Positions 1 to 32,352 of a stretch of DNA of 32,352 nucleotides are shown here, in pieces. The stretch spans positions 1 through 32,352 of the forward strand of contig JAJRRW010000065.1 in NCBI GenBank assembly GCA_024279115.1, written 5' to 3'. Both the position numbers and the translations under genes were made by a program. The notes under the pieces were generated by a model. The model worked only from the letters and a program-made list of their open reading frames with translations. It did not search any database and was not told the DNA's origin. Numbering within the stretch: position 1 is the stretch's first letter; each line of letters opens with the position of its first letter. This stretch comes from Alphaproteobacteria bacterium. GTDB lineage: Bacteria; Pseudomonadota; Alphaproteobacteria; Rhizobiales; JAKIUO01.

Positions 1-103
1 ATTAAGCGGTTGCGTTGCGTCCATTTTTTGCAAGAACCAAACCTGGACACGCAAATAGGGTGGCGCGCTGCGTCAAGCTCTGGTCTTCAATCTGACTAAA
101 AAG

Positions 104-131
104 GCCCCCCTGTTTCACAGGGGGGCTTTTT
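104..131. terminator. Strong intrinsic terminator, possibly bidirectional
   Basis: A perfect 10-bp GC-rich stem (104-113 with 117-126) closes a 3-nt loop. It is flanked by A5 on the left and T5 on the right, so it could terminate transcription on either strand. On the minus strand it lies about 90 bp beyond the stop of the copper chaperone gene. On the plus strand it would end a gene whose body lies left of the window. The rest of 1-222 shows no gene that can be supported. Confidence 0.8.
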
Positions 132-222
132 GCGTGTTGGGAGCGATAAAAGCGCTGCGTTGCAGAGCAAGCGTTACCCTTTCATCATGCCATCAATCCG
201 ACCATTGAAGGGAGACAGATAA

Positions 223-792
223 CTAATTGCTTCCACGGGGCATGGTGCCATGATCCATTTTCGCCGGCATGGCCTTTTTTTGTGCTGTCATAGTGAGTGT
301 GACGTCTCCGGCATTTTTGAATGTCAGCGTCAGAGGAAAGGAGGCGCCCGCTTTGAGTGGTTCTTTCAGGCCGATAAACATCACATGCAGGCTGCCTGGT
401 TTTAGTTCCGTGCTGCCATTTTTTGGCACCTTGATGCCGCCCTCGACCCGGCGCATTCTCATAACATCGCCGTCCTTGATATGGGTGTGGAGTTCGGTCT
501 TTTTGCTGATGGTCGAGCTGACACCAATAAGCAGATCATCACTTGACCCTCTATTTTTTATGGTCATGAAGCCGGCTGAATTGGCGGCCTTGCCAAAGCT
601 CTGGCGGGCCCAGGCACCAGACAATAGCAAATCACCCTTTTGCACGGATGCAGCTTTTGGCATGTCGGCCATTTTCATTTTGCTGTGGTCCATCATTTTC
701 ATTTTGTCCTGGGCCATCAAGGCAGTTGAAAACGACAGGGCCGTAAACACGGCGGCGGTGACACTGGCTTTAAAAAGAGAAAGAGTTTTCAT
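223..792 (-). CDS. PCu(A)C-family periplasmic copper chaperone
   Basis: The 189-residue protein has a signal peptide (about residues 1-27, ending near ALMAQ) and a PCu(A)C (DUF461) domain. This family carries Cu(I) in the periplasm, typically towards the CuA site of cytochrome c oxidase. The copper-ligand pattern is visible: His102, Met113 (x10 after the His), His136 and Met138 (HVM). Mature N- and C-termini are rich in Met and His (KMKMMDHSKMKM near residue 30; KMDHGTM near 179), which could add metal sites. The ATG at 792 is chosen over a start 171 bp upstream because it has a good Shine-Dalgarno (AGGA, 8 nt before it) and begins the signal peptide directly. It is the last gene of the left minus-strand run, 286 bp from its neighbour, so it probably has its own promoter. 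Family assignment is firm; the partner oxidase is not in the window. Confidence 0.9.
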   Translation of the reverse strand: MKTLSLFKASVTAAVFTALSFSTALMAQDKMKMMDHSKMKMADMPKAASVQKGDLLLSGAWARQSFGKAANSAGFMTIKNRGSSDDLLIGVSSTISKKTELHTHIKDGDVMRMRRVEGGIKVPKNGSTELKPGSLHVMFIGLKEPLKAGASFPLTLTFKNAGDVTLTMTAQKKAMPAKMDHGTMPRGSN

Positions 793-1078
793 AATAGTTC
801 CTGTGTTTGATTTTGAACATGTTTGCTCGCAAAGCGGATGATCATCGGCGCTGCGATGTTGGCGGGCCGAGCTGTTTGAGCTATGTCTGGGGGAAGAGGA
901 AAGCCTGAAACGGGGAGCTGAATGAACAGACCTGAGGCAGCCAGATAGGAAAAGTTTTGACATCGTAACATGACCTTAACATAGAACAATCATCTGCATT
1001 TGCAATCAGACAGTGCTCATATGTGTGTGGTGGGCCGATTTGTCGCGCTTGGCGTTATTGCGGCCAACATGCTGGGTG

Positions 1079-1864
1079 CTAACGCGTTCTGCGGGGGTTC
1101 ATGTAAAGGTCGGTTTCCTGCGAGCCAAGTTTTGGCGTAATCTTGTCTTTGGCAATACTTTTGGTCAGCTGCAGGATATGTCTTCTGGCATCATCGTTGA
1201 ATTTCAGCATGGTGCAAAACAGTTGTAAAACAATGTCGAGCTCTTTGCTGGCATGAGCGGCATCAACCCGGACCTTCCAGGTGCCACCAAGCGAAATCAC
1301 CTTGCCATCCAGCAGGCCAATTTTTCTATTATGTTCGTCATAGAGCTTGAAATCGACACCAAAGCTGACGATCTTGCGGCGCAGTTTGTATAGTTTTGGT
1401 CCTTCATCGGTGAGGATGAAAAACGAGAAGCGCTCGGGCATAAACGGCCATTGGCGGGCGCTGCGGTCAAGCGGAATGATTTGTTCGTGACCAGAAATGT
1501 TGATCGCATAGGAGGTGACGGGAAAGCCGCCCGCGCCATGGCTCAGTTGCAGAGATCTGCCAAGCATCATGTCCAGAGTGCCGCGCCAGTTCATTTTTTC
1601 GGAAAACAGCTTGATGACCAGACGTCGCCGCATCTTGTCATCGCTCTTCCACAGCCCTTCACGATAAGCAACGATGCCCTTGCGCTCGCCATCTTCCTTG
1701 ATCTGGCCAATGACATCCATATCTTTGGAGAACTGGCGGGACTTGGCGCGATGCTGGGTCTGCTTGAGGATACCCACTTCAACCGTATTGAGATCGGTGA
1801 GCCAGAGATCGACCTTGTACCGGCGGTCTTTTGCTTTGCTGTTTTTGCTGTCGATAAATGCCAT
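1079..1864 (-). CDS. Uncharacterised protein, LURP-one/tubby C-terminal-like fold suspected
   Basis: This is a 261-residue soluble protein with no signal peptide or membrane segment. Residues about 150-200 contain short beta-strand patterns (FFILTDEGPKLYKLRRKI, then FKLYDEHNRKIGLLDGKVIS). They resemble the LURP-one-related / tubby C-terminal beta-barrel, in which strands of the type 'F.I.D..G...Y.v..K' repeat. The N-terminal third is charged and lysine-rich. The start is the first ATG, preceded by a purine-rich GGGG stretch. It lies 64 bp downstream of a DUF805 gene on the same strand and may be cotranscribed with it. No catalytic motif is visible. The fold assignment is an impression from strand pattern, so the product should otherwise be read as hypothetical. 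Confidence 0.6.
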   Translation of the reverse strand: MAFIDSKNSKAKDRRYKVDLWLTDLNTVEVGILKQTQHRAKSRQFSKDMDVIGQIKEDGERKGIVAYREGLWKSDDKMRRRLVIKLFSEKMNWRGTLDMMLGRSLQLSHGAGGFPVTSYAINISGHEQIIPLDRSARQWPFMPERFSFFILTDEGPKLYKLRRKIVSFGVDFKLYDEHNRKIGLLDGKVISLGGTWKVRVDAAHASKELDIVLQLFCTMLKFNDDARRHILQLTKSIAKDKITPKLGSQETDLYMNPRRTR

Positions 1865-1928
1865 GATCGTGCCCCGCGAGCTAAAAGTGGTTTAGATCGC
1901 GTGTAGCAAATTTATGGTTAACCCGAAG

Positions 1929-2399
1929 TTAATCCGTGCGCGGGTCGACGCCGTATTTGTTGGGATCGTGAGGGCCATAAAATCCCAGCTCGATAAAGAA
2001 CCAGGTACCAACACCGCCAAGCCAGACGGCCAGCCAGTCATAACCCCACATGATATTGTCCATATATTCAGAGAGGGCCGGGACGAGGATCGTAGAGGAT
2101 TGAATGAGCGCAGGAGCCCAGAACAGTGCGGCGACCAGACCCGATTTGTTGCGATCATGCAAGCGCTGGGTGACAAGCGCCATAGCGGGAAAAAGCATGA
2201 ATAGATAGAGCAGCACTTCCTTCAGCCCCATATTCTGCCAGTTATTCAAGAGGGCTGTAAACGGGTCGCTGGAGAGGATGTCTGGTTGCAGTCCCACGGT
2301 GGCCATCGACCCGAAAATGAAAATGGTGATGATACCAGCCCAAAACCCCCGGCGACCAATACGACCGGAAAAGCTGTAAAAAGCGCGTATGGCATTCAT
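1929..2399 (-). CDS. DUF805 family inner-membrane protein (copy 1)
   Basis: The 156-residue protein has about four hydrophobic segments and the DUF805 hallmarks: an N-terminal FSGRIGRRGFW block before the first helix, a central QRLHDRNKSG block, and the C-terminal NKYGVDP tail. The family is widespread and has no established biochemical function. A Shine-Dalgarno AAGGGA lies 7 nt before the ATG. It is the most distal of four DUF805 genes in a row on this strand, 112 bp downstream of copy 2. Copies differ greatly outside the three hallmark blocks, so they are old paralogues, not a recent duplication. Confidence 0.88.
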   Translation of the reverse strand: MNAIRAFYSFSGRIGRRGFWAGIITIFIFGSMATVGLQPDILSSDPFTALLNNWQNMGLKEVLLYLFMLFPAMALVTQRLHDRNKSGLVAALFWAPALIQSSTILVPALSEYMDNIMWGYDWLAVWLGGVGTWFFIELGFYGPHDPNKYGVDPRTD

Positions 2400-2511
2400 G
2401 ACCGTTCCCTTCAGTTTCTAACTGTCGGGAACGTTATCAGATCAGGCTACAAGGGGCTACCGTGATGATTTTTTTGTTGATCAACTGGGAATAACTATGT
2501 GTGCTGATGGT

Positions 2512-2973
2512 TCAGGCAGCCGCTGTATTTGGAGAGGGGCCATAGCGATCGCCTTTTTCATGGGAGCGCAAAAACAGCATTTCAGTGAGCATCCATAAAA
2601 AGCCGACAAAGGCCATTGAAATGAGCGTGGTGTACACAACGACAGCCACTTCATAGGACTGCAGCGGGAAATATTTTTGCTGCAGGAGGAAGCCTGCTAT
2701 CACCGCGAGCGGCGAGAACAACACAAGCGACCAACCCGCCGAACGGCCATAATCATGCATGCGCTTGATCGACAGATTGGCGAGAAAATAGAGCGCCTCA
2801 ACGGCAATCAGTGCGGGGACGGCAATATTGGCCCAGGCAGGCAGAATACCGGTGAGAAACCGCAGGTAAAAGGTCAAAATACCGACAAGCAGCAAGACGG
2901 GTAAAAGGCCTAGAAGAAAGCTTTTGCGTGCAATACGGCCCTTGGTGCCAAGCAGCAGATGGATCCAGTTCAT
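2512..2973 (-). CDS. DUF805 family inner-membrane protein (copy 2)
   Basis: This 153-residue membrane protein has four hydrophobic segments. The hallmark blocks are the most degenerate of the four copies: KGRIARKSFLLG at the N-terminus, IKRMHDYGRSA in the centre (Tyr replaces the usual Arg after HD), and DRYGPSP near the end. A clear Shine-Dalgarno (GAGGA) precedes the ATG by a few bases. It sits 75 bp downstream of copy 3 in the same direction and is probably part of the same transcript. Function is unknown. Confidence 0.87.
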   Translation of the reverse strand: MNWIHLLLGTKGRIARKSFLLGLLPVLLLVGILTFYLRFLTGILPAWANIAVPALIAVEALYFLANLSIKRMHDYGRSAGWSLVLFSPLAVIAGFLLQQKYFPLQSYEVAVVVYTTLISMAFVGFLWMLTEMLFLRSHEKGDRYGPSPNTAAA

Positions 2974-3048
2974 GACGTCCTCACAAATCTACAATAGTTT
3001 GAGCATTGATCTTTGAGCTTGCCAGATTTATCGGCGTCATCCAATGGG

Positions 3049-3585
3049 TTAAATGGTCTCATCGTTTGGCGGGGTTAATGGGGCAAGCGGATCGGCGCCA
3101 TATTTGGTCGGTCCCGCGATGCCTTTGCGAAAGCCCAGTTCAAACACCAGCCAGACAATATAGACCATAAAGGCAATCATCAGGGAGATCCTGGCGAGCA
3201 GGAATACCGGAAAAACTGCGTGCAGTTCTTGTTCATCGGGCCAGACAAAAAGCGGGTTTGACCCTGTCGCGTCAAAAGCGATAAGCATCAGCAGTGTCAA
3301 ATAGAGAGGCACCAGCAGATAGGCCGATCGCCCCCGGTCATGGATGCGTTTGATGTCAATCGCCAGAGCGACGCGCAAGGTGAGCAAAAAGGCGATGATT
3401 TCCGCAAGCGCGGTTTGCGCGTTGGGGGGCTCATCATTCCAGTAGAAGGTCGGATCTTCCCCCATAAGCCATAAAAGAGCCATGGTCACGGATAGGGACG
3501 TCAACTCCACCGCGAGCATGCCCAGCCACCAGTACAAGCGGCTGATGCGCCCTGCAAAGCTGAAAAACAGGAACTTGGCGCTCAT
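3049..3585 (-). CDS. DUF805 family inner-membrane protein (copy 3)
   Basis: The 178-residue protein has the DUF805 blocks FAGRISRLYWW (N-terminal), KRIHDRGRSA (centre) and TKYGADP (near the C-terminus), with about four membrane helices between them. A loop of roughly 25 residues between helices one and two (around EDPTFYWNDEPPN) is acidic and probably exposed. Its ATG overlaps the stop of copy 4 as ATGA (3582-3585), so the two are likely translationally coupled and made in similar amounts. That would suit a hetero-oligomer, though this is inference. Confidence 0.88.
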   Translation of the reverse strand: MSAKFLFFSFAGRISRLYWWLGMLAVELTSLSVTMALLWLMGEDPTFYWNDEPPNAQTALAEIIAFLLTLRVALAIDIKRIHDRGRSAYLLVPLYLTLLMLIAFDATGSNPLFVWPDEQELHAVFPVFLLARISLMIAFMVYIVWLVFELGFRKGIAGPTKYGADPLAPLTPPNDETI

Positions 3586-4118
3586 GATTGTGTCTCAAGA
3601 TTATTGTGTGCCAAAGGGTCTGGGCCATATTTGTTAAGCCCTTTAGTGCTGCGCAAAAAGCCAAGTTCGATCAACATCCAAAGGGCGATAACAACGCTAA
3701 GAACAAACAGACCGAGCACAATATATAAGACGGACGAGGTAATAGCTGGAGATATGTCCCACTCAAGAAGGTAAGAGCGTGTCGACAGGATCATTTTGCT
3801 AAACATGTTCCCTTCGTCGACGGGAACGAGCAAAAACGCGAAGAAGAGCAGCGGCAGGATCCACCATTTGCGCCGTCCCCTGTCATGTAATCGCTTGCCG
3901 CTAATGGCAGCAGCGATATAGAAGCCGACGAACGCCCATATTATTGCTAGCCAGACTACCATTGGTGATGAAAAAGAAAACGGTAGATCAATAATATCCA
4001 GATGCACAAGGTCGTTGAGTGTGGCAGGTAGTAACAGCGGTCCCAGTGCGATCAGCATGCCAAACCAATATCTGCCTCTGCTAATGCGTCCATCGAAGCT
4101 GAAAAACAGTTTTGCCAT
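3582..4118 (-). CDS. DUF805 family inner-membrane protein (copy 4)
   Basis: The 178-residue protein starts at the ATG at 4118. An in-frame start 32 codons upstream is rejected because it would add a non-homologous leader overlapping the lipoprotein gene. The DUF805 blocks are FDGRISRGRYWFG right after the start, KRLHDRGRRKW in the centre and NKYGPDP near the end. Four to five hydrophobic helices are visible. A stretch of T9 upstream (A9 on the coding strand) sits next to a weak GGCG ribosome site. The gene lies 34 bp after the lipoprotein gene and overlaps copy 3 by 4 bp, making it the first DUF805 gene of the cluster. Confidence 0.88.
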   Translation of the reverse strand: MAKLFFSFDGRISRGRYWFGMLIALGPLLLPATLNDLVHLDIIDLPFSFSSPMVVWLAIIWAFVGFYIAAAISGKRLHDRGRRKWWILPLLFFAFLLVPVDEGNMFSKMILSTRSYLLEWDISPAITSSVLYIVLGLFVLSVVIALWMLIELGFLRSTKGLNKYGPDPLAHNNLETQS

Positions 4119-4152
4119 GGTGGCGCCTTTTTTTTTGTGGGGAGAGGACAAG

Positions 4153-4596
4153 CTATCCTGGGAACAGTCCGGTGCGCTTGCAATCTTTACGCAGGTCCAT
4201 GAGGTCTCGGCCATCGGTCACGCGTACATACATGCCCTTGTGCTGGCCCTTTGGATATTGGGCTCTGACCAGCCATGTAATGGGGGTCTTTCCAAAAAGC
4301 GTTTTGCGATGCAAATCCATTACAGCACAAAGCTCAATACGCACATGGCCGTCTTTGGTGACCACTTTGCGATGGCGCCCGCGTAGATAGGTGGCATTGC
4401 CAAAGCCGATGCCCTTGCGCACTTCTGTTTCCAGCTCCTTTTTTTCTGCCGCAGACAGTTGGTAGGAGCTTTGGCTCTTGATATTGCCGGGCTCGACAAA
4501 ATAAGTGCCAAGCAGCCCGCCGCCTCCCTGACCAGCGCCACAGCCAGTCAGAACAAAAGCTGTTGCAATCAGTAAAAGCAGATGTTTTCTTGTCAC
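4153..4596 (-). CDS. Small predicted lipoprotein of unknown function
   Basis: The 147-residue protein opens with a lipoprotein signal: basic TRKH, a hydrophobic stretch and the lipobox LTGC. Lipidation is therefore predicted at the Cys about 19 residues in, followed by a Gly-rich linker. The GTG at 4596 is chosen as start because an excellent Shine-Dalgarno (AAGGAGAG) lies just before it. Longer in-frame starts would translate a palindromic intergenic repeat. The mature part is basic, with two conserved-looking Cys residues (ELCAVMD and RKDCKRTG), which could form a disulfide outside the cytoplasm. It is the first gene of the run that continues into four DUF805 membrane proteins. I recognise no family. 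Confidence 0.75.
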   Translation of the reverse strand: MTRKHLLLLIATAFVLTGCGAGQGGGGLLGTYFVEPGNIKSQSSYQLSAAEKKELETEVRKGIGFGNATYLRGRHRKVVTKDGHVRIELCAVMDLHRKTLFGKTPITWLVRAQYPKGQHKGMYVRVTDGRDLMDLRKDCKRTGLFPG

Positions 4597-4677
4597 ATTT
4601 CTCTCCTTAAAACCCATCAGCATACATCTATATGAAGCAGGACAGAGATCGTCAATCCTCTCTCCCAAATCAGGTTT

Positions 4678-4720
4678 CCAAAGGACTGGTCCTTTGGTGG
4701 GGTGCGGGGCAAAGCCCCGC
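4678..4720. repeat. Double hairpin, REP-like palindromic element
   Basis: Two adjacent perfect palindromes lie between dapD and the lipoprotein gene: arms 4678-4686/4689-4697 (CCAAAGGAC and its complement) and 4704-4710/4714-4720 (GCGGGGC, AAA loop, GCCCCGC). The arrangement is like the short palindromic elements often found between alphaproteobacterial genes. It could also act as a terminator or mRNA stabiliser after dapD, although no T-tract follows the stems. Confidence 0.6.
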
Positions 4721-4746
4721 ATTTCTCCCCGTTTGGAAGCGGCCCC

Positions 4747-5601
4747 CTAGTCCCGCAGCAATTCTGTGATGCCGGTCTTGGAGCGGGTGCGCTCGTCGAC
4801 TTTTTTGACGATGACGGCGCAATAGAGCGATGGTACAGGCTTGCCGTCGTCGCGCGGCTGGCCCGGCAGGGACCCGGAGACAACCACGGAATAGGGCGGC
4901 ACCTTGCCCATGTGAATTTCGCCGGTTTCCCGATCGACGATGCGGGTGGACTGGCTGATAAAGACGCCCATGGACAGCACCGACCCTTCGCCGACAATCA
5001 CCCCTTCGGCGACCTCGGCCCTGGCGCCAATGAAGCAGTTGTCTTCGATGATGGTGGGGTTGGCCTGCAAGGGCTCCAATACGCCGCCAATGCCGGCACC
5101 GCCTGAAATATGTACATTTTTACCGATCTGGGCGCAAGAACCAACGGTTGACCAGGCATCCACCATGGTGCCCTCATCGACATAAGCGCCAAGGTTCAAG
5201 AAGCAGGGCATGAGCACGGCGGTGGGCGCTACATAGGCGGATTTGCGCACGATGCAATGGGGCACGGCGCGAAAACCGGCTTCACGAAATTGCTGTTCGC
5301 CCCAGCCATCAAACTTGCTTGGCACCTTGTCCCACCATGTGGAGCCACCAGGGCCCCCCGAAATGGCCTGCATATCATTGAGACGGAACGACAACAGCAC
5401 GGCCTTCTTGGCCCATTGATTGACCTTCCATTCCAGCGGTTTGATGGGTTCGGCGACGCGCAGCTTGCCACTATCCAGCAGGTTGAGCGTGTCCTCAACG
5501 GCCTCGCGGATTTCACCTTGTGTGTCAAAGCCGATGTCGCCGGGGGTTTCAAAAGCGGCTTCAATGGTTTTTTCAAGATCAGCATATTGGGTGGAGCTCA
5601 T
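4747..5601 (-). CDS. dapD: 2,3,4,5-tetrahydropyridine-2,6-dicarboxylate N-succinyltransferase
   Basis: DapD transfers succinyl from succinyl-CoA to tetrahydrodipicolinate in the succinylase branch of diaminopimelate/lysine synthesis, feeding peptidoglycan as well as lysine. At 284 residues the length is typical. The N-terminal helical part (about 1-100) is followed by a left-handed beta-helix of hexapeptide repeats, visible as runs such as [20 protein letters not shown] and [20 protein letters not shown], and by a C-terminal segment ending in LLRD. The ATG at 5601 has AAGGATG upstream. It is a single-gene unit here; dapE is not in the window. It faces the GFA-type gene across a 367-bp divergent region. 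Confidence 0.97.
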
Positions 5602-5968
5602 GAGCCGTTCACATCCTTTGTTTGTTGTGCAAATTGATTTGCAGAGGACAATAGAGCATCGAGAGAAGAATGCAAAACCGGTTTTTTTTATAAATTGTGA
5701 GAGCGGAAAAATGTCCTCGCCAGACGGCGTCTTGACAGACGGTCTTGGGGACGTGTCCGCAAACCCTATTGGGTTCCAAGGTGCTCAAACAAAGGAGCGA
5801 TAGCACAACTATAACAAATCACCCCTTGGCGCTGTGCGCGTAGCACGCCGAGCCTCGCATAGAGATAAGAGGCCGGCGAGGTCATTTGCTCATCATGGTT
5901 TTTTCTTTAATTCACAAGGTGTTCATGTTACGTTCGGATTGTATTGGAGCCATTAGAGGGGAAAATTG
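5602..5968. other. Divergent intergenic region, dapD / GFA-type gene
   Basis: This 367-bp stretch holds no convincing gene. It must carry the promoters of dapD (leftward) and the GFA-type gene (rightward). It contains a T8 run near 5684-5691 and a 6-bp inverted repeat (CCTCGC at 5853, GCGAGG at 5876). A good AGAGGGG ribosome site lies before the ATG at 5969. Two open frames in the region lack ribosome sites and coding character. Confidence 0.6.
5648..5675 (-). promoter_or_regulatory. Candidate sigma70-type promoter for dapD
   Basis: Read leftward, TTGCAT (5670-5675) and TATTGT (5648-5653) are separated by 16 nt and lie about 50 bp before the dapD ATG. The match to the TTGACA/TATAAT consensus is moderate (4 of 6 in each box), so this is only a candidate. 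Confidence 0.3.
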
Positions 5969-6376
5969 ATGATCAAAGGCAGCTGTCTGTGCGGCGAGGT
6001 GAAATTCGAAATTTCAGGAGAACCGGAGTCGTTGAGCTATTGCCACTGTTCAAGATGCCGCAAAGCAGCGGGCGTTTTTTCTGCGGTGCTGATTGGCAAA
6101 GCCGATGATTTTCGCCTCACAGAGGGACAAGAACAAATAGCAAAATATCGAGCCGGGCCAGATGCCAAGTTTGAACGTTGCTTTTGTAAACAATGCGGCA
6201 GCTCTTTGGGGGATATGGCCGCGGGTGATATTTACGTTATTGCCGCCTCTGCTCTGGACGATGATCCCGTAATACGGCCAACGCTGCATATCCACACGGC
6301 GTCCAAGCCGGATTGGTACGAGATTGTCGATGATTTGAAGAAATGCGAGGGCGATTATATTGCCGAAAAATCATAA
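5969..6376 (+). CDS. GFA / CENP-V family zinc-binding protein
   Basis: The 135-residue protein belongs to the family of glutathione-dependent formaldehyde-activating enzyme (Gfa) and CENP-V. The zinc-binding cysteine pattern is complete: C6-x-C8 (GSCLCGEV), C25-x-C27-x2-C30 (YCHCSRC), and C71/C73-x2-C76 (CFCKQCGSS). Most family members have not been shown to act on formaldehyde, so no specific reaction is claimed. The ATG at 5969 is chosen over a TTG one codon earlier; AGAGGGG precedes it. It is a single-gene unit that ends in a hairpin terminator overlapping the stop codon. Confidence 0.88.
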   Translation: MIKGSCLCGEVKFEISGEPESLSYCHCSRCRKAAGVFSAVLIGKADDFRLTEGQEQIAKYRAGPDAKFERCFCKQCGSSLGDMAAGDIYVIAASALDDDPVIRPTLHIHTASKPDWYEIVDDLKKCEGDYIAEKS

Positions 6377-6410
6377 AGTGATGCAGTCCACTAGGGGCCT
6401 GCATCACTTT
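6375..6410 (+). terminator. Hairpin terminator of the GFA-type gene
   Basis: A perfect 12-bp stem (6375-6386 with 6399-6410, AAAGTGATGCAG and its complement) closes a 12-nt loop. The stem begins inside the TAA stop codon. The T-tract is short (TTTATAT), so termination may be incomplete. Confidence 0.65.
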
Positions 6411-7203
<793 letters not shown>

Positions 7204-7209
7204 CGGGTT

Positions 7210-7224
7210 CGCAAACAGTTTGCG
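7210..7224. promoter_or_regulatory. 15-bp palindrome upstream of the GST gene
   Basis: CGCAAAC-A-GTTTGCG is a perfect odd-centred palindrome with 7-bp arms, placed 6 bp after the VOC stop and 26 bp before the GST start. Size and symmetry fit an operator for a dimeric repressor. It could equally be a small mRNA hairpin. Confidence 0.3.
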
Positions 7225-7250
7225 CCAGGGGACAAGAGGGAGGTCATTTG

Positions 7251-7925
7251 ATGTCTGAAACGAGCAGGGCGGAATCCAATGCGGTTTTGTATTCTTTTCG
7301 TCGCTGCCCCTATGCCATGAGAGCGCGGCTGGCAATTCTTGCTGCCGGTTTTCAATGCGAATTGCGCGAGATTGTGTTGCGCGACAAGGCGCCCCGGTTT
7401 TTAGACGCCTCTGCCAAGGGAATCGTGCCGGTGCTGGTGTTGCCAGAGGGCCTTGTGCTGGAAGAGAGCCTTGAAATCATGGCCTATGTGCTGGCGAGGC
7501 ATGATCCTTTTAACTGGTTGCCAGCAAAGGCCGAGCGGTCTCATGTGCAAGCTTTGATTGAGGAAAATGATGGACCCTTTAAAGCCCATCTTGACCGGAC
7601 CAAATATGCCAATCGTTTTCTGGCCAAAGGCGAGCAGGTGGACGTGGCGATGGAGCGCCAGGGGGCCATGGGCTTTATCACAAGGCTCGATCAGATTTTG
7701 GGCGACCAGCGCTTTTTGGGCGGCCCGCAGGCCAATCTTGCCGATATGGCCATTTTGCCCTTTGTGCGCCAGTTTGCCCATATTGATATGAGCTGGTTTC
7801 GCGCCCAGCCGATTGGTCATGTGATCAATTGGCTGGATACCTTCTTAACGGGGAAGCAATTCAGCGCCATCATGAGCAAATATCCAAAATGGGAAGAGGG
7901 GCAGCCAGCGGTGCTGTTTCCTTAA
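7251..7925 (+). CDS. Glutathione S-transferase family protein
   Basis: The 224-residue protein has an N-terminal thioredoxin-like domain (about 12-85) and an all-helical C-terminal domain. The N-terminal motif CPYAMRAR puts Cys19 at the catalytic position, as in omega/beta-type GSTs, which favours thiol transfer or deglutathionylation over classical conjugation. The glutathione-binding 'VPVLVLPEG...EESLEI' block (cis-Pro and Glu-Ser) is intact. The ATG at 7251 is preferred to the TTG before it; GAGGGAGG lies upstream. It is probably cotranscribed with the VOC gene and converges on the thiolase gene, with 55 bp between them and no clear terminator. Confidence 0.9.
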   Translation: MSETSRAESNAVLYSFRRCPYAMRARLAILAAGFQCELREIVLRDKAPRFLDASAKGIVPVLVLPEGLVLEESLEIMAYVLARHDPFNWLPAKAERSHVQALIEENDGPFKAHLDRTKYANRFLAKGEQVDVAMERQGAMGFITRLDQILGDQRFLGGPQANLADMAILPFVRQFAHIDMSWFRAQPIGHVINWLDTFLTGKQFSAIMSKYPKWEEGQPAVLFP

Positions 7926-7980
7926 AAGGGCGCGGTGGGCCGATATTGGGCTGTCATTGTGGATCCATGGATGAACGGGG

Positions 7981-9186
7981 CTATGCCCGCTCCAATATGA
8001 TGGCAATGCCTTGCCCGACACCAATACACATGGTGCACAGGGCATAGCGACCCCTGATGCGTTGCAGCTGATAGCTGGCGGTGGTGATGAGGCGGGCGCC
8101 GCTCATGCCAAGCGGATGGCCAAGGGCAATCGCCCCGCCATTGGCATTGACATGGGCAGCGTCATCGTCCAGCCCCAGATCGCGCATCACGGCCAGCGCC
8201 TGTGCGGCAAAGGCTTCGTTCAATTCGATCACATCCATATCGTCAAGGGTCAGCCCCGCAAGTTTCAAGGCCTTGCGCGTGGCAGGCACTGGTCCCATAC
8301 CCATAAGACGAGGCTCCACGCCGACACAGGCCATGGTGACAATGCGGGCAAGGGGCGTCAGGCCGTTTTGTTCGGCGGCTTTGTTTGAGGCGATAAGCAA
8401 GGCGCAGGCCCCGTCATTGATACCAGAGGCATTGCCAGCGGTAATGGTGCCGCCTTTACGAAACGGGGCTTTGAGTTGCGCCAGTTTGGCAAGGGTGGTG
8501 TCAGGGCGGGGATAGTCGTCGCGATCGAATATGAGCGCAGCGCCCGTGCGCTGGGCGATGGTCACAGGATGGATTTCCTCTGCCAACAAATCAGCTTTTT
8601 GAGCCGCTGCTACACGGGCTTGCGAACGGGCGGCAAAGGCGTCTTGATCCTGGCGTGAAATATTGAAATCCTGGACAATATTCTCGGCTGTTTCGGGCAT
8701 GGTCTCAACGCCATACTGCTCTTTCATCTGCGGATTGACAAAGCGCCAGCCCATGGTGGTGTCATGGATCTCAACGGCACGGCTAAAAGCCTGCGCGGCT
8801 TTGGGCATGACAAAGGGAGCGCGGGACATGCTCTCGACGCCCCCTGCAATGATCAGTTCGGCTTCGTTGCTTTTGATGGCGCGGGCGGCAGATCCCACCG
8901 CATCCATGCCAGAGCCGCACAAACGATTGAGGGTGACACCTGGTATACTCCCCGGCAGCCCGGCCAGCAGCAAGGACATGCGTGCCACATTGCGATTATC
9001 TTCGCCAGCCTGATTGGCACAGCCATAGATCACATCATCAAGTTGCTGCCAGTCAACTGTGGGATTGCGTTCCCTCAGGGCTTTCAGGGGCAGGGCGCCC
9101 AGATCGTCAGTGCGGATGGACGATAATGAGCCGCCATAGCGCCCGATGGGAGTGCGGACGCCATCACAGATAAAAGCGTCAGTCAT
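7981..9186 (-). CDS. pcaF: 3-oxoadipyl-CoA thiolase type acetyl-CoA acyltransferase
   Basis: This 401-residue thiolase (the usual PcaF length) splits a beta-ketoacyl-CoA with CoA; the archetype cuts 3-oxoadipyl-CoA to succinyl-CoA and acetyl-CoA. The catalytic residues are present: Cys90 ([14 protein letters not shown]), His357 ([10 protein letters not shown]) and Cys387 ([10 protein letters not shown]). PcaF-like signatures include [13 protein letters not shown] and ELNEAFAAQ. The ATG at 9186 overlaps the stop of the aminotransferase gene as ATGA. It is the last gene of a five-gene unit beginning with the KamA-like gene. No ring-cleavage genes are in the window, so the 3-oxoadipate, or another beta-keto acid, may come from the beta-amino acid steps of the same operon. 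Family assignment is strong; exact acyl specificity is inferred. Confidence 0.9.
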
Positions 9187-10517
9187 GGCTTGGTCTCCAC
9201 TAGCATTGGCTTGATGGTTAAAAGGCATGTGTGCAAGGTCTCGCACAACTGGTCGATGTGCGCTTGTCCCATGGGGGTGGAAAGCGCCATGGCCCCGGTG
9301 TGGATCATCATGATGCCGTGCGCGTAAAGCTGTTCGATGAGGGCTTCCAGAACCCTTGTCTCGAGCGGTGACAAATGCGCCTCGCGATAATTACGCGGGG
9401 CCTGCGCCTTGAGATGCAGGCGCAGCAAAGAACCAGCTCCTGTGACACTGGCCGGGACATCGGCCAGCTCGATTGCTTGCGCCACGCCTTGGCGCGCGAT
9501 ATCACCCAGAGCGTTCAGCCTCTTTACCGCTTGCTCATCAAAATGCTGCATGGCCACCAGCCCGGCGGTCATGGTCACAGGATTGGCGGAAAAAGTGCCC
9601 GAATGAGGCAGGCGCACCCCTTGATCACTATTAGTGAAGACCTGCATCACCTCGCGCCGACCGGCCAGCGCGCCAACGGGAAAGCCGCCGCCGATCATTT
9701 TTCCCATGCAGGTCAGATCAGGCAGTATATCAAAACGCGCCTGCATGCCGCCAAACTCACTGCGAAAGGTGATGACCTCATCAAACATCAACAGGGTATT
9801 ATTGGCCCGTGCCCAATTGGCCAGGGCGTTTACAAATTGCCATTGCACGGGCACCATGCCGACCCGGTGGGGAATAGGGTCAATGAGGATACAAGCGATC
9901 TGCCCGGCGTGCTGATCAAGAATGGTGATGGCATTTTCGGGGTCGTTAAATGGCAGAATAACCATATCATTGGTCACGCCCTGGGGGGTGCCCTGGGCCA
10001 GTGCCACCGGATTGGGGTGATCAGCGGCGCCCCAGTTTTGCGGCGTTGGTGCCTGCGAAACTTCGGCATAATCATAGGCACCGTGGTAACAGCCCTCGAC
10101 CTTGGCGATGCGGGGGCGACCCGTAAAGGCACGCGCCGCTTTCATGCCGGCCATCACCGCTTCGGTGCCCGAATTGACAAAGCGGATTTGCTCAAAGCTT
10201 TTTGAACGCGCGCATAAATGTTCGGCGAACTGCACCTCCCCCTCGCTGGCCATGGTGAAGGCGGTGCCTTTTGGCAATTGCCTGGTGACCGCTTCAATGA
10301 GGGGGGGGACAGCGTGACCATGAATGTGGGAGGCCATATTATTGGCAAAATCCAGGCGCTCAACCCCGTCCACATCGGCGACCACACATCCCTTGCCATG
10401 GTTTACATAAAGCGGATGGCCTGCTCGCAATAGCGTATTACGACTGACGCCGCCGGGCATCACACGCTTGGCCCGCTCGAACAGCACGGCGCTTTTGGGG
10501 CTGTTTCGATCACTCAT
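9183..10517 (-). CDS. Class III PLP aminotransferase, beta-amino acid / GSA aminomutase-like
   Basis: The 444-residue fold-type I PLP enzyme looks like glutamate-1-semialdehyde aminomutase but with an altered active site. The PLP lysine is Lys273 (MGKMIGGGFPVGA), the ring-nitrogen Asp is Asp246 (LLMFDEVITF), and SGTFSANP completes the cofactor site. Near the N-terminus it reads PGGVSRNTLL, where GSA aminomutases have PGGVNSPVR. The PGGxSR form is what I recall from beta-phenylalanine-type aminotransferases, whose Arg binds the substrate carboxylate. Together with FVNSGTEAVMAGMKAARAF this favours transamination of a beta-amino acid over haem synthesis. The start at 10517 lies within the end of pcaJ (ATGAGTGA, 8-bp overlap); the end overlaps pcaF by 4 bp. 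Context predicts beta-amino acid to beta-keto acid. Confidence 0.85.
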   Translation of the reverse strand: MSDRNSPKSAVLFERAKRVMPGGVSRNTLLRAGHPLYVNHGKGCVVADVDGVERLDFANNMASHIHGHAVPPLIEAVTRQLPKGTAFTMASEGEVQFAEHLCARSKSFEQIRFVNSGTEAVMAGMKAARAFTGRPRIAKVEGCYHGAYDYAEVSQAPTPQNWGAADHPNPVALAQGTPQGVTNDMVILPFNDPENAITILDQHAGQIACILIDPIPHRVGMVPVQWQFVNALANWARANNTLLMFDEVITFRSEFGGMQARFDILPDLTCMGKMIGGGFPVGALAGRREVMQVFTNSDQGVRLPHSGTFSANPVTMTAGLVAMQHFDEQAVKRLNALGDIARQGVAQAIELADVPASVTGAGSLLRLHLKAQAPRNYREAHLSPLETRVLEALIEQLYAHGIMMIHTGAMALSTPMGQAHIDQLCETLHTCLLTIKPMLVETKP

Positions 10518-11184
10518 TGTCTTGGTCCGGTTTTGCTGGCAACAAGGGCGCATCGGTGCGCTCCGCCACCTCTTCAAAGGTGATGCCGGGGGCCAGCTGT
10601 TGCAGTTGAAAGCCCGAAGCAGTGATATTGATGATCGCCAGATTGCTATAGATCCTTGTCACCACCTTTGGCCCGGTGAGGGGATAGGAGCATTGCTCGA
10701 CCAGTTTGGCTTCCCCGTTTTTTGTGGTGTGCTGGGTGAGAACGAAAATGGTTTTGACCCCGGCGGTCAAGTCCATGGCCCCGCCAACAGCGGGGATGGC
10801 GTCTGGCGCACCGGTGGACCAATTGGCCAGATCGCCTCGTTGCGAGACCTGCATGGCCCCCAACACGCACACGTCGATATGGCCGCCGCGGATCATCGCG
10901 AAGCTGTCGCCATGATGAAAGAAGCTGGCACCTGGATTGGCGGTCACTGGTTTCTTGCCCGCATTGATCAGCTCGGGATCTTTCTCGCCAGGCGCTGGCG
11001 CTGGTCCCATGCCCAGCAGGCCGTTTCCGCTATGATAGATAAATTCGCGGCCCTTTGGCACATATCTGGCCACAAGTTCGGGAATACCAATGCCCAGATT
11101 GACAATGGATTGATCGGCAATATCGCCCGCACAAAGTTGCGCCATCTGCTCGCGGTTCCAGCCTGTTAGTTGCGCTTTGCTCAT
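10510..11184 (-). CDS. pcaJ: 3-oxoacid (3-oxoadipate-type) CoA-transferase subunit B, catalytic Glu replaced
   Basis: The 224-residue B subunit of a family I CoA-transferase moves CoA from succinyl-CoA to a 3-oxo acid. It matches PcaJ closely (GMGPAPAPG, NAGKKPVT, FHHGDSFAMIRGGH, QVSQRGDLANW). The family's active-site motif is S-E-N-G, whose Glu forms the acyl-CoA thioester. Here residues 51-54 read HSGN, so position 53 is Gly (codon GGA, 11026-11028) instead of Glu (GAA). If real, the enzyme should be badly impaired or work differently; a one-base error or mutation is the alternative. The ATG at 11184 overlaps the stop of subunit A as ATGA and is preferred to an upstream GTG. It belongs to the KamA-like/CoA-transferase/aminotransferase/thiolase operon. 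Confidence 0.88.
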   Translation of the reverse strand: MSKAQLTGWNREQMAQLCAGDIADQSIVNLGIGIPELVARYVPKGREFIYHSGNGLLGMGPAPAPGEKDPELINAGKKPVTANPGASFFHHGDSFAMIRGGHIDVCVLGAMQVSQRGDLANWSTGAPDAIPAVGGAMDLTAGVKTIFVLTQHTTKNGEAKLVEQCSYPLTGPKVVTRIYSNLAIINITASGFQLQQLAPGITFEEVAERTDAPLLPAKPDQDNE

Positions 11185-11891
11185 GGATAGCACCTGCCCC
11201 TGGCGATCAATTCGGCGTCAATCAGCGGCTCTTGCACCTCGACGATTTGGTCAACAAAGATATTGGGCGTGATGACCTGCTCTGGATCAAGCGCCCCAAT
11301 GGCAACCACCTTCCTTGCTTGCACAATGGTTGTGGTTGCCGCCGTGCACATCAGCGGATTGAAATTGCGCGCCGTTTTATTGTAAATGAGATTGCCCGAG
11401 CGATCGGCCTGCTCGCATTTGATCAGCGCGACATCAGCCTTTAAAGCATATTCCAGTACATAGTCGCGCCCCTTGATGGTGCGCACTTCCTTGCCCTTTG
11501 CCAGTACGGTGCCAACCGTTGTTGCGGTGTAAAAGGCGGCGATACCCGCCCCACCAGCGCGGATGCGTTCGGCCAGCGTGCCTTGGGGCACAAGTTCCAG
11601 CTCTATTTCGCCCGCCCGGTAAAGTTTTGGAAACACTTTGGAATGGCTGGAGCGCGGATAGGGACAGATCATTTTCGCGACCTGGTGATTGCCGATCAGC
11701 GCAGCCAGTCCAATCTCGCCATTGCCGGTATTATTATTGATAATGGTGAGATCTCTGGCCCCTTGATCGATCAGGGCATGAATGAGTTCGGTGGGGCTGC
11801 CAGCCTCTCCAAAGCCGCCGATCATCACGGTGGCACCATCGCAAATATCGGCGACGGCCAGCTCGGTTGAAGACACTTGTTTATTCATCAT
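11181..11891 (-). CDS. pcaI: 3-oxoacid (3-oxoadipate-type) CoA-transferase subunit A
   Basis: The 236-residue A subunit has the CoA-binding glycine loop (MIGGFGEAGSP, about residues 21-31) and PcaI-like blocks: LTIINNNTGNGEIGLAAL, ELELVPQGTLAERIRAGGAG, and KTARNFNPLMCTAA near the end. It pairs with the B subunit encoded next (4-bp overlap ATGA), and the two form the functional transferase. Two consecutive ATGs begin the gene; AGAGG lies upstream. It follows the KamA-like gene by only 56 bp, so the five genes are probably one transcript. AtoD/ScoA-type substrates (acetoacetate) remain possible, but the blocks look closer to PcaI. Confidence 0.9.
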   Translation of the reverse strand: MMNKQVSSTELAVADICDGATVMIGGFGEAGSPTELIHALIDQGARDLTIINNNTGNGEIGLAALIGNHQVAKMICPYPRSSHSKVFPKLYRAGEIELELVPQGTLAERIRAGGAGIAAFYTATTVGTVLAKGKEVRTIKGRDYVLEYALKADVALIKCEQADRSGNLIYNKTARNFNPLMCTAATTTIVQARKVVAIGALDPEQVITPNIFVDQIVEVQEPLIDAELIARGRCYP

Positions 11892-11947
11892 CGCGCCATG
11901 CCTCTGGTCTCCAAGTCTCGATGTCTTTGGTCTCTAGGTGTGAGTGT

Positions 11948-13369
11948 TTATTTCGCTGCGGCCAGCTTGATGCCGTACATGGAAAATAGCTCGGCTTCAT
12001 CATAGATCACCCGGTCATCATAACCGCTGAACCAGATGGCCTGCGGGTTGCGGCCAACGATGGTGACTTTGCAACGGTCCACGGCATCGGCTGCCGAGCG
12101 CAGCAGCTTGAAGATGACGACGCCGTTTTCACCGCCTCGCACCCCGTTCATGGGATCATTGGTGACAGCGGCGACTTCGGTTTTGCCCTTGTAATGGGTG
12201 ATCGACAAACGCGCATGGGTTTCCACTCCCGACAGGCCCTTCTGGCTCTCATTGAGAATTTTCCAGGCCTCTTCGATTGGCACATTGAAGGCCTTGTGGC
12301 CGACAATATCGCGACCGCAAAAGAAGTAATGGTTCTCGATGCCGTGGCGTTTTAGTTCGCGCTGCATGATGCGCAGAGCATCGGCATCATCATTGATGCC
12401 TTTGATAATCGGGGCCTGATTGTCAATATTGATCCAGTTGCGGGCCGCCAATTGCCTGACCGCCGCCAGGGTGCTGTCGATCCATTGCAGCCCCCCTTGT
12501 GGATGATCCACATAGGCACCGTCGGGCATTTTCTTTAAAAATTCGTCCGGGTGATTGAAGTGAACCATCATGCGCAGATTGACCTGCGGATAGGTGATAT
12601 GGAACTGGTCGAGCATGGCCATGAAAGAGTCATCAAAACGGGCGGGAAAAAAGGCCAGCTCCTTGGTGCCGATGCGAATGGACTCGATGCCAGCCTCGGC
12701 CAGCGCCCCAAGCCATTGCGCAAGGTTCTTGTTGCCAAGCACCAAAGGGTCGCCCCCCGACATTAATATCTCGCGCAGACGCTCGCGGCCGGTCTGCGGG
12801 TGACGACCGTTATTTTGAGCCACCAACCGGTTATGCTCAACAATATAGGCGGTGATCTCGCTAATTTGCGCAAGCCCCTTGGGGGCAAAACTGCCATCGG
12901 CTCGTTCAATGTCTTTTTTGGCGATCAGCTCTTCGCGGTAACAGAACCGGCAATGGGCCGAACAGGTCGAGGCCACATAAATAAGGCCAAGCTCATATTT
13001 GTGAATGAGCCCCTCAACCGGACTATAGGTCAGTTGTTTGCCAGGGTCCTGCGCCCCGTCCAGATCAAAGGTTTCATTGGGCGTTGCCTTGATCAAGGTT
13101 TGCATGGCCGGGCTGGATTGAGCCTGCTCAAAATAATGGCGGGTGATTTTCACGGGCATGCGGGCCTGGATATCGCGCTCCGTGCCGTCCAGTTCGGTAA
13201 TGGCTTGCAGCTCGCTGGGGGAATAAAAATCCTGCATATCCTGAGGGACGGTGCCATCGATGAATTTCTTCAGTCCAGTGATGATCTGGCGATCATATTT
13301 GGCGTTTTCGACCTGCTCCAGAAAGGCGCGTTCGCGATCAGAGGGGATATGTTTTGCAGCCTTGGCCAT
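11948..13369 (-). CDS. KamA-family radical SAM, PLP-dependent aminomutase of unknown substrate
   Basis: The 473-residue protein belongs to the lysine 2,3-aminomutase family, which moves an amino group from C2 to C3 using SAM, a [4Fe-4S] cluster and PLP. The cluster ligands are C136-x3-C140-x2-C143 (CSAHCRFC). Family blocks are SGGDPL (204-209), ESIRIGTKE (229-237), MVHFNHPDE (268-276) and NQAPIIKGIND (317-327). It departs from characterised KamA in two ways: the PGGGGK motif holding the PLP lysine is absent (THYKGKTEV at 391-399 lies there; Lys394 or Lys396 could serve), and the two Asp that bind the epsilon-ammonium of lysine seem to be replaced. The substrate may therefore not be lysine. 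The start is ATG 13369 with GAGGAAA just upstream. It is the first gene of the operon that continues with CoA-transferase, beta-aminotransferase and thiolase. EpmB is unlikely given the length and the context. Confidence 0.85.
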   Translation of the reverse strand: MAKAAKHIPSDRERAFLEQVENAKYDRQIITGLKKFIDGTVPQDMQDFYSPSELQAITELDGTERDIQARMPVKITRHYFEQAQSSPAMQTLIKATPNETFDLDGAQDPGKQLTYSPVEGLIHKYELGLIYVASTCSAHCRFCYREELIAKKDIERADGSFAPKGLAQISEITAYIVEHNRLVAQNNGRHPQTGRERLREILMSGGDPLVLGNKNLAQWLGALAEAGIESIRIGTKELAFFPARFDDSFMAMLDQFHITYPQVNLRMMVHFNHPDEFLKKMPDGAYVDHPQGGLQWIDSTLAAVRQLAARNWINIDNQAPIIKGINDDADALRIMQRELKRHGIENHYFFCGRDIVGHKAFNVPIEEAWKILNESQKGLSGVETHARLSITHYKGKTEVAAVTNDPMNGVRGGENGVVIFKLLRSAADAVDRCKVTIVGRNPQAIWFSGYDDRVIYDEAELFSMYGIKLAAAK

Positions 13370-13450
13370 ATGTTTTCCTCAACAGAGTTTTGAAAACAGC
13401 TTCAATCATTTAGAAAATAAAGTAAAGCGCATTTGGCGCGATTTTCAGCG

Positions 13451-13534
13451 ATGATGGCCGGCATGAATAAAGGCTGGGGCAGAGGGTATGCCAGCAATGA
13501 AGAGTTGTTTGAGGAGGTGCAGGCGCAAGGATAG
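13451..13534 (+). CDS. Possible 27-residue small ORF
   Basis: A short open frame (MMAGMNKGWGRGYASNEELF, then an acidic end) lies in the 182-bp gap between the haem-type membrane protein gene and the KamA-like gene, opposite to both. There is no clear ribosome site, so it may be chance. The Gly/Trp-rich start and amphipathic acidic tail are the only reasons to list it. The gap must also contain the promoter of the KamA-like operon. Confidence 0.15.
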   Translation: MMAGMNKGWGRGYASNEELFEEVQAQG

Positions 13535-13551
13535 GGTGCGCTTGCTGTTTG

Positions 13552-14571
13552 TTAGCTGTGAACGGCAATGATATGCGCAAAAACGGCGAGGATTAACAGG
13601 AAAAACAGCGGCAGGTGTAAATTGTGCCACAGGGAGAATAGGCGCGCGTAAATCCGATAAGATGACGAAGTGTCGAGGGCGGAAAAATAGGAGTCTAGAT
13701 AATCTTGCGCATAATGGATGCGGGCCCGTTTTTCCGAGCGGCTCCAGCCACATTGGCGGGCCCTTGTTGCAATGATTTTTTTGGCGTGGCGCTTCAGCCT
13801 GGCTTGTGCGTGCTTGGTTTGCGAGCGTCTCAACATGGCGGACCACAGGCTGGAAGCAAGCCCGTGGTCAGGTTTGGATTGGCGCAACTCATATTGCTGC
13901 ATTTGCGAGGCTATTTGCGGCATGCCGCGCAGGTCAGCGCCAAACACCCGCTTGAAGGTGCTGGCATCATTGATGATGTTGCGCATTTCTACGCGTTGCC
14001 CGTGCAGCCCCTTATATAATTTGCCATATAAATAGCGCCCAAGCAGACCGCTAAAAGCCACCATCAGCATGAATAGCAAGGCGATGGTGCTGGAAATCGA
14101 ACCGAAGGTGAAATTGGCGTGATAGATGATCAGCAAGGGGCCAATGATACCAGCCACCAGGTGCAACCGGAACCAGAATGTCACGGGGCCGATATGGCGC
14201 ACCAGGCGCAGACGTCGGCGCAACGGATAGATCAGCAATAACAGCATCAGACCGCCACCAATAATGCCAAGCCAATAGCCAGGTCCCGCTTGCGGATTGA
14301 GCCCTCCTTGCTCTTTATTGAGCCAGCCAATGAGCGCCAGCCCCAAAATCAACATGGCAAAGACAATCGCCCGAAAGCTTGGCAGATGTCGGCCGCCAGG
14401 GGGGCGGTGGGTTTGCGAAAATGTGTGCGATCGCTGCTGAAGTGAGTGCAGGGGAGAGAGCGGATCATTGGGGGGAGGCGGCGTTTGTTCGTCAGGCTGA
14501 TAGAAAGACACCGCTTGCATGGTCTTGGGAGGGGGGGCGATCGTAGGTGTAAACGCATGACGATAATTCAT
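13552..14571 (-). CDS. Integral membrane protein, probable b-type haem (ferric-reductase/b561-like)
   Basis: The 339-residue protein has a Pro-rich cytoplasmic N-terminus (about 1-65) and helices at about 68-85, 98-115, 130-150 and 160-178. A long basic soluble segment follows (about 185-300), then a final helix near the C-terminus. Paired histidines sit in the helices: H137 and H151 (FRLHLVAGIIG, IIYHANF), and HNLHLPLF plus AHIIAVH in the last helix. This suggests bis-His haem in the membrane, as in ferric-reductase-like and b561-type electron carriers. No flavin or NADH domain is present, so a partner would be needed. It is divergent from ccdA across 331 bp; a link with cytochrome or thiol redox is possible. 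I do not recognise a named family. Confidence 0.7.
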   Translation of the reverse strand: MNYRHAFTPTIAPPPKTMQAVSFYQPDEQTPPPPNDPLSPLHSLQQRSHTFSQTHRPPGGRHLPSFRAIVFAMLILGLALIGWLNKEQGGLNPQAGPGYWLGIIGGGLMLLLLIYPLRRRLRLVRHIGPVTFWFRLHLVAGIIGPLLIIYHANFTFGSISSTIALLFMLMVAFSGLLGRYLYGKLYKGLHGQRVEMRNIINDASTFKRVFGADLRGMPQIASQMQQYELRQSKPDHGLASSLWSAMLRRSQTKHAQARLKRHAKKIIATRARQCGWSRSEKRARIHYAQDYLDSYFSALDTSSSYRIYARLFSLWHNLHLPLFFLLILAVFAHIIAVHS

Positions 14572-14902
14572 CGCAAAAAATACCAGACTTCACATTAAGT
14601 GAATTTGTGAGACGTCCCCCAGGTGTATGGTCCCCTTACTGAACAGCTTGAAGGAGAACCCGGCAACAATGTGGCCAAACCCAGGGCGTCTTCACATTCA
14701 CTGCTCCCCTGAATTATTTATGACACTGGGTTCGCGCAATCGCGGCCAAACTCTGGTCGCGAACGAAGGCATAGCCATCTGTCTCTCCGCTTATCGCCGT
14801 TCACGCCCTCACATGAAATTGATATACGGCGGCTATTGTTTCGTGTAAAACGGGAGGAACTACCAAAAAACAAACTAATAAGAAGAGAGCGAAGAATAAA
14901 CA
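14572..14902. other. Divergent intergenic region, membrane protein / ccdA
   Basis: 331 bp with no convincing gene. It contains a palindrome near 14591-14603 (TTCACATTAAGTGAA, imperfect centre) close to the membrane-protein start, which could be an operator. The ccdA side is A-rich just before the start (CAAACTAATAAGAAGAGAG). A 73-codon open frame at 14627-14848 has an AAGGAGA only inside itself and no coding character. Confidence 0.5.
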
Positions 14903-15852
14903 ATGATGTTCGATATCACGATCTGGGGCGCGTTGGTCGCGGGCCTTATCAGCTTTTTGTCGCCCTGTGTTTTGCCCCTCGTGCCGGCGTATCTCGGGTT
15001 TCTTGGAGGCACGACGATTGATCAGCTAACCAGCGATGATCAAAAGTCGATAGCACCGACAAGCTAGTCAAGCGGTCTTTGGCGCTGGCTTTGTTCTTGC
15101 TGGTGGCTGGTTTACTGCTGCCCTATCTGAACACCTGGCTGGTTGGATTGCCCACCTCAACGGTTGCTTTTACCGGCAAAGTCATGACCTGGGCGGCGCT
15201 GATCATTGTCATCACCATCATTGTTGTGGCGCTGGTCTTGTTTAAGGCCTCCAAGAGGAAAGTGCTGCTGGCATCCTTGTTTTTTGTCATGGGACTGACT
15301 GTGGTTTTTGTCTCGCTCGGCGCGGCAGCTTCTTTCATTGGCGGCTTTTTAGCCGTTTACAAAAATGAACTTGGTATGGCGGCTGGCGTGCTGATCATTC
15401 TTTTTGGCCTGCATTTTCTGGGGATTTTACGGATTCCGCTGCTCTACCGCTCCGCCAAGGTTGATGTGCAGATGGAAAGCGCCACGCTGGCGGGAGCCTT
15501 TTTGATGGGTCTGGCCTTCGCCTTTGGCTGGACGCCTTGCGTTGGGCCGGTGCTGGCACCTATTTTGACCCTGGCTGGCAATAGCGATACGGTGTCACAG
15601 GGCATCGGACTATTGTTCATCTATTCCATGGGTCTGGGCATTCCCTTTGTGCTTGCCGCTGTGACCATTGCGCCGTTTATGGGCTTTATGGCCAAATTTC
15701 GCAAACATATGTCCAAGGTCGAGAAGGTCATGGGCGTGCTCATGGTGGTCACCGGCGTACTGTTCATCACCGGTTCGTTTGGCTATTTTGGCATCAATTC
15801 GATTGGCGTCTGGATCCTTGATCTGTTCCCGGCCCTTGGCACTCTTGGCTAG
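14903..15852 (+). pseudogene. ccdA: CcdA-type cytochrome c biogenesis / thiol transporter, one-base frameshift
   Basis: CcdA carries reducing equivalents across the inner membrane for cytochrome c maturation. The gene begins at the ATG at 14903 with MMFDITIWGA and the first redox motif SFLSPCVLPLVP (Cys22). It runs into TAG at 15064-15066 after DDQKSIAPTS. The rest continues in the -1 frame (KVDSTDKLVKRSLALALF) to 15852. One extra A in the A4 run at 15042-15045 restores a single 316-residue protein. The second redox motif GWTPCVGPVL (Cys213 in the corrected numbering) is intact. Relative to usual CcdA (about 240 residues) there is an insertion of about 60 residues, hydrophobic in two stretches, after residue 60. 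Everything after the break is conserved, so either the mutation is recent or the base is a sequencing error. The stop codon lies in the arm of a downstream palindromic element. Confidence 0.8.
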
Positions 15853-16013
15853 AGCACCGTGCGTTCTCTCGGAGTCATTATGACTGAGCGATTTTGTGTC
15901 AGTATCAAGGGGAAAAAACGAAGCGCATATTGGTGATACGGGCAAGGTTTTTTTATGAGAATGGCGCAAAAGCGCCGGTTAGAATGATTGCGAGTGAGCG
16001 CACGATGCTCTAG
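15849..16013. repeat. 165-bp MITE-like fold-back element
   Basis: Terminal inverted repeats CTAGAGCACCGTGCG (15849-15863) and CGCACGATGCTCTAG (15999-16013) match at 14 of 15 positions. The symmetry continues inward with about 75-80% matches for some 50 bp per arm (left to about 15900, right from about 15963), around a 62-bp centre with a T7 run. The right arm contains a perfect small hairpin, GGCGC-AAAA-GCGCC (15963-15976). It has no coding capacity. Its left end supplies the ccdA stop codon; its right end lies 64 bp before thiD. It resembles short palindromic intergenic elements of Hyphomicrobiales. Confidence 0.75.
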
Positions 16014-16077
16014 ATCATAGAGAACGGTTTGTGCGAAAGATCAAGATGGGGCATAAGCGCGGGTTTTGAACAAGATC

Positions 16078-16905
16078 ATGAGTAAACCTGTTGCCCTTAC
16101 CATTGCTGGCTCCGACCCTTCGGGGGGAGCTGGTGTGCAGGCCGATCTCAAGACCTTTGCCGCCCATGGGGTGTACGGGGTCAGTGCGATCACCGCGCTG
16201 AGCGCTCAAAATGAGCGCCGGTTTGAGATTTTACCGATCTCGCCCGATTTCATTTGCGCGCAGATCGACACTGTATTCGAAGACGTTCGTGTTGACGCCA
16301 TCAAGATTGGCCTCTTGGCCAACGCCCAGATCGTCAAAACGGTCATAGAGGCTTTACAACGCCATAATGGCGATGGGCGGATCATGGTGGTCGTTGATCC
16401 GGTTTTGCGGGCCAGCAATAATGGTGTGGCGCTTGATGAAAGCGGCATGGTGCTGTTGCGCGACGGGCTGTTCCCTCTGGCCAGTCTGATCAAGCCAAAC
16501 CTTGCCGAAGCCGCTGCGTTACTTGGCGAACCGGTCGCCACGACTCCCCAAAATATGAGTGATCAGGCGGCCAGATTATTAGCCTTTGGCTGCGAATGCG
16601 TTTTACTGACCGGGGGGCATCTGCCCGGACCTGATTGCATCGATGTGCTGGCCCATGCCAGTGGCAGCGCCACTCTTTACGCCAAAAAACAAGCAGTGGG
16701 GGAGGTGCACGGCACCGGGTGCACCCTGACCTCGGCAATCACCGCAAATCTTGCCAAAGGGCATGTTGCGAGCAAAGCCGTGGATCTGGCGCGCGGCTAT
16801 TTGCGGGGGCTTTTGGGGGGACGGCATCAGCTCAATATGAACGGGGCGGCAAGATCTCTGGATCATATGTTTATAACCGATAATAAAACTGAATATGAGC
16901 GTTGA
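16078..16905 (+). CDS. thiD: Hydroxymethylpyrimidine / phosphomethylpyrimidine kinase
   Basis: ThiD phosphorylates 4-amino-5-hydroxymethyl-2-methylpyrimidine twice for thiamine synthesis or salvage. The 275-residue ribokinase-fold protein has the N-terminal signature [20 protein letters not shown], the central [11 protein letters not shown], the [12 protein letters not shown] block, LLTGGHLPG, and the anion-hole/catalytic loop [11 protein letters not shown]. The length is normal. The ATG at 16078 is used; a TTG four codons earlier is possible and neither has a strong ribosome site. No TPP riboswitch is evident upstream, where the fold-back element lies. No other thi gene is in the window, so it is an isolated unit. 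Confidence 0.95.
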
Positions 16906-17051
16906 GGTGGTATGATCTTGCTATCCTTGTTGCAGCCAAAAGGCCTGTGAGCGATCCTGACATTGGTGTTTGTTATGGATCTGAATGAATGGACATATCC
17001 AGCTTTTCACTGTGTAGGGCGGATATTTGAACCTTGAATATGGAGCCGCCT

Positions 17052-19415
17052 ATGGCCTCGCTAGGCTTTGGAATAGAACGCGTCGGCATGCCATCGCTCC
17101 GCAATCCCAAAACATCCATGGTGGTGATATTGCTGGTGTCGCTGGTCGCAGCGCTTGGCTTGTTAAAGCTTAAACCCGCTGGCTCTCTTGGCGAGCTGTT
17201 TCGCTCCAGCTCCGCCGAATTTGCCAATTATCAAAAGCTCAACAAGCTGTTCCCGACCACCGAATATGACGTCATGGTGCTGATCAAGGGCAAGGACCTT
17301 TTGCGCCCGCAAACCCTCGATGATATTCGCAATATTCAGCTTGAACTGGAATTTGCCGATGGCGTCGAGAGCGTTATCTCCATGTTTACCATGCGGGGAA
17401 CGCCAGATAAAACCGGCTATGCGCCGCCCTTGTTCGCCGCCGATATTCCCACCGGAAAAGCGTTCGACAAGCTCAAAAAACAGATTGGTGAGCATCCCCA
17501 TATTACAGATAAATTCCTCTCAAAAGCTGACAGTGAGGGGGAGCAGGTGGCCTTGATGGTGCTGTCTTTAAAAAAGGGATCCACCAAAACCGGGGTGCTT
17601 GCAAGGGTTGTTGAGGGCCTGCATGAGAGCATCAAGGAAAACGCCGAACCGGCCAAACTGCAATATTTGATGACCGGTTCGCCGGTCATGCAGCTGGAAA
17701 TCCGCAAGAGCATCAAGCATGACCGCATCACCTTTAATGTGATTGGCTTTACCTTTGGTGTGTTTATCTCGCTATATTTCTTTCGCCGCCCGACGCTGGT
17801 CTTTATCAGCTCCATTTGTCCAGCATTTGCGGTTTTATGGATTATGGGGCTACTTGGCCATGTTGGTCAGCCCATCAATACCTTTATCAATGTGCTGCCA
17901 CCGCTTATCATGGTGATCACCTTGTCGGATGCCATGCATATGGTGTTTTCGATCCTCAAGGGGCTTCAGTCTGGCAAAAGCAAATATCAGGCGGTGAAAG
18001 AGAGTATTTTGAGTGTGGGGCCCGCTTGTGTGCTGACCTCGCTCACCACAACCATCGCTTTATTGTCCATGGCGCTCACCGATAGCGCTGATATCAAAGC
18101 CTTTGCGCTGGCGGCGGCTGGGGGCACCCTGATGGCCTTTTTCGCCGTGATTACACTGGTGCCCACATTGAGCATGTTGTTGATCAAGGATGAGAAATCA
18201 TTTATTGCCGAAAATAATGGCACTTTTGATCGGCTGAAATGGCTGGAAGATCTATGTATCAAGCTAAGCGGTTTTGTCATGCCCAGATGGCGCCAGTTGG
18301 CGGTTATTGGCATATCGGTCGGTATCATTTTCACCATATTGCACACGCAATTGGACGCGCGCTACCGCCTGTCCGATCAGGTGCCTGACGCTGATAACAC
18401 CCTGCTGGCCATGGATTTGATCGATGAAAAGCTCTCGGGGGCGCAAAAAATCAATATTCTGGTGAGCTGGCCCCAGGGCATGCAGTATCACTCGCCAAAG
18501 GTCATGCAAGCGATTGGCGAAACCCATCGTTTGCTGGAGAGCCAGAGCAAAATCAACACCGTTTCCTCGCTCGAAACCATGCGTCTTTATCTCAAAAAAG
18601 AGCTGGCAGAGCAAAGCCCCCTGGCGTTCAAGGCATATGTAGACAAGCTGCCGGATCATTTGAGTGCCCGCTATCTCAATCTGAAGGAGCGAACGGCGCT
18701 TGTTTCGGGGCAGATCAAAAATCTTGAAGCAGCGCAGGTTGCCCCGGTTTTACGTAAAATCGAGCCGGTTCTGGAGGCTCTTCGTCAAGAATTTCCGCAG
18801 CTGGAATTCACAACGGCGGGTCTTGCCGTGGTCTCTGCTTTGCAGAGCACCAATATGATTAATACGCTTAATCAGGGGCTCATGCTGGCAATTATCATCG
18901 TTATCATATTGCTGGGTGTGGCATTTCGCTCCCTGGATGCGGCACTTTTGAGCATTGTTCCAAATCTGTTCCCTATTGTAAGTGTGGGAGCCGTTCTCTA
19001 TCTGTTTGGAGAAGGGTTGCAGTTTGCCAGCGTTATGGGACTGACGGTCGCCTTTGGCCTTGCGGTCGATGATACGATCCATTTCCTCAATCGCTTCGAG
19101 TTGGAACAACGTAAAACCGGCTCGGTGGAAAGCCACGTCCGCAATACCATAGCCCATATTGGTCCGGTGCTGATATTGACCACTCTCGTGCTGTTATGCG
19201 GCTTGTCCGTGACCAGTTTGAGCGATTTGCCGGTGACGCGCCTGTTTGGCCAGTTAAGCATGGCGACACTTGCTTCGGCCTTGATCGCTGATTTGCTGAT
19301 ATTGCCTGCTATCATATTGGCAGCACGAAAAATAAAACCGTTTGGCCACGACTTCTCGCTTGTCAAAAAGACCAGCCAGAAACTGCAAAAGGCTCGCGTG
19401 AAGAAAAGAAAGTGA
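17052..19415 (+). CDS. RND superfamily (HAE3/MMPL-type) exporter
   Basis: The inner-membrane protein of about 787 residues has two repeats, each with one helix, a large periplasmic domain and a bundle of helices. The second half contains GLAVDDTIHFLNRFE, the polar Asp-Asp helix motif used for proton coupling in MMPL/HAE3 proteins; the first half has the related ITLSDAMHMVFS. Family members move lipids, hopanoids or other hydrophobic compounds. No membrane-fusion protein is adjacent, which fits the HAE3 type. The ATG at 17052 is preferred (GGAG 6 nt upstream) to the ATG at 17040 or the TTG at 17034. The stop overlaps the start of a small secreted protein (TGATG), suggesting a joint function. 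The substrate is unknown. Confidence 0.88.
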   Translation: MASLGFGIERVGMPSLRNPKTSMVVILLVSLVAALGLLKLKPAGSLGELFRSSSAEFANYQKLNKLFPTTEYDVMVLIKGKDLLRPQTLDDIRNIQLELEFADGVESVISMFTMRGTPDKTGYAPPLFAADIPTGKAFDKLKKQIGEHPHITDKFLSKADSEGEQVALMVLSLKKGSTKTGVLARVVEGLHESIKENAEPAKLQYLMTGSPVMQLEIRKSIKHDRITFNVIGFTFGVFISLYFFRRPTLVFISSICPAFAVLWIMGLLGHVGQPINTFINVLPPLIMVITLSDAMHMVFSILKGLQSGKSKYQAVKESILSVGPACVLTSLTTTIALLSMALTDSADIKAFALAAAGGTLMAFFAVITLVPTLSMLLIKDEKSFIAENNGTFDRLKWLEDLCIKLSGFVMPRWRQLAVIGISVGIIFTILHTQLDARYRLSDQVPDADNTLLAMDLIDEKLSGAQKINILVSWPQGMQYHSPKVMQAIGETHRLLESQSKINTVSSLETMRLYLKKELAEQSPLAFKAYVDKLPDHLSARYLNLKERTALVSGQIKNLEAAQVAPVLRKIEPVLEALRQEFPQLEFTTAGLAVVSALQSTNMINTLNQGLMLAIIIVIILLGVAFRSLDAALLSIVPNLFPIVSVGAVLYLFGEGLQFASVMGLTVAFGLAVDDTIHFLNRFELEQRKTGSVESHVRNTIAHIGPVLILTTLVLLCGLSVTSLSDLPVTRLFGQLSMATLASALIADLLILPAIILAARKIKPFGHDFSLVKKTSQKLQKARVKKRK

Positions 19416-19960
19416 TGATGACAATGAGTGGAATGAGTAGTTCAAAAAGATTTGGTCTGATTGCTGCGGTGTTTGCTGCGCTGACAATGGTTGCGGGGGG
19501 CGCATCTGGTGCCAGTGCCGCCAGCAAGGGAAATCCGTTTCTAAAACTCAAAGGCAATTGGAAATGTCTGCGTGGTGGTTGCTGGATCAGACCCGTCAAT
19601 GGGGACAAGGAGCGCGTTGGTTGCCGGGTCAAATATAGAGTTGGCGCGGGCGGCAAAAGCATCACCCAGTCAATTAATTGCCGTGGCAGCATCAAAATGA
19701 CCGCCAAAGCAAAAGTCAGGCTGAGGAAAAAGAGCCGCGTTTCAGGTAGCTGGACCTCATATAATAATCATACCGGCCGCAAAAGCGGTGGTGCCTCTGG
19801 TAGTACTACCTCCAGCAGGCTCTATGTTGGTATTCTCTCCAAAGACGGGTCGCGCGGCGCCATGAGTGCGACCGTCAAGGGCAAGAGACACAAGGTAAAG
19901 CTCTACCAGACCAAGAATGGCAAGCGCCATCTGGTGGGACTTTTGTCTCTTAAGCGTTAG
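19415..19960 (+). CDS. Small secreted basic protein, coupled to the RND exporter
   Basis: The 181-residue protein has a Sec signal peptide ending near GASGASAASKG. The mature part is strongly basic and opens with FLKLKGNWKCLRGGCWIRPV. Cys pairs (WKCLRGGCW; GCRVKYRV with INCRGS) point to disulfides and a small beta-rich domain with repeated 'G.W/G.S' strands. It resembles conserved exported proteins of rhizobia that have no assigned function. The ATG shares its first base with the last base of the exporter's stop (TGATG), which implies translational coupling; several ATGs follow closely, so the exact start is uncertain. It ends before a strong shared terminator. It might be a periplasmic partner of the exporter. 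Confidence 0.75.
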   Translation: MMTMSGMSSSKRFGLIAAVFAALTMVAGGASGASAASKGNPFLKLKGNWKCLRGGCWIRPVNGDKERVGCRVKYRVGAGGKSITQSINCRGSIKMTAKAKVRLRKKSRVSGSWTSYNNHTGRKSGGASGSTTSSRLYVGILSKDGSRGAMSATVKGKRHKVKLYQTKNGKRHLVGLLSLKR

Positions 19961-19984
19961 TTTGAAGGACGAGACTAAAATAAT

Positions 19985-20021
19985 AAAATGCCGTGGAAGC
20001 ACTCCCTTCCACGGCATTTTT
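19985..20021. terminator. Bidirectional intrinsic terminator between converging genes
   Basis: A perfect 15-bp stem (19985-19999 with 20006-20020, AAAATGCCGTGGAAG and its complement) with a 6-nt loop has A4 on one side and T5 on the other. It separates the secreted-protein gene (plus) from bioB (minus) and can serve both. Confidence 0.9.
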
Positions 20022-20028
20022 GTGGGCG

Positions 20029-21045
20029 CTAATGATCAGCGGTGAGACCGGCATCGGCAATGAGCTGCATATCGGCATTGGTCTGGGTATTGTCGGTGGT
20101 TAGCAGGCGCTCGCCATAAAAGATCGAATTGGCGCCGGCCATCAGGCAGAACATCTGGATTTCGCGTGACATATTATGTCGCCCGGCCGACAGGCGCACA
20201 TCAGAAGTTGGCAGTACGATGCGCGCTGTTGCGATCATGCGGACGATTTCCATAGGATCAATCGGCTCCACATCGCCAAGCGGTGTACCCTCGATGGGTA
20301 CCAGCGCATTGATCGGTACGCTTTGCGGGTGAGGGGACATTTCGGCCAGTATTTGCAGCATGCGGGCGCGATCATGCATGGTTTCTCCCATGCCGACAAT
20401 GCCGCCGCTACACACTGAAATGCCAGCGTCTCGCACCTCGCTCAACGTGTCGAGACGATCTTGATAGCTGCGCGTGGTGATGACCTCGCTATAAAACTCG
20501 GGAGAGGTATCCAGATTATGATTATAATAGTCGAGCCCCGCCTCCGCCAGGCGGGCGGCCTGATCGCTTGTTACCATGCCAAGGGTGACACAGGCATCCA
20601 TTTCGAGCTTTTTGACGCCCCGCACCATATCAAGCACCGCCTCGAAATCTTGCCCTTCCTTGATCTCGCGCCAGGCGGCCCCCATGCAAAATCTTGAGGC
20701 TCCCGCCTCTTTTGCCTCGCGGGCTTTTTCAAGCACCAGATCGACATCCATCAAAGGTTCATATTTGAGGCCGGTTTTCTTGGCGTGATAGGCCGATTGC
20801 GAGCAATATTTGCAATCCTCCTTGCAGCCGCCGGTTTTGATGCTGAGCAGGCTCGATAGCTGCACCTTGCCGCCGGGGTGATAGGCGCGATGCACTGTCT
20901 GGGCGCGATAGATAAGGTCGATGAGCGGCGAGCGCATGATCTCTTCTATCTCGCTGGCGCTCCAGTTCGTGCGGTGCTCATTGATTTTTGTATCGACACT
21001 AATTTCGTTCACATCAGGCTCCGAATATGTTTTAGCTAGGGGCAT
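20029..21045 (-). CDS. bioB: Biotin synthase
   Basis: BioB inserts sulfur into dethiobiotin, the last step of biotin synthesis, using SAM and two Fe-S clusters. The radical SAM ligands are C74-x3-C78-x2-C81 ([15 protein letters not shown]). Other family blocks are [33 protein letters not shown] and the late [12 protein letters not shown], whose Arg binds the [2Fe-2S] cluster. From the ATG at 21045 (AGGA 8 nt upstream) it has 338 residues. A GTG at 21012 with GGAG exactly 6 nt upstream is an equally good start and would give 327 residues, since the leader is not conserved. The ATG at 21045 overlaps the bioF ATG on the other strand, so little room is left for a promoter. It is a single-gene unit. 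Confidence 0.96.
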
Positions 21046-21046
21046 G
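21012..21046. promoter_or_regulatory. Back-to-back start sites of bioB and bioF
   Basis: The palindrome GCATGC (21042-21047) gives an ATG to both strands: bioF from 21044 rightward and bioB from 21045 leftward. The bioB alternative GTG (21012) leaves just 31 bp between coding regions. Ribosome-site candidates are AGGGG one base before the bioF ATG and GGAG before the bioB GTG. Promoters must therefore lie inside the opposite gene. I found no perfect BioR box (TTATMKATAA) or BirA-like operator here. Confidence 0.5.
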
Positions 21047-22210
21047 CATAAGGTCCTAGCATATACCAACTATCTGGAAAGCCAAAAAAAGGATGAGTTA
21101 TTTCGTAAACTCAGTTCTTGCCGCCATCCAGACGCGCGCACAATCCTCATAAAGGGGCGTGAATACCTTAATTTCTCCAGTAATGACTATCTGGGCTTAA
21201 GTCAGCATCCCCTTGTCAAGGAACGCGCCAGCGCCGCTGCAACGCTTTATGGGGCCGGCAATGGAGCCTCAAGGCTGGTGAGCGGCAATCATTGCCAATT
21301 TGATGAGATCGAACGCAAACTGGCCCTTTTAAAGGACAAACCGGCGGCGCTTTTGTTCGCCAGCGGTTTTCAGGCCAATGCCAGCATCTTGCACGCCTTG
21401 TTTGATAAAAAAATTCTCAAGGCAGAGCCGTTGGTTTTTAGCGACCGGCTGAACCATGCCAGCATGCATTTTGGCTGTCGCGCGGCTGGCGTTCGGCAAA
21501 TTCGCTATCGTCATCTGGATTATGACCATCTTGGCCAATTACTGGCAAAATATGTGAACAGCGATCAGCCCAAATTCCTCCTCACGGAGAGCGTTTTCAG
21601 CATGGATGGCGATGTGGCTGATCTGCCAAGGCTTGGGGAGCTTGCAAAGCAGCATAGTGCTTTGCTCATTTGCGATGATGCCCATGCCACGGGGATTTTG
21701 GGAGCTGCGGGGGCGGGTTTGTGCGGTCCTGCTGATGTGACCATTGGCACTTTTTCCAAAGCCCTTGGCGGGTTCGGGGCATTTGTGGCGGGATCGCAAT
21801 TAATGCGCGATTATCTGATCAATCGCTGCGCCGGGTTTATCTATTCCACGGCGCCCCCCCCCAGCGTGCTTGGGGCGATGGATGCGGCGCTTGATCTGTT
21901 GCCGCAGCTGCAAGGCGAGCGCGCACATGTGGCGCAACTGGCGCAAAGCTTTCGCGATGAGCTGGGGGCGCGCGGGCTTGATTTTGGTGGATCGACCACG
22001 CAGATTGTACCGGTCATTCTGGGATCGGCTGAACGGGTGGTTAAAATCAGCGATGAGCTGCGCCAGGCGGGCCTGTGGGCGAGCGCCATTCGTCCGCCAA
22101 CCGTGCCCTCAGGGGCGGCCAGACTGCGCATTACGTTTAACGCGGCGCACCGGGAAAGTGATCTCGAACGGCTGGTTCTGGCTCTTGGTAAAGCGGTTAA
22201 GTACATATGA
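21044..22210 (+). CDS. bioF: 8-amino-7-oxononanoate synthase
   Basis: BioF condenses pimeloyl-ACP (or -CoA) with L-alanine, the first step of ring assembly. The 388-residue alpha-oxoamine synthase has [16 protein letters not shown] (about 41-56), the glycine-rich [19 protein letters not shown] (211-217) and the PLP lysine Lys239 in [13 protein letters not shown]. The ATG at 21044 is the last start before the conserved N-terminal helix; a start 41 codons upstream would run through bioB. It overlaps the next gene as ATGA (22207-22210), so bioF, the esterase and bioC form one coupled unit. Confidence 0.95.
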
Positions 22211-22836
22211 GCGCCCCCCTTGTGTTTATTCATGGCTGGGGATTTAATGGCTCGATGTGGCATGAAATATCCGCCCATTTGCCGCGCCGCAATTCTTTGA
22301 GGCTGGAACTTGGATATGTTGGATCCCCGATCGCCAGCCCGCCCGAAATTCCAGATAATGCGATCATTGTCGCTCACTCGCTGGGGGTGCTGTGGGCCTT
22401 GAAACATTTGCCGATCAATCCCGCTGGCTTTATCAGCGTCTGTGGGTTTGATCAATTTTCACCGCCGGTGCGACGCGCCGACCTGTTGATTATGAAGCGA
22501 GGCTTGAACAAAAACCCGATGGCCCAGATGATGCATTTTTGGCGCTCATGCGGGAGCGAGCCGTTTGCCAAAGCCAATCAGCTTAATCAATCAGCCTTGA
22601 TCGAGGGACTGCACGGGCTTATGAACTGGGATGGTCGCAAGGAGCGACAAAAACTGCCGTGCCCAATGCAAATATTGGCGTCCAGAGATGATCAGATCGT
22701 CTCAAAACAGATGAGCTGTGATATGTGGGGCGAAGAGAGCATTGTCTGGTCGAAAAGCGGGGGACATGCCTTGCCTCTTACACGCCCCAAATGGTGCGCC
22801 GATCAGATCAAAACATTTGTGAAGAACCATGAATAA
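22207..22836 (+). CDS. Alpha/beta hydrolase, putative pimeloyl-ACP methyl ester esterase
   Basis: The 209-residue alpha/beta hydrolase has the oxyanion region FIHGWGFNGSMW, nucleophile Ser58 (AHSLG), a likely acid Asp161 (ASRDDQ) and His187 (SGGHALP). It lies between bioF and bioC with overlaps on both sides. That is where an enzyme freeing pimeloyl-ACP from its methyl ester (the job of BioH in E. coli, BioG and others elsewhere) is expected. The length is close to BioG (about 210) and shorter than BioH (about 256), but the opening 'HGWG' resembles BioH. It may be one of the less-studied esterase variants. Function is inferred from position and triad. Confidence 0.8.
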   Translation: MSAPLVFIHGWGFNGSMWHEISAHLPRRNSLRLELGYVGSPIASPPEIPDNAIIVAHSLGVLWALKHLPINPAGFISVCGFDQFSPPVRRADLLIMKRGLNKNPMAQMMHFWRSCGSEPFAKANQLNQSALIEGLHGLMNWDGRKERQKLPCPMQILASRDDQIVSKQMSCDMWGEESIVWSKSGGHALPLTRPKWCADQIKTFVKNHE

Positions 22837-23577
22837 AAGCGACTTTCATAAAAGCGACTTTCATAAACGCGGCGTGGTGGAGCGTTTCAGCCAGAATGCG
22901 TTGGGCTATGAGCAACATGCCCGGCTGCAAAAGCTGGTGGCGGCGCGTCTGGCTGGCTTTTTTCCAAACAAGCAGTACGCAGATATTTTGGAAATCGGCT
23001 GCGGCACCGGTTTTTTGACGGAGCATTTGCTGGCCAGCTACCGGGGCGCTCATTTCGAGATCACCGATCTGTCGCGCACCATGCTTGAGCAGTGCGCAGA
23101 TAAATTTCCCGGCCATCAAAAGCTGCGGTTCAGCTTGCTGGATGGAGAGCGCGTGGGGCAAGACAAGCGCTATGATCTTATCGCGACCAGCATGACCGTT
23201 CAATGGTTTGCGCAGCCCGCTCAAAGCCTTGACAGTTGCGCGGTCTTTTAAAGCCCGGCGGTCGTTTGCTGTATTCGACTATTGGTGCTGATCTGTTTCC
23301 GCAATGGCGCGCCGTGTTGAGGGAGCGGGGGCTTCCTTGTGGTCTTGTGTCGATGGGAGAGTTGCCGGGGGTGATGGAAGAAGAAACCCACCAAATGCGC
23401 TTTGCCAATGGGGTGCAGTTTTTGCAAAACCTGAAATCGACCGGCGCTTCAACGCCGCGCCGCGACTATGGCGGTCTGACTGCTGGCCAATTGCGTGGTG
23501 CCATTCGCGCCTTTGAAACCAAGAAGCAAGCGGTTGCCGACTGGCACATTCTTTATGGCCGTTTGAACGCTATTTAA
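22829..23577 (+). pseudogene. bioC: Malonyl-ACP O-methyltransferase, one-base frameshift
   Basis: BioC methylates malonyl-ACP to start pimelate synthesis. The SAM-binding motif LEIGCGTG (54-61) and the QWFAQPAQSLD block are in frame from the ATG at 22829. After Asp135 (23231-23233) the frame runs into TAA. The other half (QLRGLLKPGGRLLYSTIGAD onward to 23577) continues in another frame. One extra C after 23233 (GAC-CAG in place of GACAG) joins both into a normal 249-residue BioC. Everything else is conserved. A real frameshift would block de novo pimelate synthesis, so an error in the sequence or a very recent loss is likely. The start overlaps the esterase gene by 8 bp. Confidence 0.85.
22833..22862 (+). 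repeat. Tandem 15-bp duplication at the bioC N-terminus
   Basis: ATAAAAGCGACTTTC occurs twice head to tail (22833-22847, 22848-22862). The duplication is in frame and doubles the peptide KSDFH at residues 3-12 of BioC. It also covers the stop codon of the preceding esterase gene. It looks like a recent slippage event. Confidence 0.9.
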
Positions 23578-23602
23578 TTCATATCACTGGTTTGAGCAAA
23601 AA

Positions 23603-23628
23603 AGCTTCCCCGGCTTGCCCCGGGAGCT
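23603..23628. repeat. Short palindrome between converging bioC and bioA
   Basis: AGCTTCCC and GGGAGCT-like arms (with one G-T pair) enclose CGGCTTGCCCC. The right part, CGGCTTGCCCCGGGAGC, resembles the outer arm of the element at 6472-6612 (AGGCTTGTCCGGGGAGC), so it may be a single REP unit. It could also act as a weak terminator for both converging units. Confidence 0.4.
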
Positions 23629-23652
23629 GAATATTGGCACGAAAACACACGC

Positions 23653-24981
23653 TTATTTCCGGTTTAATTGCCCAAGGCCCTGGAGCATACCATCATAGGC
23701 GGTGTCGATTTGCTCATCCGTGATGCAATAAGGCGGCATCAGATAGACGGTTTTGCCATAGGGGCGGATATTGAGGCCGTGTTGCAGATACCAGTCACGC
23801 AGGAAAATGCTTTCACTGCTTTTATAGCCAACGGCCCCATCGACAAGATTAAAGGCCAGAATGGTTCCCAGAACCCGCGCTTTTTCCACCAGAGGATGGG
23901 CCTGTAATGTCGGCAATAGCTCATTGTGTCTTTGTTCGATCACGGCAATGCGCTCAAAACTGTTTTCTTCTTCAAACAGCTCAAGAGACTTGAGGGCCAC
24001 CGCGCAGGCCAGAGGATTGGCGGCGTAGGAGTGACCATGGGCAAGCGCCTTGTTAAAGGTCTCGCCCTCAAATTCCTTGAAAAAATCTTCGCGCACAACG
24101 GTCATGGAAAGCGCCATATATCCAGCCGTGAGGCCCTTTGACAGGCAGACAATATCCGGGGCGACATCGCATTGCTGGAAGGCAAACATGGTGCCGGTGC
24201 GGCCAAACCCCGTTGCCACCTCGTCAAAAATAACCACGATGCCACGCTCTTGCGCCATCAAGACAATGCGGCGCAAGAAAGTGGGGGTGCAAAAACGCAT
24301 GCCAGCGGCGCCTTGCATCAAGGGTTCAAGAATAAGAGCGGCCACTTCATCGCCCTGCTGGTCGAGTATTTGCTGGAAGGCTTTGATGGCTTGTTGTTCT
24401 TTGTGCTCGCGCAGCTCATCGCCTGGAAAAGTTGCGGCAAAGGGAATGGTTCTGGCCTCGCACATCAAACCCTCAAACAGCTTGAAGAAGCCAGAGCCGC
24501 GCGATACCGCCATCGCCCCCATGGTATCGCCGTGATAATCACCGTCAAATGACAGAAAAATCCGCCGCTTGTGTTGGCCCTTGTTGCGGCAATATTGATA
24601 GGCCATTTTCAGCGCCACCTCATTGGCGGTGGAGCCATTGTCGGAATAAAAAACCCGCGACAGGCCTTGGCCGAGTTGTTGGGTGATCTGTTGCGCGAGA
24701 TCGACAGCGGCGGCATGGGTAAAGCCTGCGAACATCACATGTTCAAGCTGCCCCGCCTGATCGCAAAGAGCCTTGTTGATGGCGGGGTGGGCATGGCCAT
24801 GAATACAAGTCCACCAGGAGGAAATCAGATCAAGGATCTCATGTCCCTCGGCATCAAACAAAGAGGTGCCGCTGGCCCGCACAATGGCCACGGGGTCTTT
24901 TTCGGTGCCGTGCTGGGTATAGGGATGCCAGACATGCAGCGCATCGCGGTCGATCAGGCCCTGTTTATCATGGTTTTTCAA
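23653..24981 (-). CDS. bioA: Adenosylmethionine-8-amino-7-oxononanoate aminotransferase
   Basis: BioA converts 8-amino-7-oxononanoate to 7,8-diaminononanoate with SAM as amino donor. The 442-residue class III aminotransferase has HVWHPYTQH near the start, LISSWWTCIHGHAHP, YSDNGSTANEVALKMA (112-127), Asp253 (IFDEVATGFGRTG) and PLP Lys282 (LSKGLTAGYMALS). The Trp-Trp and Tyr residues lining the product pocket are present. The start appears to be TTG at 24981: it is the only start before the conserved N-terminus, with AAGGCG about 10 nt upstream. It follows bioD by 14 bp in the same transcript. It ends convergent with bioC. Confidence 0.95.
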   Translation of the reverse strand: MKNHDKQGLIDRDALHVWHPYTQHGTEKDPVAIVRASGTSLFDAEGHEILDLISSWWTCIHGHAHPAINKALCDQAGQLEHVMFAGFTHAAAVDLAQQITQQLGQGLSRVFYSDNGSTANEVALKMAYQYCRNKGQHKRRIFLSFDGDYHGDTMGAMAVSRGSGFFKLFEGLMCEARTIPFAATFPGDELREHKEQQAIKAFQQILDQQGDEVAALILEPLMQGAAGMRFCTPTFLRRIVLMAQERGIVVIFDEVATGFGRTGTMFAFQQCDVAPDIVCLSKGLTAGYMALSMTVVREDFFKEFEGETFNKALAHGHSYAANPLACAVALKSLELFEEENSFERIAVIEQRHNELLPTLQAHPLVEKARVLGTILAFNLVDGAVGYKSSESIFLRDWYLQHGLNIRPYGKTVYLMPPYCITDEQIDTAYDGMLQGLGQLNRK

Positions 24982-24995
24982 AGGTGTAATGCGCC

Positions 24996-25622
24996 TTATT
25001 TTATGCTGCCCTCAGCGTCGAGTTCGAACAGGGGAGCAATATCCATAAGGCCAGCGCCCGTCAAGGGATCAAGGGGAGGGATCTGTCCCAATATTCTGGT
25101 TTGGCCATAGGTTTCGATGGCCTGCCGGTTATGGGGCTGCTCATCGCCATTCAGGATCACGCCAGTGACCGTGAGATCGCGCGCACGCAACGCCTCCAAA
25201 GACATCAAGCTATGATTGATGGTGCCAAGACCGGTGCGCGCCACAAGGATCACCGGCAGGGCCAGCTGCACCATTAAATCCACCATCAAGGCCTGTTCGT
25301 TGAGCGGCACCAGCACGCCGCCCGCACCCTCGACAATCAATGGCTCTTGATAGGTGGGAAGTTTGAACTTGCTCATCTCGATGTGGGTGCCGCAGCGCTC
25401 CGCAGCATAATGAGGGGAAACGGGGTCGGGCAGGACATAGCTTGAAGGGGCAAAGGCTTCATCTGGAAAGCCGGTGAGCCGGCGCACGACCTGCTCGTCG
25501 CTTTCCTCGTGACGGCCCGCCTGCACAGGCTTCCAATAGGCCGCGTCAAGTTTCAGCATCAGCCAGGCGGCTGCGACGGTTTTACCGACATCGGTATCTG
25601 TACCGGTGAGAAAATAATGCAT
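24996..25622 (-). CDS. bioD: ATP-dependent dethiobiotin synthetase
   Basis: BioD closes the ureido ring of dethiobiotin from diaminononanoate, CO2 and ATP. The 208-residue P-loop protein has GTDTDVGKTVAAAW (7-20), the substrate-contact block AYWKPVQAGRHEESD and VEGAGGVLVPL. The later nucleotide-binding ILN-GDEQPH segment is also present. The length is close to the E. coli enzyme. It is the first gene of bioD-bioA. The ribosome site is weak. The promoter should lie in the 110 bp before it, which contain no perfect BioR box. Confidence 0.95.
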   Translation of the reverse strand: MHYFLTGTDTDVGKTVAAAWLMLKLDAAYWKPVQAGRHEESDEQVVRRLTGFPDEAFAPSSYVLPDPVSPHYAAERCGTHIEMSKFKLPTYQEPLIVEGAGGVLVPLNEQALMVDLMVQLALPVILVARTGLGTINHSLMSLEALRARDLTVTGVILNGDEQPHNRQAIETYGQTRILGQIPPLDPLTGAGLMDIAPLFELDAEGSIK

Positions 25623-25656
25623 AGGGCGCTTTTGATCGTTTGAGGGATGAAAACTT

Positions 25657-25682
25657 GTCGGACCCTAACAGAGTTTTCCGAC
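25657..25682 (-). terminator. Weak hairpin after the alpha/beta hydrolase gene
   Basis: GTCGGA (25657-25662) pairs with TCCGAC (25677-25682) over a 14-nt loop, 51 bp beyond the hydrolase stop on its strand. The stem is short and the T-tract poor, so it could equally be part of the bioD promoter region. Confidence 0.25.
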
Positions 25683-25732
25683 CGCCAACACTTAAATTAG
25701 GTGCTTCACGGGCCAAAGTCAGGGGAAACAGC

Positions 25733-26929
25733 TTATTCGATCAGGCCGAGTTCGGCGGCCAGCAGGGCCATGGCGGTGATGGCGGCTTCCTTGGGGAAGG
25801 GATTATACAAATTATTGAAATATCGCCGTTTCGAAAAGGCCGGATAGGACAGATCCCAGTGATGAGCGTTCAGCAGTCCAAGATCGGTGGCCATGGGCAG
25901 GGGCAGGGAGGCGCGTTTGGCGGTGACCTGCATATCGTTTTGAGGATCGAATTTTGACAGTTTGCGAAAGTCGTTGCGCTGAATGAGGGGCACATTTTTC
26001 CTGGTCGCGGCACCTCGCAGATAAAACATGGGAATATTCAGCCTGTCGAGACCGCCGCCATGGGTTTTCATAAATTCATCGCGGACTTTGGTGGTCAAAT
26101 CGCGCACGGCCCCGGTCGTATCATATTCATCCAGCCGCCTGAAACTGGCATTATCGGTTTTCAGGCGCCCCGGCACCAGCCCCTTGAGCATGTTCCCAAG
26201 GGCAGATACGTGCGGTTTGTTGCCCCAATATTGTATTTTTTCATAGATCTGATCGGCGGTTTCAGAGCCACCAATGGCTCCCGCCCAAGTGAACAGGCAT
26301 CGAATGCGCGGGGCCAGTTCTGGATGATTGGCAAGCAAGGTGAGGGTGTCGGGCGCTCCCTTGCTATAGGTGACAAGAAACACATCATCTGGAGCTTTGC
26401 GTTGGCTGGAGGGGATGGTTTTACCCGCAGCATCAAAGCCTTTGCCCTCGTTAAGAGCGGCCAGAATATCCGCCATATTGGCTTTGCAGGTGCGCAAAGG
26501 GTGATTGTCAGATCGCAAGACTTTCAAGGAAAACCGGCTGCTCATCCGGGGCATGGCATTGCCAAAGGCGCGAGTGGAGCGCATGCCGTTCAGCATGCCG
26601 GGGCAAAACAACAAGGTGGTCTCGGTTATTTTGGTGGTTTGGGGATCAGGTTGTTCATCCTGCCAGCCGGTCCGGTCCTCACCGAGCAGAAAATATTCAG
26701 CTATTCTTTGCCGATAAGAGCGGCGGTCAAAAAAGTTTTTGCTGGCATAATCGACGGCGGTCAGATCATTGATTGCTTCATTGAGGAAAAAATAGCGCCA
26801 GCGCCGCGCGCACCAGTGTTTGATAAACGGATTGGTGAACACCCGCTTGTCTTTTTTTGCGAGCTGCTGCACCCGCTCAATCAGTCCCATCAGGTCGTTT
26901 TTACGTTCCAGTTCAAGCAGTTCTTCCAT
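25733..26929 (-). CDS. Alpha/beta hydrolase-like protein, function unknown
   Basis: The 398-residue protein has no signal peptide. Residues 104-117 (TTLLFCPGMLNGMR) and Ser189 (FLVTYSKGAPDTLTLL) look like the oxyanion strand and nucleophile elbow of an alpha/beta hydrolase, though the elbow is YSKG with the first Gly replaced. Asp332 and His356/357 (GLLNAHHWDLSYPAF) could complete the triad. The N-terminal 100 residues are helical and charged. The ATG at 26929 (GGGG upstream) is chosen because longer starts would run through the preceding gene. It lies 28 bp after the phosphoesterase gene on the same strand, so the two are probably one operon and may act on one substrate. I do not recognise a named family. 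Confidence 0.75.
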   Translation of the reverse strand: MEELLELERKNDLMGLIERVQQLAKKDKRVFTNPFIKHWCARRWRYFFLNEAINDLTAVDYASKNFFDRRSYRQRIAEYFLLGEDRTGWQDEQPDPQTTKITETTLLFCPGMLNGMRSTRAFGNAMPRMSSRFSLKVLRSDNHPLRTCKANMADILAALNEGKGFDAAGKTIPSSQRKAPDDVFLVTYSKGAPDTLTLLANHPELAPRIRCLFTWAGAIGGSETADQIYEKIQYWGNKPHVSALGNMLKGLVPGRLKTDNASFRRLDEYDTTGAVRDLTTKVRDEFMKTHGGGLDRLNIPMFYLRGAATRKNVPLIQRNDFRKLSKFDPQNDMQVTAKRASLPLPMATDLGLLNAHHWDLSYPAFSKRRYFNNLYNPFPKEAAITAMALLAAELGLIE

Positions 26930-26957
26930 AAGGCCACCCCTTCTCGTTTTCAATAAA

Positions 26958-29186
26958 TTAGCCAGCGTCTTTCGCGTGGATGACGATAGGGTCCTCGATG
27001 AGGTGAATTTTGAGGGGCTTTTTGGGAACAATTTTGGGTTTATTGGGGCGCAACGGGCCAGCCGCCGAGGGTTCGACCCACCCCCTGGCACGCGGCACGC
27101 GATCGAGACCAATGGGGTAAATGGTCAGCTTGTCCTTCTCGAATTTCATGCGCAGGAAGTGATTATAGTCCTTGATCATCAGCGCCCCAAAAGCATCGCC
27201 GCAATGCATGGACAAGATGGTACAGGTGAACACCCAATAGGTGCCAAACACCAAGGCCCCCAATATGCCGCCCAGCGGTATCATCAACAAGGCCCCCAAG
27301 ATCCTGTAAGCGGCGAACAGATCCCGTTCTCGCTGGACTTTGATCTTTTGCAACTGGCTTACTTTTTCGACCCTTTGCTCCATCAAGGTTTCGGGGTCCT
27401 GGAGATAGCTGCCCTTGGCGATAAACGATCTTAGCGAGGCGTAGTGGGCGTTATCAATCGCCGCTATTTGCTTGGTTAAATCGGCGGTTGGTTTGATCGT
27501 TGTGATATTATTGTGAAACTGAGAAAACAGGTAAATGACGCCATTGACGAGCATGGTCATCATGGCAATGGCCAGGAGATGGGCCAGAAAATGCGCTGTA
27601 CCGATCGTTGCGCCGACCCATGGTCTCAAAAACTTGAATTTGATAACGCTGGTATCGACATATTTAACCAGTCCGAACCACAAACCAACGACCATTAAAA
27701 AGAACGCGATGGACTTCTGGCTGGCCAGATAGACAAACCACACAATGCTTTTCTCATAGGGAGTGTCAGTGCCAAATGACCCCTGAAAATACTGAATTTC
27801 CTCGTCAATACCAAACGCCATCCAGGAATAGATGAAATAGATGAACCCCAGCCCGAGGGCGAATTTGAAATTGTGAAAGGGCAGGGCAAAATTGCGCAAG
27901 CTAAGCAGGCGGCTGGTCAGACGCGACGGGTAGATATGTGGTTTTTCGTGATCAAATGGTTCCGCCTCACCCAGCAAGCGCTTGGCGCTGGGGGGGCGGG
28001 GGCGTGTTTTGTGGGCACTTTCAGGAGCGTTTTCATCAGCATCTTCTTGCGCTGAAATTTCGAATTCCTGGGCCTTGAAGTCAATATTATCATCGCCCTT
28101 CATGATGCGTTTTTCGGCGGTATCAAATGCCAGACTATCATCGCTGGTTTCACCGGTTTTTGTCGCCACGGGCCAGTGCACGGTGAGCTTGTTTTTGAGT
28201 TGGTGGGTTGCATGAGCAAACGCGCCGCCACCGCCGCAGGTGATGAAATGAATACCAAGATTGTCAGAATGGTAGCGGGAATAGTGATGCCAGTCACCGG
28301 CCAATACGGCGCAGATCTGAGCGCCGGTTTTGCGGGCCAGCATGGAAATCGCGTTGAGGTTCTCATGTTCGTCATAGCCTTGAGCCTCGGCTTCCAGCCA
28401 ACTGGGTTCGGCAATACAGATAATGACTTTGTCGCCGGGTCCCATCTGTTCGCTGATGAGATCGAAATAGTTGATCTGACCATCATCAAGATTGTTGGAA
28501 AACTGAATATCTGCGCCCCAGATCCACCAGTTATGGGGGAGTTGAATGGCGAAATAACTGCGATGTTGTCGGCATTGCCAGCCACCGATCATGGTGCCTT
28601 GGCCACGAGAGCTGCGGTCGCGGGCCGAGCAGAACAGATTGTCAAAAGCGTTCAGGCCATCATACCAGTCATGATTACCCGGCACGGCAAACAGTTTGCG
28701 CTCGGGTTGATCATCGGCGGTAAAGGCCAGATCATAGGGGTCTTGCAAGCGGTTTCGGTATTGCTCGCGTGAGGCTTGCGGATAGGCCTGGTCGCCGCCC
28801 ATGATCAAAATTTCGCCATGTCGAAGATGACCAACATCGCCAAGGTCAAGACTTTCAGAGGCCAGCAGGCTGGCCATGGCATAGGTTGGCTCGAACCCAT
28901 CTCCCAGATCGGCAATATAATCGACCCATACCGCGCCTTTGCCATCAAGTTCAATGCGCTTGAGCTGGTCTTCATTTTGCGGGTTGGAATAGTCGTATCT
29001 ATTGGCAAGCTCGTCTTCTGATGCCCGGTCGGTGGCCGCTTGCAGCAATCTTTGATCGGCATATTGCCCCATCACAGAGGAAATAACTTCGCGGACACCA
29101 ATTTTTGCCAGCAGTCTAGGGTCGTACCAATCGACCATTTGCGGCAGCTTTTTGTTTTTAAGCGCCTTTAAAATATCGCGTGCCAT
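26958..29186 (-). CDS. Membrane-anchored calcineurin-like metallophosphoesterase
   Basis: The 742-residue protein has two parts. Residues about 90-330 form a metallophosphatase domain with its motifs in order: DLGDGFE (94-100), MGGDQAYP (129-136), PGNHDWYDG (169-177) and AGDWHHYSRY (296-305). The catalytic metals are therefore probably bound. Residues about 430-700 hold some four to six membrane helices (around 436-455, 480-500, 520-545 and 640-665) with an exposed segment at about 555-635. A charged Pro/Lys-rich tail follows. No signal peptide precedes the phosphatase domain, so it should face the cytoplasm. The substrate is unknown; phosphodiester or lipid phosphate are options. GGGGGACC precedes the ATG at 29186. 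It is the first gene of a two-gene unit with the alpha/beta hydrolase. Confidence 0.85.
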   Translation of the reverse strand: MARDILKALKNKKLPQMVDWYDPRLLAKIGVREVISSVMGQYADQRLLQAATDRASEDELANRYDYSNPQNEDQLKRIELDGKGAVWVDYIADLGDGFEPTYAMASLLASESLDLGDVGHLRHGEILIMGGDQAYPQASREQYRNRLQDPYDLAFTADDQPERKLFAVPGNHDWYDGLNAFDNLFCSARDRSSRGQGTMIGGWQCRQHRSYFAIQLPHNWWIWGADIQFSNNLDDGQINYFDLISEQMGPGDKVIICIAEPSWLEAEAQGYDEHENLNAISMLARKTGAQICAVLAGDWHHYSRYHSDNLGIHFITCGGGGAFAHATHQLKNKLTVHWPVATKTGETSDDSLAFDTAEKRIMKGDDNIDFKAQEFEISAQEDADENAPESAHKTRPRPPSAKRLLGEAEPFDHEKPHIYPSRLTSRLLSLRNFALPFHNFKFALGLGFIYFIYSWMAFGIDEEIQYFQGSFGTDTPYEKSIVWFVYLASQKSIAFFLMVVGLWFGLVKYVDTSVIKFKFLRPWVGATIGTAHFLAHLLAIAMMTMLVNGVIYLFSQFHNNITTIKPTADLTKQIAAIDNAHYASLRSFIAKGSYLQDPETLMEQRVEKVSQLQKIKVQRERDLFAAYRILGALLMIPLGGILGALVFGTYWVFTCTILSMHCGDAFGALMIKDYNHFLRMKFEKDKLTIYPIGLDRVPRARGWVEPSAAGPLRPNKPKIVPKKPLKIHLIEDPIVIHAKDAG

Positions 29187-29517
29187 AGGGTCCCCCTTAC
29201 GCTGGCTGTGGCTCTGGCAATTCTATGTTTGCATGTTAAATCGCATGCTGAATGACTTTTGTGAGCAAACAAGGGTCGTCACTATGTGCTCGGGCCGATT
29301 TCATGGAAAAGCAGATATTGGTTTTGGTCACGTCTTGTGGGGGGAGTTGTTTGTATTGATATCAAGGATTGACTTGTACCGGGGAAGAGCTTCAAAAAAG
29401 CTCCGAACGAAGAAGGATACATAGGAAACCCGAGACTGTTAAAAGGCCATCAATCATTGGCATAAGTATATATACCTAAGGTGCGATAAGGCAAGAAGTC
29501 AATTCCTTGGTCAGGAC
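29187..29517. other. 331-bp intergenic region, no gene seen
   Basis: It lies between the kinase stop and the phosphoesterase start, both on the minus strand, and should contain the phosphoesterase promoter. It has a small hairpin GAGCTT-CAAAA-AAGCTC (29387-29403) and an AT palindrome GTATATATAC (29466-29475). Neither is a convincing terminator or operator. A 90-codon open frame starting inside the phosphoesterase gene on the other strand lacks a ribosome site. Confidence 0.5.
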
Positions 29518-32061
29518 CTAACGCGCGTTCCATTGCCAAAAGCGGATGCTGCCATCATCAGAAGCAGAAATCAGCCGATTCTTGTCGGGAGCAAACAACA
29601 GTTTTCGCACCGCACCCGTATGCCCCTTGAACAGCCGTACCAGCTGGCCATTGCGGGCATTCCATATTTTGATGGTGTGATCTGTCCCCCCCGAGGCCAG
29701 CCATTTTCCATTTTCGGCAAAGGCCAGGGCAACAACACTTTCCTGGCGCGCCTGCAGCGTCCGGCGTAAACGCCGGGCTTTGGGCGACCAGATTTTTATG
29801 GTGTCGTCGCTGGAGCCACTGGCCAACCGATAGGCCTTGGGCGACAGGGCGAGCGCATTGACCGGCCCGGTGTGGGAGAGATAGGTGCGGATCAGACGCT
29901 TTCTGGAACGGCGCCAGAGTTTGACACTGTTATCGGCACTGCCGGTCACGAAATAGCGCTGGTGCGTGACGATGGAGCGAATGTTCTCGCGGTGGGCCTG
30001 GCCGCGCATTTCCTCGCGTAAATATTCGCCCCCCCTATAGTCCCAGTAATCCAGTTCTCCTTGATGGGAGCCGGTGAGCAGGTCATTGCCGCGCCCGGCA
30101 AAAGCCACGGCCCGGATCGGGCCATCGACCGCTTTGAAGCTGGCGAGTTGTTCCGTTTTGGCAAGGTCAAACAGAAAAATATTGCCGTTTGCATCTCCTT
30201 GAACCAGTCTTTGTCCCAAGACATCAAGAGCGGTGATGGGGTGCTGATGGGCTTCAAAGCTTTGTATTATCGAGCCGGTTTTCAGATCCCAGATCTTGAT
30301 GATGCGGTCCGCGCCGCTCGAAATCAGCTGCTTGCCGTTGTTGGCAACCAGCAGGCTGACAACGCCGCCGCGATGGGCTGTCACGGTGTTAAGAAGATGG
30401 GAGGCCGGTGCCAGAATCGTTTTTTTTCTGGCATTTTTTCTGGACGTTGCTTTGCCGCCAGTTCTATTGGCGCCCGCAGGCTTGCCAGCAACCAAGCTGT
30501 CAATTGCTTTTGCGGCGTCTGTATTATTGGCCATATTGAGGAGGCCGGGGCGATAATAGCTGACCAGTAATGCGGCACTGCCAAGCAATAGCAGGCCAGC
30601 GGTGAAGCGGACCAGCAGCGATAAGGATCGAAACAGCTTGATAATGATATTTTTTAGCGTTTGCGATATTTTGCCGATCTTGGCAAACAGCACCGGAGCG
30701 ACGGGTTTTCGGGGGTTTTTCGGTTTTTTGATTTTGGGCGGCTCTGGTAGCTGGGCGACGTCTTCGATGGCTTGTTCATGGGCGATATCTTTATATTCTT
30801 CGTCCAGTTCATGAAGCAGAGCGCGCAAGGACCGAGGGTTTTCGCCCTCATCGCGCGCCTCTCCGCGTTGCTTGGCCTGGTTTTGGAGGAGCGCTTGTGC
30901 GCTGGCCTTGTTGTTTTTCTTAGGGCTTTGTTGGGGAGCAAGATTGCCCAACCAGGCCCAAATGGCTGCCCACAATTTTGAAGCACTGCTGGTGATCTCG
31001 ACCGGTTTTAAACCAGCTTTTTCCATCAGATCAGCCACCGAGGCCTGGCCGGTATTTTTGATTTTGTTGCCACGCCGAGGTAGCCAGGTGCGTAGCTTCT
31101 TCGTCTTTTTGCGGGCCGCCAGTAAGGAAATATTCTTCGCTTTGGTGGTGTTTGGTGTTTCATTTTGCGGGACTATGGCTGGGAACAGCAAGCTGCGCCA
31201 TTCGTCGATGGATTGCGGGCGATCCTCGATTTTAATGGCGAGAGCGGCGTCAATTGCGGCCAGAAAATCGTGGCTATAATGTTTTTTGGCGCCTTTTACT
31301 GCCGGTAGCATCTCGTCAGCTGCCAATCGGGACAAGCTGTCGGGCGGGGCTTTGCCGGTGACCATTTGGTAAAGGGTGGCCCCAAACGAATATATATCCG
31401 TCCACGGGCCTTGCTCTTTGCTGTTCTTGGCATATTGCTCGAACGGAGAATATCCGGATTTGACGAGTGCGCTGACGGTTTTTGAATTAAAGGTGAGGTC
31501 TGAACGAGCCGATCCAAAATCGATCAGGATGGGGGAGCCGTCTTTGCGGATGATGATATTGTCTGGCGCTACATCGCGGTGCAGAAAATCATTGTTGTGG
31601 ATGAGTTCCAGCGCATTCAGCAACGGGGCGACAATTGCGGTGAGCTGACTTTCGCTCGGGGGATGTTTAAGGCTGTGGCGCCAGACCCCCATATCGAGCC
31701 CTTCTTCATAGTGCAGCACCATGAAGGCGGTATTATTGGTTTTAAAATAGCGCAGAACCCGCACAATATTGGGATGATTAAACTGGGTTATGGCCTTGGC
31801 TTCTTCGATGAACCGGCGCAATCCCCGCGCATATTTCATATCAAGGGTCGTGGAACGGGCCTTGACGAGTGCCCAGCCTTCACGCTCGACAATATCGACA
31901 GGAAAATATTCCTTGATAGCCACCGTGCGGTCGAGGGAACGCTCATTGGCCTCATAGGTGATGCCAAATCCGCCGGCTCCGAGTACTTTGGTGATCACAT
32001 AATCGCCGACAAGTTCAGTTCCGACCGGTAAGGCCAGGGGATGATGGTTATTTTTCGTCAC
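29518..32061 (-). CDS. Membrane-spanning Ser/Thr protein kinase with WD40 propeller
   Basis: The 847-residue protein has a cytoplasmic Hanks-type kinase domain at about 20-295. It shows GAGGFGITYEA, Lys50 (VAIKEYFP), HRDVAPDN with catalytic Asp163, DFGSAR with Asp181, and the APE-like SPFEQY. The HRD-x-A-x-DN form places it in the bacterial 'FGITY' kinase group. A charged linker (about 300-475) is followed by one transmembrane helix (about 484-502). A C-terminal WD40 domain (about 557-847, seven repeats such as GSSDDTIKIWSPK and GGTDHTIKIWNAR) follows. With one helix, the propeller should lie in the periplasm, giving a receptor-like layout. The start is GTG at 32061 (GAGGA just upstream). It is divergent from a gene leaving the window, which may encode a partner or substrate. 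Confidence 0.92.
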   Translation of the reverse strand: MTKNNHHPLALPVGTELVGDYVITKVLGAGGFGITYEANERSLDRTVAIKEYFPVDIVEREGWALVKARSTTLDMKYARGLRRFIEEAKAITQFNHPNIVRVLRYFKTNNTAFMVLHYEEGLDMGVWRHSLKHPPSESQLTAIVAPLLNALELIHNNDFLHRDVAPDNIIIRKDGSPILIDFGSARSDLTFNSKTVSALVKSGYSPFEQYAKNSKEQGPWTDIYSFGATLYQMVTGKAPPDSLSRLAADEMLPAVKGAKKHYSHDFLAAIDAALAIKIEDRPQSIDEWRSLLFPAIVPQNETPNTTKAKNISLLAARKKTKKLRTWLPRRGNKIKNTGQASVADLMEKAGLKPVEITSSASKLWAAIWAWLGNLAPQQSPKKNNKASAQALLQNQAKQRGEARDEGENPRSLRALLHELDEEYKDIAHEQAIEDVAQLPEPPKIKKPKNPRKPVAPVLFAKIGKISQTLKNIIIKLFRSLSLLVRFTAGLLLLGSAALLVSYYRPGLLNMANNTDAAKAIDSLVAGKPAGANRTGGKATSRKNARKKTILAPASHLLNTVTAHRGGVVSLLVANNGKQLISSGADRIIKIWDLKTGSIIQSFEAHQHPITALDVLGQRLVQGDANGNIFLFDLAKTEQLASFKAVDGPIRAVAFAGRGNDLLTGSHQGELDYWDYRGGEYLREEMRGQAHRENIRSIVTHQRYFVTGSADNSVKLWRRSRKRLIRTYLSHTGPVNALALSPKAYRLASGSSDDTIKIWSPKARRLRRTLQARQESVVALAFAENGKWLASGGTDHTIKIWNARNGQLVRLFKGHTGAVRKLLFAPDKNRLISASDDGSIRFWQWNAR

Positions 32062-32247
32062 GGATCCTCAAATGGCAAGCTTTTTTGAATTCGACTATTT
32101 ATTACACCAGATCACACAATTTAATTGGCTGCAATACGAGGTCATAAAAACGACTTGCATGGCTGTTGGATTGATGGTGTTCTGGCACAGCTAAATCGGG
32201 GCATTATTGGTCAATGGGTTCATGACAAGAAAAGGAACAAGTATTCG
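32062..32247. promoter_or_regulatory. Divergent promoter region, kinase / partial gene
   Basis: This 186-bp AT-rich region lies between two divergent starts and must hold both promoters. TTGCATGG near 32154 and several TATT/TAAT stretches are present, but no pair of boxes stands out. Confidence 0.35.
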
Positions 32248-32352
32248 ATGACTAGTCAAAGCGGATCAGATGATCCAGGCAAAGGCGGACCGGCTAAAGA
32301 GCGACCGCATGCAACACCTGAAACACGCTCAACAAGCCTTAAAGAAGCGCTG
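32248..32352 (+). CDS. N-terminus of an unknown protein, cut by the window end
   Basis: An ATG at 32248 opens a frame that stays open for 35 codons to the window edge (MTSQSGSDDPGKGGPAKERP and onward to SLKEAL). AAGGA lies about 10 nt upstream. The visible part is hydrophilic and rich in Gly, Pro, Lys and Ser, with no signal peptide. It looks like a disordered leader of a cytoplasmic or membrane protein. It is divergent from the WD40 kinase. No family can be named. Confidence 0.5.
   Translation, partial: MTSQSGSDDPGKGGPAKERPHATPETRSTSLKEAL

Follow-up and report, generated by a model that had tools for sequence, protein, structure and literature searches.

A five-gene operon in the window, the 32,352-nucleotide stretch of alphaproteobacterial DNA analysed here (contig JAJRRW010000065.1), probably specifies the lower half of a so far undescribed route of lysine degradation, which leads from L-2-aminoadipate via 3-aminoadipate into the end-steps of the beta-ketoadipate pathway; a search of the open-licence literature found no earlier description of this route. 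Gene content, family membership, conserved synteny, the fold match of the model and the residue exchange are observations; we infer every substrate and the order of the reactions, by which lysine would be converted to 2-aminoadipate, 3-aminoadipate, 3-oxoadipate and finally succinyl-CoA plus acetyl-CoA. A KamA-like enzyme using [4Fe-4S], SAM and PLP would shift the amino group of 2-aminoadipate from C2 to C3, with Arg353 holding the side-chain carboxylate at the position of an aspartate in lysine 2,3-aminomutase. The resulting 3-aminoadipate would be converted to 3-oxoadipate by a PGGxSR class III aminotransferase, and this in turn to 3-oxoadipyl-CoA by a PcaIJ/ScoAB-type CoA-transferase, leaving a PcaF thiolase to release succinyl-CoA and acetyl-CoA. 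The features concerned are as follows.

11948..13369, minus strand, KamA-like radical SAM/PLP aminomutase, 473 aa, predicted 2-aminoadipate 2,3-aminomutase
11181..11891, minus strand, 3-oxoacid CoA-transferase subunit A (PcaI/ScoA subfamily), 236 aa, TIGR02429
10510..11184, minus strand, 3-oxoacid CoA-transferase subunit B (PcaJ/ScoB subfamily), 224 aa, TIGR02428
11026..11028, minus strand, Gly53 codon of CoA-transferase B, aligned with the family's catalytic Glu position
9183..10517, minus strand, class III aminotransferase, 444 aa, PF00202, predicted 3-aminoadipate (beta-) transaminase
7981..9186, minus strand, 3-oxoadipyl-CoA thiolase (PcaF type), 401 aa, TIGR02430 equivalog

The starts of CoA-transferase B, the aminotransferase and the thiolase are later ATGs picked within the listed frames, and with these starts a gap of 56 bp after the aminomutase gene is followed by overlaps of 4, 8 and 4 bp, reproducing the one-strand operon and the spacing given in an earlier note on this DNA. 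Comparison with two members of the genus gave dN/dS values of 0.07-0.15 for all five genes, indicating purifying selection, and the operon is therefore not a chance set of open frames.

The earlier note had placed the first gene product in the KamA family, and this assignment held for the superfamily fold and motifs but not for any named family. A profile search gave no Pfam match, and the score against TIGR00238 (104 bits, cut-off 199) marked the protein as a very divergent KamA. It also fell below the cut-offs of the lysine 2,3-aminomutase equivalog TIGR03820 (76.7 bits, cut-off 525.4) and of the glutamate 2,3-aminomutase model TIGR04368 (88 bits, cut-off 650). EpmB and arginine 2,3-aminomutase were rejected as identities, the cut-offs of TIGR03821 (94.8 bits against 369.3) and TIGR04468 (87.7 bits against 600) being missed as well. 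The one annotated record examined labels the protein 'hypothetical protein'. Its AlphaFold model (pLDDT 83.2, pTM 0.85) matched lysine 2,3-aminomutase (2a5h) with a Z of 29.5 over 322 residues at an rmsd of 4.5, the next entry scoring Z 12.5, and Foldseek gave an E of 3.6e-15 for the same pair; the predicted structure thus has the lysine 2,3-aminomutase fold. The radical SAM motif CxxxCxxC lies at 136-143, and Cys136, Cys140 and Cys143 are present in 83/83 aminomutase sequences. Lys396 and Arg145 are likewise invariant in all 83, the window's included, and by eye from the alignments were judged equivalent to Lys337 and Arg134 of lysine 2,3-aminomutase (LAM), which we take to be the PLP lysine and the arginine binding the substrate carboxylate. 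Motifs and modelled fold together place the protein as a predicted member of the KamA-type radical SAM/PLP aminomutases at superfamily level.

Lysine 2,3-aminomutase binds the side chain of its substrate through Asp293 and Asp330. At the column of Asp293, Arg353 was found in every one of the 83 aminomutase sequences, that of the window among them, while the column of Asp330, whose placement is uncertain, corresponds to Ser389 or Thr391, each present in 82/83. The lysine-binding aspartates expected of a lysine 2,3-aminomutase are thus missing, and the arginine at the Asp293 column points to an acidic substrate. Lysine and acyl-lysine, which the earlier note had kept as alternatives, lose ground as substrates because these aspartates are gone.

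The families previously named for the other four products agreed with profile cut-offs, Pfam and motifs. CoA-transferase A scored 344.4 bits against TIGR02429 (cut-off 128.5) and CoA-transferase B 285.3 bits against TIGR02428 (cut-off 243.55), while the thiolase exceeded the cut-off of the PcaF equivalog TIGR02430 (696.6 bits, cut-off 597) and carries CGSG (at 90), GHP and CIGVG, which we take to be the thiolase active-site motifs. The best solved relatives of the aminotransferase were 6k8h and ForI (6ssd), followed by GSA aminomutases and beta-transaminases. Its motif reads PGGVSR, with PGGxSR in 51/53 homologues, and aligns with PGGNTR in 6k8h and PGGNSR in ForI, the GSA aminomutase 2epj being without that arginine. 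The arginine of PGGxxR, which binds carboxylate, is common to named beta-transaminases. By family and motif the protein fits a class III beta-transaminase and is predicted to act on beta-amino acids. The window's CoA-transferase B has SGNG where the family has S/T-ENG, Gly53 standing in place of the presumed catalytic Glu of the family; S/T-ENG occurs in 34/35 homologues, the 35th (L062) being a fragment without that part. The window copy thus lacks the catalytic Glu, and in this genome the enzyme may be defective or its sequence misassembled.

Conservation of the gene set was assessed at 81 related aminomutase loci, 50 of which had at least 5 kb of downstream sequence, using a partner window of 6 kb. 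Neighbourhoods in which the aminomutase occurs apart from its four partners, named in the earlier note as the pattern that would speak against its proposal, were not the general picture. Within that distance of the aminomutase, the 50 well-flanked loci had the aminotransferase in 37 cases, CoA-transferase A in 22 and the PcaF-type thiolase in 13; all four partners were on the same strand in 12, and none lay within 6 kb in another 12, six of these titled Colwellia. A different CoA_trans-family pair occupies the same place in Mesorhizobium.

One link to lysine is L-piperidine-6-carboxylate (2-aminoadipate semialdehyde; P6C) dehydrogenase, whose gene lies no more than 6 kb from that of the aminomutase at 13/81 loci, where about 0.4 would be expected by position alone; its order and orientation vary. 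Six scanned copies (L045, L051, L052, L056, L094, L108) pass NF050084, and the positions of the other seven, compared by hand, coincide with matches over the cut-off. Saccharopine/lysine-dehydrogenase-like genes were present at 8/81 loci, and where the two adjoin the operon they would make 2-aminoadipate from lysine. At L056, a divergent LysR gene is followed by kamA, ferredoxin, aminotransferase, CoA-transferase A and B and PcaF, with lysine-dehydrogenase-like and P6C dehydrogenase genes and then an Lrp/AsnC regulator on the other strand, a predicted whole lysine-to-succinyl-CoA gene set at one locus. L052 carries a row of lysine-dehydrogenase-like, HglS, P6C dehydrogenase, kamA, ferredoxin and aminotransferase genes. 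L051 has an ABC transporter whose binding protein best matched a lysine/arginine/ornithine model (214.5 bits, below the cut-off of 256.35). HglS and the basic-amino-acid-type transporter were each seen at one locus among those inspected.

At genome level, P6C dehydrogenase was over the cut-off in 36/50 aminomutase-bearing genomes outside the window's genus, as against 65/289 of the class (Fisher p 2e-11, a value that ignores relatedness), and was not over it in the other 14/50. Counting against the route, an aminomutase match (E <= 1e-60) occurred in only 1/67 P6C-dehydrogenase genomes of the class, and the presence of HglS did not distinguish P6C-dehydrogenase genomes with the aminomutase (5/36) from the remaining ones (7/38). 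The proximity of lysine-linked genes, together with the invariant arginine and the PcaF-type thiolase, supports the conversion of 2-aminoadipate to 3-aminoadipate and 3-oxoadipate favoured earlier, and it seems reasonably likely that a widely scattered bacterial lysine pathway joins the beta-ketoadipate end-steps via 3-aminoadipate, headed by an undescribed 2-aminoadipate 2,3-aminomutase.

Two other substrates would call on much the same enzymes. A divergent glutamate 2,3-aminomutase could yield beta-glutamate, either for conversion via 3-oxoglutarate to malonyl-CoA plus acetyl-CoA or as an osmolyte with subsequent salvage. Glutamate is likewise acidic, TIGR04368 is among the weak aminomutase matches, and the names or titles of several bearers are marine; moreover, the excerpt of PMC3965090 consulted describes a change of the Asp pair to Lys and Asn in glutamate 2,3-aminomutase, associated with acidic-substrate binding, and hence a basic residue at one Asp position there too. 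At these positions, however, the window enzyme carries Arg and Ser/Thr, against the Lys and Asn of glutamate 2,3-aminomutase, and it scores far below the TIGR04368 cut-off, the thiolase passes the PcaF equivalog, and the recurrent P6C dehydrogenase neighbour would be left without a role, so that we consider glutamate unlikely. A route of the Barker or Bacillus yod type, from beta-lysine or N6-acetyl-lysine to 4-aminobutyryl- or acetamidobutyryl-CoA, is very unlikely. It would employ the same enzyme classes (aminomutase, class III aminotransferase, CoA-transferase and thiolase), and lysine-linked genes lie close by in some loci. Yet Arg353 would repel the side-chain ammonium, the lysine-binding aspartates are absent, the TIGR03820 score is far below its cut-off, and no acetyltransferase or deacetylase is found among the five genes. 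Furthermore, P6C dehydrogenase comes into play only once the side-chain amine of lysine has been removed and thus has no step in such a route.

The classification of the CoA-transferase and thiolase as PcaIJ/PcaF would also suit ordinary 3-oxoadipate genes of aromatic catabolism, with the aminomutase and transaminase as unrelated passengers, and an intradiol dioxygenase (PF00775, E <= 1e-10) is present in 11/27 genomes searched, including one of the window's genus (G003). It is absent from the other 16, the window's own (G000) among them, which weakens the aromatic alternative for this genome. No other pca or cat gene was found among the 23 window proteins scanned, a subset of the frames, and the aminotransferase accompanies the aminomutase more constantly than the thiolase does (37/50 against 13/50), leaving this explanation only a very slight chance of being right. 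That the operon is decaying or faulty, so that the route does not run in this genome, is a possibility we hold tentatively, and it is compatible with the 2-aminoadipate route for the family as a whole. The Gly53 substitution speaks for it, as do genes missing from the genus: P6C dehydrogenase was found in 0/4 of its genomes (E <= 1e-100) and the saccharopine/lysine-dehydrogenase C-terminal domain in 0/5. Lysine 6-aminotransferase (E <= 1e-60) and LodA were likewise each found in 0/5, so that none of these would supply 2-aminoadipate in the genus, a point against the proposed route. Against decay, all five frames are open and the low dN/dS values were obtained against genus members with the intact motif; as the assembly comprises 145 contigs, a base error is possible.

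If the 2-aminoadipate route is correct, it would be a further way of breaking down lysine, one that avoids 2-oxoadipate and has succinyl-CoA and acetyl-CoA as its end products, and would provide a biological path from lysine to 3-aminoadipate and 3-oxoadipate. It would assign a substrate to a KamA subfamily covered by no named model, account for the pcaIJ/pcaF-like genes of genomes that have no intradiol ring-cleavage dioxygenase, and show how the charge of the substrate can be predicted from a single exchanged residue in KamA-type radical enzymes.

Among known systems, lysine 2,3-aminomutase (KamA/AblA, 2a5h) shares with the window enzyme the modelled fold, CxxxCxxC, GGD, the PLP lysine and the carboxylate arginine, and differs in its identity of about 20%, in the Arg for Asp exchange and in the cut-offs of the named KamA models, every one of which the window enzyme misses. 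The yodTSRQP-kamA operon of Bacillus subtilis, like the N6-acetyl-beta-lysine route of Barker, reportedly brings together aminomutase, class III aminotransferase and CoA-transferase genes; the window operon differs in having no acetyltransferase or deacetylase, an added PcaF thiolase and another predicted substrate. KamA and YodT of B. subtilis are entries in the part of PMC6522883 consulted. Glutamate 2,3-aminomutase shares the basic residue at one lysine-binding Asp position (PMC3965090, in excerpt) and differs as set out above. The Cloacamonas Kat/HemL-like variant of lysine fermentation likewise ties a HemL-like class III beta-transaminase to a kamA pathway with CoA-transferase and thiolase, but in the excerpt of PMC3149608 its transaminase uses 3-aminobutyryl-CoA after beta-lysine 5,6-aminomutase. 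The kamD/E, kdd and kce genes are all missing from the window's five genes. Known 2-aminoadipate routes have the conversion of lysine to 2-aminoadipate and P6C dehydrogenase in common with the proposed one. From there, according to the consulted part of PMC7286885, they lead via 2-oxoadipate to 2-hydroxyglutarate by HglS, or in mammals to glutaryl-CoA. Whereas these routes remove the alpha amino group, the proposed route would move it to C3 and let the carbon exit through the beta-ketoadipate end-steps.

All five genes of the operon lie on the minus strand of the window, in a genome of 2.83 Mb and 145 contigs, and were confirmed as follows.

Genes of the operon, in order of transcription
13369..11948, minus strand, KamA-like aminomutase (predicted fold and distant KamA-type matches)
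11891..11181, minus strand, CoA-transferase A (NCBIfam cut-off for the PcaI/ScoA subfamily passed)
11184..10510, minus strand, CoA-transferase B (NCBIfam cut-off for the PcaJ/ScoB subfamily passed)
10517..9183, minus strand, class III aminotransferase (PGGVSR motif)
9186..7981, minus strand, thiolase (NCBIfam PcaF equivalog cut-off passed)

The aminomutase gene is followed by a gap of 56 bp and the remaining junctions are overlaps of 4, 8 and 4 bp, which bears out the single-strand, five-gene operon proposed in an earlier note. Comparison with two members of the genus gave dN/dS values of 0.07-0.15 in all five genes, indicating purifying selection. Elsewhere in the window, four adjoining DUF805 genes (1929-4214, minus strand; 156, 153, 178 and 210 aa) form an apparent run of diverged paralogues, and an 847-aa protein (29518-32061, minus strand) has a PknB-like Ser/Thr kinase region that scores below the model cut-off. 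Biotin-related genes occupy 20029-24981 on mixed strands.

Biotin-related genes of the window
20029-21069, minus strand, radical SAM protein with a BATS domain
20921-22210, plus strand, BioF-like protein (416 bits, just below the cut-off of 426)
23653-24981, minus strand, BioA

A Pfam scan of the aminomutase gave no match, and its scores fell far below the cut-off of each KamA-type model matched: KamA family (104 bits, cut-off 199), EpmB (95, 369), glutamate (88, 650), arginine (88, 600), AblA-like (81, 396) and lysine (77, 525). By these scores the protein is a separate subfamily. Its predicted structure matched 2a5h, a solved lysine 2,3-aminomutase, with a Z score of 29.5 over 322 residues, the runner-up entry reaching 12.5. 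The cysteines of the CxxxCxxC motif, Arg145 and Lys396 were unchanged in 83 of 83 sequences, a set made up of the window's protein, those of 81 loci and one divergent relative.

Arg353, also present in 83 of 83 sequences, aligned with the Asp after the YQC strand of lysine 2,3-aminomutase, presumably Asp293 of the clostridial enzyme. Since this column lay in a weak third segment of the first 2a5h alignments (i-Evalue 8.5 and 40), a profile comparison was made with lysine-aminomutase-like sequences, drawn from 16 matches of 403-441 bits that are themselves below the TIGR03820 cut-off, and it aligned the same columns (probability 99.7). The column of the second lysine-binding Asp, which we take to be Asp330, holds Ser389 or Thr391 according to where a short loop is placed, both being non-acidic. 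According to excerpts of the Structure-Function Linkage Database paper (PMC3965090), lysine is bound by the two aspartates, while glutamate 2,3-aminomutase has Lys and Asn instead, associated with glutamate binding. The presence of Arg353 in place of a lysine-binding Asp thus argues for a substrate with an acidic side chain. Beta-lysine and acyl-lysine were rejected as substrates on account of this residue swap and of the lack of an acetyltransferase among the five genes. More divergent KamA-like proteins at loci L029 and L031 and in another genome (G660:C5:55681-57030) are, by sequence, a second branch; that of L029 (526 aa, 39% identical) retains the Arg, and no pathway partner was found by tblastn (E ≤ 1e-5) in the 18 kb of L031.

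In the favoured route the aminomutase would rearrange 2-aminoadipate to 3-aminoadipate, which the aminotransferase would convert to 3-oxoadipate, and this would be activated by the CoA-transferase and cleaved by the thiolase to yield succinyl-CoA and acetyl-CoA. Every enzyme family, as predicted, fits its step, and the CoA-transferase and thiolase families both include 3-oxoadipate enzymes. The PGGxSR motif was found in 51 of 53 aminotransferase homologues, the window's enzyme having PGGVSR; its nearest solved relatives, 6k8h (PGGNTR) and ForI (PGGNSR), likewise keep the Arg, whereas GSA aminomutase 2epj is without it. In the window's CoA-transferase B the catalytic Glu is replaced by Gly (codon 11026-11028, minus strand; motif SGNG). 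Of 35 homologues, 34 have S/T-ENG, among them two genus members, and the 35th is a fragment that lacks this region. The S/T-ENG motif, whose Glu is the catalytic residue of the family, is also present in the solved relatives shown. Either an assembly base error or a real loss of the Glu may account for the SGNG motif.

A scan with one genome per species gave 418 aminomutase relatives, and the best 80 of these (67-89% identity) were kept, so that all counts apply to the closest part of the family; L032, L033 and L037 represent the window's genus. Alpha- and Gammaproteobacteria account for most of the 80. Ten MAGs carry labels of Planctomycetota members, and Chloroflexi, Gemmatimonadetes and Flavobacteriaceae are each the label of a single one; binning errors may lie behind such labels. 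Cultured strains with the gene include Zongyanglinia marina DSW4-44, Cucumibacter marinus DSM 18995 and Sneathiella chungangensis KCTC 32476. A Mesorhizobium plasmid carries an extra copy, annotated 'hypothetical protein', which lies 5 kb past BREX defence genes (L030, 1-8875). The viral contigs searched gave one 25% match only.

Neighbouring genes were obtained by simple longest-ORF calling and checked by tblastn with self-set score thresholds, and were counted at the 50 loci with at least 5 kb downstream, 31 of 81 having less. Within 6 kb of the aminomutase, on either strand, these 50 had an aminotransferase (37), CoA-transferase A (22), CoA-transferase B (22), a ferredoxin (19), a PcaF-like thiolase (13), an L-piperidine-6-carboxylate (P6C, 2-aminoadipate semialdehyde) dehydrogenase (12) and a lysine-dehydrogenase-like gene (6). 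All four operon partners were found on the same strand at 12/50, including L032 and L037, and no pathway partner (ferredoxin and LysR left out of the list) at another 12/50, namely L048, L064, L065, L068, L072, L083, L089, L091, L093, L096, L105 and L109, six of which are titled Colwellia. The outcome that would have counted against the earlier note, an aminomutase without conserved linkage to the other four genes, was not seen, given the counts for the aminotransferase, CoA-transferase A and the full set of partners, although 12 loci have no partner. An opposite-strand LysR gene lay within 6 kb at 48 of 81 loci, divergent and directly upstream in 42. The Mesorhizobium CoA-transferase pair occupies the same place but comes from another branch of the CoA_trans family, so the activity seems to have been retained while the gene was replaced; we take this pair to resemble CatIJ. 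At L048, genes resembling those of coenzyme F420 biosynthesis adjoin the aminomutase (2492-8394); in one of them Pfam recognises radical SAM and CofH/MqnC C-terminal domains, and the rest were assigned by eye.

Aldehyde dehydrogenases of one cluster lay within 6 kb of the aminomutase at 13 of 81 loci. Those of L045, L051, L052, L056, L094 and L108 passed the P6C dehydrogenase equivalog NF050084 (765-811 bits, cut-off 730), and the other seven coincided in position, by hand comparison, with over-cut-off P6C dehydrogenase matches. The closest PDB entries to the L051 enzyme were 6dbb, Pcd and human 2-aminoadipic semialdehyde dehydrogenase. Position alone would give about 0.4 such neighbours, relatedness ignored, and their placing and strand differ among loci, which speaks against one inherited neighbourhood. 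Outside the genus, 36 of the 50 aminomutase-bearing genomes searched had an over-cut-off P6C dehydrogenase, versus 65 of 289 genomes of the class, two samples not matched in taxonomy; the search covered 50 of the 77 out-of-genus loci, chosen by eye for long contigs, and G000-G003 of the window's genus. Within the class, an aminomutase match at E ≤ 1e-60 was present in only one of 67 genomes with a P6C dehydrogenase. The 2-oxoadipate dioxygenase/decarboxylase HglS showed no difference between aminomutase-bearing (5/36) and other (7/38) P6C-dehydrogenase genomes.

At L056, a divergent LysR gene is followed on one strand by kamA, ferredoxin, aminotransferase, CoA-transferase A, CoA-transferase B and PcaF, and the other strand carries lysine-dehydrogenase-like and P6C dehydrogenase genes; an Lrp/AsnC regulator is also present. 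The order at L052 is lysine-dehydrogenase-like, HglS (547.9 bits), P6C dehydrogenase, kamA, ferredoxin and aminotransferase, and at L051 an amino-acid ABC transporter follows the P6C dehydrogenase and lysine-dehydrogenase-like genes, its binding protein best matching a lysine/arginine/ornithine model (214.5 bits, under the cut-off of 256.35). The lysine-dehydrogenase-like proteins have Pfam saccharopine dehydrogenase domains, a best PDB match to PH1688 (3abi) and no match to NCBIfam lysine or saccharopine equivalogs; we infer their identity as lysine dehydrogenases from these domains. The neighbours at L106 (an aminotransferase, an acyl-CoA dehydrogenase and a diaminopimelate decarboxylase) were not taken as support, because none passes a lysine-degradation equivalog.

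Within the window's genus, no P6C dehydrogenase (0/4, E ≤ 1e-100) and no saccharopine/lysine dehydrogenase domain (0/5) was found. As sources of the semialdehyde, lysine 6-aminotransferase (E ≤ 1e-60) was found in 0/16 genomes and LodA in 0/27, each in 0/5 of the genus. In the genus, 2-aminoadipate may come from uptake or from an unrecognised aldehyde dehydrogenase. The dehydrogenase-domain, LodA and intradiol dioxygenase searches covered 27 genomes, 22 of the 50 and G000-G004. Intradiol dioxygenase was found in G003 of the window's genus and was missing from 16 of the 27, including the window's own genome, so that an ortho-cleavage origin of 3-oxoadipate is unlikely in those 16 and an ordinary aromatic pca cluster was rejected for the window. 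The route from 2-aminoadipate to succinyl-CoA and acetyl-CoA, favoured in the earlier note, is supported for the gene family, through Arg353, the P6C dehydrogenase and other lysine-linked neighbours and the fit of the predicted enzymes, and is a candidate for the window organism.

No description of this route was found among the matches listed in open-licence PMC literature (titles and starts of abstracts; subscription papers and preprints lay outside its scope). In that literature '3-aminoadipate' and 'beta-aminoadipate' did not occur, and no paper combined lysine catabolism, aminoadipate and radical SAM; 3- or beta-aminoadipic acid appeared in two papers, one on a meteorite and one reviewing precursors derived from lysine, and lysine with aminomutase and beta-ketoadipate led to an article on beta-phenylalanine transamination (PMC6150868). 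Judging from the portions retrieved, the nearest described systems include the Kat variant of lysine fermentation (PMC3149608), HglS (PMC7286885) and the KamA of Bacillus, described there as still having no determined physiological function (PMC6522883). The parts of the route are of known kinds; what appears new is how they are combined, along with the predicted first reaction.
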